The notes under the pieces were generated by a model, which made no database searches, was not told the origin of the DNA, and was given only the letters and a program-made list of their open reading frames with translations. The position numbers and the translations under genes were made by a program. From IMG/VR virus record IMGVR_UViG_3300030012_001663, positions 1 to 64,000 of that record: a DNA stretch of 64,000 bases. One strand, given 5' to 3'. Positions 1-64,000 of this stretch are shown here, piece after piece. The DNA comes from a virus. Position 1 is the first letter of the stretch, and every line of letters starts with the position of its first letter.

Positions 1-4
1 AGCC

Positions 5-76
5 ATGAATGGCATACTAATAATAACAGTAATATTATTATATATACTATTACTATACTTAATATCTATAGGGTGA
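5..76 (+). CDS. Hydrophobic 23-aa peptide or 3' end of an upstream gene
   Basis: A short reading frame starting ATG at 5 and ending TGA at 76 encodes an almost entirely hydrophobic segment (Ile/Leu/Val/Tyr), a single membrane helix. The frame is open to the window edge, so this could be the C-terminal end of a longer gene. Comparable tiny membrane peptides occur at 5462, 18767 and 25109, which makes a real product plausible but unproven. Confidence 0.3.
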   Translation: MNGILIITVILLYILLLYLISIG

Positions 77-150
77 CCTATAGTATCACACTTCCTTAAG
101 GAGTAGTTTGTTTATTGTTTTTGGTTAAGGTAAGTGATAACCAGTGAGAG

Positions 151-190
151 GGGAGAACAGGGTGGATCTAACGGGGTTCACCTTTCTCCC
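151..190 (+). promoter_or_regulatory. GC-rich RNA hairpin in the leader of the first gene
   Basis: GGGAGAA (151-157) pairs with TTCTCCC (184-190). Inside it, GGTGGA (161-166) pairs with TTCACC (177-182) around the loop TCTAACGGGG, with a small internal loop between the stems. It ends 21 nt before the ATG at 212 and has no T-tract after it, so it looks like a structured 5' leader rather than an intrinsic terminator. Function unknown. Confidence 0.5.
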
Positions 191-211
191 TGATCATACA
201 AATTTAAAATT

Positions 212-1084
212 ATGAATCAATTAGAAAGAAATCAAGTAATACAAGGATTTAAGATCATTTGCTGGATTATTGTCAAGTGTATAGGCTTTGCTATAGGTGT
301 AGCCGGGCTCTTGTACCTTATACTATCTATATTCACTCTATCAGCACACGCTCAATCATCTAATATAGAAGATAGATTTGGGTATCCTGATGGATATGAA
401 AGAATATATAATGATACTTACAGTAAATTCCTGAGACAACATCCATTGAAAGACAATAACGTAGTTAAATACTTCAATGGCAAGAGAAAATATAATAATA
501 ATGTATGGGCAGCTGTATATGATTATGATATTGGACCAAGAAACTTACACCAATGTGCAGATGCAGTAATATATATGCGTGCAAGTTGGATGTATAGTGA
601 AGGCAGAGGGGATGATATTGAATTAGTGGCCAGTGATGGCACTATTATGCCTTATAGAGACTGGCTCAAGGGTGTTATATGGACACCAGAGGGTAATGGT
701 CTTAAGCAAGTGATGACAAAACCACGTAAAGATAACTGTGAAACATTCAGAAAGTATCTTGACCATGTATTTATATGGGCAGGTACGTATAGTTTACAAA
801 CATATGAGACTTATCAGGTAGATATCTATGATATTCAACCAGGTGATGTCTTTGTAGTAGGTGGATTTCCAGGACATGCAGTCAATGTAGTAGATGTTGG
901 CGTTAATGAAGAGACTGGACATAAGTATTTTATATTAGCACAAAGCTATATGCCTGCACAGCAGAATCAAATACTACTTAATCCTGCTACAGGAGATGTA
1001 TTCTATGAGTTATTTGACTTTATGACTGAAGTCAGAACACCAGACTGGACATTTCACGTAAATGACTTAAGAAGATGGCACTAA
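212..1084 (+). CDS. Exported DUF4846-like protein
   Basis: 290 aa with a hydrophobic segment at about residues 20-46 ending in an A-H-A-Q signal-peptidase-like site, so the product is probably exported or membrane-anchored. The body resembles the DUF4846 family of Bacteroidetes: an HQCADAVIYMRA stretch near residue 112, then PGDVFVVGGFPGHAV and a LAQSYMPAQ block near residues 210-250. The conserved Cys, His and Asp suggest a hydrolase-like fold, but the reaction is unknown. It overlaps the next gene by 10 nt and follows the hairpin at 151-190. A phage carrying a host-type exported protein at the head of its early block suggests envelope modification; that is inference. Confidence 0.6.
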   Translation: MNQLERNQVIQGFKIICWIIVKCIGFAIGVAGLLYLILSIFTLSAHAQSSNIEDRFGYPDGYERIYNDTYSKFLRQHPLKDNNVVKYFNGKRKYNNNVWAAVYDYDIGPRNLHQCADAVIYMRASWMYSEGRGDDIELVASDGTIMPYRDWLKGVIWTPEGNGLKQVMTKPRKDNCETFRKYLDHVFIWAGTYSLQTYETYQVDIYDIQPGDVFVVGGFPGHAVNVVDVGVNEETGHKYFILAQSYMPAQQNQILLNPATGDVFYELFDFMTEVRTPDWTFHVNDLRRWH

Positions 1085-1734
1085 ATGATGATGGCACAGT
1101 AACTTTACCGTTATCTACAGTGAAAAGTATGTTGAAGAGTATATATGCAGACGTTCATAACGTTGATGCAATCATAGATCTTACAGTATCTAATCTAGAT
1201 CAGGACAATATAGGTTGGATATTTAAGCTCTTGCATCAAGAATCTGCATATATACCTTTGCATAAGGGTGACTATGTAAAATTTAAACCTAATCCTTATG
1301 ATGAAGGTGATAAATTTCATGTAGATATCCTTATAGATATGGGTCTCTATGATAATGGGTACTGTTACGGTAAGATATTGAAGGACACATCATGGGGTAA
1401 AGGCTTTAATCCATATCATAAAGAGATGGTTGTACAAGCATTGTGGCATGATGAAGATAAAAAAGTTAAACATGAAGAAGTTAACTGTAAAACAATGATG
1501 CTTCAGCGTGTAAACAAATTAGATATACCTCATTTTAATTTAAACAAACTGATGTCAAGAATATCACCAAGCTTATTAGAATCTGAGATCTACAATTGGA
1601 CGGGTAATCCTGAAGATTTTGGTCCATATATGAATAAAAGATATTTATTTAAGGATAAAGATCTTGATAACTGCCTAAATGTAGATGATGCAAAGAAAAT
1701 AATTCTTAGCAAACATGTCACGGAAGCAGTATAA
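1075..1734 (+). CDS. Hypothetical phage protein, 219 aa
   Basis: No family recognised. The protein is soluble and rich in Asp, Lys and Tyr, with no signal peptide or membrane helix. A central segment (residues ~60-110, PLHKGDYVKFKPNPYDEGDK) looks like a small beta-barrel of SH3/KOW type: a polar loop followed by beta-strands. It overlaps the upstream gene by 10 nt and the downstream HTH gene by 20 nt, so it is translationally coupled to both. Placement in the early block suggests a regulatory or host-takeover role, unsupported by motif. Confidence 0.6.
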   Translation: MALNDDGTVTLPLSTVKSMLKSIYADVHNVDAIIDLTVSNLDQDNIGWIFKLLHQESAYIPLHKGDYVKFKPNPYDEGDKFHVDILIDMGLYDNGYCYGKILKDTSWGKGFNPYHKEMVVQALWHDEDKKVKHEEVNCKTMMLQRVNKLDIPHFNLNKLMSRISPSLLESEIYNWTGNPEDFGPYMNKRYLFKDKDLDNCLNVDDAKKIILSKHVTEAV

Positions 1735-1969
1735 AACATTTGGTATTGTTAATAGAGAAGTAATCACTGATCCTTCTTTATCAAAGAATGCTAAAGTAAT
1801 ATATACACTTATTTGTTGTTATTGTGGTGATAAGTCAACATGTTATCCATCAAACGGAACCATTGCTGACTCACTTAATATAGGTCTTAGGACTACAATA
1901 AGAGGTATAAAAGAGCTAAAAGATGCTAAAATAATAGAAAGAAAAGGCAGATTTTTCAAATTGATTTAG
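1715..1969 (+). CDS. Helix-turn-helix DNA-binding protein (HTH_36-like)
   Basis: 84 aa consisting of a single winged-helix domain of the HTH_36 type common in replication initiators and phage regulators. The diagnostic pattern is a PSLSKNAKVIYTLI first helix, a CYPSNGTIADSLNIGLRTT recognition region (about residues 45-63) and IKELKDAKIIER as helix plus wing. The protein ends right after the wing, so it is either a stand-alone DNA-binding module or a regulator that dimerises through the helix. It overlaps the previous gene by 20 nt. A 113-nt AT-rich gap follows before the next start. Confidence 0.65.
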   Translation: MSRKQYKTFGIVNREVITDPSLSKNAKVIYTLICCYCGDKSTCYPSNGTIADSLNIGLRTTIRGIKELKDAKIIERKGRFFKLI

Positions 1970-2082
1970 TATTGATAGCTATATATTAGTAAAAAGTTTT
2001 GAGATAAGACTAATAAACATTGTGTTTAATCATATATGAACTGTAATAATTATTATTTTTGTTTGAGTCAGACAAAATTATT

Positions 2083-2355
2083 ATGATACTACAGTTACCA
2101 AGCGGGAGAGTTATTGAATTATCAGTAGAACAATATCTTGCGCTGTCTGATGAAGAAATACAAGAGCTTAATGGTCTTAGCTCAGCATATACAATGGAAA
2201 TATCAAATCCTTTTCATAGATCTTATGCATCTACTGCAAGAGAGCAGGCATTTGAAGATATGAAAGAGCATATTGAAGAAAGAGAACCCGCATTAGATGA
2301 GTTCACTGAAATAGATAAGCTTGAGGATGAGTACTTTCACTCAGATGATATTTAA
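2083..2355 (+). CDS. Small acidic phage protein, 90 aa
   Basis: ATG at 2083 is preferred over a TTG at 2059, because the TTG overlaps a TATTTTTG box (2054-2061) that matches a Bacteroidetes -7 element and would lie in the promoter. The protein starts MILQLPSGRVIELSVEQYL and is acidic throughout, especially at the C terminus. The 'LPSGR..E.S.EQYL.L.DEE' opening is, as I recall, shared by short proteins of crAss-like phages. Function unknown. Confidence 0.6.
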   Translation: MILQLPSGRVIELSVEQYLALSDEEIQELNGLSSAYTMEISNPFHRSYASTAREQAFEDMKEHIEEREPALDEFTEIDKLEDEYFHSDDI

Positions 2356-2387
2356 ATAATAATTTTTCAACTTTAAATTTTTTAATT

Positions 2388-2978
2388 ATGCAAGGCAAAG
2401 TCCAAATTGTGGCTGATGACAGCGGTGCTGTTATCCGTCAATCAAAAAACAACCCAGATTACGGTCATGTTAGACTAGTACAAGAAAGAGTTACTTTTGG
2501 TAACGCTGGTTGGGTTAAAAGAAATGTAGTATCTACACTATTACACGGTACTATAGAAGATCTACAAGAAACAGGTATTGCAAATCAAACTACATTACCT
2601 GGTAAAATTGTAGTAAAAGAGCAGCTTACACCGTTCAATGAAGAAAATCCAGATAGAGACCTGAAATATGCAGGTGATACTGGTATTATCTGTTGTGCAC
2701 ATGGTGAGCCTATCTATAGAAAGACTTTCTTTACCACAGATGCTAACGCTGAGGACATCTTTGTAGCACATACTAACGGAGATGCTATCAGAGAAGCAAA
2801 TGGTACGGGAAACAAGCTTAAAGACGTTGTAAAAGCAACGCCAGAAGAAGCTTTTGAAGATAATAACTCTAAACAAGTAGATTTAGAGGACTCTATCTCT
2901 GAAATTGAAAATGAAGAGGTAGTAGAAGACACAGTAGAGGAAGAAGAAGCTGTTGAGGCAGAAACTTTTGAGCTGTAA
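2388..2978 (+). CDS. Conserved phage protein with acidic C-terminal tail
   Basis: 196 aa. The first ~130 residues form a beta-rich soluble domain. The last ~45 residues are extremely acidic (runs of Glu around residues 165-190), ending in FEL. A compact beta domain with an acidic, partly hydrophobic tail resembles ssDNA-binding proteins, but the window has a clearer SSB candidate at 10661. Either two SSB-like proteins exist or this one binds another partner. No catalytic motif is visible. It is followed by the hairpin at 3043-3086. Confidence 0.55.
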   Translation: MQGKVQIVADDSGAVIRQSKNNPDYGHVRLVQERVTFGNAGWVKRNVVSTLLHGTIEDLQETGIANQTTLPGKIVVKEQLTPFNEENPDRDLKYAGDTGIICCAHGEPIYRKTFFTTDANAEDIFVAHTNGDAIREANGTGNKLKDVVKATPEEAFEDNNSKQVDLEDSISEIENEEVVEDTVEEEEAVEAETFEL

Positions 2979-3042
2979 TTCTCATAAACGCATACTATAG
3001 GTCTCATAATCCTGTAGTATTTTCATAATTATCTGAAATTTA

Positions 3043-3086
3043 GTTAGGGAAGGGCCCTCTTGGATCGCGTCAGGGGGCCCACTAAC
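3043..3086 (+). promoter_or_regulatory. Strong GC-rich stem-loop between early genes
   Basis: GTTAG (3043-3047) pairs with CTAAC (3082-3086). Inside, GGGCCCTCT (3052-3060) pairs with AGGGGGCCC (3072-3080), with one G-U pair and the loop TGGATCGCGTC. The following bases (GTTATATCACTT) contain no T-tract, so intrinsic termination is unlikely. Its GC content stands out sharply from the roughly one-third GC surroundings. It sits in a 136-nt gap before the gene at 3115; a structured leader or processing site is the best guess. Confidence 0.55.
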
Positions 3087-3114
3087 GTTATATCACTTAC
3101 TAAAACTTAATAAA

Positions 3115-3633
3115 ATGCTTAATAAAGAACAAATAAAACAATTAACAACACTAAAGAAAAAAGAATTACTATCACAAAGAGAAGAAAGACTAAACTATTA
3201 TGGTATACTTGATGAATATCAGTTACACCCAAAAGATTTAGTACAAGATTTAAGTTACCGTAAACTTAATCCCTATCAACATTTTTTGTTTAAACGTGTA
3301 CTACATGGTTTAAACATATATAGTAAAGATGAGGTTGCTAAACTTCATTGGGATAAGAAGAGAAGAGTAACAAGAGTATGGAAAAGAGGTCAAAGAGAAC
3401 TAAACTCATGGAAACAATATATATGTAATAAGAAAGTAAATGAATACTTTAGGAAAACATTTACTGGTCCTATGGCAGAGTATATAATATCAATACCACC
3501 AGAAGAAGTATTGGAAGATTATAAGAATACTATGTCACTAAAAGACTTGGGTATTACGTATGAAGATGTTATCTTGCGGTTTATGAGCAAGGGTCTCTTG
3601 CCTAAGAACTTTTTAACTGTAAAAGGTGAATGA
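3115..3633 (+). CDS. Hypothetical phage protein, 172 aa, Lys-rich
   Basis: Basic, helical protein rich in Lys, Arg, Tyr and Leu. The middle (residues ~55-110) has a helical, Trp-containing basic stretch (KLHWDKKRRVTRVWKRGQRE) that could bind nucleic acid. No family recognised. It overlaps the HNH gene by 4 nt (ATGA), so the two are probably co-translated, and the neighbourhood is nucleic-acid processing. Confidence 0.55.
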   Translation: MLNKEQIKQLTTLKKKELLSQREERLNYYGILDEYQLHPKDLVQDLSYRKLNPYQHFLFKRVLHGLNIYSKDEVAKLHWDKKRRVTRVWKRGQRELNSWKQYICNKKVNEYFRKTFTGPMAEYIISIPPEEVLEDYKNTMSLKDLGITYEDVILRFMSKGLLPKNFLTVKGE

Positions 3634-4037
3634 TACAACAGAAGAAGAAGCTATGTAATAATTGCAATACCATGCAATTCATTTGGAAGAATGATAAAGG
3701 CAACAGGTATTGCAAATATTGCTGGCACAAAAGAAAAGAGCCTGATTCAAAGCCATTAAAGGTTAGAAAGCCTATTAATCCTAAATCAAAGAAGATGCAA
3801 GCTATAGATCTAGCATATTCCAAGATTAGAAAGAAATTTATGTTAAATAAACCTGTATGTGAAGCAGGTCTACCTGGTTGTACTGTACAAGCTACTGATG
3901 TACACCATAAAAAAGGTAGAGGACAATATCATTTAAGTGTAAACACTTGGATATCTGTATGCAGATCATGCCACACGTGGATTGAAGAACACCCAGAACA
4001 AGCTATAGAGCTAGGATATTCTGAGAAAAGAATATAG
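3630..4037 (+). CDS. HNH-type nuclease with N-terminal zinc ribbon
   Basis: 135 aa. Residues ~9-32 carry two CxxC pairs (CNNC, CKYC) forming a zinc ribbon. Residues ~75-125 form an HNH module: a Cys-bearing lead (CEAGLPGC), the HHKKGRG catalytic His pair, an Asn in SVNTW and a second knuckle CRSCH followed by an aligned His/Glu helix. Small phage HNH proteins of this type nick or cut DNA; some act with terminase, others in recombination (NinG-like). It overlaps the upstream gene by 4 nt, and the tRNA gene begins 6 nt after its stop. Confidence 0.7.
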   Translation: MIQQKKKLCNNCNTMQFIWKNDKGNRYCKYCWHKRKEPDSKPLKVRKPINPKSKKMQAIDLAYSKIRKKFMLNKPVCEAGLPGCTVQATDVHHKKGRGQYHLSVNTWISVCRSCHTWIEEHPEQAIELGYSEKRI

Positions 4038-4042
4038 ACTAT

Positions 4043-4116
4043 GCCCGTATAGCTCAATTGGATAGAGCAACAGCCTTCTAAGCTGTAGGTTCAAGGTTCA
4101 AGTCCTTGTGCGGGTA
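4043..4116 (+). tRNA. tRNA-Arg (anticodon TCT)
   Basis: All four arms can be drawn. Acceptor: GCCCGTA (4043-4049) with TGCGGGT (4109-4115), including G-U pairs. D stem: GCTC/GAGC. Anticodon stem: ACAGC/GCTGT around loop CTTCTAA, giving anticodon TCT. T stem: CAAGG/CCTTG with loop TTCAAGT. The discriminator is A4116; CCA is not encoded. It reads AGA, the dominant Arg codon in these genes, so it probably supplements the host pool. It is embedded in the operon between the HNH and helicase genes. Confidence 0.9.
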
Positions 4117-4129
4117 CAAAGAAATTTAT

Positions 4130-5233
4130 ATGACACAGAGAGAAGTAGTACAAAATGATGCACTATCAATAGCAACACAACATAAAAGATGTGGATTAGG
4201 TATATCTATGGGCGTAGGTAAAACTAGAATAGCCATAGAGCACCTGAAGAAAAATTACAATCCCTTTATAAAAGCACTTGTAGTTGTTCCTAAGAATACT
4301 GTAATGAAATCTTGGACAACTGAATTAGATAAGATGGGTGATGATGATTTATTGAATCATATTACTTTCACTACTTATTTATCTATCAATAAACATAACC
4401 CGGCAGACTATGATATAGTATATCTTGATGAGTGCCATAGTTTATTGTTAACACATGAACCATTCTTAAGTCAGTTTACAGGTAGAATATTAGGTCTAAC
4501 AGGTACACCGCCAAGAAGAATGGATAGTGTAAAAGGTAGGCTAGTAAATAAATACTGTCCTATCAAGTATACATTCAAGGTAGATGATGCAACTGACTCA
4601 CATATATTAAATGATTATAATATTATTATACATGAGCTATCATTATCACCACTTAAGAATGTAAAGAAGAAAAGGAAAGATGGAGGAGTATGGTATCAAT
4701 CAGAACTAAATGATTACAGATGGATCATTAGTGTCATAGATAAAGCACAAACACCAAAGCAGAAGCAATGGGCTTCTATTATGCGTATGAGAGCTTTGAT
4801 GGACTATGAAACTAAAGAGAAATATGTAAGAACTTTGATACCACAGATCAAGAGCAAATGCATCATCTTTGCAAATACTATGGAGCAAGCAGATAGAGTG
4901 TGTACACACAGCTACCATTCTAAGAACTCTAATAGTGATTATAATCTTGAACTATTCAGTGATGGGCGTATAGATAAGTTATCATGCGTGTTACAATTAT
5001 CAGAAGGTGTTACAATTCCTGGTCTCAAAGCCGGTATTATTATGCATGCCTATGGTAATGAGAAGAAGACAGCACAGAGGATTGGTAGGCTATTAAGACT
5101 TAATCCAACTGAGACAGCAACTTGTCACATACTGTGTTACAAAGGTACTCAAGATGAGTATTGGATTAAGAATGCACTAAAAGATTTTGATCAAAGTAAA
5201 ATTAAACGTTATAATCCTGGAAAACATGGGTAG
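4130..5233 (+). CDS. Superfamily 2 DNA helicase
   Basis: 367 aa with SF2 motifs in order: Walker A GVGKT (28-32), DECH box (100-103), GLTGTPPR motif III region (~123-130) and QRIGRLLRL motif VI near residue 318. The arrangement resembles the compact SNF2/UvsW-type helicases of phages, which remodel replication or recombination intermediates. ATG 4130 was chosen because a TTG at 4106 lies inside the tRNA. The C terminus overlaps the zinc-ribbon gene by 8 nt. Confidence 0.85.
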   Translation: MTQREVVQNDALSIATQHKRCGLGISMGVGKTRIAIEHLKKNYNPFIKALVVVPKNTVMKSWTTELDKMGDDDLLNHITFTTYLSINKHNPADYDIVYLDECHSLLLTHEPFLSQFTGRILGLTGTPPRRMDSVKGRLVNKYCPIKYTFKVDDATDSHILNDYNIIIHELSLSPLKNVKKKRKDGGVWYQSELNDYRWIISVIDKAQTPKQKQWASIMRMRALMDYETKEKYVRTLIPQIKSKCIIFANTMEQADRVCTHSYHSKNSNSDYNLELFSDGRIDKLSCVLQLSEGVTIPGLKAGIIMHAYGNEKKTAQRIGRLLRLNPTETATCHILCYKGTQDEYWIKNALKDFDQSKIKRYNPGKHG

Positions 5234-5462
5234 AATGAAAGAAATGTATATGCAAATGGTTGAAGAAGAATATAATGGCAGCCATGATGCATTTATACAA
5301 GAATTAGCACGTGTGACATGTGAAGAGTTTATACATGAAGACTCTATGCAATGTCCAAACTGTCACAATCATAGCATATTGCGTAATGAAACAGATGTAA
5401 TATGTGATGTATGTGGTCAGGAATTTATATTAGTAGAAGGTAACACTTTAAGATTTAAATAA
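5226..5462 (+). CDS. Small zinc-ribbon protein
   Basis: 78 aa (or 75 if the ATG at 5235 is used). The N-terminal half is a charged helix. The C-terminal half is a zinc ribbon with CPNCH near residue 43 and CDVCG near residue 62, typical of small nucleic-acid- or polymerase-associated phage proteins. It overlaps the helicase stop and its own stop overlaps the next start (TAATG). It may be an accessory factor of the helicase; that is inferred from position only. Confidence 0.6.
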   Translation: MGRMKEMYMQMVEEEYNGSHDAFIQELARVTCEEFIHEDSMQCPNCHNHSILRNETDVICDVCGQEFILVEGNTLRFK

Positions 5463-5620
5463 TGAACTTAAATATATTTAAAAGAAAGATCCCAAAAAGA
5501 TATGTAACAATTGCAGAACGTAAAAGAAGAAGAGAAATGGAAATGCAAATAGTTAACATTATTGGTATAATATTTATAGCAATGATATTAGTTATGGGCG
5601 TAGTACTAATGGTTAATTAA
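5462..5620 (+). CDS. Small single-pass membrane protein, 52 aa
   Basis: A short gene starting at the TAATG overlap with the zinc-ribbon gene. Residues 1-30 are highly basic (many Lys/Arg); residues ~31-52 form one continuous hydrophobic helix ending MVN. That predicts an N-in, single-pass inner-membrane protein. Tight coupling on both sides (5 nt to the next ATG) supports it being real. Function unknown. Confidence 0.5.
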   Translation: MNLNIFKRKIPKRYVTIAERKRRREMEMQIVNIIGIIFIAMILVMGVVLMVN

Positions 5621-5624
5621 TATT

Positions 5625-5894
5625 ATGAGTAAATACACACATGATTATGAACTTGATAATGGTCAGTGGGTAGAAGTTGAGTATGAGTATGACCCAGGAG
5701 AACCTATGATACATACGTATCCTAATGGTGATCCAGGTCATCCTGGCTCAGCACCTTCTGTCAATATATATGCAGCATATGCTGAAGTAAAAGATAAGAA
5801 TGGTCTTTTAGTAAGCGTAAACATCTGGCCTTATTTATGTCTAGATGATCAAGCTGATATAGAAGAGAAACTATATGATCACCATGAAGAATAA
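5625..5894 (+). CDS. Hypothetical phage protein, 89 aa
   Basis: Acidic protein with a Pro/Gly-rich middle (residues ~25-47, PGEPMIHTYPNGDPGHPGSA) flanked by beta-strand-like segments. The middle may be an extended loop. No signal, membrane segment or known motif. It overlaps the following gene by 20 nt, so it belongs to the same translational chain. Confidence 0.55.
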   Translation: MSKYTHDYELDNGQWVEVEYEYDPGEPMIHTYPNGDPGHPGSAPSVNIYAAYAEVKDKNGLLVSVNIWPYLCLDDQADIEEKLYDHHEE

Positions 5895-6267
5895 TATATT
5901 TGTCACGCTGGCTGTTAAAAACGGTCAGCTTGACTTTCCAAATAAAGCACAAGAGAGTAGGTTTACCAACTTTCTTAAAGACGTCCCAGATGGAACTGCA
6001 ATAGATCTACATATGGGCTATAGTACAGATAAAGGTAGTAATGCACAACTTGCAAGAGCTCATGCAATGATAAGAGAGATAGCACAGTACCTTGGATATA
6101 CTTTTGAAGAGATTAAGTTACAAGCTAAGCGCCAAGCTGGCCTATGCTTTACAAGAAATAATGTAGAGTATTGTAAATCCTTTGCACAATGTGATAAGGA
6201 TGAACTTAATTTAGTGATACAAGCTCTGATAGAGATTGGAGACTTTAATGGAATGCAATTACGTTGA
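5875..6267 (+). CDS. NinB-like recombination protein (tentative)
   Basis: 130 aa. The second half, from 'NAQLARAHAMIREIAQYLGY' through 'EEIKLQAKRQAG' to a C-terminal helix ending near 'DFNGMQLR', has the helical layout of phage NinB/Orf family recombination mediators, which bind ssDNA and displace SSB. The similarity is by eye and partial. It overlaps the upstream gene by 20 nt and runs head-on into the antisense gene (9-nt overlap of 3' ends). Confidence 0.45.
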   Translation: MITMKNNIFVTLAVKNGQLDFPNKAQESRFTNFLKDVPDGTAIDLHMGYSTDKGSNAQLARAHAMIREIAQYLGYTFEEIKLQAKRQAGLCFTRNNVEYCKSFAQCDKDELNLVIQALIEIGDFNGMQLR

Positions 6268-6681
6268 TTGACTATTTACATCATCAGTAATCTTCTTCTC
6301 TAATTCTTTAACTATATCAGCTTGACCTTGTAAAACAGCTTCCGTAAGCTTCTTTAAGTCTTCTTTATCAATAGTTCTATCATCCTTGATAGCTAAACCT
6401 TGTTCAGTTGCTTGATATCTAAGTAACTCTAATAAAGAGTATATAGCATACATATGCTGTTCATACCATTTAAATTTAGCATCTTCAAGTTTGATTTCAC
6501 CTGATATAACATCACCGCATTTTCTGATGATTGGTCCTACGTCCTCTGGATTAGGAATAACACTATTAATATAATACATTAATACATCTTGGAATGCATA
6601 GATATAACCTGGATTTATTGTAATATTTTCAATATTCTTTGTTGTATCCCACTTAGGAGCTACATTAATTTTTTCACTCAT
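6259..6681 (-). CDS. Hypothetical antisense-oriented protein, 140 aa
   Basis: The only minus-strand gene in the 26-kb early block. It is helical, with a central W-Y-E-Q-H-M-Y helix and a charged C-terminal coiled coil (residues ~100-135, ending KELEKKITDDVNSQST). No family recognised. Its start is 13 nt from the ung start on the opposite strand, so the two are divergently expressed from overlapping control DNA. Its 3' end overlaps the NinB-like gene. The layout suggests a separately timed gene, possibly a regulator or inhibitor. Confidence 0.65.
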   Translation of the reverse strand: MSEKINVAPKWDTTKNIENITINPGYIYAFQDVLMYYINSVIPNPEDVGPIIRKCGDVISGEIKLEDAKFKWYEQHMYAIYSLLELLRYQATEQGLAIKDDRTIDKEDLKKLTEAVLQGQADIVKELEKKITDDVNSQST

Positions 6682-6694
6682 AATAAATAATTTT

Positions 6695-7429
6695 ATGCAA
6701 ATAGAAATGTTTCAAACAAATTTAGATAAAAATAACGAGAACTCAATAGATATCAATGAAAAAAGAGTCAAACTAATAGAGAAGTTTGGTGATAGCAGAT
6801 GGTTATCTATACTTGGGCCATGGATAAATGGTCCTGATCATACTAACGTATTTAATTACTTAGTAAATCAAATAAATGAAGGTAAAAGGTTCACACCCAA
6901 ATATGGAGATATATTCAATGCGTTTTTGCATTGTGAGCCTGGGGACGTAAAGGTAGTAATTATTGGACAAGATCCATACCCACAAGCTGGAGTTGCTGAC
7001 GGGATTGCGTTTAGCTGTAGCAAGAAAGGGAAAGCTGAGGCTTCTCTACGCTACATCTTTTCAACACTGTATCAGAACATACATAGCGCTGATCCGGATT
7101 TGTCAAGATGGTCTAAGCAGGGAGTTATACTTCTAAACACTGCCTTTACTACCCAAGTTCAAGCAGTGGGCGCCCATTATGAAGTATGGAAACCCTTCAC
7201 TGCCTATCTCCTTAAAGAGATTAATAATCTAAGTGATAAACTTGCTATTGTATATATGGGTCGTAAGGCTCAACAGTATGAAAAGTATTTCCCTGGTCAA
7301 TATAATATACATCTACCTCATCCAGCCTCAGCTGCGTATCGTGGTGGTAAATGGGAACACAATGACTGTTGGAACCGTATCAATGAACACTTAAAATCGG
7401 TTAATAAACCCTTGATAAACTGGGTATAA
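6695..7429 (+). CDS. ung: Uracil-DNA glycosylase, family 1
   Basis: 244 aa. Catalytic motif GQDPYPQAGVADGIAFS carries the water-activating Asp at residue 93 and the Tyr that excludes thymine. LLNTAFT and the Leu-loop motif HPASAA (His209) complete the family 1 signature. It removes uracil from DNA to start base-excision repair. The canonical His after the Tyr is Pro here, and the Leu-loop is HPASAA rather than HPSPLS, both tolerated in phage versions. It fits with the RNR and dNTP-diphosphohydrolase-like genes as nucleotide quality control, and indicates that this phage does not use uracil-DNA. Confidence 0.9.
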   Translation: MQIEMFQTNLDKNNENSIDINEKRVKLIEKFGDSRWLSILGPWINGPDHTNVFNYLVNQINEGKRFTPKYGDIFNAFLHCEPGDVKVVIIGQDPYPQAGVADGIAFSCSKKGKAEASLRYIFSTLYQNIHSADPDLSRWSKQGVILLNTAFTTQVQAVGAHYEVWKPFTAYLLKEINNLSDKLAIVYMGRKAQQYEKYFPGQYNIHLPHPASAAYRGGKWEHNDCWNRINEHLKSVNKPLINWV

Positions 7430-7442
7430 AATCGTATATTTA
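7412..7442 (+). promoter_or_regulatory. Bacteroidetes-type promoter before the DnaA-like gene
   Basis: TTG (7412-7414), a 20-nt spacer and TATATTTA (7435-7442) match the Bacteroidetes vegetative sigma consensus (TTTG/TTG ... TAnnTTTG). It lies partly in the 3' end of ung and about 20 nt before the ATG at 7463. Confidence 0.5.
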
Positions 7443-7462
7443 CATTTCAAAAACCAATTAAT

Positions 7463-7960
7463 ATGTCGTTAGAACAAGACGTAGAAATCATCCGTACTTA
7501 TCTTAAAAGAAAATATAAGCGTTATGCAAATCTTTATGTTTACAAATCTGTAGACAGGAATAGAGAACTGGATGAAACTGTAAAAAATGCTCTTGAATAT
7601 ACAAGATTAGCATTTCCTGAATGTAACATAGGTAACACTTTTAAAGGCACAACAAGAAAGCGTGAGGTAGTTGCAATAAAGCAAGCACTCATGTATATCT
7701 TAAGAAGAGAAAGGTGTTATAAGAGTAGTGCTATAGCAAGAGCTATGGGTATGCATCATGCAACAGTACTACATGCAGAGAAAGTAGGAGATAATATGAT
7801 AGCAACCAAGGATGAATTATTTTTAGACGCATATGATAACTTAACTAAATATTTGACAGATGTGGGACTTACTGAATCTGATAATAAAAAAGGGCTTAAC
7901 CCCAAATCAATGTCTCTTGCTATTTTCCATAAAGGAGAAAATATCACTGAGTCAATATAA
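7463..7960 (+). CDS. DnaA domain-IV-like DNA-binding protein
   Basis: 165 aa. Residues ~64-112 match the C-terminal DNA-binding domain of DnaA: TRKREVVAIKQALMYILRR as the basic loop and helix, then IARAMGMHHATVLHA, the DnaA signature that reads the DnaA box. The AAA+ ATPase domain is absent, so this is a stand-alone box-binding protein, likely an origin-recognition or host-origin-interfering factor. Its last 34 codons overlap the next gene (101 nt). Placement directly upstream of the helicase genes supports a replication-initiation role. Confidence 0.75.
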   Translation: MSLEQDVEIIRTYLKRKYKRYANLYVYKSVDRNRELDETVKNALEYTRLAFPECNIGNTFKGTTRKREVVAIKQALMYILRRERCYKSSAIARAMGMHHATVLHAEKVGDNMIATKDELFLDAYDNLTKYLTDVGLTESDNKKGLNPKSMSLAIFHKGENITESI

Positions 7961-8453
7961 TACTAGTAAGACAAAAGAATTACTAGTACGTAAAGGATTT
8001 CTAACTATAGAGGATGGTGTATATAAACTTACACCTGAATCTACTAAAGTATTAGCAGTCCTTGATAGTTACTTTATAAAAGCAAAGAAGAAAACTGATG
8101 CAGAAATAATGGGTAAAAACTTTGTCAAGCATATAGAGCAGTATAGAGAGATCTTTCCTGCTAAAAGATTACCAAGTGGTAAACCGGCAAGACAAAATAT
8201 TAAAGCATTATCTACAGCATTCAGATGGTTCTTCTCTTCTTATGGTCACACATGGGAAGATATTATTAAAGCAACTAAAATGTATGTAAATGAATATAGA
8301 GATAAAGACTATAGATATATGGTAACAAGTCAATATTTTATTTGCAAACAAGATAAAAATAAGGTCAAATCATCTCCATTGGCAGACTATTGTGATCTTA
8401 TAAAAGAAGGAATAGATACTGAAGATAAACACTTTAAAGAAAAAGTAGTATAG
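7860..8453 (+). CDS. Putative winged-helix replication protein (possible helicase loader)
   Basis: 197 aa. Residues ~1-65 read as a winged helix (LTPNQCLLLFSIKEK ... KELLVRKGFLTIEDGVYKLT). The remainder is helical, with a conserved-looking 'RQNIKALSTAFRWFF' and a 'RYMVTSQYFI' helix. It sits between the DnaA-like gene and the DnaB gene, where phages often place helicase loaders or DnaD-like primosome proteins; that role is inferred from context. The only ATG before the conserved part is at 7860, giving an unusual 101-nt overlap with the upstream gene. Confidence 0.6.
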   Translation: MWDLLNLIIKKGLTPNQCLLLFSIKEKISLSQYNTSKTKELLVRKGFLTIEDGVYKLTPESTKVLAVLDSYFIKAKKKTDAEIMGKNFVKHIEQYREIFPAKRLPSGKPARQNIKALSTAFRWFFSSYGHTWEDIIKATKMYVNEYRDKDYRYMVTSQYFICKQDKNKVKSSPLADYCDLIKEGIDTEDKHFKEKVV

Positions 8454-8454
8454 T

Positions 8455-9414
8455 ATGGCAAAAAAAGCAACAGAAGCTTGGGTAGGTCAGTATGCAGCCT
8501 TCAATGAAGCGCTTAAATACATGTACCGTAGACAGACTGGAGAAGAAAAGTCAATATATACACCATGGCCTAAGTTTAATGATGCTACCACAGATGGATT
8601 AGAATGGAATACACTAACTGTAATAGGTGGTAGACCTGGTTCAGGTAAAACACTTATCAAAGATCAGATAGTGAGAGAATCATTTATACTTAATCCACAG
8701 GATGAGTTTAGAGTCTTAGAATTTCAATTTGAGATGGTTGGTAGAACCTCAGCTATCAGAGAATTTAGTTCTATAACTGGTAAAACTTATAAAGAATTAT
8801 GTAGTGCAGGCAGTAAGATTACTACTGATGTACTAAATAAGTGCCACCAATATGCTAAGGAACGTGTTAAGTATCCTGTAGATATTGTCAGCCGTCCTAT
8901 GACGGTAAATCAAATGCGTGAGCAGATTGATATGTATATGACAATGCATAAAGGCAAAAGAACAATAATAACATTGGATCACACTATGCTTGTTAAAAGA
9001 GCGCCCTATCAGAATAGTAGTTTAGATATGCTATTTGAATTAGGTGAGTTCTTTACACAAGTTAAAAGAGAGTATCCTTGTTTATTTGTTGCACTGTCAC
9101 AGCTCAATAGGAATATTGATAACCCTGATAGGGCTGTTGATGGTAAGTATGGTAACTATATCCTTGAGTCAGATATATTTGGTTCTGATGCTATGTTACA
9201 GCATGCTGATACTTTGATAGGTATTAACAGGCCAGCAAAGCAGAAGATCAGGTACTATGGACCAGACAGATATATCATAGAGGATGATAGGACGCTTGTA
9301 TTACACTTCTTGAAAGCAAGAAACGGTGATGCAAGAATGAGTTTCTTTAAAGCTCAATTTGAGCAAATGGAGATAGCAGAGATGAATACACCTGAGACAC
9401 AACAAAGAAGATGA
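8455..9414 (+). CDS. dnaB: DnaB-type replicative helicase, short form
   Basis: 319 aa of the SF4 family. Walker A GGRPGSGKT at 58-66, Walker B region RTIITLDHTMLV near 173-185, the SQLNR motif (VALSQLNRNID) near 218 and a C-terminal arginine-finger region. The N-terminal primase-interaction domain of bacterial DnaB is missing, as is usual in crAss-like phages. It unwinds DNA at the phage fork together with the primase at 11463 and PolB at 20947. Its stop overlaps the next start by 4 nt. Confidence 0.88.
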   Translation: MAKKATEAWVGQYAAFNEALKYMYRRQTGEEKSIYTPWPKFNDATTDGLEWNTLTVIGGRPGSGKTLIKDQIVRESFILNPQDEFRVLEFQFEMVGRTSAIREFSSITGKTYKELCSAGSKITTDVLNKCHQYAKERVKYPVDIVSRPMTVNQMREQIDMYMTMHKGKRTIITLDHTMLVKRAPYQNSSLDMLFELGEFFTQVKREYPCLFVALSQLNRNIDNPDRAVDGKYGNYILESDIFGSDAMLQHADTLIGINRPAKQKIRYYGPDRYIIEDDRTLVLHFLKARNGDARMSFFKAQFEQMEIAEMNTPETQQRR

Positions 9415-9944
9415 TCACAACAAAAAATAAAAGTTATATGTCACCAGAAGAAAGAAAAGCAAAAGTTAAAAAGTTGCGTGAAACTCACCAGGAGTGGTTC
9501 AGTAATAATGATTTAACTAATGCATTATATATACCTAAGATGGCTTATAGACCTAGCGGCAAGGATGAACTACATGTTAGTTTCTTCCCTAGTGAGTTAG
9601 AAAAGAGTGAAGATATATACACAGAGTTTGTTAGTATTGACTATGAATCAGAAGATCCTAAAAGAACTTTGTATCTACACAAGTACAACCCACATTGGCG
9701 TGATGAATATGAGCTGACTGAGAGTAAATCAGGATATCAAAGACACTTGATACCTGTAAGTGAATTGATTGTAATAAGAGATATTACGGAAAAGAGAGAG
9801 TCTAAAGAAATATTAGACTTTGCAAATCTTCCTAATCCAGATGATAAGAAAGATCCAACAGTAGTAGATGCATTATTACAGATTAATGAAACACTAAATA
9901 ATATAAATAAAACTATGTATCACATTTTAAACAAGATGAATTAA
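9411..9944 (+). CDS. Hypothetical replication-block protein, 177 aa
   Basis: Starts by ATGA overlap with DnaB and ends 1 nt into the Sak4-like gene. The middle (~residues 45-125) is beta-rich; the C-terminal ~40 residues form a short Asn/Leu coiled helix (INETLNNINKTMYHILNKM) that could oligomerise. No catalytic motif is visible. Its invariant position between helicase and recombinase suggests an accessory replication role, but no family is recognised. Confidence 0.6.
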   Translation: MITTKNKSYMSPEERKAKVKKLRETHQEWFSNNDLTNALYIPKMAYRPSGKDELHVSFFPSELEKSEDIYTEFVSIDYESEDPKRTLYLHKYNPHWRDEYELTESKSGYQRHLIPVSELIVIRDITEKRESKEILDFANLPNPDDKKDPTVVDALLQINETLNNINKTMYHILNKMN

Positions 9945-10627
9945 TGGCACAATCTGTATTAATTATTGCTGACTCAGGGTCAGGCAAATCAACAAGCATG
10001 AGGACATTAGATCCTCAAAACACAGTAATTATTAATATTGCTAACAAACCTTTACCATTTAAGGGCTGGAAGAGCAAGTATACACCAATGAATAAAGATA
10101 ACCCAAAAGGTAATCTTGTATCAGTATCTTCCGCAGCTGGAGTTGCAAAAGCTATGAAGCATGTTAATGATAATATGCCACACGTTACAACATTAGTTGT
10201 AGATGACTGGCAGTATATGAGTTCCTTTGAGTACTTTGATAGAGCGCAAGAGAAAGGCTATGATAAATTTACATCTATAGCAGCTAATCTTGCACATGTA
10301 GCTAAGTTACCAAAGGACATGAGATCTGATCTCACTATATTTTTCTTGACTCATTCAGAAGAGTCTACAGATATTAACGGACACAAAAGAGTGAAAGCTA
10401 AGACTGTAGGTAAGATGATTGATAATGCTTTGACACTAGAAGGTCTTTTCTCTATAGTGTTATTTGGTAAAGTACGTAAAGATGATGATGGTGTTCTTGA
10501 ATATGGTTTTGAAACCCAAAACAATGGAGAGAATACATGTAAATCACCAATGGGTATGTTTGAAGAACCATTCATTCCAAATGATCTTGCTTATGTATTG
10601 GATTGCATAAACAAGTATGATAATTAA
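9944..10627 (+). CDS. AAA_24 / Sak4-like recombinase ATPase
   Basis: 227 aa. Walker A ADSGSGKST (9-17), Walker B TLVVDDWQY near residue 85, and a SEESTD/GHKRVKAKTVG segment. This is the phage AAA_24 nucleotide-binding family, which includes Sak4, a minimal RecA-like single-strand annealing protein acting with a phage SSB. The next gene is the SSB, the usual Sak4 partner, which supports a recombination function. Confidence 0.8.
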   Translation: MAQSVLIIADSGSGKSTSMRTLDPQNTVIINIANKPLPFKGWKSKYTPMNKDNPKGNLVSVSSAAGVAKAMKHVNDNMPHVTTLVVDDWQYMSSFEYFDRAQEKGYDKFTSIAANLAHVAKLPKDMRSDLTIFFLTHSEESTDINGHKRVKAKTVGKMIDNALTLEGLFSIVLFGKVRKDDDGVLEYGFETQNNGENTCKSPMGMFEEPFIPNDLAYVLDCINKYDN

Positions 10628-10660
10628 TTAAGTTAAATTTTAAAAGTAAATTCAAAAATT

Positions 10661-11341
10661 ATGTTTAATACTAAAGATATGTCTGCCGGTAGTGGTAGAA
10701 CAAAACCAGTAATGGGAGCAGGTAATAATGTTATTAAAATCAATAACATTACATTTGATCAAACACCATATGATGTTGATGCCTATAATATTACTTTACA
10801 TGTAGAGGGTAAGCCAGAAGAAGGAGAATTCCAAGGTTTCTTAAAAGATGTAAATAACCCTAACGGTGAGCGTTACGCTGGCCAGGTAGGTAGAATTAGG
10901 TTTAGCCCTTATCCTTACAAAGATACTACGTTACCAAGTGGTGTAGAAATCAGTAGAGATAATGAAATACTAAAAGGTATGATCTTCCTATCTGAAGTTC
11001 TTAATAAAAGAGAGGAGCTTGATAAGATAGAAGCAAATACTATTGAAGAGTTCATGAATGAGTGTAACAACTTATTCTCAAATAGTGAATACTTTAATGC
11101 ATGTATTGGTGGTAGAGAATGGGAGAACAAGGATGGCTATGTAAACCTTGACTTGTATTTACCACGTATCTCTAAAGATGGTGTTCCATTAGAAGCACTT
11201 GAAAAAGAGAACTCTAGACTTCTTACATTTAATAACTCAGAACATGTTAGAAAATTACAGAAGAAAGAGAATAACAATAATGAAGGAAATAAATCATTTG
11301 AGCCAGCTACATCTAGTGTAGGTGATGATTTTGATTTATAA
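10661..11341 (+). CDS. ssb: Single-stranded DNA-binding protein
   Basis: 226 aa. A beta-rich N-terminal domain (~residues 20-190) is followed by a Lys/Asn-rich linker and an acidic-hydrophobic tail ending DDFDL, the kind of tail SSBs use to recruit partner proteins. It lies directly after the Sak4-like ATPase, as in many phages. The OB fold is inferred; the tail and context are what is seen. A 33-nt AT-rich gap precedes the ATG, and the structured element at 11357 follows. Confidence 0.7.
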   Translation: MFNTKDMSAGSGRTKPVMGAGNNVIKINNITFDQTPYDVDAYNITLHVEGKPEEGEFQGFLKDVNNPNGERYAGQVGRIRFSPYPYKDTTLPSGVEISRDNEILKGMIFLSEVLNKREELDKIEANTIEEFMNECNNLFSNSEYFNACIGGREWENKDGYVNLDLYLPRISKDGVPLEALEKENSRLLTFNNSEHVRKLQKKENNNNEGNKSFEPATSSVGDDFDL

Positions 11342-11356
11342 TAATTAATAATAAAT

Positions 11357-11443
11357 CCGGGCGCTCACTGGTGTTAGTCCAGACGTGGCAACAGCAGCTT
11401 AATGGGAGTCAAACTACAATAGCGTGACCAAGGCCCCTCCCGG
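11357..11443 (+). promoter_or_regulatory. GC-rich structured element before the primase gene
   Basis: An 87-nt island of higher GC. CCGGG (11357-11361) pairs with CCCGG (11439-11443), closing the element. Inside is a hairpin, CTGG (11368-11371) with CCAG (11379-11382) around TGTTAGT, and TCAC (11365-11368) could alternatively pair with GTGA (11424-11427). It is not a recognisable tRNA and has no T-tract. It lies between SSB and the ATG at 11463, so it may control primase expression. Confidence 0.45.
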
Positions 11444-11462
11444 TATTTATTTAATAGAGCAA

Positions 11463-12440
11463 ATGTTTAATACCAAGAATTTAGTATCAAGAGACTCTGA
11501 TGTTCCAAGCTATTGGGTATTTCAATATTATCTAGACTTGCCTGTAGAACTTACAGGACAAGATATTAAAATGAAATCTATATTTAATCCAGCTGAGAGA
11601 ACTGCATCTATGTGTATTTATGTAGATAAATCTATTATGCAGTATAAGTTTAAGTGCTTCTCAACCGGTAAATATGGTAGTCATATTGATATAGTAAAAG
11701 AACTATTTAATATAGATTACTCACAAGCAGTAACAAGAATAGTAGAAGACTACAATATATATGCAAAATCAGAAGAGTATAATAATGTTAAATTTAAGGT
11801 AGCAGCAAAATGGGAGATAGATCATGTGCAGACTAGAGAATGGAATGCACAAGATTCTACAGTTTGGTTGCCATACAATATTGGTAGTAGCTTGCTTGAT
11901 GCTTATAATGTCAAGCCTATACAATACTACAATATGTTTAAGGAGGAGAATGAAGAGATTAAGACTCTACAAATAGAGGCTCCTTATATGTATGGTTACT
12001 TTGATAAGGATGGTAATGTCTATAAGATATATCAACCAAAATCTAAAAAGCATAAGTTCCATAAAGTTAAAAGCTATCTGCAGGGTTTTGATCAACTGAA
12101 GTATGATAAGCCCTATTTGATTATATGTTCATCATTAAAAGATGCTATGTGTCTAAAGAGTATAGGATACAATATAGAAACAATAGCACCTGATAGTGAG
12201 AATACTGTAATTAAACCTTACTTAATTGAAAACTTAAAAAAGAAATACAAGAAAGTAATAACTCTATTTGATAATGATGAAGCAGGTTATAAGGCTATAG
12301 ATAGATATCTAGAACTGTATGATATAAAGGGCACTGCGTTGCCGCTATGTAAAGATATATCAGATGCAGTAAAAGAACATGGAACTAAAATAGTACATGA
12401 AAAGCTTAAACCTCTTTTGTCTGAAACATTAAAACTATAA
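11463..12440 (+). CDS. DnaG-like primase
   Basis: 325 aa from ATG 11463; a GTG at 11424 in frame would add 13 residues but lies in the GC-rich structured element. The N-terminal part resembles the DnaG zinc-binding region (SIFNPAERTASM, then YKFKCFSTGKYG) but has lost most zinc cysteines. A TOPRIM domain follows, with LFDNDEAG (D270 and D272) and the terminal D-I-S-DA motif. The usual TOPRIM Glu is replaced (CSSLKDAMCL). It synthesises RNA primers with DnaB. Confidence 0.8.
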   Translation: MFNTKNLVSRDSDVPSYWVFQYYLDLPVELTGQDIKMKSIFNPAERTASMCIYVDKSIMQYKFKCFSTGKYGSHIDIVKELFNIDYSQAVTRIVEDYNIYAKSEEYNNVKFKVAAKWEIDHVQTREWNAQDSTVWLPYNIGSSLLDAYNVKPIQYYNMFKEENEEIKTLQIEAPYMYGYFDKDGNVYKIYQPKSKKHKFHKVKSYLQGFDQLKYDKPYLIICSSLKDAMCLKSIGYNIETIAPDSENTVIKPYLIENLKKKYKKVITLFDNDEAGYKAIDRYLELYDIKGTALPLCKDISDAVKEHGTKIVHEKLKPLLSETLKL

Positions 12441-12443
12441 TAT

Positions 12444-12896
12444 ATGAAATGGTTTATACCAGGCAATGTACCCTCAAGTAAAAATGGTAGAAGATGGACC
12501 GGTAAGTATTTCATAGCAAGTAAATCTGTTATGAACTATAGGAAAGCAACAAAATCCTACTATGAGAAATTTGCTCCTCTGTTTAGAGAAGAGCTTAAGA
12601 ATCATAAACTACCCGTCTCAATAGCATTTACATTTGTTAGAGGTACTAAACACAAGTTTGATTATATAAACCCTGCACAAACTGTACAGGATGATATGGT
12701 TAAACATGGTTGGATTGAAGATGACAATGCTGAATTTATACTACCAGTATTTATACAGTATAGTTATGATAAAATCAATCCGGGAGTATTTATTGAAATA
12801 ATTGATAACACTGTAAATAATGATGAACACAAATCTAGATCTAAAAGATCAAATCCTCCTAACAAGACTAAAAGGAAAAGGAATATCACAACTTAA
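12444..12896 (+). CDS. rusA: RusA-like Holliday junction resolvase
   Basis: 150 aa. The first 115 residues match RusA: PGNVPSSKNGR at the start, a KFDYINPAQTVQDDMV segment, and IEDDNAEF, which supplies the catalytic acidic residues. It resolves branched DNA before packaging. The last ~30 residues are a very basic tail (many Lys/Arg/Asn) that overlaps the next gene by 77 nt, so the tail may owe its composition to the overlap. Confidence 0.75.
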   Translation: MKWFIPGNVPSSKNGRRWTGKYFIASKSVMNYRKATKSYYEKFAPLFREELKNHKLPVSIAFTFVRGTKHKFDYINPAQTVQDDMVKHGWIEDDNAEFILPVFIQYSYDKINPGVFIEIIDNTVNNDEHKSRSKRSNPPNKTKRKRNITT

Positions 12897-13212
12897 TATA
12901 TCATTCTCAGGGTCAGGAGACTCAGGAGATGTGGATGAGGTTGGTTATAAAACTAATGATGGGGTTGACTCATGGCAATTAGATATAAATAACAGACTAA
13001 TTGAATCAACTGAAGAAGAAAAAATAAAAGACATGGCTTATACATGGCTTTCTAATAATCTTCTTTATGATTGGGTAAATAATGAAGGTGGCTCAGGTCA
13101 ATTAAATATTAACTTGAGTGATTTTTCATGGGACTTAGACTATTATGAACGTACTGTCCAAGAACATAACTTTGATGGTCAAAATATTTTTAGAAATGAG
13201 TCGTGTGGTTAA
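12820..13212 (+). CDS. Small protein with GSGDSG motif (DUF6878-like, tentative)
   Basis: 130 aa. Residues ~24-42 read ISQLNISFSGSGDSGDVDE, then a polar region, WLSNNLLYDWVNNEGGSGQ and an acidic C-terminal half. From memory this layout resembles an uncharacterised family annotated DUF6878; I cannot verify it. Overlaps are long: 77 nt with RusA upstream and 17 nt with the next gene. It is the first gene of the run leading into the VWA/MoxR pair, and may belong to that cassette. Confidence 0.55.
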   Translation: MMNTNLDLKDQILLTRLKGKGISQLNISFSGSGDSGDVDEVGYKTNDGVDSWQLDINNRLIESTEEEKIKDMAYTWLSNNLLYDWVNNEGGSGQLNINLSDFSWDLDYYERTVQEHNFDGQNIFRNESCG

Positions 13213-13366
13213 GAACTTCTGTTGTATTTGTGAGAAACCTTTTGAAGGATTTGGACATAGTCCCAGACCATTAGCAGAGGATGGTTGTTGTTGTGATACC
13301 TGTAATTATACTAAGGTAATCCCAGCAAGATTATATATGGGGCAGTATCCAGGCACATATGATTAA
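13196..13366 (+). CDS. Small four-cysteine-motif zinc-finger protein
   Basis: 56 aa from ATG 13196, preferred because the frame upstream overlaps the previous gene and shows no conserved-looking sequence. It carries CCICEKPFEGFGHSP and DGCCCDTCN, a treble-clef or ribbon-like zinc site, then an ARLYMGQYPG tail. Small phage proteins of this shape are common and unassigned. Its stop overlaps the next ATG (TTAATGG). Confidence 0.6.
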   Translation: MSRVVKNFCCICEKPFEGFGHSPRPLAEDGCCCDTCNYTKVIPARLYMGQYPGTYD

Positions 13367-13713
13367 TGGCACATCCATTAATACACAGTAAAAGTTCTGT
13401 AAGAAAGTGGGGAGGCAAGGTTGAAGACTACCAGCATATACATGACTGGTTTGATGAGACTAAATCATGGTTAGGTCATTCTAACCATAGAGCCTTTCGT
13501 CATCATTCTGAAGGAATTTTTGAATGTGAAAAAATATTTGGTAAAAGTTTTACTAACTCTGATGGTAAAACAGTATATACCAGATATGTAGGTGAACAGC
13601 ACGTAAAAGAAGATTGTAATAATTATATACCATCTGCTAAAGAGTGGTTGTTTAATATTGGATCAGGTAATAGACCTGATTGGATGATGAAAACAATGAA
13701 AATTAATGATTAA
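13366..13713 (+). CDS. DUF6915-like protein
   Basis: 115 aa matching, from memory, the DUF6915 pattern: HPLIHSKSSVRKWGG at the start, IHDWFDETK, then a HRAFRHHSEGIF block and YVGEQHVKEDC, ending in a WL...WMM tail. The many conserved His residues suggest metal binding. The family is widespread in phages and bacteria, with no known function. It lies four genes upstream of MoxR, and its end overlaps the next gene by 8 nt. Confidence 0.65.
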   Translation: MAHPLIHSKSSVRKWGGKVEDYQHIHDWFDETKSWLGHSNHRAFRHHSEGIFECEKIFGKSFTNSDGKTVYTRYVGEQHVKEDCNNYIPSAKEWLFNIGSGNRPDWMMKTMKIND

Positions 13714-14062
13714 AATGAATTTAGAAGAATTTAAAATAACAAGAAAGCAATTACATGCAACTGAAGAAGACTTTGAATTAGCATTGGAAAATATAGATAA
13801 CTTAAAACTGTCACAGAATATTAAAGTATTATTCTGTAAAGATCTTTCATTTAATAGAAGACATAGATTTAGAGAAAGATTTGAAATCACACTAGAAGAG
13901 CGTGAGATGAGTACTGGGGAAATGTTTGAAACAATAAAAAGTACTGGAACAGATGATGAGAAGTCTATGTTTACTTATTTAGTAGAAAATGATATCAAAA
14001 AAGGTTTCTTTAACGGTGACTTTAATTTTATGAATGAACTTAAATTAGATTTAAAATGGTAG
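13706..14062 (+). CDS. Hypothetical protein, 118 aa, upstream of VWA gene
   Basis: Helical, charged protein with an alternative start at 13715, just after the upstream stop. No motif recognised. It overlaps the VWA-metallopeptidase gene by 7 nt and may therefore be made in step with it. The pattern of short overlapping genes argues that 13366-18901 is one transcript. Confidence 0.5.
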   Translation: MIKMNLEEFKITRKQLHATEEDFELALENIDNLKLSQNIKVLFCKDLSFNRRHRFRERFEITLEEREMSTGEMFETIKSTGTDDEKSMFTYLVENDIKKGFFNGDFNFMNELKLDLKW

Positions 14063-15213
14063 CAGAACAGTTATCTAAAGCAACTAAAACACTAATACTA
14101 GAGGAGCCCTTTTATGGGCTCTTTTTAGTTGGATTAAATAAAGTATATATAAAGACTATACCTACAGCTGGTGTTAGCAAACACGGTATAGGTGTACAAC
14201 TTGCAATAAACCCAGACTTTTTCTTAGAATTATCTAATGAACATAGAATAGGCTTAGTGAAACATGAGTTACTTCATATTTCATTTGGACATCTTATTAT
14301 GAGAGATATGTATCAAGATAAAAAGTTATTTAATATTGCAGCAGACATAGAAATAAACCAGTATATATCTCATAGCTACTTACCTGAAGGAGGTTTAACA
14401 TTACAAAGCTTCCCTGAACTAGATTTACCAGAGAAGGCAGGTACTAAAAAGTATTATGATTTATTGCAACAAGCTAAAGAAGATGGTACATCACCAACTC
14501 TTGACTCTTTGATGTCACAAATGGATGGTAATACACCCTATTGTCATACAACTTGGGATGAGCTAGATGAATTATCTGATGCTGATAAAAAGCTTATACA
14601 AAAGCAAATAGAGCATCAGCTAAAAGAAACTGCTGAGCAAACAGAGAAGAGGAGAGGTAATATACCGGGTGAACTAGCTGATTTAATACACAGGCTAAGG
14701 CATGTTGAACCACCTAAATTTGATTGGAAAGGATATCTAAGAAGATTTGTAGGTAATTCTAGTATATCATACACTAAGAAGCTAAGGAGAAAATATAACA
14801 AAAGATATATATCTAATCCTGGCCTAAAGATTAAGTTTAAGAATCATATACTAGTTGGTGTTGACACAAGTGGATCTGTATCTAATAAGGAACTTGTTGA
14901 GTTTATGAGTGAACTTACTCATATGCATAAAACCGGTCACAAGATTACAGTAGCACAATGTGATACGCAGATTAATTCTATAAAAGAATTTAATCCAAAG
15001 AAAGACTGGGAAATTAAAGGTAGAGGAGGTACTGACTTCCAACCTGTAATTGATCATTATAATGAGAAGAAAGGGCGTTATACAGCCCTTATATATTTAA
15101 CAGATGGTGAAGCTTATAGTCCTGATAACTGTCCACAAAATACCTTATGGGTACACAGTTCTCAATGTAGCATAAATGAAGAATTACCAGGATTAAAAAT
15201 ACAATTAAATTAA
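14056..15213 (+). CDS. Putative metallopeptidase fused to a VWA domain (DUF2201-type)
   Basis: 385 aa. The N-terminal half is a zincin-like domain with HELLH at 70-74 and ISFGH following. A linker with acidic and basic helices leads to a VWA domain from ~265: GVDTSGSVS (MIDAS, D270), then TVAQCDTQI and GRGGTDFQPV. This matches the DUF2201_N plus VWA-like pair. Such proteins act with MoxR-type AAA+ ATPases, the next gene, probably as substrate-binding adaptors. It starts by overlap with the upstream gene. The EEPFYGLFL coding stretch also forms a terminator-like hairpin. Confidence 0.78.
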   Translation: MVAEQLSKATKTLILEEPFYGLFLVGLNKVYIKTIPTAGVSKHGIGVQLAINPDFFLELSNEHRIGLVKHELLHISFGHLIMRDMYQDKKLFNIAADIEINQYISHSYLPEGGLTLQSFPELDLPEKAGTKKYYDLLQQAKEDGTSPTLDSLMSQMDGNTPYCHTTWDELDELSDADKKLIQKQIEHQLKETAEQTEKRRGNIPGELADLIHRLRHVEPPKFDWKGYLRRFVGNSSISYTKKLRRKYNKRYISNPGLKIKFKNHILVGVDTSGSVSNKELVEFMSELTHMHKTGHKITVAQCDTQINSIKEFNPKKDWEIKGRGGTDFQPVIDHYNEKKGRYTALIYLTDGEAYSPDNCPQNTLWVHSSQCSINEELPGLKIQLN

Positions 15214-15221
15214 AATTAAAA

Positions 15222-16490
15222 ATGGCACAAGTAAATTTAAATATTGAAGAACTAAAAGGTTTTGTAAACCACATTGTTAGTAATAATAGATTCTTACAAA
15301 AAGACCGTAAGAATCCAGTATCTATAGAAGTTGTAGGTGAGTCAGGTATTGGTAAGACTTCATCTATTATTGAAATGGCAAAAGAGCTTGACTTAGATTT
15401 TGTTAAGCTTAACCTTGCTCAGATAGAAGAGCTAGGTGATCTTGTAGGTTTTCCTGTAAGACAATTTCAAATGTATAAAGAGAAGCAAGTAACAGTATCT
15501 AATGATAACTTAGAAATGGTGACAGCAACACAAAGAGCAGCAGGTGCAAGCCTTGCTAATTTGAGTAGCACTGTAACTAAGAAAGTTGGCCAATGGGTTG
15601 ATGAACTTGCTGTACAGGAATATTTAAAGAATGGATTTAAAATGACCGGTAAGAATAGAATGTCTTATTGTGCACCAGAATGGATTTCTAATAAGAAGAA
15701 AGGTGGTATCCTGCTTCTTGATGATTGGAACCGTGCTGATGTACGTTTCATACAAGCTGTTATGGAACTTGTAGATAGACAGACTTATATCTCATGGTCA
15801 TTACCAGAAGACTGGCACATAATCCTAACATCAAACCCTGATAATGGTGACTATATGGTAAACTCTGTAGATGCAGCACAGAAGACCAGATATATCACTG
15901 CTAATCTAAAGTTTGATGTAAATGTATGGGCTAAGTGGGCAGAAGAAGCAGGAATAGATACACGTTGTATCAACTTCCTATTACTTCATCCAGAATTAGT
16001 TACACAAGAAACTAATGCAAGGTCTATTACAACATTCTTTAATGCAATATCTAGTTTTAATAACTTTGAAGAGAACCTATCACTAATTCAAATGATTGGT
16101 GAAGGTAGTGTAGGAGATGCATTTGCTTCTATGTTTACAACATTTATCAATAATAAACTTGATAAACTTGTAACACCTATGGATCTATTGACTCATGATA
16201 ATGAGCAATATATTCTTGGAGAACTAACTGGATGTATTGGTAAAGATGATTCATATCGTGCAGATATTGCATCTACTCTTGCAACAAGATTAGCTAACTA
16301 TGCTGTTGTATACTCAAAAGAGAATACAATTACGCAGAAGATTACTGATAGACTAGAAACATTATGTACTAAAGACTACTTTACAAATGATCTTAAGTAC
16401 TTAGTGGTAAGAACAATCTTTAATGGCAACAAAGCTAAGTTTAATAAACTTATGATGAAGCCTGAAATAATAAAAATGACAATGAAGTAA
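15222..16490 (+). CDS. MoxR-family AAA+ ATPase
   Basis: 422 aa. Walker A GESGIGKT (39-46), Walker B ILLLDDWNR (D167/D168) and sensor-1 ILTSNPDNG near residue 205, with DAAQKTRYI as an arginine-finger region. It is closest to the MoxR/dynein-related AAA_5 class, which remodels partner proteins with VWA co-factors. It starts 9 nt after the VWA gene and its stop overlaps the next start. Known MoxR-VWA pairs activate enzymes or act in defence; the phage target is not evident. Confidence 0.82.
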   Translation: MAQVNLNIEELKGFVNHIVSNNRFLQKDRKNPVSIEVVGESGIGKTSSIIEMAKELDLDFVKLNLAQIEELGDLVGFPVRQFQMYKEKQVTVSNDNLEMVTATQRAAGASLANLSSTVTKKVGQWVDELAVQEYLKNGFKMTGKNRMSYCAPEWISNKKKGGILLLDDWNRADVRFIQAVMELVDRQTYISWSLPEDWHIILTSNPDNGDYMVNSVDAAQKTRYITANLKFDVNVWAKWAEEAGIDTRCINFLLLHPELVTQETNARSITTFFNAISSFNNFEENLSLIQMIGEGSVGDAFASMFTTFINNKLDKLVTPMDLLTHDNEQYILGELTGCIGKDDSYRADIASTLATRLANYAVVYSKENTITQKITDRLETLCTKDYFTNDLKYLVVRTIFNGNKAKFNKLMMKPEIIKMTMK

Positions 16491-17536
16491 TGGCAAATAA
16501 AAGCGTTTTTCAAGAATTTGATGTTAACGCTCTAACACAATACAGCCTTGGTAGTAACTCAGAGAGATTTGGGTTACTATCAAGGGGTGTTGTAAATGAG
16601 GTTATATTAACAGAAGATAAAACATCTGTAGATGCTATGCATGATATAGTTAAAATACCTACTATAACATCACTAAAGAAAGGTAGTTATAAAAAAGCAT
16701 TTGTAATACCTGGCTGTGAAGTATCAGCAGATAGACTTAAACAATCACTGAAGGATCATGGTATAGCTATGACAAATGATTATGAGATTGCAGACTTAAT
16801 TATAACTCATGATAATCTACATCAAGGATTTAATAATGAGGAGAATATCAAAACAAATGTTTTGTTTGGTACAATATGGAACTATGAAGCATATGATATG
16901 TCTAAATCTAATTCTTTATTAGGTGTAAGTAATCCTAACAACCTTCGTGTAATTTATACTCCATCTGTAGCTGATAAAGTAAATAGATATAATCTTGATG
17001 AGGAGGTAAGTTTATATGATCTAGCATACCTAACAGGCTTGGGTTGTAACTTAGCATACAGAATAGGTACTGAGGGACTAGCAGTTGTAGATACTGATAC
17101 AGTTTTACATGAGTCAGCCTCATTAACCGTATTAGATGAAGAACTATTGCGTACTCTAGTAGGATGTTTAGAATCCTATAATGATGAAAACCTAGCAATG
17201 GCTTCTAAAATGATCCCAACATTGGATTATACAAAGAACTTGCATCTTATATGGAGATTAGCGGATACTCTCTACTCTTATAGTCATAAATTTAGTAGAG
17301 ATAAAGATGTGAACTATTGGATGCAAAAAGCTAATATTGATCACTATAGAAGTTTATCAGCAGAAGCTATGATTCAAGAACTTCACAATGAAGGTAAGCT
17401 TGACACAATAACATTTAGATATTTAGAGCCTATATGCAGGAAAGAAATATATATCTCTAATAGAGAACTATATGTATTTCAATGCCAAGTTAGGCCTGAA
17501 TACCGTAAATATTTAAAACACAGTACAAATGAATAA
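16490..17536 (+). CDS. Hypothetical MoxR-linked protein, 348 aa
   Basis: Not recognised. Residues ~68-105 (AFVIPGCEVSADRLKQSLKDHGI ... EIADLIITHDN) have the strand-helix-strand rhythm of a BRCT- or Rossmann-like fold ending in an acidic 'ADLIITHDN'. The rest is helical with no metal or nucleotide motif. It overlaps the upstream stop by 1 nt and the next gene by 8 nt, so it is probably part of the MoxR-VWA machine. Confidence 0.6.
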   Translation: MANKSVFQEFDVNALTQYSLGSNSERFGLLSRGVVNEVILTEDKTSVDAMHDIVKIPTITSLKKGSYKKAFVIPGCEVSADRLKQSLKDHGIAMTNDYEIADLIITHDNLHQGFNNEENIKTNVLFGTIWNYEAYDMSKSNSLLGVSNPNNLRVIYTPSVADKVNRYNLDEEVSLYDLAYLTGLGCNLAYRIGTEGLAVVDTDTVLHESASLTVLDEELLRTLVGCLESYNDENLAMASKMIPTLDYTKNLHLIWRLADTLYSYSHKFSRDKDVNYWMQKANIDHYRSLSAEAMIQELHNEGKLDTITFRYLEPICRKEIYISNRELYVFQCQVRPEYRKYLKHSTNE

Positions 17537-18761
17537 TGTATATAAAATTAAAATAAAAGTAAATGACAATGGTCTATATAGTGATGTAGACCTAAATAAA
17601 CTAGGATTATTTCTTGGTGATATTACAAACTACTCATGGTCAAGGCCAATGAGTAAGTTTGATAATGTGAAACTTAATCTTATTGATGCACCAGAATTAG
17701 TGCAGATAAAAGATAAAAAACTATATAGATATCCTAAGTTATGTTTACCAAGAATGAAGGTAGATCTTCTTAAAGAGAAGTATAATGTAAAAGTGGTCAG
17801 AGATAAAGCAAAATCAGACTACAGCATTATATCTATGAAGTATTTAGATAGCATTACTGCTGTTCCGTGGGATACTTATTATGATATCTCTATATTAAAA
17901 GATATGATAGATTATTTTACATCAGTACAACAACAGTATCCTGATACAATATCGGTAGACTTTGCAGATAAACTGAATATGCTTTATAGAACTCTACATA
18001 CAACAGATAGAATACATATAGATTTGCCATATTATTATGGTAATAACAATTCAAATAACTTTGATCTTGTTAGAGATGCAGCTAATAAAATTCTAAGAGA
18101 TGTTAGTGATAGCAGAAATCTTGTTTATGTAAAAGAAGAGAATGAGCAAGACTTTAATTCACTTATGTCAGGATCTCAGTTAGTTCTTGATAAAGTAATC
18201 AATAGTATATGTTCTGAAGATATGCATGTTATGACTGCAGATGAAGTAGATCAAATGCAAACTATGATACAAAGTGATGATAGAGCTAACAGAGCTCTTG
18301 CATTAGAAATGATGTCTAATTGTAACTTAGAAGCATGCCTTGATAAAGTTGCTTCAACATTCTATTTTAATTATAATTACTTAAAGGATGCTAACAACTG
18401 GAATCATGTAAATGTAAAAGCACTGAGAGAAAGACTTGGTGGTTTTACAAATGACCATGGTAATGATAGTCAGATATATATGTATCAAAATCTAATTAGA
18501 CTGCTAGTAGCAGAAACTGCATTTACAGAGTGGGCGTGGTTTGAAATTAGGAAACGTATATATAATAATGTATATTTAGGAAATAATTTAACCGGATCAG
18601 CAAAACGTGGTGGTGAGACTGTAGATAACCTTTTCACTATTAATATTGAGGATATAAAACTAAATGAAGAATTACAGAAGGCACTTATTGTAGAGCCAGA
18701 CGGTAATGAAATCATAGAAGAGTTAACAAGCCTTGATGGATTTGATGATCTACCATTTTAA
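17529..18761 (+). CDS. Hypothetical MoxR-linked protein, 410 aa
   Basis: Not recognised. A beta-rich first ~100 residues are followed by mixed helices and an acidic tail ending LDGFDDLPF. That type of acidic/hydrophobic tail resembles the partner-docking tails of SSB- or sliding-clamp-binding proteins, which may be coincidence. It overlaps the previous gene by 8 nt. With the preceding gene it is the largest unexplained protein pair of the early block. Confidence 0.6.
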   Translation: MNNVYKIKIKVNDNGLYSDVDLNKLGLFLGDITNYSWSRPMSKFDNVKLNLIDAPELVQIKDKKLYRYPKLCLPRMKVDLLKEKYNVKVVRDKAKSDYSIISMKYLDSITAVPWDTYYDISILKDMIDYFTSVQQQYPDTISVDFADKLNMLYRTLHTTDRIHIDLPYYYGNNNSNNFDLVRDAANKILRDVSDSRNLVYVKEENEQDFNSLMSGSQLVLDKVINSICSEDMHVMTADEVDQMQTMIQSDDRANRALALEMMSNCNLEACLDKVASTFYFNYNYLKDANNWNHVNVKALRERLGGFTNDHGNDSQIYMYQNLIRLLVAETAFTEWAWFEIRKRIYNNVYLGNNLTGSAKRGGETVDNLFTINIEDIKLNEELQKALIVEPDGNEIIEELTSLDGFDDLPF

Positions 18762-18766
18762 TAATT

Positions 18767-18901
18767 ATGACAGAAGAAGATATGAAATACAGACAAGGCA
18801 GATCTAGAAAACAAGTAGAATCAACGTATAAGTTGATGGACTTCTTACTAGTATTTGCCTTGGCATCTTCTATCATTGGTCTTATTATATCTATAATATG
18901 A
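18767..18901 (+). CDS. Small single-pass membrane protein, 44 aa
   Basis: A basic N terminus (MTEEDMKYRQGRSRKQ) is followed by a ~20-residue hydrophobic helix ending IIGLIISII. The stop overlaps the ATG of the nuclease gene (ATGA at 18898). A predicted inner-membrane peptide of unknown role. Confidence 0.5.
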   Translation: MTEEDMKYRQGRSRKQVESTYKLMDFLLVFALASSIIGLIISII

Positions 18902-19872
18902 GTAAAGAACTAGAAGATAAATTTTATGAGAAGGAGTTTAACTTCAGCTATTCTTCATTGAATAAGCTGTTGTTCTCTCCTTCACTATTCTATAAAGAGT
19001 ATATATTAAAAGACAGGGAACAGAAAATAGAAAAACACCTGATTGAAGGTAGTGCTATACACTGTTTACTATTTGAGCCAGATAATTTTAAAAATAAATT
19101 CAGAGTTGTGCCTGAGAAAGCTCCATCTGATAATGTTAGAAAGGTGCTACATGATATGTCTTTACATACAGATGAGACAGATCTTATGAAGGTAGAAGAC
19201 TTTGTTATATTAGATTCATTAAAAGCAATTAATCTTTATCAGTCACTAAAAACTGATGAGCAAAGATTATCTAAAATTAAAGTTTCTGAATATCAAATAT
19301 ACTGGGAGTTTGTCAGTAACAATATTATTGATGTCATAGATCAAGATACATATCAACGTTGTTTAGATAGAGTAGAGATACTAAAAAATAATGAAGAAGT
19401 AAGTCAGGCTTTTGCACCAAAACAAACAGATTTTGAGTTAGATCCAATAACAACGCATGCAGAAGCCTATCTTACATCAGAACTTAAAGATTATCCTTTT
19501 GGTTTGCATGGATATGTTGACTTCTATGAAGTTAATACTGAGACAAAAACTGCTACTATTTATGATTTAAAAACAACATCAAAAAGTATAAATGATTTTG
19601 CAGATACAGTAGAATTTTATAACTATTGGTTACAAGCAGCTATATATTCTAAGCTTGTTTTTGACAATTTAGAAGATGATTCTTATACAATAAAGTTTAA
19701 CTTTGTTGTAATAGATGCCTATGATCAAGTTTATATATTTGAAGTATCTGAACCTACTATGAATGAGTGGACAAATGAATTATTAAGTGCCATAATGGCT
19801 GCAAAACACCATTATGATACTAAAAATTATAGTTTGCCCTATGAATTCTTAGTAAGAAAGGTTAACTTATAG
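18898..19872 (+). CDS. PD-(D/E)XK exonuclease, RecB/Cas4-like
   Basis: 324 aa. It opens with FSYSSLNKLLFSPSLFY, the helical lead typical of phage PD-(D/E)XK exonucleases (DUF3799/exonuclease VIII type), with GSAIHCLLFEP next. The catalytic core near residues 205-225 has GYVDFYEV and DLKTTS (D ... D-x-K), then QAAIYSKL. It is likely a 5'-3' exonuclease that makes ssDNA for the Sak4-like annealing protein. It overlaps the upstream gene by 4 nt and is spaced 1 nt from the next. Confidence 0.82.
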   Translation: MSKELEDKFYEKEFNFSYSSLNKLLFSPSLFYKEYILKDREQKIEKHLIEGSAIHCLLFEPDNFKNKFRVVPEKAPSDNVRKVLHDMSLHTDETDLMKVEDFVILDSLKAINLYQSLKTDEQRLSKIKVSEYQIYWEFVSNNIIDVIDQDTYQRCLDRVEILKNNEEVSQAFAPKQTDFELDPITTHAEAYLTSELKDYPFGLHGYVDFYEVNTETKTATIYDLKTTSKSINDFADTVEFYNYWLQAAIYSKLVFDNLEDDSYTIKFNFVVIDAYDQVYIFEVSEPTMNEWTNELLSAIMAAKHHYDTKNYSLPYEFLVRKVNL

Positions 19873-19873
19873 T

Positions 19874-20455
19874 ATGGGAAGCGTCTACACAGATTACTTT
19901 CAAAAGAGCAAAGTATTCCTCTATCCACTACTTAGATTGAGGAAGGGGATTACTTATGTTCCTATAGAAACGTATATCTGTTGGGATACTGTATTTGAAG
20001 AGACAGATAATAAATTTATGTGTCTGTATAAATCAGAGTATGATGACTCATTTAAAGAGTTTGAAGATGCTTTCTTAAAAAATCATGAGCTTTTGTTTGA
20101 GCATGTTAATCTTGGAAAGGAACAATTATATATTTTTGACTTTGAGATGTATGCACATGACTTTGAAATGTTTGCAACAGGTAAATATTCTAAATTCACA
20201 GTCAATAATAAAATAGCTATATTAGATTTCTTTGGTAGTCAAGGTAGAATATCTTCTTATGTAAAAGGTTTTCTAACACCAGATGAAGAGCTACACCAAC
20301 AGTATGCAGAAAGACTTGGAGTAGACAAAGAGGTGATGGAAAATATATTTGAGGTATGTAGTGTACCAGACATATATAAAGAAACATTGTATTGTAGTAT
20401 TCCTTTTGAAATAGATTTGTTTGGTAATGATAATTTGTTATCTTTGAACAAATAA
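19874..20455 (+). CDS. Hypothetical conserved phage protein, 193 aa
   Basis: Soluble, acidic protein opening 'YTDYFQKSKVFLYPLLRL', a start I recall from other phage proteins of unknown function. The body is rich in aromatic residues and Asp/Glu, with no catalytic motif. It sits between the exonuclease and PolB. Confidence 0.6.
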   Translation: MGSVYTDYFQKSKVFLYPLLRLRKGITYVPIETYICWDTVFEETDNKFMCLYKSEYDDSFKEFEDAFLKNHELLFEHVNLGKEQLYIFDFEMYAHDFEMFATGKYSKFTVNNKIAILDFFGSQGRISSYVKGFLTPDEELHQQYAERLGVDKEVMENIFEVCSVPDIYKETLYCSIPFEIDLFGNDNLLSLNK

Positions 20456-20462
20456 TTAATTT

Positions 20463-20876
20463 ATGGGTATAGGAAAAAATATGATGTTAGTAACCTCTTC
20501 TTTTAGAGGAGCTAAGTCTTTTAACTTAATGCCAGTGAGCAATGACTCACCATATGTAGAAGCTATGTTTGACCCATCGTCAGGCATTTTAGCAGTAATT
20601 GGTAAAACCTCTAAACAATCATTTCATATGGTCCCTAGACTAGATGATAATGGTCAACCACAGAGACTTAAAGTTCCAAATAAAACTACAGGTAAAACTG
20701 TAAAGGAACAGAGAATAAGCCAAGAAACGTTTTCTGAGTTTTATATAACTGAGAAAGAGGAGATTGAGAACTTCATTAATATATTTGCAATAAATGCTGA
20801 ATCATTTGACTATGGGCAGTTCATGAATGTAGATGTTAAGGAAACTCAAACTTCCAACATTATACTTAATGCATAG
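20463..20876 (+). CDS. Hypothetical conserved phage protein, 137 aa
   Basis: Mixed alpha/beta protein opening GIGKNMMLVTSSFRG. The middle holds a beta-rich segment with several Lys/Pro loops. No family recognised. It is the last gene before the terminator at 20903 and probably belongs to the nuclease transcript. Confidence 0.55.
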   Translation: MGIGKNMMLVTSSFRGAKSFNLMPVSNDSPYVEAMFDPSSGILAVIGKTSKQSFHMVPRLDDNGQPQRLKVPNKTTGKTVKEQRISQETFSEFYITEKEEIENFINIFAINAESFDYGQFMNVDVKETQTSNIILNA

Positions 20877-20902
20877 TTAAGTATGAATTTAAGTTGATTG
20901 AA

Positions 20903-20931
20903 AGGGGATGTGCAAGCATCCCTTTTTTTTT
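20903..20931 (+). terminator. Intrinsic terminator before the polymerase gene
   Basis: Stem GGGATG (20905-20910) and CATCCC (20917-20922) around TGCAAG, followed by a run of nine T (20923-20931). A classic Rho-independent terminator, closing the transcript that ends with the gene at 20463-20876. Confidence 0.85.
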
Positions 20932-20946
20932 CTAAAATAATTAAAT

Positions 20947-22938
20947 ATGAATCACTGGGTAATGGATTATGAAACATTGTCTAACTGTTTCACAGCTGTA
21001 TTTGAGCATTACAAAACTGAAGAAAGAAAGATCTTTGTAATACATGAGCTGAGAGATGATAGAAATGAGTTCATAAAGTTTTTAGAACAGAATGTAAATA
21101 ACAAAGAGTGGCATATATCCTATAATGGATTAGCATTTGATGGACAGGTCACTCAATATATAATAGACAATTGCAGTGATTGGGAAGAACTAGAGGCAAG
21201 TGCTGTAGCAAGAATCATTTATGCATATGCACAGAAGACTATTGAATCAGCAAACAATAAACAGTTTTCTGATTATGCTTTATGGCAAATGTCTATAGGA
21301 CAGATTGATATGTTTAAGATGCATCATTGGGACAACCCCGCTAAAAGATCAAGTCTTAAATGGATTCAATATAGTATGGACTGGGAGAATATTATAGATA
21401 TGCCTATATCACATACTACAGAGATTAATACACAAGAAGAGATAGATACTATAATAAAGTATTGTGTCAATGATGTAAGCTCTACAAAAGAGATATTCAA
21501 TAGATCAAAATCTTTGGTATCATTGCGTAAAGTGTTGACAAAAGAATATGGTATAAATCTATTCAGTGCATCTGAGCCAAGAATAAGTAAAGAGCTGTTT
21601 GGTTATTACTTATCAAGGAACTTAAATATACCTAAGTATGAACTTAAAAAAATGAGATCACACAGAAATGTGATTAAGTTTAAAGATATTATACTACCGT
21701 ATATAAAGTTTCAGTCTCCAGAATTTCAAAGATTACTTGAAAGATTCAAGGCAGTAGAACTTGACCCAAGTAATTTAAGAGGAGGATTTAAGTACAAAGT
21801 AAACTATAAGAATATAGAAACACACTTTGGCTTAGGTGGTGCACATGGTGCAAGAGTACCAGGTGTGTATATATCAGATGAAGATTATGTAATCATGTCA
21901 TCAGATGTTACATCATTCTATCCTAATCTTGTAATCAGGAATCGTTGGTCACCAGGACACTTTCCAGCTGAACAGTTTTGTGATCAGTATGAGTGGTTCT
22001 TTGAGGAGAGAAAGAAGATACCTAAGAGTAATCCTATGAACTATGTCTATAAGATTATTCTTAACTCTACGTTTGGTCTCAGCAATGATATAAACAGTTT
22101 CTTTTATGATCCAGAGCTCTGTATGAGAATTACAGTAAACGGTCAGCTTACACTGATGATGCTTTATGAAATGATAATGGAAGCAATTCCTGAAGCATTT
22201 GGATTATTACAGAATACAGATGGTATAGAAATAAAAATACCAAGAACACAACAAGATAAATACTTAGAAATTTGTGCTGAGTGGGAGAGAATAACTAACT
22301 TACAACTTGAACATGATGAATATGATAAGCTTATATTGGGAGATGTGAATAACTACATAGGTCAAAATAAGTTTAAGAAGGTTTCAATGGATGAGTACCG
22401 TGAGCTTAGAAAAAGTTCTCCACACTATAAATTCAAAGTAGAACAAGATAAGTTTTATGTAGCACCAACAAAGTTGAAAGGCAGATTTGACTTTCATGAT
22501 CTGATGTTGCACAAGAACAAATCTAAACTTGTTATCAAGAAAGCAATATATAATTATTTCATACATGATATACTACCAGAAGATTATTTAGAAACAAACA
22601 GAAATATTCTAGATTATTGTATTGGTGGTAAATCAAAAGGCAACTGGGAACAGCATGCCCGCTCAATAGAAAATGATGTACTTAAAGAAGAAAAACTTCA
22701 GAAGATAAATAGATACTATATATCTAAGACAGGAGTTAAGATTGTTAAAGTAAACAAGCATGACGGAAGAGAAATACAACTTGAGTCAGGTAAATGGTTG
22801 CAAACAGTATACAATGATATGAAAGTAGAACCTAAATGGGAAAACTATAATATTGATAAAGCATACTATATGCAAGCAATTGAGCAAGAAATAAATAATA
22901 TATTAAATGTTAAAGTTAATCAATTAGAATTATTTTAA
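20947..22938 (+). CDS. DNA polymerase, family B (short phage type)
   Basis: 663 aa. 3'-5' exonuclease: DYETLSN (D7/E9), YNGLAFDGQ, and NDVSSTKEIF for Exo III. Polymerase: motif A SSDVTSFYPNLVIRN (D320), motif B KIILNSTFG (K369, N373), motif C NTDG (D425). It lacks the first Asp of the usual D-T-D, replaced by Asn. Very short insertion domains give the compact size typical of crAss-like PolB. It replicates phage DNA with DnaB, the primase and SSB. Its gene runs 1 nt from the SET gene start. Confidence 0.9.
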   Translation: MNHWVMDYETLSNCFTAVFEHYKTEERKIFVIHELRDDRNEFIKFLEQNVNNKEWHISYNGLAFDGQVTQYIIDNCSDWEELEASAVARIIYAYAQKTIESANNKQFSDYALWQMSIGQIDMFKMHHWDNPAKRSSLKWIQYSMDWENIIDMPISHTTEINTQEEIDTIIKYCVNDVSSTKEIFNRSKSLVSLRKVLTKEYGINLFSASEPRISKELFGYYLSRNLNIPKYELKKMRSHRNVIKFKDIILPYIKFQSPEFQRLLERFKAVELDPSNLRGGFKYKVNYKNIETHFGLGGAHGARVPGVYISDEDYVIMSSDVTSFYPNLVIRNRWSPGHFPAEQFCDQYEWFFEERKKIPKSNPMNYVYKIILNSTFGLSNDINSFFYDPELCMRITVNGQLTLMMLYEMIMEAIPEAFGLLQNTDGIEIKIPRTQQDKYLEICAEWERITNLQLEHDEYDKLILGDVNNYIGQNKFKKVSMDEYRELRKSSPHYKFKVEQDKFYVAPTKLKGRFDFHDLMLHKNKSKLVIKKAIYNYFIHDILPEDYLETNRNILDYCIGGKSKGNWEQHARSIENDVLKEEKLQKINRYYISKTGVKIVKVNKHDGREIQLESGKWLQTVYNDMKVEPKWENYNIDKAYYMQAIEQEINNILNVKVNQLELF

Positions 22939-23370
22939 ATGAGTTACAAACCGCTACCAGAAGGCCTTACTATAAAAAGGTCTTCTGTGCATGGTTTGGG
23001 TCTATTCACAGAAAGAAATATTAAAGAAGGTGAGATACTAGGCACAACCCATGTAACACATACTGAATACTTTACAGAGCATCTAAGAACACCACTAGGT
23101 GGATTTATAAATCATAGTGAAACGCCTAATGCAGAATTAATAAGTTGTGCAAATACAAGAGATATAGAGTGTGGTGTGTTAAAACTTAGAACTCTTCGTG
23201 ATATAAAAGAAGGTGAAGAAATATGTACATATTATTCACTGTATGATCCACCTAGTAAGTTAAAAGATATACAAGTACACGGTATTGATATTATATCAGG
23301 TACAGAAATAGGTTATATTATAGATGATAAAGATTCAAAAAACCAAAACACTAGACACAAAACCAAATAA
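22939..23370 (+). CDS. SET-domain protein (protein lysine methyltransferase-like)
   Basis: 143 aa, a minimal SET domain. GLGLF (19-23) for SAM binding, INHSETPN (57-64) and EGEEICTYYSLY near residue 92-103 match the three core SET motifs: cofactor turn, pseudoknot NHS, and the catalytic Tyr strand. No pre- or post-SET cysteine clusters are present. SET proteins methylate lysines, in bacteria usually on a few cytosolic or chromatin-like proteins. It starts immediately after PolB, and its 3' end overlaps the next gene by 47 nt. The target is unknown; phage or host nucleoid proteins are candidates. Confidence 0.8.
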   Translation: MSYKPLPEGLTIKRSSVHGLGLFTERNIKEGEILGTTHVTHTEYFTEHLRTPLGGFINHSETPNAELISCANTRDIECGVLKLRTLRDIKEGEEICTYYSLYDPPSKLKDIQVHGIDIISGTEIGYIIDDKDSKNQNTRHKTK

Positions 23371-24157
23371 TAATAGTGCCAATTGCATAGCTCCTAATGT
23401 TATCTATGGATGCATGGGGGGCTGTGTTAATACTTATTGTTATATGGCCCGTTACAACGGGAAAAGAGTTTATGTCAATAAGAATGTTGATCAGATATTT
23501 AATTCAGTTGTAGAATGGGAAAAAACATACTACAAACAACCAGATCAACAAGACCCTATATATACTATGGTAGATGTTGCATGTAACTCAGACCTTGTTC
23601 TGATGCAGAGACATATGCCTGAACCATTGATTGATTATCTAAAGAGATATGATGATCATCCGCAGCTAAATAGTACTATGGCTACTAAGTATCCTAGTCT
23701 TCTTAAATTAGATGTGAATCACTTTAATAAGAAACCAAGAGTTAGAGTAAGCCTAATGCCTCAGAAATATTCTGATATACTTGAGCCTAAAATGCAAAAG
23801 ATATCTAGCCGTATTGTAGATATCAATAGGCTTAAAGACTTAGGATGGGAAGTACATTGTAATTACAGCCCTCTTATATTCTATCCAGGATGGAAAGAAG
23901 AGTATAATACATTATTTAGCGTTGTAAAAGAGATAGCTGGAGTAAATAAGTGTGAGGTAATTGCACTTACAAATCACAGAAATCAAATGGCTAAAGCATC
24001 ACCAGAAGCTAGAGAACTGATGAGACGTTCATATGAGATTAAAAATCAATCTGGCGTGATGAGATATCCTATAGCACATAAAGGAAGACTTATATCAGAG
24101 TTTAAAGATATTTATAAAAAATATTTTCCTTTAGAAACTATAAGATATATCTTTTAA
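23324..24157 (+). CDS. Spore-photoproduct-lyase-like radical SAM protein
   Basis: 277 aa. Residues 27-46 carry a Cys cluster (C30, C34, C39: Cx3Cx4C) preceded by a conserved APN-type lead. The C-terminal half has the SPL layout: RVRVSLMPQ, a YSDILEPKMQ-ISSRI helix, LKDLGWEVHCNYSPLI and the W..EY..LF helix. SPL reverses a UV thymine dimer using [4Fe-4S]/SAM. The canonical spacing is Cx3Cx2C, so two extra residues lie between the last two Cys. Start 23324 overlaps the SET gene by 47 nt. Confidence 0.65.
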   Translation: MIKIQKTKTLDTKPNNNSANCIAPNVIYGCMGGCVNTYCYMARYNGKRVYVNKNVDQIFNSVVEWEKTYYKQPDQQDPIYTMVDVACNSDLVLMQRHMPEPLIDYLKRYDDHPQLNSTMATKYPSLLKLDVNHFNKKPRVRVSLMPQKYSDILEPKMQKISSRIVDINRLKDLGWEVHCNYSPLIFYPGWKEEYNTLFSVVKEIAGVNKCEVIALTNHRNQMAKASPEARELMRRSYEIKNQSGVMRYPIAHKGRLISEFKDIYKKYFPLETIRYIF

Positions 24158-24160
24158 ATT

Positions 24161-24190
24161 TTGCTGAGTCAGCAATTTTAATTATATTTA
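24161..24190 (+). promoter_or_regulatory. Bacteroidetes-type promoter before DUF932 gene
   Basis: TTG (24161-24163), 19 nt, TATATTTA (24183-24190); the TSS would fall ~15 nt before the ATG at 24210. The arrangement is nearly the same as at 7412. The spacer contains TGCTGAGTCAGCA, an interrupted palindrome that could be an operator. Confidence 0.5.
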
Positions 24191-24209
24191 CACTTAAAAA
24201 GTTTACAAT

Positions 24210-25112
24210 ATGGGACATAAAAGACCAACAGAAGTAACACGTAGTTACTTAGAAGCTGCCCCGCTTCCAAAATGGGGACCATCTTACACTGTAGTATCAC
24301 ATAAACAAGTGATGGACAGAACTACAAAACTACTAGAAGATAGTGGTTTTGCTATAACAAGAGAGCTATACAGAGCTAATCTAGATGCAAAAGTTGCACA
24401 GGGTATATATCACATTAAACCTAAGACAAACAGCGCTATAACAGATCCTAAAGTTCTAAATGAAACAGAATTAGGGATGATGTTTGCCTGGACAAACTCT
24501 TATGATAAAACTATTAGATTCCAATGTGCTATTGGAGGATATGTAGGAGTATGTTACAATGGTATGGTGGCCGGTGATCTTATGAATTTCAAAAGAAAAC
24601 ATACCGGTGCAGCTGATCATGATATACATATGCAAATATCTAATCAGATTAAGAATGCTGAGAAGATATACAAGCGTATTATAGATGACAGAGATGCATT
24701 AAGAAATACACCATTAACAAAAGAACAACAGGCTGCACTATTAGGTAGACTTTATTTTAATGAAGAGCTACTTGATAATACGCAGATGACATGTTGTAGA
24801 AATGAAATGAACAAGCCATCTTATGATTACAACTGTGATCAAGATAATGCTTGGACATTTTATAATCATGTAACACATGCGTTCAAAACATCTCATCCTA
24901 GAACATGGTTGAGTGATACACAAACGTTTCATGATTTTATTACTGCTGAGATTTTAGGTCAGCACCGTCCAGTTCAAGTAGATAATACCTATAATGCATT
25001 ATCTAAATATAGTGAGCTGAACATTGATGAAGATGAGGATTGGTTAGAAGTACCTAACACCGTTGATATTGATGATGTACAATTAACTGCACAACATTTG
25101 ATTAAAACGTGA
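24210..25112 (+). CDS. DUF932-like phage/plasmid protein
   Basis: 300 aa. The middle matches the DUF932 core: IGGYVGVCYNGMVAG..MNFKRKHTG (about residues 108-132), with the short helices that follow. DUF932 proteins are widespread in phages and plasmids and have no settled function; some lie next to replication or anti-restriction genes. The acidic C terminus (ELNIDEDEDWLE) is notable. It overlaps a small membrane peptide by 4 nt. Confidence 0.75.
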   Translation: MGHKRPTEVTRSYLEAAPLPKWGPSYTVVSHKQVMDRTTKLLEDSGFAITRELYRANLDAKVAQGIYHIKPKTNSAITDPKVLNETELGMMFAWTNSYDKTIRFQCAIGGYVGVCYNGMVAGDLMNFKRKHTGAADHDIHMQISNQIKNAEKIYKRIIDDRDALRNTPLTKEQQAALLGRLYFNEELLDNTQMTCCRNEMNKPSYDYNCDQDNAWTFYNHVTHAFKTSHPRTWLSDTQTFHDFITAEILGQHRPVQVDNTYNALSKYSELNIDEDEDWLEVPNTVDIDDVQLTAQHLIKT

Positions 25113-25186
25113 GTGAGAATCTAATTATCCTTGTTGTTTTTATAATAATTATTCACTACTTATTGAAAAGTAAGTATAACAAATAA
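25109..25186 (+). CDS. Hydrophobic 25-aa membrane peptide
   Basis: GTG start at 25109 overlapping the DUF932 stop (GTGA). One hydrophobic helix (LIILVVFIIIIHYLL) followed by a Lys-rich end. Similar in design to the peptides at 5462 and 18767. Low confidence because of its length and GTG start. Confidence 0.35.
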   Translation: MSENLIILVVFIIIIHYLLKSKYNK

Positions 25187-25191
25187 AGTAT

Positions 25192-25241
25192 GGGGGCAAC
25201 CAACTATATGAAGTGATTAAAATAAGCCTCGTATAGCCCCC
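25192..25241 (+). promoter_or_regulatory. GC-clamped stem-loop between early genes
   Basis: GGGGGC (25192-25197) pairs with GCCCCC (25236-25241) around a 38-nt AT-rich loop. It is followed by TCTTTATTT, so it could terminate transcription weakly or be a structured leader for the gene at 25263. Confidence 0.45.
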
Positions 25242-25262
25242 TCTTTATTTAAATTCTTAGCC

Positions 25263-25490
25263 ATGACAGAGAAAGAGATAATGAAATTAATGGAAGTGCA
25301 GTATCTGAAAGGTAGATTAGATGAATTATATAAAGGTTATGTTCCTTATAGTATAGAGACTAACAACCGTATAATTGATACTAGGATTAGCAAGTATGAA
25401 AACAAATTAAAAAAAACAGATGAAGCGGCATATATACAGTATAGATTAGAAAGAGAAAACTTAGAAATACTAAGAAAAAAACAAAAATAA
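25263..25490 (+). CDS. Small coiled-coil protein, 75 aa
   Basis: Charged protein, nearly all helix, with a heptad-like C-terminal half (KYENKLKKTDEAAYIQYRLE). No family recognised. It ends immediately before the next ATG. Confidence 0.5.
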   Translation: MTEKEIMKLMEVQYLKGRLDELYKGYVPYSIETNNRIIDTRISKYENKLKKTDEAAYIQYRLERENLEILRKKQK

Positions 25491-25625
25491 ATGTTAGAGG
25501 ATTTAATACTTATTCTAGAAGCCCTTAAAAATGGAGACCAAGCAGATGCCTACGCTATGTTAGAAGAAGTAATTCAAGAACTAAAAATTAAAAAGTTACT
25601 AGATGAAACCAATACAGAAATATAA
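25491..25625 (+). CDS. Small acidic helical protein, 44 aa
   Basis: ATG directly after the upstream stop. The sequence is a helix-turn-helix-like pair (EDLILILEALKNGDQADAYA, then a Leu/Glu helix). No motif. Tight spacing to both neighbours (3 nt to the next ATG) supports expression. Confidence 0.45.
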   Translation: MLEDLILILEALKNGDQADAYAMLEEVIQELKIKKLLDETNTEI

Positions 25626-25628
25626 AGT

Positions 25629-25913
25629 ATGAATGCAAAAGAAAGAAAAGAAAGACCTGTATACACAGGCGTTTTAAAATATTTTCCAGATGCAATAATG
25701 GAAGTTGCTAAAGTATCTTTAGCGGGTAATGAGCAACACCATCCAGATAAACCATTGCATTGGGACCGTAGTAAATCTACAGATGAGCTTGATGCGTTAG
25801 CAAGACATCTGATTGATGCAGGCAAACTTGATGATGATGGCCAACGTCACTCAGCTAAAGTTGCTTGGAGAGCCCTAGCTAATCTACAAAAAGAGATAGA
25901 GAATGAAAGGTGA
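25629..25913 (+). CDS. dATP/dGTP-diphosphohydrolase-N-like protein
   Basis: 94 aa. The GVLKYFPDAI, GNEQHHPDKPLHWDR, STDELDALARHL and DDDGQRHSAKVAWRAL blocks match, from memory, the small domain (DUF5664/dGTP_diPhyd_N) found as the N-terminal part or a stand-alone form of phage dATP/dGTP diphosphohydrolases. The conserved His/Asp/Glu set suggests a metal-dependent hydrolase or a nucleotide binder. A role in dNTP pool control fits with RNR and Ung. Confidence 0.65.
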   Translation: MNAKERKERPVYTGVLKYFPDAIMEVAKVSLAGNEQHHPDKPLHWDRSKSTDELDALARHLIDAGKLDDDGQRHSAKVAWRALANLQKEIENER

Positions 25914-26043
25914 AGTATATAAAAGTCATATCACTGGAAATGTTGTAGTAAAGAGACAAGATGGCTGGTATGACACAGTAAATAACAAACGGATCATGGG
26001 CTATAATGTATATAAGTTTGTATCACTATCTAAAAAGCAATAA
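25903..26043 (+). CDS. Small hypothetical protein, 46 aa
   Basis: Starts by 11-nt overlap with the upstream gene (ATG 25903). A compact, basic, beta-like protein (GNVVVKRQDGWYDTV...). No family recognised. It is the last plus-strand gene before the terminator at 26046. Confidence 0.45.
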   Translation: MKGEVYKSHITGNVVVKRQDGWYDTVNNKRIMGYNVYKFVSLSKKQ

Positions 26044-26045
26044 AA

Positions 26046-26071
26046 AAGGGGCACTAAGCCCCTTCTTTTTT
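26046..26071 (+). terminator. Bidirectional-looking intrinsic terminator at the end of the early block
   Basis: AAGGGGC (26046-26052) pairs with GCCCCTT (26058-26064) around ACTAA, followed by CTTTTTT. A-run upstream and T-run downstream suit both strands. It separates the early plus block from the converging minus virion genes. The remaining ~118 nt to 26190 show no further gene. Confidence 0.85.
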
Positions 26072-26189
26072 ATAGATGTAGTGTTTATTGTAGTTCCGTA
26101 AGATTAAATAGTTTCTTACCGTAATTCAAGAGAATAAAAGCCATCTATATAACTACTATCTCTTGTTGCTTTACCCAAGCAGGGTTTTA

Positions 26190-26795
26190 TTAAAGACTCA
26201 GCTCTCTATATAGTATTGAAAACTTCAAAGGTGAATCACCTTGTGAGACTGTAGTACCAGCTGTAGACACTATATTCAAAGCAGCGTTTGGTACAATAGC
26301 AGTGCCTCCAGTTAGTGGGTCTGAAATATTAAAATAATCATTAGTAGAGTTAAGTGTTGCATATGCAAAAAATTGACTACTGTTTAAATCAGTATTTCCT
26401 AATTTAAAGTTTACTCTTTCTCCTGACATAAAGTCACCGGCAAAGTTATATGCAACAGAATTAAAATCTATTTTGTAAACTACATTCATTATAGCATAGA
26501 CTTTATCTGCCCCTGGTGCTGGAAGAACTTCAATGCTTCCTCCATTATTTAAGGTAAGCACTTGTTCTGGTGTTATTACCACTGTTTTCTTTCTAAGATC
26601 ATCTGTTGCTGAAGAGCCTCCAAGCAAAGCTTTTAATTTAGAGAGTCTAACAATACGTAGTTCTGGCTTTTCTGCAGAATCAACACCTGGAGCTTTACCT
26701 TTATCTACACCTATTGGTATAAAGTCATTTAGTTTTGGAGCGCTAACAAATTTGTTACGCTTGAATAATCCTAATAAGTCTTGTAATAAGTTCAT
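26190..26795 (-). CDS. Tail/receptor-binding protein 1 with shared N-terminal module
   Basis: 201 aa. The N terminus (MNLLQDLLGLFKRNK ... DFIPIGV) is the shared docking-type module also seen in the genes at 33644, 30632 and 26816. The rest is beta-rich and low in charge, as in tail-spike tips, ending SILYRELSL. It lies 20 nt downstream of the 1170-aa adhesin gene and is the last gene of the minus virion block. I see no enzymatic motif. Confidence 0.7.
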   Translation of the reverse strand: MNLLQDLLGLFKRNKFVSAPKLNDFIPIGVDKGKAPGVDSAEKPELRIVRLSKLKALLGGSSATDDLRKKTVVITPEQVLTLNNGGSIEVLPAPGADKVYAIMNVVYKIDFNSVAYNFAGDFMSGERVNFKLGNTDLNSSQFFAYATLNSTNDYFNISDPLTGGTAIVPNAALNIVSTAGTTVSQGDSPLKFSILYRELSL

Positions 26796-26815
26796 TTTAT
26801 TTTATTTTAATTTTA

Positions 26816-29800
26816 TTATACATCCGTAAATCCTAAATCTTGTAGTTTAGTTCTTACTAAGTTTTGATAGAATCCTGATGTTGTATTTTGTTGAGATATA
26901 CCATTTGTGTAACTTGAGCCAGTATATCCTTCAAATTCTATCTTTCTTGGATTACCTGGTGATGGTTCAACTTTTAATTCCGCATCAGTCCAGCCTCCAC
27001 TACCACCAACAAAGTTAGAAGCAGCTACACCATCACGTAAACCTTTAGATATAAAAACAGCATCATCTGCATTACCAGTTGCTTTATCAGAAGCTGCAAA
27101 GAAACAACCAACAGCATTTACAGCAGTTGGTGTACCATTCATTGTAGCATTTGGGCCATAAGTAATCCAGTCTTTAAGATTATTAATATCATCTAGTAAA
27201 AAGCCTGCACCACCAGTATTTCTAGCATATGGAGCATTTGTCCCTATATCATAACCGCCAGCTGATGTGCTTACTTCATCACCCCAAGCTAAAGTACATA
27301 TAGTAGTTGCTCCTTCAAATATTCCTCCCGTACTAATACTAGAATTAAATTCTGCTTGGCTATCTTGATAACCATAGTTGTATAAACCACGGAACCAGTC
27401 TTCTCCATTCGGACCACCTGAAAGAGCTGGACCATTCATGAATCCAAACTTAACGTGTGTATTATATCTATTTTGACCATTAGTTGCTGGGTTAGGTGTA
27501 ACACCAGCTGCAATTTCTTCAGCTAAAGTGTCACCTACAGCATAAAAATCTTGGAATAAAGATCTAAGGTTATTTGGATTTAGATAATCTGCACGGGCAA
27601 GATCATCACTTATACTTAATAATATATAATCACCTGCAAAGATCTCAAGGCTGACATCTATATTTGTAGTTAAAACATTTTGCGTTCTACCAGTTATAGT
27701 GCAATCTATACCTCCACTTGAAACAGTTGTTAATGCACCAGTGGTTGGATGTATTTTTTGTACTGTTGCAAGATCTGTTACACCAGATGGATTCGTATCT
27801 GGAAGTGTGAAATGAGCATCACCACCAACTTGATTATTACCAGCTACATATGCATCTATATCATTTATAAAGAAGCTTTCTGAAGTGTTTGTTGCAGACT
27901 GACAACTAATTTGACCATTAGTTGTCACATTAGTTACTTGTACTATTGCTTGTCCAATACTAACTTGACGTGCTAAAGTCTCTGCTAAGTCTACCATAGA
28001 TCCTGAATTATCTATCCAGAATGCAAAGTATGTATCTTTATCTGGAACAATACCAGCTATTTGGAATTGCTGAATACCTGTTAGCCCATCTGGGTCAGTT
28101 GCTGTAAGTGTAACAGTAAATGTACCTGCTGTTACTGGATATGTACCAGCAAGAGTTCCTGTACCATCACCATTATCTGTAAATGTTAACCATGTAGCTG
28201 CAGCTCCATTAGCATCAACCAAAGTCATGGTTAAAGTAAGCTCATTAGGAGCATGATCTGGATCTGCTACAGTCCAGTTATATGTAGCTAAGGCAGTACC
28301 ACCTACAGGATTTGACCATGCATTAGCACCGTAACTACTATCAGTTGGATCTGTTGAAGTCCAAACAGGCGCTTCTGGTACAGAGTTTACAAGTATAGTT
28401 ATAGTTGCTGTATTACTATCACAGTATCCATCATTCACTTTATAAGTAAAGAAATCAGGTTGTGTAGCATCATTATAATAATTTGCATTAGGTGTATATG
28501 TATATGCTCCTGTAGCTGCATTAAAATTGCTTATTGTTCCATTATTTGGACCACCAACTATAGTAAATGTGTTACCATATCCACCATAACCATCATCATT
28601 AGTTATAAGCGTACCATTGAAAGCTGTATCTTCATCTGTTGTAATAGTTGCATTATTAACTACTGGGCAAACATTAGCTGAGAATAATTTACAGCAAGAG
28701 TCCCAATATAGAACTGCACTGTTTGCTGAAGCTTGTCTGTATGCATAACTAAATTTAAGTGACTCACCAAATTTAAGATCAGAAGTTTGATAACCTCTGC
28801 TACCAGATGGTCCATAATTCTGCCAACTAACTCTATGTGAAACTCCTATGCTATCTAGATTGGCATTTATGAATGTATAATCAGGGAATATAACAGCTGC
28901 ATCAGCTAAGAAGGTACCTGACTTTACATTTTCTGCAACAACTACACCTCTATCACCATCAACAATATGATTCATACCTGATACTGTAGCATTAGCATGT
29001 GTTGTATCATCAACTGCAATATATGCATTTTTAAATTGTCCACCTGTCCATCCTACTGCATTACCCATTGCAATTGTATCAAAACCAACTGCAGGGATAA
29101 TAGTAGACGCATCTCTAAATTTAACTTCATTATCATTTCCTGTATCTCTTACAAGTATCTCAGTAAGAGTATCGTCTTGTGAAACGCTGTCTAATTTTGC
29201 CACACCAGTAACTTCCAATATGCCTTCAACAGTAACTTTAGTTGCTGGAGTATTTACATCTCCATCTTGCACTAAAATAGAATCACCTAGTTCATCATCA
29301 CTTGGTGTCCATAAAGGTAAACGGTATACAGTTCCTTGACCTGTTACAATATCTAATGAGTCTAGAGTTTGCCACTGAGGAACAACACCATCAGATACTA
29401 ATATAGAATTAGCTGGAGATATAGGTAACTCAACCTTTAAGTTATTTGAATCACCATACCATATTGCACCATATGTAAGTGTTTCTACAATATCATCATT
29501 ACCCCATAGTACAGTACCATCAGCTTGCCCAATAAGAACTTGGTTTGCTTGACCTGTATTACCTGCTGCATCTACAATAGCTCCATTAACATAAATACTA
29601 TCACTAGGAGCTTTTCCTAATTCAATATCACCATGTAAATGTGAGCTTGGTCCATCTACCAATAGCACTGAACCATCAAATGTAAAGTTAGCATCGTCCT
29701 CTAATTCACCATTTGGTCCTACAATTACTACTCTATTATCTGTTAAGTCTTCTACATTTACACTAGCAAGAGTTGATTGTCCATCAACATCTAGAGTTCC

Positions 29801-30328
29801 AACAATCTGAGTATCACCTGAACTCACTTGTACAGTGAAGTTTCCTTGGCCTATATTAAATTCTGTTCCGTCAAAAGTAAAATTAGCATCATCTTCAAGC
29901 TCACCGTTAGTACCTACTATAACTATGCGGTCTTCTGTAAGGTCTAAGATATTTGCTGAGCCTGCAGTAAGTTGTAAGTCTACAACAAGGTTACCGTTGT
30001 TGACTGTAATAGTATTACCAGCTTGTGTCATTATGGAATCCATAAGAGTGTCCCATGCACATGATCCTTCAGGATCTGTATACACAGGTATAAATCCAGG
30101 ATTTCCTGAGCCAGGTTGAGTACGTGTAAGATCTTCTGTTATTTCACAGACTAAGTCTCCAAAATTAACAACAAAGGGTTCCATCCTTGGCTGATAAGTT
30201 GGACCTTTACTAAGTGAACTAGTCTGATATCTCTTACCAAACTCAAAGAAGTCACGGACCTTGTCCATCTTCTTCTTTCTTTTCCCTCTTTGTAAGAGGT
30301 TTAATACCTCCTGAATATATATACTCAT
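26816..30328 (-). CDS. Large tail adhesin with Ig/cadherin-like and VWA domains
   Basis: 1170 aa. Residues 1-60 share the docking module (QEVLNLLQRGK). Next comes a fibre section with two copies of a repeat of the type DLT(E/D)(D/N)RxVIVGxNGELEDDANFTFDG. Residues ~555-760 carry cadherin/VCBS-like and Ig-like repeats. From ~765 a VWA domain has the MIDAS DNSGS (D773, S775, S777). The C terminus is glycine-rich. It is likely a virion receptor-binding fibre. A VWA domain in a phage fibre could give metal-dependent binding to surface protein or polysaccharide; that is inference. Confidence 0.8.
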   Translation of the reverse strand: MSIYIQEVLNLLQRGKRKKKMDKVRDFFEFGKRYQTSSLSKGPTYQPRMEPFVVNFGDLVCEITEDLTRTQPGSGNPGFIPVYTDPEGSCAWDTLMDSIMTQAGNTITVNNGNLVVDLQLTAGSANILDLTEDRIVIVGTNGELEDDANFTFDGTEFNIGQGNFTVQVSSGDTQIVGTLDVDGQSTLASVNVEDLTDNRVVIVGPNGELEDDANFTFDGSVLLVDGPSSHLHGDIELGKAPSDSIYVNGAIVDAAGNTGQANQVLIGQADGTVLWGNDDIVETLTYGAIWYGDSNNLKVELPISPANSILVSDGVVPQWQTLDSLDIVTGQGTVYRLPLWTPSDDELGDSILVQDGDVNTPATKVTVEGILEVTGVAKLDSVSQDDTLTEILVRDTGNDNEVKFRDASTIIPAVGFDTIAMGNAVGWTGGQFKNAYIAVDDTTHANATVSGMNHIVDGDRGVVVAENVKSGTFLADAAVIFPDYTFINANLDSIGVSHRVSWQNYGPSGSRGYQTSDLKFGESLKFSYAYRQASANSAVLYWDSCCKLFSANVCPVVNNATITTDEDTAFNGTLITNDDGYGGYGNTFTIVGGPNNGTISNFNAATGAYTYTPNANYYNDATQPDFFTYKVNDGYCDSNTATITILVNSVPEAPVWTSTDPTDSSYGANAWSNPVGGTALATYNWTVADPDHAPNELTLTMTLVDANGAAATWLTFTDNGDGTGTLAGTYPVTAGTFTVTLTATDPDGLTGIQQFQIAGIVPDKDTYFAFWIDNSGSMVDLAETLARQVSIGQAIVQVTNVTTNGQISCQSATNTSESFFINDIDAYVAGNNQVGGDAHFTLPDTNPSGVTDLATVQKIHPTTGALTTVSSGGIDCTITGRTQNVLTTNIDVSLEIFAGDYILLSISDDLARADYLNPNNLRSLFQDFYAVGDTLAEEIAAGVTPNPATNGQNRYNTHVKFGFMNGPALSGGPNGEDWFRGLYNYGYQDSQAEFNSSISTGGIFEGATTICTLAWGDEVSTSAGGYDIGTNAPYARNTGGAGFLLDDINNLKDWITYGPNATMNGTPTAVNAVGCFFAASDKATGNADDAVFISKGLRDGVAASNFVGGSGGWTDAELKVEPSPGNPRKIEFEGYTGSSYTNGISQQNTTSGFYQNLVRTKLQDLGFTDV

Positions 30329-30339
30329 CTTATTTTATT

Positions 30340-30627
30340 TTACCATTTTACTTTATGTGACCAATATCTTGCTGATAGCTTTGAAGGTTTAGAATCTTGT
30401 GCATTATGTCTTGCATAGTATGACTTTTTTCTAGCCTTATCTTTAGCTGACTTAGGGTTTTTACCTGCACCTCTTACACCTTGCTGACCAAAACGTATAG
30501 TCTTTACTTTATCACCAACCTTAGCAACCACAACATGTGATTTAGTTTTATGATTAGGTGTGCGCTTTGGTTTATTATAACCTGACACTCCTGCTCTTGC
30601 TAATCTTGGGTCTCTCTTCTTTGCCAT
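30340..30627 (-). CDS. Small very basic protein (DUF6321-like)
   Basis: 95 aa, nearly a third Lys/Arg. It starts KKRDPRLARAGVSGYNKPKR and ends SARYWSHKVKW, with VAKVGDKVKTIRFGQQG in the middle, a pattern I associate with DUF6321 in marine phages. Likely nucleic-acid-associated or virion-packaged. It lies between two tail genes. Confidence 0.65.
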   Translation of the reverse strand: MAKKRDPRLARAGVSGYNKPKRTPNHKTKSHVVVAKVGDKVKTIRFGQQGVRGAGKNPKSAKDKARKKSYYARHNAQDSKPSKLSARYWSHKVKW

Positions 30628-30631
30628 CTTC

Positions 30632-32344
30632 TTATGGGACCTGTGTTGATCCAGTTGTTAATGTTGTGTTTGTTGTATAATATGTCATAGAACCAAATAT
30701 TCTAAAATAACTTCCATTATTAAAATCACCTGCATACAAGTTTTGTAAACCAAAGTAACTTGTAATACCTGGGTGTTGTTTCATTGGCTGTAATCTTAAT
30801 GAACCTATTACAGCTGGGTCATTAGTAGTAGTACTTATACTGCATGATTTAACTTCATGGTCAAAACCATCAACAAAATCAAGGAAAGGAGATTGAAGAG
30901 TTGCTCCTGCACCTTGGGCATCAAAAGGCCAACCATGTATATATAATGCAGATGTGCTTCCAGAATTCCCTGATATAGCTGTTGCTAATACTTGAATAGT
31001 AAAATCACAATAAACCAAATTACCATGTCTAACCCAGTGACCTTGTTGTATTTGATAACTAGATATATTAAACTCTGTTGCAACTGTAGCACTTACTCTA
31101 GGAGTCCAGCTACCTCTTGTTTCTACTAGACCTTGAAAGCCTGTAAATTCATTCCATGTTATAGTATCTGTAAATGTATTTATATAATCTGCAAGGGTTA
31201 TTGTTGCTTGATAAGTAGCACTTTCTGCCTCTACCCATACAATCTGTCCATCTGATATTAGAGTATCACTAATATTATTTAAATCAGCAAGGGTAGCTAC
31301 ATTATAGAATGCCCCTTTTATATCTTCAATATCAAGTGTTTGATTTGAACCTGAAAGGCTAGACAAATTAACTGATCCACTAAAACCACCTTCAGCACCT
31401 GCTGTACTTGTAAATTCAAGATTTGATCCGTTTAATGCAACATTAGTTATACCTAACCAACTAGGCATTTGTAATGCACGTGATTGAAATCCAGTTACGT
31501 GACCAAATTGATCAAGCTTAAGACCATTATTATTATTATTTGGATCCTGTCCAACAAGTAATTGAGGATCAATTGTATTACCATAACTTAAAGTTATAGC
31601 TGAACCAGCCGAAGTACCTGTAGCAGTAGGTGTACCATGATCAATAGTACCACCTGATACAGTAATTAGATTACCACCTGTTAGTGTTGTACCACCAGCT
31701 GCTGTCTCAATTATATTACCATCTGTATCTACAGATAAATTATAAGTTGCTGTACCTGTCTTATTACCTTGACCATAGTCAACAAGCTTTACATTCTTAT
31801 GAATATCTACTATTTCTGCACCTGCTGTTGTTTTAATTTCAATTACTGGGTTATTACCAGCAGCACCAAGTCTTATACCAGCACCTGAATAATTATATAC
31901 AAATGCAAATCCATCTCCATCATCATCCCAACCAAAACTTGCTTTGAAGTTATTATCTTGTTTAATCAAAAATTCAGGATCACCTCCTGTAACTGAGCTA
32001 GGTTTGTTTATAAAGAACCTATCACAGTTATTAAATCTCATTTGATACATACCGTTACTTAGTGGTGGTGATTGAGATAATTGACTATTCTCAATACTAT
32101 CTCCACTTGCAGTAAACATAGGGATAGTTCTTTCAGAACCTGAGCCAGATATTTCTCCTACATCAAAGTAGGCTTTTAAATCTTTTAATCTAATGAGTTC
32201 ATTATGCATCTTAGGAGCCGTGAACATCATATCAACATCTAGCTTAGGTGTCTTACCTAAAACAAGAAAGTCCTGATCTTCACCAGTTTTTGTAACCTTT
32301 TTACGGGTTAACAGACCCATCATGTCTAATAACATATTTCCCAT
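30632..32344 (-). CDS. Tail-fibre protein with shared N-terminal module
   Basis: 570 aa. N-terminal module: LLDMMGLLTRKK ... DFLVLGK ... LIRLKDLKAYF. The rest is a repetitive, Gly/Ser/Thr/Asn-rich fibre with many beta-turns (e.g. TLTGGNLITVSGGTIDHGT), ending in a compact tip with aromatic residues. This is the profile of a tail fibre or spike. Its start overlaps the preceding small basic gene by 1 nt. Confidence 0.75.
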   Translation of the reverse strand: MGNMLLDMMGLLTRKKVTKTGEDQDFLVLGKTPKLDVDMMFTAPKMHNELIRLKDLKAYFDVGEISGSGSERTIPMFTASGDSIENSQLSQSPPLSNGMYQMRFNNCDRFFINKPSSVTGGDPEFLIKQDNNFKASFGWDDDGDGFAFVYNYSGAGIRLGAAGNNPVIEIKTTAGAEIVDIHKNVKLVDYGQGNKTGTATYNLSVDTDGNIIETAAGGTTLTGGNLITVSGGTIDHGTPTATGTSAGSAITLSYGNTIDPQLLVGQDPNNNNNGLKLDQFGHVTGFQSRALQMPSWLGITNVALNGSNLEFTSTAGAEGGFSGSVNLSSLSGSNQTLDIEDIKGAFYNVATLADLNNISDTLISDGQIVWVEAESATYQATITLADYINTFTDTITWNEFTGFQGLVETRGSWTPRVSATVATEFNISSYQIQQGHWVRHGNLVYCDFTIQVLATAISGNSGSTSALYIHGWPFDAQGAGATLQSPFLDFVDGFDHEVKSCSISTTTNDPAVIGSLRLQPMKQHPGITSYFGLQNLYAGDFNNGSYFRIFGSMTYYTTNTTLTTGSTQVP

Positions 32345-32586
32345 TATCTTTTCTTTCCTTTATGTAAACCATGCTTAGCATGTTGTTTACCTTTTTTAGT
32401 TGCTGCTCTTTTCTTTTTATTTGCTGCAGCTAGCTTAGCTCTACCTTTCTTAGTGCTTTTTAGCCTAGATATAGTTTTAGCAGGAGCATATACTTCTCCT
32501 GTCTCAGAACTCTTTTTACCAGATGCGGTTCTCCACTTCTGTTTTGTCCATCTATCTAAGCTCTTTTGTCTAGCTGTTTTAGCCAT
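32344..32586 (-). CDS. Small basic protein (DUF5872-like)
   Basis: 80 aa, rich in Lys. DRWTKQKWRTASGKKSSETG followed by lysine runs and a GKKR end resembles the DUF5872 family in marine phages and giant viruses. It likely binds nucleic acid. It shares 1 nt with the fibre gene and starts 3 nt after the CDGSH-like gene stop. Confidence 0.65.
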   Translation of the reverse strand: MAKTARQKSLDRWTKQKWRTASGKKSSETGEVYAPAKTISRLKSTKKGRAKLAAANKKKRAATKKGKQHAKHGLHKGKKR

Positions 32587-32588
32587 AA

Positions 32589-32723
32589 CTACTCACTTTG
32601 TGCTGCAGCATGTGAGCCATCACAATTTCCTTCAGGATCTTGTGTGTTTCCACATACGCAGGGATTAATTCCATTATTCATTGCTATGTACATTTGTATA
32701 CCTTCGTTTAACCAGTGATTCAT
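32589..32723 (-). CDS. CDGSH-like iron-sulfur mini-protein, 44 aa
   Basis: 44 aa from ATG 32723; longer upstream starts would overlap the holin gene. Residues ~22-39 read CVCGNTQDPEGNCDGSH, almost the CDGSH [2Fe-2S] signature (C-x-C-x2-T-x3-P-x-C-D-G-S-H). The distance from Thr to the third Cys is one residue longer than canonical. All four ligands (3 Cys, 1 His) are present. A redox or metal role during infection is possible; function in phage unknown. Confidence 0.6.
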   Translation of the reverse strand: MNHWLNEGIQMYIAMNNGINPCVCGNTQDPEGNCDGSHAAAQSE

Positions 32724-32727
32724 AATT

Positions 32728-33183
32728 TTACTTCTTAATAGTTTGAAACTTTTCAAATCCACGTGATCCAAAATAAGCCACGTAAATAGTAACAAGGAGT
32801 GTCTTGAGTAATTCTACCCAACTCTCATCTATATCAAAAGCAATATCAAGTGAGTCTAATACAATATAAAGAGATGTAATAACAGTAAGATATATTAGTG
32901 TCATTGGTCTAGTATTCTTACTTAACCAAGAATCAGATTTCATATCTGAGTCCCAACGCTTGCTTACTTCTTGCATCTCAATCATATCAAGCTCTAAAAG
33001 CTTCATTGCTTTTTCTTTATCTTCTGGTGTTAGTGAGGGCTCATTATCAATTAAACCTTTTACTACACCTAATACACCTGCGTCAGGTAAAACATCTCCA
33101 ACTACACCTAATATACTAGGTACTTTATCAGTTAGAAACTTACCAACCTTGGTATCTTTAAATTTTTTCTTAGGTTTTGACAT
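32728..33183 (-). CDS. Holin-like membrane protein (3-TM, GTA-holin type)
   Basis: 151 aa. After a basic N terminus there are three hydrophobic stretches: one around ILGVVGDVLPDAGVLGVVKG, and two from PMTLIYLTVITSLYIVLD and LLKTLLVTIYVAYFG. The SDSWLSKNTRP linker before the second is characteristic of the 3-TM GTA-holin family. This would permeabilise the inner membrane at lysis. No endolysin was recognised nearby. Confidence 0.65.
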   Translation of the reverse strand: MSKPKKKFKDTKVGKFLTDKVPSILGVVGDVLPDAGVLGVVKGLIDNEPSLTPEDKEKAMKLLELDMIEMQEVSKRWDSDMKSDSWLSKNTRPMTLIYLTVITSLYIVLDSLDIAFDIDESWVELLKTLLVTIYVAYFGSRGFEKFQTIKK

Positions 33184-33380
33184 TATTTCTTTTTTCCTCT
33201 ATAACCTCCACCGGCTGCTTTATATGCTTTTGCAAGCATTTGAGCTTTACGTGCTGACCACTGACCTGGTCTTCCACCTTTGCTACCCGCTTTGATTCTA
33301 TTAAACAATCTTTTACGCATTGTAGGCTTTGTATAATTACCTGATGCGTTTACTGTACTTTTTTTCTTTTTTGCTGGCAT
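33183..33380 (-). CDS. Small basic protein, 65 aa
   Basis: ATG 33380 gives MPAKKKKSTVNASGNY. The centre reads TKPTMRKRLFNRIKAGSKGG and PGQWSARKAQMLAKAYKAAGGGYR, a pattern common in marine phages and unassigned. Very high Lys/Arg. It overlaps the holin start by 1 nt. Confidence 0.6.
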   Translation of the reverse strand: MPAKKKKSTVNASGNYTKPTMRKRLFNRIKAGSKGGRPGQWSARKAQMLAKAYKAAGGGYRGKKK

Positions 33381-33399
33381 AATTATTCTTTTATAACAT

Positions 33400-33633
33400 T
33401 TACTTGCTATGTCTCTTCTGTACTTTAAAGTTAGCAACTAAGGATGCTCCCTTGTGAGGTACAAACTTTCCAGAGTGCTTCATAAGTCTAAAACCAGATC
33501 CACTTTTCATCCAATGGAATCCTGCTGGAGCTTTTACCCCTTTAGTTCCAGTTGAACCACCTTTTTTATAGTTTACAACGCTTTTAGGCATTGTTCCTTT
33601 TTTCTTTGCTGCTTTTATTTTTTTTGCTGGCAT
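33400..33633 (-). CDS. Small basic protein, 77 aa
   Basis: Lys-rich N terminus, then PAGFHWMKSGSGFRLMKHSGKFVPHKGA in the middle, which looks like a small beta structure. Typical of the phage basic proteins in this block. Function unknown. Confidence 0.6.
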   Translation of the reverse strand: MPAKKIKAAKKKGTMPKSVVNYKKGGSTGTKGVKAPAGFHWMKSGSGFRLMKHSGKFVPHKGASLVANFKVQKRHSK

Positions 33634-33643
33634 ATCTATAATT

Positions 33644-34249
33644 TTATATTGCTTCTGTTCCTAGTGTTCCATCATTAGCTACAGTCAATTTATATACTGT
33701 ACCGTTTGGTGATGATAACCTAACTTCAGTTGCAGGTCCTATTGTAATTTGATGCGTATTGTTTGAAACAGTTACGCCATCTCCCTTTAATGATTTAAAT
33801 TGTAAAGTCTCTCCACTCTTTTGAGCAAACACTCCTGAGCCATCACCAACTGATTGACCCCATAGGTTTTCACCAGTATTAGGCTCACCTAAAGTGTTAA
33901 TCTCTAAGAAGTCTCCGTTCTCAGCTACACTAAGATTCAGAGATAAAGACTTTAACTTTCTCAAATTTACTGTACAGTCTTCTGTCTCAGGATCAATTAC
34001 TGTATCTTTATAGACACCTGCTGTACTAGTAAGGTTTCCTGTTGGTACATTTACAAATGTGCATACATCTGCAGGTACCTTTAAATCAGAAACCTTTATA
34101 AGCTTAACTGACTTATATGGAATAGGAGAAGCAACACCGGTCATATCAGGCTTCTCATGTATACCAATAGGTATAACATCATTAGACTTAGCCTTCTTAA
34201 TCAGCTTACCTCTCTTTAATAAACTTAATACGTCAGTAAGAATATTCAT
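33644..34249 (-). CDS. Tail protein with shared N-terminal module, 201 aa
   Basis: ATG 34249 is preferred (MNILTDVLSLLKRGK) over the in-frame start at 34330, because it places the shared docking module at the very N terminus as in the other three. The body is Ser/Thr/Gly-rich beta structure, ending PNGTVYKLTVANDGTLGTEA, typical of a tail-fibre tip. It has the same length as the gene at 26190, so the two may be alternative tips. Confidence 0.7.
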   Translation of the reverse strand: MNILTDVLSLLKRGKLIKKAKSNDVIPIGIHEKPDMTGVASPIPYKSVKLIKVSDLKVPADVCTFVNVPTGNLTSTAGVYKDTVIDPETEDCTVNLRKLKSLSLNLSVAENGDFLEINTLGEPNTGENLWGQSVGDGSGVFAQKSGETLQFKSLKGDGVTVSNNTHQITIGPATEVRLSSPNGTVYKLTVANDGTLGTEAI

Positions 34250-34250
34250 T

Positions 34251-34502
34251 TTATTTCTTTTTAGATGCTGTCCATCCACCCATTTTATATGCCTGCATTC
34301 TCTTCTTAGAACCACCGTCACCGTAAACATATCTTTTTGTCTCAGATCCGTTTCTCATTTTTTGTTCCATGTTGTCAGCCATATCCATAGATGCACCACC
34401 ATAAGTCATCTTATTTAAAAGAGACTCACCACCGTTTTTCTTATAGCCCATTGCTTTTAGTTTATTAAACAAAGCTTGAGCGCCTTTCTTTTTTTCAGCC
34501 AT
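34251..34502 (-). CDS. Small Lys/Gly/Met-rich basic protein, 83 aa
   Basis: ATG 34502 (MAEKKKGAQALF); the longer in-frame option begins with TTG. Rich in Lys, Met and Gly (GGASMDMADNMEQKMR). No family recognised. It lies 1 nt after the stop of the small gene upstream. Confidence 0.55.
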   Translation of the reverse strand: MAEKKKGAQALFNKLKAMGYKKNGGESLLNKMTYGGASMDMADNMEQKMRNGSETKRYVYGDGGSKKRMQAYKMGGWTASKKK

Positions 34503-34503
34503 T

Positions 34504-34650
34504 TTATTCAATATTTAATGTTAATGTACATACTAATAAAAACAACCTTGCGGTTGTAAATGCATGCTTCTCATCAGGAAGAAAAAACTCCCATCCTAGA
34601 GCACACCTTTCATGAGGCCAATGAAAGGCTATTTCTAAATCCCAATTCAT
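34504..34650 (-). CDS. Small protein of a GF/W-LP-CTLT family, 48 aa
   Basis: Not in most automatic calls because of its size. It begins MNWDLEIAFHWPHERCALGW, then EFFLPDEKHAF and LFLLVCTLTLNIE. It overlaps the next gene upstream by 4 nt (ATGA) and is spaced 1 nt from the downstream gene, as expected of a real gene. The same rhythm (aromatic-FLP/LP block, then hydrophobic C-terminal strand) occurs at 35873 and 42127. Confidence 0.55.
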   Translation of the reverse strand: MNWDLEIAFHWPHERCALGWEFFLPDEKHAFTTARLFLLVCTLTLNIE

Positions 34651-34781
34651 CTTCCTTGACCTCTATATTTCTTTTTGTAGTTCTTACTAAGCTTATTAAC
34701 TGATGTCTTTGTCTTAGCATGAACTCCTGGTCTCTTTTTCTTAGCGGGCTTAACGTAAGCTTTTAGTACTAATCTAGCCAT
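34647..34781 (-). CDS. Small basic protein, 44 aa
   Basis: ARLVLKAYVKPAKKKRPGVH followed by KTKTSVNKLSKNYKKKYRGQ. Nearly half Lys/Arg. It overlaps genes on both sides by a few nucleotides (TGA/ATG at both ends). A virion- or DNA-associated basic protein, as its neighbours; unassigned. Confidence 0.6.
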   Translation of the reverse strand: MARLVLKAYVKPAKKKRPGVHAKTKTSVNKLSKNYKKKYRGQGR

Positions 34782-35029
34782 TACTTTTTCTTTCTTGGTC
34801 TACCTCTACGTTTTTTACCCTTAGCAGCATCTACTACATCACCAGCTTGATCAGCTACTTCTGAGATAGCATCTGCTACATCTTTCATTTCTTCTTTAAC
34901 CCTCTTCACTCTTTGCTTAGTTGCTTTTACAACAGCAGTGGCTCTCTCATCAACTGTAGTCTTTGACCAGACCCAGTCCCATGCACTCTTTACAGAGGAT
35001 TTAATTTGGTTTAATACTTTTTTAAACAT
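34781..35029 (-). CDS. Small basic coiled-coil protein, 82 aa
   Basis: An N-terminal amphipathic part (SSVKSAWDWVWSK), a long helix (KATKQRVKRVKEEMKDVADA) and a terminal GKKRRGRPRKKK tail resembling an AT-hook-like or nuclear-localisation-type basic patch. It may bind DNA. A candidate promoter lies at 35053-35083. Confidence 0.6.
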   Translation of the reverse strand: MFKKVLNQIKSSVKSAWDWVWSKTTVDERATAVVKATKQRVKRVKEEMKDVADAISEVADQAGDVVDAAKGKKRRGRPRKKK

Positions 35030-35052
35030 TTTGTTTTATTTTGGTTATATAC

Positions 35053-35083
35053 TAAATATACAAAAATTCAATCTTTTATCCAA
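35053..35083 (-). promoter_or_regulatory. Minus-strand Bacteroidetes-type promoter
   Basis: On the minus strand: TTG (35083-35081), 20 nt, TATATTTA (35060-35053), about 23 nt before the ATG at 35029. The extended sequence TTTGTATATTTAGTATA closely parallels the element at 38856-38875. Confidence 0.5.
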
Positions 35084-35084
35084 T

Positions 35085-35399
35085 TTATACATTTTTAAGT
35101 CTATCATTCTCTTTTTCTAAGAACTCAACTTTTACAGTTAACTCGCCAACTTCCTTTGTTAAGCTAAGTATCTGTGCTCTCATAAGATCTTTTTCTTCTG
35201 AGCTGTCTTGTAATAATTTTTCAAGTCGTTTGACTCTTTCTCTAAGATCGTCTCTGTACATGTTTTGATCATTAATTTCTCTTTCTTCTGCCCTTGCTTT
35301 GTTGCTGATGTATCTTTCGTAAAATCTCCAAGCGCCAGCTGAAAACAAAACACCTATGAGTGTTACTACTACTGTCGTAATATTATCTAAGTTCTGCAT
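35085..35399 (-). CDS. Membrane-anchored coiled-coil protein (spanin/lysis-like)
   Basis: 104 aa. One N-terminal TM helix (residues ~7-25) then a long charged coiled coil (RERVKRLEKLLQDSSEEK ... VEFLEKENDRL). This is the shape of phage spanin or lysis-accessory proteins with an exposed coil. It overlaps the next gene by 17 nt. Function inferred from topology only. Confidence 0.5.
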   Translation of the reverse strand: MQNLDNITTVVVTLIGVLFSAGAWRFYERYISNKARAEEREINDQNMYRDDLRERVKRLEKLLQDSSEEKDLMRAQILSLTKEVGELTVKVEFLEKENDRLKNV

Positions 35400-35763
35400 T
35401 GTTCTTCTTTCTATAGTAATGTTTAGTAATCTGATATAATATTATACCTGACATCATTATAGTAGTTAACCATATCCAGGCAAAAGGATTAATCATAACA
35501 CCTGAAAGACACAAGTAGATGTTTACAAAAACTGAAAATATGAAGGAGCCATAAGCTAAAGATTTTCTAACTCTTAAGTTATGAATGCATGTGGATTTGA
35601 TAAGGGCAAGTCCTAGAAGAATACTAGGTACAACTAAATAAAGTTTAAACCCTAAAGATAAAGTAGAAATCATTGGGAATAGGATAGCCCAAATAAACCC
35701 CAAAATAAGTTCAAGGGGTTCAGAATCATAATAGGTAAAAATATTTACTACTTTTTTAATCAT
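35383..35763 (-). CDS. Multi-pass membrane protein, 126 aa
   Basis: Four hydrophobic segments: around LILGFIWAILFPMIS, LYLVVPSILLGLALI, SFIFSVFVNIYLCLS and FAWIWLTTIMMSGIIL. No recognisable family. It is the first gene of the minus virion block, beside the holin and coiled-coil genes, so it may belong to a lysis or superinfection-exclusion set. Confidence 0.55.
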   Translation of the reverse strand: MIKKVVNIFTYYDSEPLELILGFIWAILFPMISTLSLGFKLYLVVPSILLGLALIKSTCIHNLRVRKSLAYGSFIFSVFVNIYLCLSGVMINPFAWIWLTTIMMSGIILYQITKHYYRKKNNAELR

Positions 35764-35816
35764 TACAGAAATATAAACACTATATTTGTGACTAGGTGTT
35801 ATGCTTAGTCCTATAA

Positions 35817-35830
35817 ATAATATACAAATT
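35817..35830 (-). promoter_or_regulatory. 14-nt element shared with the envelope-module promoter
   Basis: The minus-strand reading AATTTGTATATTAT is identical to plus-strand 38856-38869. Here it lies 54 nt upstream of the first minus-strand virion gene (start at 35763). The other copy is in the promoter at 38840. A clear TTG at the expected upstream distance is absent here, so the promoter assignment is less certain. Confidence 0.4.
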
Positions 35831-35872
35831 TATTTGGATATTATAAACTTAAACACTTTAAATTTTATATAT

Positions 35873-36064
35873 ATGAATGCAATAGAACAAGATGAAAGTG
35901 GATTTGGATTCCACTTTAATTTATTACCCCCAGAGAGTTTATTAGGTTTTAAAACCATCAACTGTGAAGTACGTTGTAAAGATGAAGAATGGAGATCACT
36001 AAAAGGTCTTGAAGTAGGATTTTTGTTTTTCACTTTAACTTTTAAATATATTCCCTGGAAATAA
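35873..36064 (+). CDS. Small protein of the GF/W-LP-CTLT family, 63 aa
   Basis: ATG 35873 is preferred over an upstream in-frame ATG at 35801 because a TATATTTG box (35781-35788) and long AT stretch lie between. The core GFGFHFNLLPPESLLGF and a C-terminal FFTLTFKYIPWK resemble the small proteins at 34504 (minus) and 42127 (minus). Located between two divergent blocks, with its own terminator at 36111. Confidence 0.5.
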   Translation: MNAIEQDESGFGFHFNLLPPESLLGFKTINCEVRCKDEEWRSLKGLEVGFLFFTLTFKYIPWK

Positions 36065-36110
36065 TTTGTAAGGCACATCAATTTTTCTTAAATTGAATAT
36101 AGTGAATAAC

Positions 36111-36140
36111 AAGCAGTATGACCCTAGGGCTGTACTGCTT
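36111..36140 (+). terminator. Hairpin terminator before nrdB
   Basis: AAGCAGTA (36111-36118) pairs with TACTGCTT (36133-36140), with an inner CCC/GGG stem, followed by TCTTGTCTT. The T-tract is weak, so partial read-through into nrdB is possible. Confidence 0.55.
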
Positions 36141-36170
36141 TCTTGTCTTAACTCATAAATACTTAATAGA

Positions 36171-37151
36171 ATGAATAAAAATATCTTTGAACCACGCACT
36201 AATATCCTGCCTTATGAATACCCACAACTACTAGAGTATAAAGACGCCATAAGGCATTCTTATTGGATAGATACAGAATACAATTTTACTGAAGACATTA
36301 GTGACTTTATGACTAGAGTCAACTCAATGGAAAGAGAAGCAATTAAAAGGACTATGCTTGCTATTGCACAGATAGAAGTTAATGTCAAAACTTTTTGGGG
36401 TGACTTGTATAAACGTATGCCTATCACAGAAATTGGTGATGTTGGATTTACTTTTGCTGAATCAGAGGTAAGACACAAAGATGCTTATGCTAGACTTCTC
36501 AGAATACTTGGATTAGAAGAAGAGTTTAAGAACGTTATAAAAGAGCCTGCTATTGAAGGTAGGCTTAAGTACTTAAAGAAGTACTTAGATGGTACAAGAT
36601 CTAGAGATAATAAAATGTATACTAAATCTGTTTTATTATTCTCTCTATTTATAGAACATGTTAGTTTATTTAGCCAGTTTCTTATCATGATGTCTTTTAA
36701 CAAAGAGAAAAATATATTTAAAGGTATTTCTAATGTTGTTGAAGCTACATCTAAAGAAGAAGATATACATGGTAACTTTGGTGCTGAATTAATTAATATT
36801 ATTAAAAGTGAAAACCCTGAGTGGTTTGATGCAGAGTTTGAAGAACTAATATACTCTGCATGTAGAAAAGCATACAAAGCAGAATGTGGTATTGTTGATT
36901 GGATCTTTGAACAAGGTGAGTTAAACTTCTTACCTAAGAATACTATATTCAATTTCATAAAGAATAGATTTAATAATTCACTTAAAAAAATAGGTATGAA
37001 CCCAATCTTTGATGTGGATGATGCTATACTTATGGATACTATGTGGTTTGAGGTTGAGATTACTTCTACCAAAGAAGGAGACTTCTTCTATAAAAAGTCT
37101 ATAGATTATAATAAAAAGAGTAAGAGCATCACTGTTGATGACTTATTTTAA
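36171..37151 (+). CDS. nrdB: Ribonucleotide reductase class I small subunit
   Basis: 326 aa. Di-iron ligands: E69, E99, H102, E161, E196 and H199. The radical Tyr is Y106, seven residues after E99 as in the E. coli enzyme. The C-terminal tail (ITVDDLF) is the type of acidic peptide that docks into the R1 subunit. It generates the radical that NrdA uses to make deoxyribonucleotides. It is followed 12 nt later by nrdA, an operon-like pair. Confidence 0.9.
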   Translation: MNKNIFEPRTNILPYEYPQLLEYKDAIRHSYWIDTEYNFTEDISDFMTRVNSMEREAIKRTMLAIAQIEVNVKTFWGDLYKRMPITEIGDVGFTFAESEVRHKDAYARLLRILGLEEEFKNVIKEPAIEGRLKYLKKYLDGTRSRDNKMYTKSVLLFSLFIEHVSLFSQFLIMMSFNKEKNIFKGISNVVEATSKEEDIHGNFGAELINIIKSENPEWFDAEFEELIYSACRKAYKAECGIVDWIFEQGELNFLPKNTIFNFIKNRFNNSLKKIGMNPIFDVDDAILMDTMWFEVEITSTKEGDFFYKKSIDYNKKSKSITVDDLF

Positions 37152-37162
37152 AACCAAAATAA

Positions 37163-38788
37163 ATGGAGTACACTAAATACTATTGGCTGAATGAAGACAG
37201 CCGTAAATTTTTATCAAGAGGATATATATCAGAGGAACCAGAACAAAGAATAAAAGACATAGCAAATACTGCAGAAAAGTATTTGAATATGCCAGGCTTT
37301 GCACAGAAGTTTGAAAACTATATGTCAAAAGGTTTCTATAGTTTATCTACACCAGTATGGATAAACTTTGGTAAGCAAAAAGGTTTACCTATTAGTTGCT
37401 ACGGATCAAACATAGATGATAATCTAGATAGCATACTAAATGCTGGACGTGAAATAGGCATGATGTCTAAGTATGGTGGTGGTACTAGTTGTTACTTAGG
37501 TAATATTAGACCAAGAGGATCTGAAATTAGTACAGGAGGCCATGCTGATGGTCCTGTACACTATGCTAGAATATATGATACAGTTGTTGATGTGTGTAAA
37601 CAATCTGAAGCAAGGCGTGGGGCGTGTGCTGCATACTTACCTTTAGAGCACCCAGACATCATGGAGTTCTTAGATATTGGTACTGAGGGAAACCCTATAC
37701 AAAACTTACAGTATGGTGTTACTGTGACCAATAACTGGATGGAGCAGATGCGGGCTGGAGATAAAGACAAACGTAAAGTGTGGGCTAAAGTCATTCAAAG
37801 AAGAAGTGAATTTGGTTTTCCTTACATAATGTTTAAGGACAACTCTAATGATAACTCTCCTTATAAAGAGATTGGTATGGAGATCACCGCATCTAATTTA
37901 TGTTCTGAGATACAACTACCAACAGACACCTATAACTCTTTTGTTTGTTGTCTTGGTTCTATTAACCTATTACACTGGGATGAGATCCTAAAGACTGATG
38001 CAATAGAAACATATGTGTTCTTCCTTAATGCTGTTATGGATGAGTTTATCAAAAAGGCTGAAGTAAAAGCTGGACTAAAAAGAGCATATAACTTTGCTAA
38101 ACAACACAGAGCTATAGGTTTAGGTGTTCTTGGATACCATAGTTTATTCCAATCAAAGCTTATTGAGTTTGAGTCACTTGCAGCTAAACAACTCAATAAT
38201 CATATATTTAAGCATTTAAAAGAAGTATCTGATAATGCATCTAGATGGTTGTATGAACACAGAGGCTACAGGTCCTTGCGTGAAGGTTTTGCAAATACAA
38301 CACTAATGGCTATTGCGCCTACTAAATCTAGTTCATTTATACACGGTGCAGTATCTATGGGTATTGAACCAATCAAGTCCAACTACTTTATTAAAGATCT
38401 TGCTAAATCAAAAACTGTTTATAAAAATCCTTTCTTAGAGTGTGAATTAGAAAAGTATGGATTAAATAATAAAAAGACTTGGGATAGTATACTTAAGAAA
38501 GATGGGTCTGTTCAACACTTAGACTTTCCTACTAAGGCTGTATTTAAGTCATTTGTAGAGATAACACCAAAAGAGTTAGTTCTTCAAGCGGCACAAAGAC
38601 AAAAGTATATTGATCAATCACAGTCACTAAACTTAATGATACACCCTTCTGTTCCAGCAAAAGATATAAACGCTTTGTATATATATGCATATGAAGAAGG
38701 TGTAAAAACATTATACTATCAGTTTAGTCAAAACTCAGCTCAAGCATTCTCCAGAAATATCTTAGAGTGTGCAAGTTGTGAAGGCTAA
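37163..38788 (+). CDS. nrdA: Ribonucleotide reductase class I large subunit
   Basis: 541 aa. C79 (LPISCYGS) and the C in FVCCLGS form the active-site disulfide pair; C247 in ASNLCSE is the thiyl-radical Cys with N245 and E249. The LYYQF di-Tyr radical pathway is near residue 519. The redox Cys pair (CASC) ends the protein. The N-terminal ATP-cone is missing, so activity is not subject to that dATP inhibition; this favours a large dNTP supply during infection. The terminator follows at 38810. Confidence 0.9.
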   Translation: MEYTKYYWLNEDSRKFLSRGYISEEPEQRIKDIANTAEKYLNMPGFAQKFENYMSKGFYSLSTPVWINFGKQKGLPISCYGSNIDDNLDSILNAGREIGMMSKYGGGTSCYLGNIRPRGSEISTGGHADGPVHYARIYDTVVDVCKQSEARRGACAAYLPLEHPDIMEFLDIGTEGNPIQNLQYGVTVTNNWMEQMRAGDKDKRKVWAKVIQRRSEFGFPYIMFKDNSNDNSPYKEIGMEITASNLCSEIQLPTDTYNSFVCCLGSINLLHWDEILKTDAIETYVFFLNAVMDEFIKKAEVKAGLKRAYNFAKQHRAIGLGVLGYHSLFQSKLIEFESLAAKQLNNHIFKHLKEVSDNASRWLYEHRGYRSLREGFANTTLMAIAPTKSSSFIHGAVSMGIEPIKSNYFIKDLAKSKTVYKNPFLECELEKYGLNNKKTWDSILKKDGSVQHLDFPTKAVFKSFVEITPKELVLQAAQRQKYIDQSQSLNLMIHPSVPAKDINALYIYAYEEGVKTLYYQFSQNSAQAFSRNILECASCEG

Positions 38789-38809
38789 TAAAATTAATAC
38801 TTGACAGAT

Positions 38810-38841
38810 AAGAACCGGTTAGAAATGGCCGGTTCTTTTTT
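38810..38841 (+). terminator. Intrinsic terminator after nrdA
   Basis: AAGAACCGG (38810-38818) pairs with CCGGTTCTT (38829-38837) around TTAGAAATGG, running into a T-run at 38836-38841. The T-tract overlaps the TTG of the next promoter. Confidence 0.85.
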
Positions 38842-38869
38842 GTTTACACATATTTAATTTGTATATTAT
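38840..38869 (+). promoter_or_regulatory. Promoter for the envelope module
   Basis: TTG (38840-38842), 19-nt spacer, TATATTAT (38862-38869); the expected TSS is ~35 nt before the ATG at 38912. The TTTGTATATTATAGTATA context recurs near 35053 (minus) and partly at 35817 (minus). Confidence 0.5.
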
Positions 38870-38911
38870 AGTATAAACCAACTCAAGATTATTAACATAA
38901 AAATAGTAATT

Positions 38912-39286
38912 ATGAGTTTTCTTAAAGATAAAGAACTAAGAGGATACCTTGGTGCAGCCACTGTATTCTTATTAGTAATGGGTCTTCTACTCTTCTTAGC
39001 ATTTTTTGAAATACCTGATACAAACAATGATATATTCAAAGTTATTGTAGGTATGCTTGTTGGCTCACTATCTGTTGTTATCTATACTTTTATAGGTAAA
39101 AACCCAGAAGAAGTTGAGTCACTTAAAGCTAAGAATGAAGCATTAGAAGATAAAGTCAGTCAGATGGTGATAGAAAAAGATAAATTAGAGCTTTTACTCA
39201 GAGACCTACAAACAGAGGTTATTGATAAGCTATCTCTTACAGGAGAGCATTTTGCCTTTTCATCACTTGAAGAAGATGAAGAATAG
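38912..39286 (+). CDS. Two-TM coiled-coil membrane protein
   Basis: 124 aa. Two hydrophobic segments (residues ~13-32 and ~43-62) then a charged coiled coil (residues ~67-105) and an acidic C terminus. The topology resembles holin/spanin-like or lysis-accessory proteins; a function is not assigned. It is the first gene after the promoter at 38840 and overlaps the next by 11 nt. Confidence 0.5.
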   Translation: MSFLKDKELRGYLGAATVFLLVMGLLLFLAFFEIPDTNNDIFKVIVGMLVGSLSVVIYTFIGKNPEEVESLKAKNEALEDKVSQMVIEKDKLELLLRDLQTEVIDKLSLTGEHFAFSSLEEDEE

Positions 39287-39668
39287 AATAAAACTTTTTA
39301 CACTTGTATTTGTATTATGCAATATTATGCATGCACAGCAAATACCTGAAGATAAAAAATTACACTTTGCTGCTGGTAGTATTATAGGTGCAGCAGGTTA
39401 TGTCTGGTCTTATCAAAAACATCAAGATAAAACTAGAGCAATGATAACAGGAATATGTTTAGCATTTGCAGCAGGTGTAACAAAAGAAATGTATGACGGA
39501 CAGATAAAAGGTGGGTACGTAGAACTAGGTGATATAGCCGCAACAACATTAGGAGGAATAACATGGAGTGTTACAATACCACTGTTTCAAGAAAAAAGAA
39601 AATATTATAAATTTAAACCTGATAGGAAAAAAAGAAAGCCCAAATCTAAAAGAAAGTGTGGCAGATAA
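39276..39668 (+). CDS. Exported YfiM/DUF2279-like protein
   Basis: 130 aa from ATG 39276 (MKNRIKLFTLVFVLCN, signal peptide ending near HAQ). The body contains EDKKLHFAAGSIIGAAGYV and KEMYDGQIKGGYVELGDIA, matching the YfiM/DUF2279 family of small periplasmic or inner-membrane-associated proteins; the C-terminal ~30 residues are very basic. Family function unknown. Confidence 0.6.
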   Translation: MKNRIKLFTLVFVLCNIMHAQQIPEDKKLHFAAGSIIGAAGYVWSYQKHQDKTRAMITGICLAFAAGVTKEMYDGQIKGGYVELGDIAATTLGGITWSVTIPLFQEKRKYYKFKPDRKKRKPKSKRKCGR

Positions 39669-39684
39669 AATTAAATTAAATAAC

Positions 39685-40905
39685 ATGAAACAACTACTTA
39701 CAATTATACTAGCATTATTCTTTGTTACAGATTCTAATGCTCAATTCTTTAAAGAGTTATATAAAGACTTTTTAAAGTATGGAACCGTCTATGCTGCTGG
39801 TGATTATAGATCAGCATATGAGACATCAGATAAAAAATATTTAATTAGAACACCAGACGGTGCTGGTATATATGATGTACCTGAAGTAGTAGATGTAACG
39901 GAATACTTCCCTGCAGACTACAGATATGGTTTTGGTATCCGTAAACTTGCACGTTTTGACTATGAAAGAAAGCCAGGAAACTTTTGGACTGGAGATCAAA
40001 ATAGAGAGAGACAAAACGGATTGCTTGCACCTACCTCTGCTATAAAAGGATTTGAATATCTATTCCACTGGGAGAAAGAGAGACGCAGAGGAGAAGAATG
40101 GGACAATGAAAGATTCTTCATTAGACATACAGGTAAATATCATATTGTAAAGCTTGAGCAAAGATACCAAGGTGCATATGATTTTAACTATCAGTCTGCT
40201 GATGTAAGAGCTAGAATACCTATTGGTAAAAAGTTTGCTTTATCTTTAGGTGCTGCATATAGAACACATGAAAGAGTATATGGTGTAAACCCTTATGAGA
40301 TCTGGGTTAGCGCTTTAAATGATGATGGTTCACAAGCTAACTACTGGTATGAGCTTGCCTATGAGTATGGTTATCAGGATGCTTTCTATGCTACTACTAT
40401 TGTAAATCCACAAACCGGAGAAGAAGAAGAAATATTTGGATACTTCTGGTGGGATCCTCAAGGAAATAGAATTGCATCATCTGATTTACAATTCAGAGAT
40501 GGTCCATATAAAAGATTAATATCAAAATATAATAGAGATATATTAGGAGAAACTTCACAGTTTGGTTTGGTTAGTCCTGTAGTGGGATTTGACTTTTATC
40601 ATTATGATAGCAAGTTTTGGATTCACTTATATGGTACAGCATACTTACCTTATCACAAGTATGTCAAAGGAGATAAAGATGACTATGGTAGAGTACCTTT
40701 ATCTTATCTATTCAGAAACAGTTGGGATCAGTATGGTCTAGCTGATGCAGCAAAAGGAGAGCAATGGTGGGATTATCAAGGTGGTGCTAATATTGGAATC
40801 AAAATTGGTAAGTCAATAGGAATCTTTGCTGACGCAGAATATACTAGAATGTGGGATTCAGAGTTTTTTATAACATCATTTGGAATAAATTATACATTTA
40901 GATAA
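39685..40905 (+). CDS. Exported outer-membrane-barrel-like protein
   Basis: 406 aa from ATG 39685, chosen for the clean signal peptide MKQLLTIILALFFVTDSNAQ. The mature part alternates polar/aromatic strands, rich in Tyr, Trp and Asp, with acidic loops and a final SFGINYTFR, whose penultimate Phe fits an outer-membrane beta-barrel end. The product would go to the host envelope during infection. Possible roles are receptor masking, superinfection exclusion or permeability; none can be chosen from sequence. Confidence 0.6.
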   Translation: MKQLLTIILALFFVTDSNAQFFKELYKDFLKYGTVYAAGDYRSAYETSDKKYLIRTPDGAGIYDVPEVVDVTEYFPADYRYGFGIRKLARFDYERKPGNFWTGDQNRERQNGLLAPTSAIKGFEYLFHWEKERRRGEEWDNERFFIRHTGKYHIVKLEQRYQGAYDFNYQSADVRARIPIGKKFALSLGAAYRTHERVYGVNPYEIWVSALNDDGSQANYWYELAYEYGYQDAFYATTIVNPQTGEEEEIFGYFWWDPQGNRIASSDLQFRDGPYKRLISKYNRDILGETSQFGLVSPVVGFDFYHYDSKFWIHLYGTAYLPYHKYVKGDKDDYGRVPLSYLFRNSWDQYGLADAAKGEQWWDYQGGANIGIKIGKSIGIFADAEYTRMWDSEFFITSFGINYTFR

Positions 40906-41186
40906 TGGCAAAGCAATTAGGAGAAGATACTAAGGTTACACTTGATCTTAAAACATTAGGAATGATTGGTGCTGGGATAGCGTCACTAGTGGGTATGTGG
41001 TTTGCTCTGCAATCAGATATTCAAGAAGCTAAAGAACTACCAGCTCCTGTTATTGATAGAATTGAATATGACCTTAAAGATGAGTTAGTGCGTCAAACTA
41101 TAATGGACACACAAGATGACGTTGATGATATCAAAGATAAACTAGATAAGATAGATCAACGTTTGTATGAACTACAACAAAGGTAG
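40905..41186 (+). CDS. Membrane-anchored coiled-coil protein, 93 aa
   Basis: One N-terminal TM helix (LKTLGMIGAGIASLVGMWF, residues ~16-34), then an acidic linker and a C-terminal coiled coil (DTQDDVDDIKDKLDKIDQRL). The ATG overlaps the upstream stop (ATAATGG). The shape suits a spanin-type or tail-associated protein; function inferred. Confidence 0.5.
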   Translation: MAKQLGEDTKVTLDLKTLGMIGAGIASLVGMWFALQSDIQEAKELPAPVIDRIEYDLKDELVRQTIMDTQDDVDDIKDKLDKIDQRLYELQQR

Positions 41187-41188
41187 AT

Positions 41189-41587
41189 ATGAAAAACATT
41201 ATAACTTTACTACTATTACTACTACCGTTTATTTCTTTTTCACAAGAGTGGGTTGATGATCAATCAATTGATAAAGTATTAAACTCAAAGAGTGCTTTTG
41301 GTGATGATGAGTCTAAGATAATAGTTATAGAATTTTGGGCTAAGTTTAATGAAGCAAATGCTTTTAGTGACTGGTCTAAAATTAATGAAGATTATTACAG
41401 AGTAGATATTGGTAAAGCACCTAGTGCAAAAAAGAAATATAGAGTAAGAATGGCCCCTACCATAATTATATTTAAAGATGGAGTGGCTGAGGAAAGCTTC
41501 AAGGCAGGTCTAGATTTAGAATGTCCTGTAAGCTTGGAAGAATTGCAAGAAGCAATTAAAGAGGTTAAAACCGCGGGAGCATTTTAA
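41189..41587 (+). CDS. Exported thioredoxin-fold protein without CxxC
   Basis: 132 aa. Signal peptide MKNIITLLLLLLPFISFSQ, then a thioredoxin-like core: IVIEFWAKFNEANAF where WCxxC would be expected, later the cis-Pro region RMAPTIIIFKDG. Both active-site Cys are missing (A51...), so redox activity is not expected; a binding or chaperone role is possible. It starts 2 nt after the upstream stop. Confidence 0.6.
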   Translation: MKNIITLLLLLLPFISFSQEWVDDQSIDKVLNSKSAFGDDESKIIVIEFWAKFNEANAFSDWSKINEDYYRVDIGKAPSAKKKYRVRMAPTIIIFKDGVAEESFKAGLDLECPVSLEELQEAIKEVKTAGAF

Positions 41588-41596
41588 ATTAAAAAA

Positions 41597-42130
41597 ATGA
41601 AAAAATTATTACTAATATTATTGTGTTTCTTTGTTTTTACAAGTTGTGAAAAAGAAGAAATATTACCTTCAATTGAAATGAGTTTAGATGGACAATCATT
41701 TGATCCTTATGATAGATACGCACAAATCAAAACATTTGCTGGTAAAAAAAATGAAGCTGATACAGTAAAGAAAATCTTTATTCTTTATCTACAAGTAGAT
41801 GATGGAGAACCAAGATTAGATAGACAACACTTTGCTTTATACTGTTTGGATTCAGATGCAAATGATGATAACAAACTATTAGACTTAGGTAATTACACTT
41901 GGGAAAACCCAGATAATAAGTTTGCTGGTGTTGAGATACCTGGTGATCAAGAGTATGTTGTTTGGAATAGCGTGGATGTTTTAAGTGTGAGCAACGGTAT
42001 TTCTTTGCAGGCACAAGGAGAGTTTTTTAATCCTTATGTTCAAAGGAATATGACTGTTGACTTAAGACTAGAAAATTGGCCAATAGGTTTAGATGTAGAT
42101 GCTACTCCTTATGGGTACTTGCTAGACTAG
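41597..42130 (+). CDS. Lipoprotein, probably surface-exposed
   Basis: 177 aa. Signal peptide with lipobox FTSC (lipidated Cys17) followed by EKEE, which fits the Bacteroidetes lipoprotein export signal (K followed by acidic residues near +2) that sends lipoproteins to the outer face. The rest is a beta-rich domain. Last gene of the plus envelope module; it overlaps the minus-strand gene 42127 by 4 nt at the 3' ends. Confidence 0.6.
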   Translation: MKKLLLILLCFFVFTSCEKEEILPSIEMSLDGQSFDPYDRYAQIKTFAGKKNEADTVKKIFILYLQVDDGEPRLDRQHFALYCLDSDANDDNKLLDLGNYTWENPDNKFAGVEIPGDQEYVVWNSVDVLSVSNGISLQAQGEFFNPYVQRNMTVDLRLENWPIGLDVDATPYGYLLD

Positions 42131-42261
42131 CCCCATCTCCAAGAAAGACAGAATACTATCATATAGAGATTGAACTCATTCCAATCATCTTCATGTTCTT
42201 TTGGCATATACTGTATTCCTACTAATGGTCCGTGTGCTAATGCTATTATTTTAAAATCCAT
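42127..42261 (-). CDS. Small protein of the GF/W-LP-CTLT family, 44 aa
   Basis: MDFKIIALAHGPLVGIQYMP followed by KEHEDDWNEFNLYMIVFCLSWRWG. The start overlaps the stop of the 1913-aa gene (TAATG), so it is translationally coupled. The W-E-F..., hydrophobic VFCLS strand resembles the small proteins at 34504 and 35873. It converges with the lipoprotein gene and is the end of the giant operon. Confidence 0.45.
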   Translation of the reverse strand: MDFKIIALAHGPLVGIQYMPKEHEDDWNEFNLYMIVFCLSWRWG

Positions 42262-45200
42262 TAATCTATATAAAAGTCTTGTCTCTTAAGGAAACCTTCC
42301 CATTTTTGTATGGTGTATAATGCAGGTATAGCATCAAACCATTCTTTTCTCATCTTGAGCATTCCTTTCTTAGGTCTATTCTGATAATATAACTGAGAGT
42401 TATTCATCATGTTATATCTCTCCATTGGAGATATTGTAAACCTAGCTTCATTATCTGTTGCTCTTGTTAAGAATGCTCCAGTGTTTGCAAGAGTATATCT
42501 TGTAGTTGCTTGTAGTGCTTCACCTATAGCTCCTAATGTTCTTGTTGATGCAATTGGATCACTAATCATTTCTCCCATTTGTACAAGACCATCTGGCACT
42601 ACCGGCATAAACATTACAAGTTCACTGTAGGTTCTATCTGTTTGATAAATAGCCAAGTTCTTTAGTCTCTTAAGTGTTGGGTTATCATCATCGTCATCAT
42701 CAAATAATCCAAGGAGTATATTCTTAAGCATTAATGTTGCTAACACCATAGATATATCAGCCATGGTTCTTTGGAAACCAAATATTTTATTTTCTATTTT
42801 CTGATCTACTTGCTCACTTACTTCACCATAACCTCTCTCCTTCATAAAGCCTTCTTTATATGTAGCTACATTTAAATTAAGCTTTCCAAGTTGTTTAGTT
42901 ATATAGGCCATCATTTCCCACCATGACTTATATCTACCTTCCATCCATCCTAGATTCTCATCAAAGTATTCTCTCTGGAATCTTGCTCTGATAGCAGGTG
43001 CAACCCATTTGTGGAATTGTGCAAGAAGTTGTCCCAAGTTTCTTCTCTGGATAACCATTCTATCTTCTCTAGCATAGTTACCATGAATTTGCTTATTAAC
43101 TTCACGGATCTTCATTCTTGTATCAAACCTAAAGTTTTCTGTAAACTCTTTCTTTATTTCTTTAGGATTCTCTATTCCTTTTGTCTCAACAATAGTATCA
43201 TAACCTTCTTTTAGCTTTGCAGTTTGTGTTTTAGAATCAAACTCATAAGCATCAAAAAGATTAAGTCTTTCTCCTGTAGAACTGTTTTCTATTATAGTAT
43301 CCATTAATAAAGCCATACCAACAGTAGTCTGTACTTTATATTCCGCTGCATCCTGTAATGAATAACCAAATGCTTTTATATTATCTAATGAGAAAAAGTT
43401 TGTGTTTAGAGCATCATTACCTTGTATATTCTCACGGATATCAGCATCTGCATCCATCATTTGAAATTGCATAGCTAATGCTTCCCATTTAGTCATGGGT
43501 AATCTTGGGTCATATCTTTGCCCAGCACCTCTTGATGCAGCGTATGCTGTTCTTTTAATCATACTTTGTCCAATCTGACCTAAGTAAAATTCTTTATTTG
43601 CTCTGAGATAGCTTGATCTAGTATAGAATCTACCACCTAATGCTTCTATTGTATTGTTGACAGATGCAATTGCTAAGTTGTTTAAGTTACCTATAGCGTT
43701 GAATGCTACATAAGATAAAGAAGAATATGATATTAATTGTTGAACTGCTTTATCTGCTACTGTTCTATTAATTTCATCTGAGTTGTAATAAACCATTTTA
43801 AACCAAGCCTTGACTCTTTTTACAGTATTAGATTCTTCTTGTGTCTCTGAACCTTTTTTACCCACCATTCTAAGAGCAGCATTACCTACTGCATCAGCAC
43901 CTTTTGATACAGCTCTTCTTAGAGTTCCTGTTTTAGTATCTGCATCATAATAAGTTCTATCTTCAACAATAGTTTTTATAGCTTTCAAAGTATCACTTAT
44001 ATCATCCATCTGCTGATAGTTTTCAGCCATTGCTGTAAACTTAATTAAGCTATCAGCAAAGTCCATACTAATCTCATCAGCACCAGGTTTACCAAGAAGG
44101 GTTTGAACCTCAGCTTTTGCTATACCTATTTCTTTTTCATACTGATATTTTTTAATCTTACCTTGTTTGTATTGTAATTTTATAGCTTCAACTTTTTCTT
44201 CAGCAGCTTTTAGTTTTTTCTCATCTGCAGGTCTACCTACAAATAGTATAGGTAGAGAGTCAATTAAGTTTCCATTATCATCAACTGATACTCTTCTAAA
44301 TTTACTAGTTGTTGAAAAACCTTTTTTGAGCCAGTCTGCTTTATTACGTATCCATGCTTCAAAACCTAATTTAGTTCCTGCTTGATTCTTAGCATGAGAT
44401 ATCATCTTACCTCTCACTAATGGTGCTCTACCTAACATCTGATCTCTAACAGCCATAGGTAGTTTTTTAAGCATATCATCATATCTCTCTGTATATGCCA
44501 TATAGAAATCTCTTTGTGCTCTACCCAGTGCATCTGTAGGATTCATTATCTTGTTATACTTTTCACTAGTCATAACTTTACCACTACGTGTGGTTTCTTT
44601 AGCTACTCTGTATTTTCTTTTTGGGTAGTAAGAAGTACCTGGAATAAGTCTACCAGTTGGTTCTCCATTCTTTTTTTCCATGAATAGAGCGTCTTCTTTC
44701 TGATCCTGATATTTTAATCTAAACTCTGCTTGCTCTTCTGGAGAAACACCGGGTTTAAATATCCAATATCCATGAGCACCTGATGGTACAAACGTTTGAT
44801 ATCTTGCTCTTATATCTTTCCACTCTTGTGTATATTCATGAAACTCTCCGTCTACAAGTTTACCGTCTTCTATAGTCTCTGCTCTCCAAAAATCAGCATA
44901 TGCTTGTTTCTTTTGATATAAATCTAAGTTATGTTTAATATCAGCTGGGTCAGCTGTTTCTAGATCATCAATCATTACATACTCAATAGGATCACCATTA
45001 TCATACTTTAAAGCATCTCTAAGTCTATCCGCTTGCAAGTAATATTGTTGACCTAATTTTCTAATTGTAAGTCCTGTAAATCTACCATCCTCATCCATTT
45101 CAGCCATAAACTCATAAATCTTTCTTGGATCTTGAGTACCTGTAAGTTTTGCTAGTCTATTACCCAGACTTCTAATTTCTGCATTTAATGCTTCAGCTCT

Positions 45201-48002
45201 TTCCTGTCCTCTAAGTCTGGCTCTACTCCATTCTTTTGCAATTAATGCTGATAAAGTATCAGGAGATGTAGCAAGATCTCTTGTTTCAAGATCCCACCAA
45301 GTTATATCCTGCTCTTCTACTAACATTTTATTTAGTTCTTCTTCTGTAAAATCTCTATTAGAATTTTCTCTAACATATTCTCTTACATAGTCTATAACAG
45401 CTTCTTTAATAAGTCCTGTCTCATAGTTATCTCCTTGAACTTCTCTTAGCTTTTGCTCTAATGTAAGTAATAGAGATGCCTCAGTCTTGTTTAGTATACC
45501 ACTATCTTTGATAGATTTTAAACCAAGGAATGTAGAAGCAAACTTGTCAAAGTTCAATGCATATGTAATAAACTCTTTCTTATTAAAGTTAGCTGGGTCT
45601 TTTATATAGTCAATAAAAGAATTAATTTCTTTAATAGAATCTCTAAGTAGGTTTGCATATACACTACCCATAAGTTGTGCATCACCTTCTAGCGGATCTA
45701 ATGCAAGTTCAATTGCAGCTATAGCATTATTTGTATATGTCAAAGCAACATCATTTGTCTTATCAACAAACAATTGCTTTTTATAATTTTCTATAGCTTC
45801 TCTTCTTTTCTTTAAATCTGTGTGATGATTTTTAAGAACAGTCTTAAGTGACTCATATCTATTATCATCAAACTGTGGACTAGTTGGATAATCAACGTTG
45901 TCTTCTAAGAAGTTAAGATCATCTACAGGATTAAACATTTCTCCTTTAGATACATCTTGATCAATTTTTTCTTTGGCTACTGTATCTACGTTTAGTGGAA
46001 TTAGCTTATCTACAATATGATTATTGTAAGATGGTTTATGTGTAACCATACCATCCATTCTATAAGAACCATTAAACTTTTGGTTAGTACCTTTACCTGT
46101 AATATCTACATGTATATGAAAAGTTTGTGCACCATAGTCTGATTGATCTACAGTATAACCCATGTTCTCAAACATTCTTCTATACATGTTTACTTGAGCA
46201 CCATGCTTACCCCTAGTAGATAACTTCTCTACACCTTTATCTTTTAGTAAGCTATCATCTTGTAAAGCCCACTCTCTTTTGTATTGTTCTTTTGCTGTGC
46301 TTGCATATGCAGTCTTACTGGTTTTAAGATCTATAATCTTTATCTCACCTGTTGGTGTAATACCAACAATATCTGCTGTACCAGCAATTTTTGTTTTCTT
46401 ATCATATACAACAACCTGTGGTATAAATACTGTACCGTCAGCTTTTAATCCAGTTATAAATGCAGATAAGTCTGCAAAAGCTTTTTCTACTAATGCTTTA
46501 TCATCTTTTAATACACTTTTAGAGTCTGCTTGCAAGTCTTGGAATACTTGGTCAAGGGTTTTATCTGAGAGAATACCATCTACTATAGAGTCAAAATCAT
46601 TACCTATTGCAATGTTTAGTGCAACTTCTTGCTCGTTAAACATCTTACCATTAATGGCTGTAGTAGCTGAAGTGTATTGATCATTAAGGTCTGTTATATC
46701 ATAGTATGTATGATTCTCTTCATTAAGTACAACTATACTATCACCCGTCTTTGTATCTTGTGGGCCTGCAGATAATGAATCTATTGTATCACTCTGCTTC
46801 ATGGCAATATTAAAAAGCCTATCAATTATAGCTCTCTGTGCTGTATTAGCCTGAGCTTTGACATGGTTTACTATCTTTTGTAATCTATCAGATAGTGCAT
46901 ATCTTACTTTTCTATCTACAACCTTTTGTATTTCAAAAGTTATATCAGAGGTGTTAAGCATTCTTGCAATGTCTGACATTGTGGTGCTAGGTTTTATCTG
47001 ACTTGCTTTTAACACAGGTAAACCTGCATCTGTAACATACTTATGTAAGTCACTGATAATATTAAAGAACCATTTAATTATATCTGCTATCTTATCTAAG
47101 TAGCTTTTTGTAGGTGTATTCTCATACTCTTGTCTGAAATGTCTTACAAGTGCTTGAGTTACAAGCTCTAAGTTTCTGTGTGTTTCATTAAAACCAAGCT
47201 TGTCTTTGTATGATGCTTCTATCTGTTGTGCTAAGACAGGAAAGTTTTCTTTTGTCTCAGCTAACAATGAGTCAAATAACTCTGGGTTCTCTGCTTTGAT
47301 TGCATCTACAAATGGGTGTAACACCTCTTCTACTGCTGTATTAGCATCTACTCTACCGTCTATAAGTACAGCTTTACCATTTACATAAAATGATTTTATA
47401 TCATCAAACTTTACTTTTGACTTCTGCCCTGCTGGTAGAGAGTTATAATATTCTTTTGCTGCACTGACTGACATCACCTGAACATCTATCTGAGGAAACA
47501 TTCTCTCAAGATGCACTATAATATCTGTAGTTTTTAAATCACCTCTTGTTTGTGGTAGGATATCTTGTATACTAAATAAATTATCTCTTACAATAATCTT
47601 TGCTGATCTTGTTGTCTTTAAGATCTGTACTGTGTCTTGTGGAATATTATTTATCTCAAGATATCTTCTGATCTTTTTTATATTCTTATCTAGAATATTT
47701 TTATCTGCTACAAAACTCAGTCCGTCAGTTGCATTTACATAGTTGTAACCTTTATATTTTTTTGTAACAAGCTTCTTAGATATAAGATTAGAAATAACAG
47801 ACTCTGCAAACTCTCTCTTTCTTACTGATAGAGCAGTCTGGTTGTCATCAACAAAATCCATTGCTTCCTGTATAGAAGGTATAGTGTCTGTATTATTAAG
47901 ATCTTGATAAGCATTTATCAAGTTATCTGTAACAATATTAGACCCAAACTCTTCATAGAGTGCTTTGTATTCTGCTGTATTTCTATTTGGACACTTTGCC
48001 AT
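42261..48002 (-). CDS. Giant virion protein with zincin remnant and PD-(D/E)XK domain, 1913 aa
   Basis: The N-terminal ~230 residues end in EEVLHPF near residue 224, a degenerate zincin helix. Around residues 540-620 lies a PD-(D/E)XK-type nuclease core (GTADIVG ... IKIIDLKTSK, then GAQVNMYRRMF). The rest is long helical, with charged coils. It is the third of three tandem giant genes, the usual crAss-like set of ejected proteins. It starts 4 nt after the RNAP gene stop. Functions inferred: DNA processing at entry. Confidence 0.75.
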   Translation of the reverse strand: MAKCPNRNTAEYKALYEEFGSNIVTDNLINAYQDLNNTDTIPSIQEAMDFVDDNQTALSVRKREFAESVISNLISKKLVTKKYKGYNYVNATDGLSFVADKNILDKNIKKIRRYLEINNIPQDTVQILKTTRSAKIIVRDNLFSIQDILPQTRGDLKTTDIIVHLERMFPQIDVQVMSVSAAKEYYNSLPAGQKSKVKFDDIKSFYVNGKAVLIDGRVDANTAVEEVLHPFVDAIKAENPELFDSLLAETKENFPVLAQQIEASYKDKLGFNETHRNLELVTQALVRHFRQEYENTPTKSYLDKIADIIKWFFNIISDLHKYVTDAGLPVLKASQIKPSTTMSDIARMLNTSDITFEIQKVVDRKVRYALSDRLQKIVNHVKAQANTAQRAIIDRLFNIAMKQSDTIDSLSAGPQDTKTGDSIVVLNEENHTYYDITDLNDQYTSATTAINGKMFNEQEVALNIAIGNDFDSIVDGILSDKTLDQVFQDLQADSKSVLKDDKALVEKAFADLSAFITGLKADGTVFIPQVVVYDKKTKIAGTADIVGITPTGEIKIIDLKTSKTAYASTAKEQYKREWALQDDSLLKDKGVEKLSTRGKHGAQVNMYRRMFENMGYTVDQSDYGAQTFHIHVDITGKGTNQKFNGSYRMDGMVTHKPSYNNHIVDKLIPLNVDTVAKEKIDQDVSKGEMFNPVDDLNFLEDNVDYPTSPQFDDNRYESLKTVLKNHHTDLKKRREAIENYKKQLFVDKTNDVALTYTNNAIAAIELALDPLEGDAQLMGSVYANLLRDSIKEINSFIDYIKDPANFNKKEFITYALNFDKFASTFLGLKSIKDSGILNKTEASLLLTLEQKLREVQGDNYETGLIKEAVIDYVREYVRENSNRDFTEEELNKMLVEEQDITWWDLETRDLATSPDTLSALIAKEWSRARLRGQERAEALNAEIRSLGNRLAKLTGTQDPRKIYEFMAEMDEDGRFTGLTIRKLGQQYYLQADRLRDALKYDNGDPIEYVMIDDLETADPADIKHNLDLYQKKQAYADFWRAETIEDGKLVDGEFHEYTQEWKDIRARYQTFVPSGAHGYWIFKPGVSPEEQAEFRLKYQDQKEDALFMEKKNGEPTGRLIPGTSYYPKRKYRVAKETTRSGKVMTSEKYNKIMNPTDALGRAQRDFYMAYTERYDDMLKKLPMAVRDQMLGRAPLVRGKMISHAKNQAGTKLGFEAWIRNKADWLKKGFSTTSKFRRVSVDDNGNLIDSLPILFVGRPADEKKLKAAEEKVEAIKLQYKQGKIKKYQYEKEIGIAKAEVQTLLGKPGADEISMDFADSLIKFTAMAENYQQMDDISDTLKAIKTIVEDRTYYDADTKTGTLRRAVSKGADAVGNAALRMVGKKGSETQEESNTVKRVKAWFKMVYYNSDEINRTVADKAVQQLISYSSLSYVAFNAIGNLNNLAIASVNNTIEALGGRFYTRSSYLRANKEFYLGQIGQSMIKRTAYAASRGAGQRYDPRLPMTKWEALAMQFQMMDADADIRENIQGNDALNTNFFSLDNIKAFGYSLQDAAEYKVQTTVGMALLMDTIIENSSTGERLNLFDAYEFDSKTQTAKLKEGYDTIVETKGIENPKEIKKEFTENFRFDTRMKIREVNKQIHGNYAREDRMVIQRRNLGQLLAQFHKWVAPAIRARFQREYFDENLGWMEGRYKSWWEMMAYITKQLGKLNLNVATYKEGFMKERGYGEVSEQVDQKIENKIFGFQRTMADISMVLATLMLKNILLGLFDDDDDDNPTLKRLKNLAIYQTDRTYSELVMFMPVVPDGLVQMGEMISDPIASTRTLGAIGEALQATTRYTLANTGAFLTRATDNEARFTISPMERYNMMNNSQLYYQNRPKKGMLKMRKEWFDAIPALYTIQKWEGFLKRQDFYID

Positions 48003-48006
48003 GCTT

Positions 48007-51000
48007 TTATATTTTTAAGGTACACTTAATGTTTTCTAAGAAAGCATCATCACTTATACCAAATTTAAGGTTTTTTCTTTTCTTTAGGAAGTCATCAAAG
48101 CTATTTATATCTTCCTTATCTGCAAGTATTGCTAACCTATCATTGAAAGGACCTATGTTTTCATTCCAATAATTAGTCATCTTCTCAACATCCATTTCAG
48201 ATCTTTTAGGTTTAAGCATAGCTTTTAATTTACTTGGAGTTTCTACATCATCTTCAACAGCAGTTCCTGTCTCAAACTCTTCTACTCCCTCTATCTGTTG
48301 CTCTGCTCTTTCAAGTGCTGTTGCTTGTGCTTTTGTAAGTTTAGATACAAACTTAGATATATTAGTATTATTTACTTGTACGTTAACACCATCAAATGAT
48401 ATATCCTCTGCACCAGAAAAATAATTAGGATCATTTATTCCTGCAGCTCTTTCAAAGTCTTCTAGATCATTTTCTTTGTTCTTCTCTACTACTGTTTCAA
48501 ATATTGTTTTACCAGTAGGTCTAGTAAACTCAACTGTATCAAACATAAACCCAATACCATTTTGACTTGTAGAACCTGTAGAGTTTACAATTAGATAATT
48601 TGTTTTCTTGTTTACAATATTAATATCTTGTCTATCTCCTGTATCCTCTAGTTCATATAAAACTTTATTAATTCTAAGATACATTGGTGCTATATAACCA
48701 TTAGGAGTAATTTCAAATGCTTGTAGGTCTGAAGCTCTTGCACCCTCTGCAGCAAAATCTATAGTAAGACCTTTGTCATTTATGCTAATAACATTGCTAC
48801 CGCTTGGCGGTGTATAAAGAGTTTTTACAAAAGACTGAGAAGAAGAAGACTTTAGGTATCCTTCTACAAACTCTTTAGTTAGTTCTTGTATGCTTTTACC
48901 AAATACATCTATAACTCTATTTGGATCATTTTTCTGAGATAAGAATTCTTTTGCAACTACTTCAGAGTTCTGAATAAATCTATCCATAACAAAAGGTGTG
49001 AGTGCTTCTAATAAAGAGCCTTCTGCAAATTGTAAACCATCTTTTACCATTACATAATGTAATATATGTATAGCATCTTCCTTAGTGTTTACCTCACCAT
49101 AAATTTTAGCAAAACCATTTTGTAGTTTTATTTTTTGATTATCACTTAGTCTAGCAAAAGTATTTGACACAGCTGTATTCAAACCTGTATTGTTATTTGC
49201 ATCTTTAAATGATCTGTTATACACAAAGAAATCTAAGAAGTAATTATCTTCATCTTTATATAACTTCTTTAATCTATCTACTACTACATTTATATTTTCA
49301 TCTGTAATACTATTAGGATATATCATTGTGTTAGATAGTGATCCTGATCCTATTTTTGCTTCTGTATTTAGTAATTGATTTCTATAAGCTGTAATAGTTA
49401 AAAAAGATAATAAATCAGTAGATATTTTTCTTATATCATTTTCTCTTAGTTGTTTTGTGTTAAAACCAAGAGTAGCTAACATAACTTTAAAGTCTGTACT
49501 GTGTGTCATGAGGATGTTTGGTAATAATACATCCTTAAATTCTTTGTGTATTTTATAGTTTGTTGCATGGAAACTATCACCCTCAAAAATCTTTCTGACA
49601 TCAAAAGGTACAGTCTTACCACCTTTTATTCTGTGTTGCTTGAACTCTTTGTTAGTTAGCCCTAATCCTAATTGACTTGCTGCACTTTCTTTACCAACAA
49701 TATCAGCTAAGTTCTTACCATGACCTTGCATTAAGTTAATAAGTGCAGTTGCATTAATACTGTGATTAGTTATAGTATTTACTTTTTGTAATACTCTAAG
49801 AATACCAACTGTTTGAGATTTTGTAACATCTTTATCATTTAAGGCTTTTAATAAAACACCATCTGTAACTTTAGCTGGCTTAGCTTTTAATTCTCGTATT
49901 CTAGCATTAATATTAAAATCTGATACACCTTCTTCTATTAATGCAACAACTTCAGGATTATTTACAAAATATATTGAAGTCTCAAGTGGTACACCTAAAC
50001 TTACCATAGTAGTAACATAACCAAGAGCAGTTTTGTTAAGACCTAGCTTAGATGCTAATCTTTCTTTTGCATTATCAGTCATTGCTGTAATCAACTCAGA
50101 TAATATATATTGTATTCTATCTCCTTTTTTATTCTGTCTATTATTCTCTAGTACGTAGTCTACACCAAATGTTTTAAATGTAGAATTATTTATACTAAAG
50201 TGATATTGTGGATCAAGCTTAATACCAAACTCAGCAAATAAACTATAATATAAGTTGGGTTTTACAACAACACCAATAGAGTCTGCACCTTCTTTATTGT
50301 TTTTGAATGATAAAGTTTTACCAAGTAAACTATTTACATCTGTTTTAACATCTGCTGTTCTCTTAGCAAACTCTGGTGCATCTACTTCTAATGACTTTCT
50401 TATCTCTGTAAGTCTTGTAAGCCCTGTACCTTCATAAGATATAGCTACATTATTTTTACCATCTATATTTCTAGGTGTAGTTACAAAGTCATTACCAAGT
50501 AAAGCAAACTTATAATCTAGATCTTTGTTTGATAAAGCACCCGCATATGGTTCACCATAAGTTTCAACATAGGTATTATACTGTTCTAGTGTAATAGGCA
50601 TACCAAGCATCTTGAGTGCTTTAATAGAGTCTAGTTCTAAACCTGATGTTCTTCCTATTGCAGTATTGTCATCATCAAGCTTGATAGTTTCTGATCCTTT
50701 GTTTCTTTTATCTAGCGCTTCTTTATAGATATTCTTACCCCTAGCTTTTATTTTACTATTAACGTATTCTACATAGTCTGCATAACCATTTGTACCATAC
50801 TCAACAAACTCATTACCTTTTTGATAAAACTCTTTAAAGTGTGTATATAGTTTATCAATATCAAAGTCAGCACCTGATATCTCTAATAAGTCTACAGGAA
50901 ATACAGCAGTTGAGCCAAGATAAGTTGGTAAGAAATCTATCAACTTAAGATTAATAGCTGAGTGATTATCTTGAGAAGGTATACGTACACCATATGCTTT

Positions 51001-54000
51001 TGCAACAGCGTCTGGCATAGATGCATTTGTATTTTTTATTCCTGTCACTACTTCACTGTGGTGTGCAGGCATTAAAAACTCAGAATATCTTTGTCCTGTA
51101 TATTTACCATTACTATCATATTCTTTCAATCCCATTCTTGGTTTATCAAGAACAATAACTCCTTGACCTTCTGATGCTTCTATAAGTCCAGCAAGTCCGT
51201 CCATATCTCTTGATATATCCAACACTGGTTTTTCATTACCAAATTGTTTGTGGTAAACATCTTCTCTAATAATTTCTTGTCTGTCTATATTACCGTTCTC
51301 ATCTAAAGACAATACTCTTCTATACACTTTAACACCATAACCTGACATTAAAGCAAGAGATGTTCCTGGTAATTTATCAGCCATTACACTCTTACTGAAA
51401 TATGCCATAAACAATTGCTCTGCTTTTGCAATAACATTAGGTGTGTTGAGACCATACTTCATAGAACCATCTTCATTTGTCATAAACTGTTCTATAATAT
51501 TAGAACTAGCTTGTGATGCTTTTAAAGATTCTGTTGCATACTGCAAGAAGTTATATAGATCTAACTGTAAATCAACACCAGGTTGTAATAACTCATCTGA
51601 CTTAACACCATCTAAATTATCAAAGTCAACTAGTAAGTTTCTTTTTTGTATATGACTAAGTAGTATCTTTTGTGAGTTGTTTTTATTGTACTGTTCTTTA
51701 ATGTCTTTGACAGTAAACTCAGTACCATTTATAGTAACCTTTGTATTATCTTTTTGCTCTCCTGTAATTAATGTTTTCATCTGTGTAGGAGATGTTATCT
51801 GCATTTTATTAGATGGATTTACTACCTGTAATCCCATAAAGTCTGTAGATAACTCAGTTACATTATTTTTATCTATTGCAGATGCACTAAATGCTTGGTC
51901 ATGAGTCAATACATTCTGCTTTAACATCTTAAGAGCTGAGGTAGGAGCACTGAATATAACAGTTTCATTTGCTCTTTCATACTCTTCCATTTTAATCCTC
52001 ATATTATGAAGCTCTACCTTATTAGGTTTTGGAATAGTATATTCTCCATTTTCATCTTTAAGTGAAGTAAGCTCTGGTGTTAGTGCTACAGCTGACATTT
52101 TTATGTATGTACTACCATCAAAGTATACCAGCTTCATAGAGTTCATAACATGCTGGTCAGATACATAACCTCTTGTGTCTTCTGATCCAAAGAATTGATC
52201 TGCTGTCACCTCTTCACCTGATTGTACTTGATCATGTAATTGTGCAAAACCTTTATTGAGTCTACCCATACCAAAGTTAGAATATCTAGATCCTTTGGTT
52301 GTCATATAAACTTGTGCATCTGTTTCTTCTGATAACTTATCATCTGCCTTTCTTTGATACATAGGATCATTAAATGGCAGTACGCCAAAAGAACTAAGTT
52401 TGTGATTAATACCTAACTCAGGTGCAACAAAAGGCACAGTAATATTCTTATGTGCTGCATTTTGTCCTTTACCTCTTTTTACCTGATCTACTGCATCTTT
52501 AAGAGTTCTACTCTCATCTCCAAGCAACAATTGATTGATTGCGGTAGTATTTAATTTATCATTAAAATATATCTGAGCTAAATTAAATGATGCATCTGAT
52601 CTTTTTAAATTTAATTGTTCCATTGCTAAGTCTACGTCAGCATCTAATTTTCCTGACTTGTTTACTAAACCTGTAGCTGCAACTGGAATATCTGAACCTA
52701 ATACTCTAAGCTGAGCTATTGTATCTAAAAATTCATCAAACTCATTCATTAAATTAGTTTGTACATGATTGTACAACTTACCTTTTAGTGTTGTAAGTTT
52801 CTTAACTGCATCTTCAAAAGATAGTTCTCCTTTATTTGCTATCTCTTCTAGTTCTGTTGCTACTTCTTCTGATAGATAACCTCTAGATGTAAATAGCTTA
52901 TATGCTCTACCGTTTTCATCTGAGTTATATCCTTCAATTCTATCTTGAGTAGGTTCAACAACTTCTTTTACAATTCTATTATATTCTTGTCTAAGTATAT
53001 CTACAAACTCATCTAGTACTGGTACAGCAATAGTCATATCAGAACCTGTTCCTTCAACAGCTTTGGTTACTGGTAATAGCATCATATCACCTGTATTAGA
53101 TGCTTCAAGCACTCTAATTAAAGATGGTGCAAGCGCAACCTTTTCTCCATTTACCTCTACTGTTTTGTTCTTAGAGTTACTAGTATTATATAGATAGGTA
53201 TATGCATTAATAAGATTTACTAAAAACTCTTTGGCTGTTTGTTTTCCATATGTAGTAGAATCTTGTTTAACCAAACCACCGTCTCCAATGATCTGACCTG
53301 CTTCACTTTGTTCTATACTTGCAACTCTTGAACCAGCTATTCTTAATATAGATATTTGATCTGTCTCAGATAATAAATTAAATGCATCTGATTTTAGCAA
53401 GTAGTTATTAGGATATTTCTCTTTAAGCTCTGCAATAAAATCACCATCATTCATTTGTACAGCCATCTTACTGTGGAATGTTGGTAACTGATGTAAGTAA
53501 ACCTGGTTACCATCAGCATTTATATATGTACTAGCACCTACATTCTCATCAAACTGCTCATTTGCTATAGCCATTCTAATAAGTCTAGACTCCATGCCTT
53601 CAACACCTTTGTCAAAAATGTTACCTGACTTATCTTCTTTTAATGTAGCACTACTAACAATATCTCTAAATGTAACAAAGTCTTTAGATGACAATGGTTC
53701 TACATTTTGATATTGTTTTATAAATGTCTTTTGTGCTTTTGTAGGTTCTAGAATAGCTTTGCCTTCATTTGCCACAAGCATGCTGTACTTAATATATCCT
53801 GTGCTAAGTAGTATACCTGTACTATTGTATAACTTTTCTCTAATAATCTCTGCCTCTTTAGATAAAGCTTTTTCAGAAATAGACTTTCTGCTTCTTGAAA
53901 GTTTACCTATTGCATAGTCAAACGTTTGTGTTGCTTGGCTCTTGCTAGATGCATTTCTTTTAATCTCATTTAGTTTTACATCATAAGCTGCTGACCATAT

Positions 54001-57000
54001 ATTTATCTGTGATCTTGCAGCATCTCTTGAAGCAGCATCATATAAATAAGTTTTATTATTAGCCGGGTCTTTCTGTACAAATAGGTAGTTAAACCTGGAG
54101 TTTTGGAAAGACTTAATAACCTGTATCAAGAATGCAGGATTATTAACTTGTACTGGCATTTGTTTATTATCAACAAGCATTTGTACATCTTCTTGACTCA
54201 TACCAGCATCATTAAATAATCTATCAACAAATGCTTTTGTGTGCATATTGTCTTGGCCATAATTATATAATGCAAGTAATATGTCTTCTGGTGTATTAAG
54301 ATTCTTCACTGCTTTTAATGCACCATTATATACTCTATCTACATCTACTGGAACAATTAATCTTGCCCCTTCTTTTGTTACTTCACCTCCTACACCAATA
54401 GTTTGATCAACTATAAATTCATTACCAAATATATCTGTGTCTTCTACAGTAATAGTACCTATGTATTGTTTAATTTGTGTAGGTATATTAGAAGCACCAC
54501 CAATCAAACTAGCATCTTTATCCCACTCACTTACATCACGTAGCCCTAAGTTTTCTTCAATAACTTCATTTATATCTGCCTTCTTATCATACTGTAAGTC
54601 ATAAAACTCTAATTGTTTTCTCACAGCTTGTATAATAGGGAATGAGCCAGGAGACTCTTCAAACATTAATGCTGTATTTATTTCTACAAGTTGGTCATAC
54701 AATTCATCAGATAATTCATTATATCTAGTTTGTTCTGGATCATAAAGCTCATAGTATTCATCATACATTTGATCTTCAACAGCCTGTAAAGTCATTTTAG
54801 GATTCTTTTCTTTTATTTGTAAGAATCTTGCCGCCATACTGCTGACTAGGAAAGTAGATATATTAGGATCAAGATATTCAAAATCTACAGTTCTTTCTCC
54901 TGCTATTTCTTTTATAGGTAAAAGTTTATATGCATCCAGAGTAACACCCTGATTAATCAACTCATCTGTATAAAGGTTATCTGTAGTACCTCTAGATCTA
55001 AACTTACCTGCATCAATTGATTCATACAAGCTTTGTAGTTCATTTTTAGAATACTTACCAAATACAGATTTTATCCATGCAATAAATCTGTTAAACAAAG
55101 ATTTAATAAATGATGCTGTCTGAGTATCTTTTGGATTCTTTTTAAATAACTCAAACTGATCTGCCATATACTCTTCAAAGAACTCTTGCTCTAATCTCTT
55201 ACGTGACATAGAACCATAGAGATCTGCAGAGTTTTTAAACTTCTGTATTTCTGTTTCAAAGTTCTTACCTTCTGATCTTAGTTTTGCTCTAAGTTCTTTT
55301 TCTGCTAAAGCTAAGTATTGTTTCTGCTCTTCTGGTGATAGTAACATTCTAAATACTGCATGGAAAGCTTCATGGTATCTAAACCCATGATCACCAACGT
55401 ATATAGTTCCGTTGATGTCTAAACCTCCTGCAAGAGAATCAAGAGCTAAAACAAATTTACCAACAGTGACTCCGTTTTCTTTTAGTCTGTTACCTACTTC
55501 ATTAATATCTTTTATAGTAATAAAGTTAGGTAGATTGTTTTCTGCCCATGACAAGAATGAATCAATCTTTTCAGTTTCTACTTCTGCAAACTCTGCAGGT
55601 AGTATTTTGTATGCACTAGAATTATTTAATTTTTTTCTAGCATTATCCACTTCTTTTTGTAAGCTTTGGTACTCTGTATTTTCATCAAGTGCTTTCTTTC
55701 TAGGTACACCGTCTTCTTTTGCCTGCTCATATATAGCTTTCTTAAGAGCATTGGCCTGTGCTTGTAGTTTATTAAACTCTTCTATCTGCTCTTGTCTTTC
55801 AGATACTTGTTCTGACTTAGCCGCTATTTCATCAAGCTTACCTATGTTAAGAGTTTCTTCCTTCTTAGTAGTCTCTTCTTTAACAACCTTTGTACTTATG
55901 ATCTTGTCTTTATCAGCCTGTGTAGAGTCAACAGAAAAATGTAATTTTCTTTTTGGTTGTCTAAACTGTATAGTAGTATTAGTTTGATCTAATATCTCAT
56001 CTACCGTAGCTGTTTCTGATATAGGCTCCTTAAAGCTTTCAGCACTAAGTGTATTATTTGGATTAACTTTATTGTATTCTGTAATTAAACTTGCAAGAAC
56101 ATCTGTTGCACCTGTCTCACCAATTGCACCATCTATAAGTTTTTGTATAGCATTTGCTTTGATCTCAACCTTTTTACCACCCATCATGTCTAATGTAATA
56201 GACCCATAAGGTGTAACCTGTACAGCTATTTGTGTACCTGCTTTACCAGCTAGATAGTAATCTGCCTTAATTTCTTTATTCCAATCTGTATTATAAGAAT
56301 TAGATTTTACTTTACCTTTTTTATCTACATTTGATTTAGCTGTATCTAATGCTCTTTGTATAATTGTTTTAACAAAGTACTCTTGTATATCTTCTTTTGG
56401 ATTTAGATTAAGTGGTGCTAGTTTAATAGTACCATCTGGTCTCTTCATCACTGCAGTGTAACCAGTTCTTAATGCTATCTTATATAAGTTATTATCCTTA
56501 AGATCTTTAACAACCTTATCATACAATGCTTGTGCTGCGTCAGAACCTTTTTCCAAACTACTCTCAAATGTTACAACTTGTTTGCCATTTACAGTTCTTC
56601 TAATTAATACAAACTTATTACCATCATAGGTATTGTTTTCTATTTCATTTACACTAACAGCTGGACCATTGTAATCAAAGCTTTCTCCTTGTATCTTTAT
56701 ATTAAGACCAAGATCTTTTAGTTCTGATATAGATACTGATGATTTACCATCTGCAAATAATTTATCAAATATTCTTACAACACTTCTAGAAGAGTTAAAC
56801 TCACTTAAGATGTGGTTTCTATCTGCAAAGCCTTCAAACATATACTCTAAAGAAGACAAAGGATTATCATTGATGCTAAGTCTCTTGTTATCTTGATTTA
56901 CAAACAAGTATTGTCTATTAGGCATATACGCAACTGGTTGTCCTTCATAGGTTAGAGTAATAGTATACTTCTCATTTACTTTCTTTATAAATGGATTCTC

Positions 57001-60000
57001 TAGTTTATCACCTATCTTCCAGCCTTTCTCTGGGACACTAACTGCAGGATTCTGTCCTATAGTTATTTCTAGATCATTGATATCTATTACATCAATAAGA
57101 TCTCTAAATCTTTTCTCAGCATCTTCTTTTGACTCACCGTCATTTCTATGAGCATATATACCAGTTAGTTCTCCTGGTCTTACTTTGCTATAGTTAGCTT
57201 TATTTTCAATAATCTTTTCTCTAAAGTTTACTTTGTCTTTAGTGTAGAGTTTAGCAAAGCCTACTTCTTGTACTAAAATGCTATCATCTCTCTTAGCATT
57301 AAAAGGTAGTAATGATATCTTGTTACCATCTACAAGACTTGTTGGTGATCCTAATATATAGAATCCTTGCCCTACAGAATTATAAACTACATCTCCTTCT
57401 TTTAGTTCTACACCATCAAAGACATATGTAGAAGTATCAGAGCCTTGTTTCATCAATGTCTTCCAATCAGCATGTGCTTTAGTCTGGCTTGTATAGACAC
57501 CAATGCTATTTAAATTTGCTTTTGTAAACATATAACCAGGCAATGACTTACCAAAGTTATCTGTAATTCTATAAGTTTTTTCTTTCTTACCGTTTACTTC
57601 TGTAGTAACCTCTAGTATATTAATACCGGGTCCTTTTTGTACCCACTTTCTTGTTGGACTTTGTACTGTATCTAAACCTTCTTGACTCAAGTCTTGCTCT
57701 ACTACATCTGCAATATTAACTGCACCTTTTGCTAAAATAGTTCTTACACCAACTTTACTAGAGTTTTGTGTTAACCATTCACCAAACTTGCTTTCATCTA
57801 CAGCTTCTTCTGTTGGTAAAGTTTCCATCCACATATTTCTAAGCTCTTGTAATGCATAGAATGCTTTTCTTGTAGACGCTAGATTTAACCACTCAGTTTC
57901 ACTTATAGGCTGCTCACCAGTATTCAGGGTGTTAACTTTATACTTATCATATAACTTAGTTAAAGAAGACTCAAGACTACCTTGTATCTCATCCTTTTTT
58001 ATTGGTGGAAGTTTTGATTCTTGTGCATCAATATTTTCAAAGGTTTGGGTGTCTTGAATTTCAGCTGCTTCCACATCAGGTTCAGCATTTTCTTCTTGAA
58101 CATCTTCTTCTGTTTGAGCTTGCTGCTTGTATACTGATATGGCGTCCTGGATTTTTGCATACTTATCTGGATTTGTTTCTTCTGTAACTTGACCAGCTTC
58201 ATCTTCAAAGTATTTTAATACAGATGCATCACCTGTAGTTAAGAAGTGCATTGCTGTTTGAGGATCAAGTACAACACCTAATTTATTCAGTTGGTTTAAT
58301 AATGTATTCTTTTCTACATCATTAACAGATGCTTTAATAATTTTTCTGAATGTCTTTCTGCTATTCTTAAATATGTTAGCCATTATAGGCTCTATTCTTT
58401 CTGCTAGTTTATCTAGATTATCTGGATCTCTTAATATCTCAATTGCTTTGTCATAAGCTCTTGTTCTTTCTTTAAGAGTACCATAATCAAGAAGTAATCT
58501 TAATGCCCTATCAACAGCTTCAGTATTTTTAAATGTACCTTTTTCTTCTGCTAATACATTAATATAATCTAAAAATGCTTTTCTTACTTTAACTATATTT
58601 TTTTTGCTTCTGCTAAACCTATCACCTTTTTTTGTTTGGTTCTCAGGTGCTGTAATTACATCATAGTAGTTCTGTAAAGCTTTAACTTTTTTCTTTTTGT
58701 TAGCTATATCTGTTCTAAAGTTACCTTTTGTATCTTTAAGAGTTTGTATTTCTTGCTCTAGTAAACTTATTTCTTTTTGTATTGTAGGTGCATCAGCAAG
58801 TACTTGTATATCATTAGCAGCACCTTCTGTAGCAAATATAGGTTCTGTTGCTAATTCATTATAAATACTAGTAGATCTTTCTAAAGCTCTTTGGAAACCA
58901 TCTTCAGTAAATAAATTCAAAAATCTAGCATGCTCATATGCTCTCCACTTAATCAATTCAAGAGTGTGCTCACGTGTACCTTTCTTAAACTTTTCTGGAT
59001 TATATTTATTTTGATATTTATTTTTGTGGTTTCTATATCTTTTCTCTTGCTTCTCTATTCTATTGATAAGATTATTTAGTCTTTCTCTACGTTTACCCGG
59101 TGTTTCTTCTTTAGCTCCTTCAGGGAAAGCTTCTATAAGTTCCTCATCAGATAACTGAGCAAGATCTCTTAATGCATCTGTGTAAAAATGAGTTCTACCA
59201 TTATCAAATAATGTCATAGAGTGTTGGAACTGTGCAAAATCTTTTGCGTCAAAGAAACCAAGAGGATCTCCTTCATAGTTGTATACATCCATTTCTTTGC
59301 TGGTATCATGCTGTACTGCAAAGTTTAATTTGTCTGGATTAAACTGACCATCAGGACTATCTAGCATTTCATTATAACCTTTGTTATACTGTTCTACTAG
59401 TTTCTCTATGTATTCAGTCTTTTGTTTTTGGTATTCCTGAAACTGTGCTTTGTTTACAAAACGGTTATACATATTAGGCATACCCTGAAATAAAATTCTT
59501 TGAGGTCCTTGTACTAATCCACCCATTAAGAAACCATGCATAAATGTTTCAAAACCTCTTGCTGACATTTGACTATCTACAGCTGAAGCAAACGCATGAT
59601 CCATTGCTTGATGATGTCCTGCAGATGGATGTTCTAGTATTTGAGAATAAAAGTCTTTCGTACCAACAGCAACTGCTTCTTGATAAACTTCTTGAAAACC
59701 TTCTGCAAAGTTAGCTGCAAAGTATCTTATAGCACCATGAGCACCTGCTCTAGCAGTACCACCTACTGTCCAAGACTTAATTCTTTTCATAGAAGGTAGA
59801 CCAAGCCACCCTTCTCCTACATCTTCAAAAACATCTCTAGATGCTTTACCTACTGCATCTCTTAATGGTTTAGTTCTTAGTATCCTTCTACCATAGTTAG
59901 TAAGTTGCTCATTAAATATTCTACCTAATGAACCACCTCTACCACTTAATGCTTTTTGTAATACAAATTTATTTGTAAGCCATATAAATGGAGCATTTAA

Positions 60001-61287
60001 TCGTAATGTGCTATATGCAGCTTTTGATGCATTCTCATGAACTTCTTGAAATTCTTCAGGAGTCAAATCTCTACCTAATTCATTAGACTTAATAGCATAT
60101 GCATTACCAAGTTGGTTTCCATATACCATACCAGCTTCCATTTTACCTTCTGCTATAGCTAAATTTAATGCTCTTATATCCCTATAAAATCCTCCAAATA
60201 GTAATGATGCTTTACCTATATTACCAAGACCTTGAGCAGCTACTTTAGTACTATTGAGTTCTTTAAGAGCTCTCATTGTATCAGTGAATAAGAATTGACC
60301 AACTGTAGATTCACCGGTTCTTATAGCATTCCACCAACTTCTTGCATGATCAACCCTGTTAAGACCACTTAGCATTCTTTGAGTAGCTTTTGCTGTCTTA
60401 TATATATTAAAAGTATTACCTATGGCTTTAGCTCCTCTATATAGATTTCTACCAGTACCCGCAACAAATGCACCTATACCAGTTGGAGCACCTACACCAG
60501 TCATTGTTACAGCTGCTGATCCCATAGCAAGAGCTAGTTCTTCTGCTGCTATAGATCCTATAATACCAAATGTATAAGCACTATTTAAAAGAAAATTATT
60601 AGCACTAGCACCAAAACCATCTCTAGAACTAGAGCCTATTCTCATACCTTGTTCCATAGCCATAGCACCTTCAATATCAGGGTCTCCTAGGTCACCAGAA
60701 AAATAATCACCTATTGCTCTATATCCACTAAAAAATGCTGAGCCAAACAAACCTCCAAACTGTCCCCACATTCTACTTCTGTCATCAGATAAAGAACTAT
60801 TTGCATTATAAATTTCTTCCATATCTATTCTATAGGGTGTAAATCCTATAGCTGCAAACTTTGGGTGTTCATAGTATCTGTCAAATCCTGTATCTGCTAC
60901 ACTAAACCTAAATGGCTTCTGAGTCTTAAAAGGACCTGGCTCACCAGGTAATTCTATATTATGTTTCTTTAGAAGTGCTGCCGGGTTACGGCTTTCAAAC
61001 TTTAACTTATCTGTAATAGAAGGTTGTTTACCTAAGACATTAAGTCCTTCAGGCATAAAGAAAGCATTAGCCTTTGCTTCTTGAGCAAACTCTGCTTGTC
61101 TTGCTTCATCTAAAAAATCATTTACTGGAATATCACCCAAGGGTATTTTAAACACATCACTAATAGGTAAATGTGAAAGATTATCTACACTGTTCAAACC
61201 TAACTGTGTATTTATAGGATTAGGTGCTAGAACTGACTCTGTCTCCCTTGGTGATGGAACAGAGGTTATGTTTCTTTCTTCTGCCAT
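48007..61287 (-). CDS. Giant crAss-like virion RNA polymerase fusion, 4426 aa
   Basis: The largest gene of the window. Order: N-terminal segment with hydrophobic stretches (residues ~180-300, membrane-active ejection type), long coiled-coil region (~700-1000), a zincin helix HEAFHAVFR (H1972-E-A-F-H1976), then a polymerase part containing ISGADFDIDKLY with D3474, D3476, D3478. D-x-D-x-D is the metal-binding motif of double-psi barrel RNA polymerases, as in crAss-like virion RNAP (phi14:2 gp66-type). It is likely packaged and ejected to transcribe early genes. At 4426 aa it is about twice the ~2200 aa I recall for gp66, suggesting fusion with a neighbour virion protein. Confidence 0.85.
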   Translation of the reverse strand: MAEERNITSVPSPRETESVLAPNPINTQLGLNSVDNLSHLPISDVFKIPLGDIPVNDFLDEARQAEFAQEAKANAFFMPEGLNVLGKQPSITDKLKFESRNPAALLKKHNIELPGEPGPFKTQKPFRFSVADTGFDRYYEHPKFAAIGFTPYRIDMEEIYNANSSLSDDRSRMWGQFGGLFGSAFFSGYRAIGDYFSGDLGDPDIEGAMAMEQGMRIGSSSRDGFGASANNFLLNSAYTFGIIGSIAAEELALAMGSAAVTMTGVGAPTGIGAFVAGTGRNLYRGAKAIGNTFNIYKTAKATQRMLSGLNRVDHARSWWNAIRTGESTVGQFLFTDTMRALKELNSTKVAAQGLGNIGKASLLFGGFYRDIRALNLAIAEGKMEAGMVYGNQLGNAYAIKSNELGRDLTPEEFQEVHENASKAAYSTLRLNAPFIWLTNKFVLQKALSGRGGSLGRIFNEQLTNYGRRILRTKPLRDAVGKASRDVFEDVGEGWLGLPSMKRIKSWTVGGTARAGAHGAIRYFAANFAEGFQEVYQEAVAVGTKDFYSQILEHPSAGHHQAMDHAFASAVDSQMSARGFETFMHGFLMGGLVQGPQRILFQGMPNMYNRFVNKAQFQEYQKQKTEYIEKLVEQYNKGYNEMLDSPDGQFNPDKLNFAVQHDTSKEMDVYNYEGDPLGFFDAKDFAQFQHSMTLFDNGRTHFYTDALRDLAQLSDEELIEAFPEGAKEETPGKRRERLNNLINRIEKQEKRYRNHKNKYQNKYNPEKFKKGTREHTLELIKWRAYEHARFLNLFTEDGFQRALERSTSIYNELATEPIFATEGAANDIQVLADAPTIQKEISLLEQEIQTLKDTKGNFRTDIANKKKKVKALQNYYDVITAPENQTKKGDRFSRSKKNIVKVRKAFLDYINVLAEEKGTFKNTEAVDRALRLLLDYGTLKERTRAYDKAIEILRDPDNLDKLAERIEPIMANIFKNSRKTFRKIIKASVNDVEKNTLLNQLNKLGVVLDPQTAMHFLTTGDASVLKYFEDEAGQVTEETNPDKYAKIQDAISVYKQQAQTEEDVQEENAEPDVEAAEIQDTQTFENIDAQESKLPPIKKDEIQGSLESSLTKLYDKYKVNTLNTGEQPISETEWLNLASTRKAFYALQELRNMWMETLPTEEAVDESKFGEWLTQNSSKVGVRTILAKGAVNIADVVEQDLSQEGLDTVQSPTRKWVQKGPGINILEVTTEVNGKKEKTYRITDNFGKSLPGYMFTKANLNSIGVYTSQTKAHADWKTLMKQGSDTSTYVFDGVELKEGDVVYNSVGQGFYILGSPTSLVDGNKISLLPFNAKRDDSILVQEVGFAKLYTKDKVNFREKIIENKANYSKVRPGELTGIYAHRNDGESKEDAEKRFRDLIDVIDINDLEITIGQNPAVSVPEKGWKIGDKLENPFIKKVNEKYTITLTYEGQPVAYMPNRQYLFVNQDNKRLSINDNPLSSLEYMFEGFADRNHILSEFNSSRSVVRIFDKLFADGKSSVSISELKDLGLNIKIQGESFDYNGPAVSVNEIENNTYDGNKFVLIRRTVNGKQVVTFESSLEKGSDAAQALYDKVVKDLKDNNLYKIALRTGYTAVMKRPDGTIKLAPLNLNPKEDIQEYFVKTIIQRALDTAKSNVDKKGKVKSNSYNTDWNKEIKADYYLAGKAGTQIAVQVTPYGSITLDMMGGKKVEIKANAIQKLIDGAIGETGATDVLASLITEYNKVNPNNTLSAESFKEPISETATVDEILDQTNTTIQFRQPKRKLHFSVDSTQADKDKIISTKVVKEETTKKEETLNIGKLDEIAAKSEQVSERQEQIEEFNKLQAQANALKKAIYEQAKEDGVPRKKALDENTEYQSLQKEVDNARKKLNNSSAYKILPAEFAEVETEKIDSFLSWAENNLPNFITIKDINEVGNRLKENGVTVGKFVLALDSLAGGLDINGTIYVGDHGFRYHEAFHAVFRMLLSPEEQKQYLALAEKELRAKLRSEGKNFETEIQKFKNSADLYGSMSRKRLEQEFFEEYMADQFELFKKNPKDTQTASFIKSLFNRFIAWIKSVFGKYSKNELQSLYESIDAGKFRSRGTTDNLYTDELINQGVTLDAYKLLPIKEIAGERTVDFEYLDPNISTFLVSSMAARFLQIKEKNPKMTLQAVEDQMYDEYYELYDPEQTRYNELSDELYDQLVEINTALMFEESPGSFPIIQAVRKQLEFYDLQYDKKADINEVIEENLGLRDVSEWDKDASLIGGASNIPTQIKQYIGTITVEDTDIFGNEFIVDQTIGVGGEVTKEGARLIVPVDVDRVYNGALKAVKNLNTPEDILLALYNYGQDNMHTKAFVDRLFNDAGMSQEDVQMLVDNKQMPVQVNNPAFLIQVIKSFQNSRFNYLFVQKDPANNKTYLYDAASRDAARSQINIWSAAYDVKLNEIKRNASSKSQATQTFDYAIGKLSRSRKSISEKALSKEAEIIREKLYNSTGILLSTGYIKYSMLVANEGKAILEPTKAQKTFIKQYQNVEPLSSKDFVTFRDIVSSATLKEDKSGNIFDKGVEGMESRLIRMAIANEQFDENVGASTYINADGNQVYLHQLPTFHSKMAVQMNDGDFIAELKEKYPNNYLLKSDAFNLLSETDQISILRIAGSRVASIEQSEAGQIIGDGGLVKQDSTTYGKQTAKEFLVNLINAYTYLYNTSNSKNKTVEVNGEKVALAPSLIRVLEASNTGDMMLLPVTKAVEGTGSDMTIAVPVLDEFVDILRQEYNRIVKEVVEPTQDRIEGYNSDENGRAYKLFTSRGYLSEEVATELEEIANKGELSFEDAVKKLTTLKGKLYNHVQTNLMNEFDEFLDTIAQLRVLGSDIPVAATGLVNKSGKLDADVDLAMEQLNLKRSDASFNLAQIYFNDKLNTTAINQLLLGDESRTLKDAVDQVKRGKGQNAAHKNITVPFVAPELGINHKLSSFGVLPFNDPMYQRKADDKLSEETDAQVYMTTKGSRYSNFGMGRLNKGFAQLHDQVQSGEEVTADQFFGSEDTRGYVSDQHVMNSMKLVYFDGSTYIKMSAVALTPELTSLKDENGEYTIPKPNKVELHNMRIKMEEYERANETVIFSAPTSALKMLKQNVLTHDQAFSASAIDKNNVTELSTDFMGLQVVNPSNKMQITSPTQMKTLITGEQKDNTKVTINGTEFTVKDIKEQYNKNNSQKILLSHIQKRNLLVDFDNLDGVKSDELLQPGVDLQLDLYNFLQYATESLKASQASSNIIEQFMTNEDGSMKYGLNTPNVIAKAEQLFMAYFSKSVMADKLPGTSLALMSGYGVKVYRRVLSLDENGNIDRQEIIREDVYHKQFGNEKPVLDISRDMDGLAGLIEASEGQGVIVLDKPRMGLKEYDSNGKYTGQRYSEFLMPAHHSEVVTGIKNTNASMPDAVAKAYGVRIPSQDNHSAINLKLIDFLPTYLGSTAVFPVDLLEISGADFDIDKLYTHFKEFYQKGNEFVEYGTNGYADYVEYVNSKIKARGKNIYKEALDKRNKGSETIKLDDDNTAIGRTSGLELDSIKALKMLGMPITLEQYNTYVETYGEPYAGALSNKDLDYKFALLGNDFVTTPRNIDGKNNVAISYEGTGLTRLTEIRKSLEVDAPEFAKRTADVKTDVNSLLGKTLSFKNNKEGADSIGVVVKPNLYYSLFAEFGIKLDPQYHFSINNSTFKTFGVDYVLENNRQNKKGDRIQYILSELITAMTDNAKERLASKLGLNKTALGYVTTMVSLGVPLETSIYFVNNPEVVALIEEGVSDFNINARIRELKAKPAKVTDGVLLKALNDKDVTKSQTVGILRVLQKVNTITNHSINATALINLMQGHGKNLADIVGKESAASQLGLGLTNKEFKQHRIKGGKTVPFDVRKIFEGDSFHATNYKIHKEFKDVLLPNILMTHSTDFKVMLATLGFNTKQLRENDIRKISTDLLSFLTITAYRNQLLNTEAKIGSGSLSNTMIYPNSITDENINVVVDRLKKLYKDEDNYFLDFFVYNRSFKDANNNTGLNTAVSNTFARLSDNQKIKLQNGFAKIYGEVNTKEDAIHILHYVMVKDGLQFAEGSLLEALTPFVMDRFIQNSEVVAKEFLSQKNDPNRVIDVFGKSIQELTKEFVEGYLKSSSSQSFVKTLYTPPSGSNVISINDKGLTIDFAAEGARASDLQAFEITPNGYIAPMYLRINKVLYELEDTGDRQDINIVNKKTNYLIVNSTGSTSQNGIGFMFDTVEFTRPTGKTIFETVVEKNKENDLEDFERAAGINDPNYFSGAEDISFDGVNVQVNNTNISKFVSKLTKAQATALERAEQQIEGVEEFETGTAVEDDVETPSKLKAMLKPKRSEMDVEKMTNYWNENIGPFNDRLAILADKEDINSFDDFLKKRKNLKFGISDDAFLENIKCTLKI

Positions 61288-61293
61288 CTTATG

Positions 61294-64000
61294 TTATTTT
61301 TGTTGGTTGTTAAGAAAATTTTGTTTTTTCTGAGTATTGATTACCATTCTATCTCTTAATTCTCTTCTATATGCTTGAATAATATAATCTATCTCAGCTG
61401 ATGTTGCTGGTACTTTACCTGCTTCATCTATTGTTACAATCATAGGTGATATCTTATCATTTACCACAAAATCTTGTTTGTCATCACTCCAGCTTACATA
61501 ATTACCAGTCATCATAAAATTAGCGCCATCTTTATAGAAAGATAAAGAACCTCCAGCATCAACATCAAAGGTAACATTATTATCATCACTATATGTCATA
61601 TCTATTTCATAATCTGAATAACCTCTACCAAAAGCATTTTCTACAGAGTATTGACTTTTATCAGACTCTTGAGGGAATATAATACTTAACTCACCTAATA
61701 GTCCTCTTAGTTCAGCTTCTGTTACACCTTGAGTTTCTGCATCATATTTACTTACAAATTGTTTTATGTAATCATCATCAAATTTAAGTACATATGCAGC
61801 ATGAGTTTTATCCCCTTGATTTGGAGGGCCAGCTACCGGCATATATTCTATTTGAACTCTTGGGTTCTTGCCTTCTCCAGATTTATCTATTATAAAAGCT
61901 TGTATATCTTGAACAGCTTGCTCAAAAAACTTTTCTGCTACAGGTTCGTCTTTACCTAATTGGGCATTTGCTTCATCAGCATCAACTTGGCTTTCTGTTA
62001 TATTCCCAAACTGAATAACTGCAGTACCTGAGTTAAATTGTTCTATAGCACCATTCAATAAAAATGCACCCTGTTGTGTTGGTGCTTTAGGGTTAAATGT
62101 TGCATCATACCCTCTAAATTGTCTTGCAGAATCACCCGTCATTAAACTAGGAGAAACATTTTCTAAACCTTCAGCATAAGACCATCTTTGAAAAGGTGAT
62201 TTAAAATCTGAATCTTTTTCTGTAGCATGAGTATTAATAGCGCCATTAAGCGTACCATTAATTAACATTTTTTGTTGATCATACTGTACTTTAGCATCTT
62301 CTCTAGCTTTACCTATTTTAAAAAAATCTTTCTTAAGAATTAAACCATATCTATTATTTCGTCTAACCTCTTGAGCATAAGCATTATTACGGTCCTCACC
62401 ATATAACTCATCCATTTCTTTTCTAGACATGGTTCTATTGTAAACATAGTTTTTGAAATCCTTGCTAAGCTCACCTGATTGAGCTCTTCTTACATACTCA
62501 TTTATAAAATCTTCTTCAGATAGTTTAACTACATTACCATTTGCATCTTTAGAAAAAATTCTAGGAACATTATATTTCTTTACATTATTTAAAATGTCTT
62601 TGCCATATTCTGTTTGGGCTGCAAACTCAAAATTGTTATAAGCTATCTCGTTCCCTTTATTAGTAAGCATAATAGATTTATTATCCTCTCTTCTTATATC
62701 ATCAGCTCTATCTCTGAAACCATCTTTTATTTGGTTTATTTTATCATTTTCTTCTTTGCTCCTTGATGTATTTGGATTTGAATTTTTCTCTAATATAGTT
62801 GATGAGTATGTTTCAAATAATTCATTTGCTATTGCAGAATTTGCTGGATTGCTTAAAAATATTTGTGCCTCATTAATACTCATTGCACCTTGACCTGGTA
62901 TTTCTATCACTGATGGTTTACCACCTTCTATATTAGATTGTATTTGTTGATGAGCATCTTTTATAAATTCAGCCTTAGATCTTTGATTTAAATTTAAATG
63001 TTTTTGTTTTGTTAACTCATCTTCTCCTATATTATCTCTAGTTAGACTTACAATATTATTATTTCTGTCTACCTCCATATCAACATTTGCAGCAGACTTT
63101 CTACTAACACCTGGGATCATTGGGCCAATAAAAGGATTCTCCAATGATTTCTTATACTCTTCTAGTTGTGCTTTAAGTTCATATTCTTTATACATTTTAT
63201 TCATATCCATTTTGTGCTTCTCTAAAGCTACACCGTATGGATTGGCTTTGATAGACTCCTTATAATCTATCATACTATATGACTTAGCTGCAGCCATCAT
63301 ATCATCATTGATATTATACTGCATATTCATCATGAATGCTTTATTCATTAAGTCTTTATCTCTTGTACCTTGAGCTGATACAGCATTGTTTACAATATCT
63401 TCTCCTTGCTCTATCTCTTGTCTTATAGCTAAATATCTGCTTATAAAATCTTCACCTCTTTTACCATCAGGAGTATCAGCACCAATGTTGTATTTTTCAT
63501 TATATTCTTTCCAAAGATCAGCTGATACTTTCATTACCTGAGCCTTTTTCTTTTTATCTTTTAGTAATGCTGCTGTGTTAGTGCTTATTTCTTCTATAGT
63601 GGTATTAGCCCACATCTCCTCACCTTGAGCAACTGAAGCAACCTCTCCTGCTTCAAGTCTTGCATTAGCAAAGTTTCTTGCTTGTACTCTTGCGCTTGTT
63701 TTATATGCTTCTATAACTCTAGGATCATCCATAAGAGCTCTATTTAAATAAGCATATGCTTGATCTGTTACAAGTGCACCATTCTTTTGGGTTATAATCC
63801 ATCTACCTTTTTCGTCAAGTCTATCTATCTCAACGTTAAAGCCTTGTTCTTTTAATAAGGCAAGGGATGTTTCATATAAATTAGCATTAGGTACATAGTT
63901 ACCTATACCCATATTTAATGCTTCATCTGGACTTGCATTAATATAATCTTGCATTTGGATATTTAAATCCTGCACTCCAGTTTCCCAATAAAGATCTCTT
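61294..64000 (-). CDS. Giant virion protein, N-terminally incomplete in this window
   Basis: The frame is open without stop to the window end; a GTG at 63975 is not needed as a start, since the codons before it (RDLYWETG) read as ordinary protein. At least 902 residues are visible. Helical, charged, with several coiled-coil stretches and no known motif. It is upstream of the RNAP gene (6 nt gap) and completes the giant gene trio typical of crAss-like phages. Probably an ejection protein. Confidence 0.75.
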   Translation of the reverse strand, partial: RDLYWETGVQDLNIQMQDYINASPDEALNMGIGNYVPNANLYETSLALLKEQGFNVEIDRLDEKGRWIITQKNGALVTDQAYAYLNRALMDDPRVIEAYKTSARVQARNFANARLEAGEVASVAQGEEMWANTTIEEISTNTAALLKDKKKKAQVMKVSADLWKEYNEKYNIGADTPDGKRGEDFISRYLAIRQEIEQGEDIVNNAVSAQGTRDKDLMNKAFMMNMQYNINDDMMAAAKSYSMIDYKESIKANPYGVALEKHKMDMNKMYKEYELKAQLEEYKKSLENPFIGPMIPGVSRKSAANVDMEVDRNNNIVSLTRDNIGEDELTKQKHLNLNQRSKAEFIKDAHQQIQSNIEGGKPSVIEIPGQGAMSINEAQIFLSNPANSAIANELFETYSSTILEKNSNPNTSRSKEENDKINQIKDGFRDRADDIRREDNKSIMLTNKGNEIAYNNFEFAAQTEYGKDILNNVKKYNVPRIFSKDANGNVVKLSEEDFINEYVRRAQSGELSKDFKNYVYNRTMSRKEMDELYGEDRNNAYAQEVRRNNRYGLILKKDFFKIGKAREDAKVQYDQQKMLINGTLNGAINTHATEKDSDFKSPFQRWSYAEGLENVSPSLMTGDSARQFRGYDATFNPKAPTQQGAFLLNGAIEQFNSGTAVIQFGNITESQVDADEANAQLGKDEPVAEKFFEQAVQDIQAFIIDKSGEGKNPRVQIEYMPVAGPPNQGDKTHAAYVLKFDDDYIKQFVSKYDAETQGVTEAELRGLLGELSIIFPQESDKSQYSVENAFGRGYSDYEIDMTYSDDNNVTFDVDAGGSLSFYKDGANFMMTGNYVSWSDDKQDFVVNDKISPMIVTIDEAGKVPATSAEIDYIIQAYRRELRDRMVINTQKKQNFLNNQQK

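Follow-up and report, generated by a model that had tools for sequence, protein, structure and literature searches.

Background

The genes at positions 12,820 to 18,901 of a phage genome raise the questions of which of them belong together, whether they encode one machine and how much of that machine is new. They lie in the window, i.e. the whole stretch of 64,000 nucleotides that was analysed (positions 1 to 64,000 of IMG/VR record IMGVR_UViG_3300030012_001663). The original prediction described them as a candidate undescribed system in the replication block of a crAss-like phage, in which a MoxR-type ATPase is paired with an HELLH and VWA protein, framed by several small and two large proteins; pairs of this type were said to act as remodelling machines or in conflict.

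The source is a marine phage, whose replication genes at least are of the crAss-like type. Homologues of Sak4, primase, RusA, PolB, the ribonucleotide reductase (RNR), UDG, the SNF2-type protein and ORF 19874 occur in Cellulophaga phage phi14:2. For the structural half a phmmer comparison with bases 1-49999 of crAss001, in which TerL, portal and major head protein were sought, gave similarity to gp40 only (8e-7).

Genes of the locus

All named ORFs are present at the positions given for them on the plus strand, and neighbours overlap or lie 5-8 nt apart, in agreement with the tight packing that had been described. They are surrounded by DnaB, Sak4, primase, RusA, a PDDEXK exonuclease and PolB, which confirms the location in the replication block; the cassette itself is placed between RusA and the exonuclease of this operon, away from the structural genes.

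The ATPase (15222..16490, plus strand, 422 aa) matches PHROG_1297 at 3e-33, with sub-threshold matches to Pfam AAA and AAA_5. Because the best solved relative of its profile is midasin (1.6e-6), the name MoxR-like is fair. Walker A (GESGIGKT), Walker B (LLLDD), sensor-1 (N205), R223 and R267 are conserved, and G42, G44, K45, D167, N205, R223 and R267 are nearly invariant among 16 distant homologues. In this clade the second acid of Walker B is Asp and not the usual Glu; hydrolysis could therefore be reduced, which counts against the explanation that we favour below.

The VWA protein (14056..15213, plus strand) combines a DUF2201_N putative metallopeptidase domain (Pfam, 5e-21) with a VWA-like DUF2201 domain that carries the MIDAS (5e-17), and matches PHROG_1314 at 3e-67; a search of the PDB gave no match. 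HELLH occupies residues 70-74 (H70, E71, H74) and the MIDAS comprises D270xS272xS274, T326 and D350, the DxSxS, GGT and DG motifs being conserved. In the DUF2201_N domain HExxHxxxxH and D97 are retained, and metallopeptidase activity is predicted for it. Among 18 distant homologues H70, E71, H74, H79, R83, N93, D97 and the MIDAS residues are nearly invariant, only RM378 having lost the first His of HELLH. Loss of the HELLH and MIDAS residues in relatives had been named as evidence that would speak against the proposed system; as both are retained not only in close relatives but also in remote homologues from phages and Clostridia, this objection falls away. With these matches and intact motifs the pairing of the two proteins is borne out. 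PHROG_1314 and many RefSeq records label the VWA protein an HNH endonuclease, which is probably a mis-annotation, since Pfam detects just the metallopeptidase and VWA domains.

Two of the small neighbours have recognizable families, namely DUF6878 (12820..13212, plus strand; Pfam, 7e-11) and, as had been suggested, DUF6915 (13366..13713, plus strand; 9e-41). The matches of 14056, 12820 and 13366 all exceed the Pfam cut-offs. No family was matched by 13706, 16490, 17529 or 18767, and a search of NCBIfam gave weak matches only.

Conservation of a five-gene core

A census of related loci separates core genes from optional ones. The core consists of 13706, 14056, 15222, 16490 and 17529, whose order and spacing are fixed in essentially all complete loci (about 120 distinct sequences), with median gaps of -7, 9, 1 and -4 nt. 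Three of these genes, here called P0, P1 and P2, accompany the pair: P0 (13706..14062, plus strand) encodes a helical protein of 118 aa, P1 (16490..17536, plus strand) one of 348 aa and P2 (17529..18761, plus strand) one of 410 aa. P1 adjoins MoxR in every complete locus, and P1, P2 and MoxR are linked in 120/120 distinct loci. Recurrence of the same gene order across the loci is far beyond chance, and linkage of the core is obligatory in this clade.

In an initial census 13706 was taken for an optional gene (37/150), but the gap in front of VWA in the other loci contains a diverged homologue and the gene is therefore counted as core; 224 of 227 loci have a P0 homologue immediately 5' to VWA, the two genes overlapping by a median of 7 nt. 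Apparent losses of VWA or MoxR were also rejected; in the loci inspected they were explained by group I introns, by the end of a contig or by the limits of the stretch retrieved. In some relatives such introns lie within the HELLH codons and next to the Walker-B codons.

Only part of the proposed membership stands. The DUF6878 and DUF6915 genes (62 and 60 of 227 loci, respectively), the gene for a Cys-rich, zinc-ribbon-like protein of 73 aa with its Cys pattern (13145..13366, plus strand; 8 loci) and that for a 44-aa peptide with a single hydrophobic stretch (18767..18901, plus strand; 17 loci) are optional neighbours and were rejected as members of the system.

The partner proteins

P0 carries a domain, ITxEEFxxLxxMxxSxxEDxxLAxEIxxN, that is common to P0, P1 (residues 206-254) and P2 (227-275) and was previously undescribed. 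In hhalign comparisons the P0 profile matches 17529 with p=1.5e-5 and 16490 with p=2.8e-4, and a third value for the sharing of this domain is 1e-4, as against 0.09-0.45 for four unrelated controls. The domain is absent from all other ORFs of the 95-kb genome.

AlphaFold models of P1 and P2 have pLDDT values of 92.8 and 91.9. In BFVD P1 matches four proteins of crAss-like and other phages (E 3e-8 to 4e-6), and no relative of P1 was found in the isolated-phage collection at E<=1. P1-like proteins are encoded by the crAss-like genomes ctYsL76 and ctz6O13. Neither P1 nor P2 gave a sequence match of note or a global fold match in the PDB. The models are suggestive of a BRCT-like region in both proteins (about residues 66-106 of P1 and 62-136 of P2). 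The predicted secondary structure of P2 follows the BRCT order beta-alpha-beta-beta-alpha-beta-alpha, and its local structural match to the BRCT domain of PARP1 has a probability of 0.98 and an rmsd of 2.0 over 49 columns, but an E of 0.16; P1 matches a BRCT protein of Serratia phage JS26 with a probability of 0.84 (E 0.35). Sequence comparison with BRCT domains, including that of NAD-dependent ligase, did not provide proof. PF00533 was detected in 6/57 P1 members below the gathering score (best E 0.0083; in member L223, 15.3 bits at residues 65-102 against a cut-off of 21.3), and in comparison with the LigA BRCT profile the BRCT-like windows of P1 and P2 do not outrank control windows.

The partners also differ from the pair in their rate of evolution. 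Median identity to the window over the same 108 loci is 85% for MoxR, similar to the DnaB helicase (87%), 77% for VWA and 72% for PolB, whereas it drops to 41% for P1 and 30% for P2. Median dN/dS is 0.45 for P2, the fastest-evolving gene of the operon, and 0.22 for P1; most other operon genes range from 0.05 to 0.17, and 19874 reaches 0.27. A slow engine is thus combined with fast partners.

The pair in other phages and in cells

The claim of an undescribed system has to be corrected, as the MoxR/metallopeptidase-VWA pair itself is already known. It corresponds to gp24/gp25 of N4, which belong to the core gene set of the N4-like group (PMC7650795). A 2021 survey reported a MoxR together with a vWA protein bearing an N-terminal metallopeptidase domain in group 2.2 jumbo phages (PMC7824862). 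The VWA protein is matched by 436 phage records, and the pair is present in AR9/PBS1, RaK2 and many other isolated phages. Our literature search on the function of phage MoxR-VWA yielded nothing beyond PMC7824862 and the N4-like genome papers, with no reported function, and the main text examined contains no gene-essentiality data for N4 gp24/gp25.

N4 gp24 (AAA+ ATPase, PHROG_1297) and gp25 (VWA, PHROG_1314) are homologous to the present pair, share its domains and motifs and are encoded by adjacent genes in a non-structural block; the N4-like VWA relatives are about 28% identical to the VWA protein described here. In N4, however, the ATPase precedes VWA. Clostridia have a cellular MoxR-DUF2201 pair (e.g. 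L307, L338), whose genes are likewise adjacent and retain every catalytic and MIDAS motif, but again MoxR comes first. No match to P0, P1 or P2 was detected beside the pair in N4, LIT1, AR9, RaK2, RM378, other phages or Clostridia, nor in the partial records of crAss001 and phi14:2. The expected co-occurrence of neighbours with MoxR-VWA accordingly holds for P0, P1 and P2 within this clade only. What is new is that the pair is bundled here with three fast-changing partners.

Function of the cassette

Elsewhere MoxR-VWA pairs remodel multiprotein complexes, e.g. midasin and RavA-ViaA (review PMC7159879). We suggest, with a probability of roughly 0.45, that the five genes encode a single AAA+ remodelling machine of the early to middle phase with client adaptors. 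A MoxR ring would act through a VWA/MIDAS adaptor bearing a zincin-like, probably metallopeptidase, domain; P0, P1 and P2, with their common helical domain, would join it in one complex as dedicated adaptors that bring or hold the client. Working next to the replication proteins, the machine would use ATP to remodel, and perhaps to clip, a host or phage nucleoprotein complex. P1 and P2 could also be clients and not adaptors. A more specific version is doubtful, namely that in a phage-specific machine of five proteins three paralogous fast adaptors, two of them with BRCT-like domains, aim a frozen MoxR/metallopeptidase-VWA engine at replication or DNA-bound complexes. Such a machine would be a novel type of remodeller in phage DNA metabolism, its client specificity being swappable.

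The contrast between slow engine and very fast partners would also fit host takeover or counter-defence, in which P1 and P2 bind complexes of the host or of its defences and the AAA+ engine takes these apart or cleaves them. The ternary vWA-MoxR conflict systems of bacteria (PMC7159879) likewise comprise vWA, MoxR and at least one extra conserved component, and early expression in AR9 would fit too. The present cassette is, however, phage-encoded and has other third components; Pfam detected no VMAP, FtsH third component or vWA-fused effector domain in any cassette protein, and a PADLOC search gave no convincing match. The core is moreover obligatory in the clade and not patchy as most anti-defence genes are, and all median dN/dS values are below 1. 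We consider this explanation unlikely; of the two roles originally envisaged, remodelling is plausible, whereas conflict lacks direct support.

A virion-assembly chaperone with a processing protease, as suggested for group 2.2 jumbo phages from the parallel with a two-tailed virus of archaea (PMC7824862), seems quite unlikely here. The pair does adjoin annotated virion structural genes in RaK2 and S-TIM61, which also counts against our preferred machine, and some virion proteins of Roseobacter phage RPP1 map close to the N4 gp24/25 homologues (PMC4193335). Yet in LIT1 and XC38 the pair has helicase and DNA polymerase as neighbours, in MTATph1 it lies beside helicase, gp24/25 of N4 are middle genes (PMC4193335), and the AR9 ATPase lies directly downstream of an annotated early promoter, of a class confirmed by dRNA-seq (PMC5312081). 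Placement in replication blocks and the AR9 promoter argue against a purely late role in virion assembly.

It is improbable that the pair alone is the functional unit, next to linked replication proteins (P0, P1 and P2) that have a separate role. The absence of these three beside the pair in every other phage lineage examined would fit, but P0 overlaps VWA and P1 abuts MoxR in a fixed, interleaved arrangement, and this, the common domain and the invariable linkage of P1, P2 and MoxR point the other way. Least plausible is a chaperone that inserts a metal or cofactor into a metalloenzyme of the phage such as its RNR, comparable to NorQD or CbbQO on host enzymes, for although known MoxR-VWA pairs activate metalloenzymes (PMC7159879) and the phage encodes RNR, those genes are about 20 kb away with no linkage seen, and phi14:2 has RNR and no cassette homologue in the stretch searched.

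Conclusion

The MoxR/metallopeptidase-VWA pair belongs to hundreds of isolated phages and to the core of the N4-like ones, often under the label HNH endonuclease. The dedicated partners of this clade, which the bare pair lacks, may be used as bait for the client of the proposed remodelling machine. That the engine is nearly frozen next to fast partners, and that introns have settled in its active-site codons, suggests that the machine is important to these phages.

Composition and setting of the cassette

The original prediction had proposed a cassette of a MoxR ATPase and an HELLH-VWA protein, and regarded it as a candidate undescribed phage system. All cassette genes named there were found in place and tightly packed; the cassette is real, and its general nature had been well guessed. 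The VWA gene (14056-15213, + strand) encodes the Pfam domains DUF2201_N (putative metallopeptidase) and DUF2201 (VWA-like), and the MoxR product (15222-16490, +) matches the ATPase family PHROG_1297 and, as a profile, midasin in the PDB. The ORFs at 12820 and 13366 belong to the Pfam families DUF6878 and DUF6915, respectively; no family was found for P0 (13706-14062, +), P1 (16490-17536, +), P2 (17529-18761, +) and the ORF at 18767.

The source virus record comprises 95,396 bases, of which the window covers 1-64000. Recognised replication genes are DnaB, Sak4, primase, RusA, a PDDEXK exonuclease, PolB and RNR, and many of the replication genes are homologous to those of the crAss-like Cellulophaga phage phi14:2, with their order largely preserved. 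Membership of the Crassvirales could not be confirmed from the structural genes, which are too diverged. RusA and the exonuclease flank the cassette, whereas phi14:2 carries one small gene at this position. Further downstream, 48007-61287 (- strand) is a single ORF of 4426 amino acids without PHROG match, adjoining ORFs of 1913 and 893 amino acids; these are possibly the giant proteins, virion or RNA-polymerase-like, that crAss-like phages typically encode. Near-identical cassettes (MoxR identity 82% and 81%) were also seen in two genome contigs, L304 and L305, binned with Pseudomonadales (114.7 kb) and a Campylobacteraceae MAG. As these are probably phage contigs inside MAG bins, the bins do not fix the host of the phage.

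A conserved five-gene core

Related loci were fetched from IMG/VR with MoxR, VWA, P1 and P2 as queries, and showed a single arrangement, P0-VWA-MoxR-P1-P2, with median gaps of -7, 9, 1 and -4 nt. Among loci with enough flank, drawn from the best 80 per query, a limit that under-represents very distant relatives, and with contigs often shared by several loci, P1 was present in 227/227, P2 in 226/227 and P0 in 224/227. Counted over distinct P1 sequences, P2 and MoxR accompany all 120, VWA 118 and P0 112. Apparent absences were checked in six loci (L166, L273, L158, L173, L193 and L019) and the gene was present in each. P0 was first overlooked in most loci because its sequence diverges; the gap ORF before VWA is its homologue (hhalign 6e-16). 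The expectation that the neighbours accompany the pair elsewhere holds for P0, P1 and P2 in nearly all 227 loci of the clade. In phi14:2, no cassette homologue was found within the first 40 kb.

Some relatives contain an extra ORF of about 128 amino acids (GRYYxGDIxGKFxFGSQ...) between VWA and MoxR (L022 9572-10000, L166 3578-3964, L173 6319-6705), with a weak Imm70 match (0.009). In L217 (6731-7999), L055 (8883-12221) and L053 (8815-9994), short gaps disrupt the MoxR, VWA or P1 frames; they resemble frameshifts from assembly, or decay, more than introns.

The MoxR/VWA pair in other phages

The pair itself is known and widespread, so that the claim of an undescribed system does not extend to it. 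Genome papers on N4-like phages annotate gp24 as an AAA ATPase and assign gp25 to the vWFA proteins (PMC2784036); the two are core genes of N4-like phages (PMC7650795), and the MoxR and metallopeptidase-vWA pair has been described in jumbo phages, with a proposed role in virion assembly (PMC7824862). In tblastn searches of the isolated-phage collection the VWA protein matched 436 records, and in 13 of the phage neighbourhoods inspected an ATPase gene adjoins the VWA homologue or lies within about 2.5 kb (N4, LIT1, XC38, MTATph1, phiFa, AR9, RaK2, Pag-Yong1, AD45-P1, S-TIM61, RHph_TM29, SA1 and RM378); annotation of Va1 was too sparse for it to be counted. PHROG_1314 labels the VWA protein as 'HNH endonuclease', and many phage records follow it, e.g. 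NC_008720 gp25, NC_031039 g029 and NC_013692 gp35. The domain content speaks against this label, as no HNH domain was found in the homologue studied.

Constraint on the active sites

The HELLH and MIDAS residues, on whose retention in relatives the original prediction depended, are nearly invariant among 18 aligned VWA proteins from the window clade, distant phages and Clostridia (H70, E71, H74; D270, S272, G273, S274, G324-T326, D350, G351), as are H79, R83, N93 and D97; HExxH is degenerate in RM378 only. Across 16 ATPases, conservation extends to Walker A, Walker B, N205, R223 and R267, and the second acid of Walker B is Asp in 28/28 aligned clade sequences.

Two relatives carry a group I intron beside the Walker-B codons of MoxR (L166 4503-5596 and L273 3447-4534; RF00028, 78.8-81.5 bits) with a GIY-YIG/NUMOD endonuclease. 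In L173, an element with a LAGLIDADG endonuclease splits VWA within the HELLH codons (4262-5390); its match to group I introns is weaker (40.3 bits, below gathering, E 1.9e-8). Since homing elements usually occupy invariant codons of important genes, these positions fit strong constraint on both active sites.

Compared with the window across one set of 108 loci, DnaB has a median identity of 87%, MoxR 85%, VWA 77% and PolB 72%, the MoxR and VWA values being flattered as loci were picked partly by similarity to these proteins. P1 (41%) and P2 (30%) are fast, as is the protein of 19874-20455 behind the exonuclease (45%), which has no assigned function and is homologous to phi14:2 g047. Median dN/dS is 0.45 for P2, 0.27 for 19874, 0.22 for P1 and 0.05-0.17 for other genes. 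The contrast of the fast partners with PolB, RusA and primase is independent of the MoxR/VWA-based choice of loci.

A domain shared by P0, P1 and P2

Profile comparison connects the three partners over one helical motif, ITxEEFxxLxxMxxSxxEDxxLAxEIxxN (P0-P2 1.5e-5, P0-P1 2.8e-4, P1-P2 1e-4; four controls at 0.09-0.45). An HMM of this motif matched only P0, P1 and P2 in the phage's own genome; as it was built from these proteins, the informative part is its absence from the other ORFs. AlphaFold models are confident (pLDDT 92.8 for P1, 91.9 for P2). No global structural match to P1 was found in the PDB, and four strong matches were obtained among predicted viral proteins, from the CrAss-like virus ctYsL76, an uncultured Caudovirales phage and Podoviridae ctz6O13 (two different proteins). 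These matches suggest that other crAss-like phages also have a P1/P2-like pair.

By eye, the N-terminal half had shown a BRCT-like pattern ahead of the structure and Pfam searches. P2 resembles the PARP1 BRCT domain (probability 0.98) and P1 the JS26 BRCT protein (0.84), and weak Pfam BRCT matches fall at the expected location, but the matches have poor E-values, and profile comparison with LigA BRCT domains gave no support; the region is therefore labelled BRCT-like, unproven.

Although the pair was known already, its five-gene elaboration and the shared new domain appear undescribed in the literature and databases searchable here.

Proposed function

In AR9 the ATPase gene directly follows an annotated early promoter (PMC5312081) and the N4 pair is among the middle genes (PMC4193335), so that early-to-mid timing is proposed from these relatives of the window phage. 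That the proteins form a complex, are catalytically active and act on a client is inferred, and the zincin-like domain may add proteolysis. The best supported reading is that an ATP-powered MoxR ring would be coupled through the VWA/MIDAS subunit, with P0, P1 and P2 as client adaptors, in a machine that may act early to mid infection, near replication.
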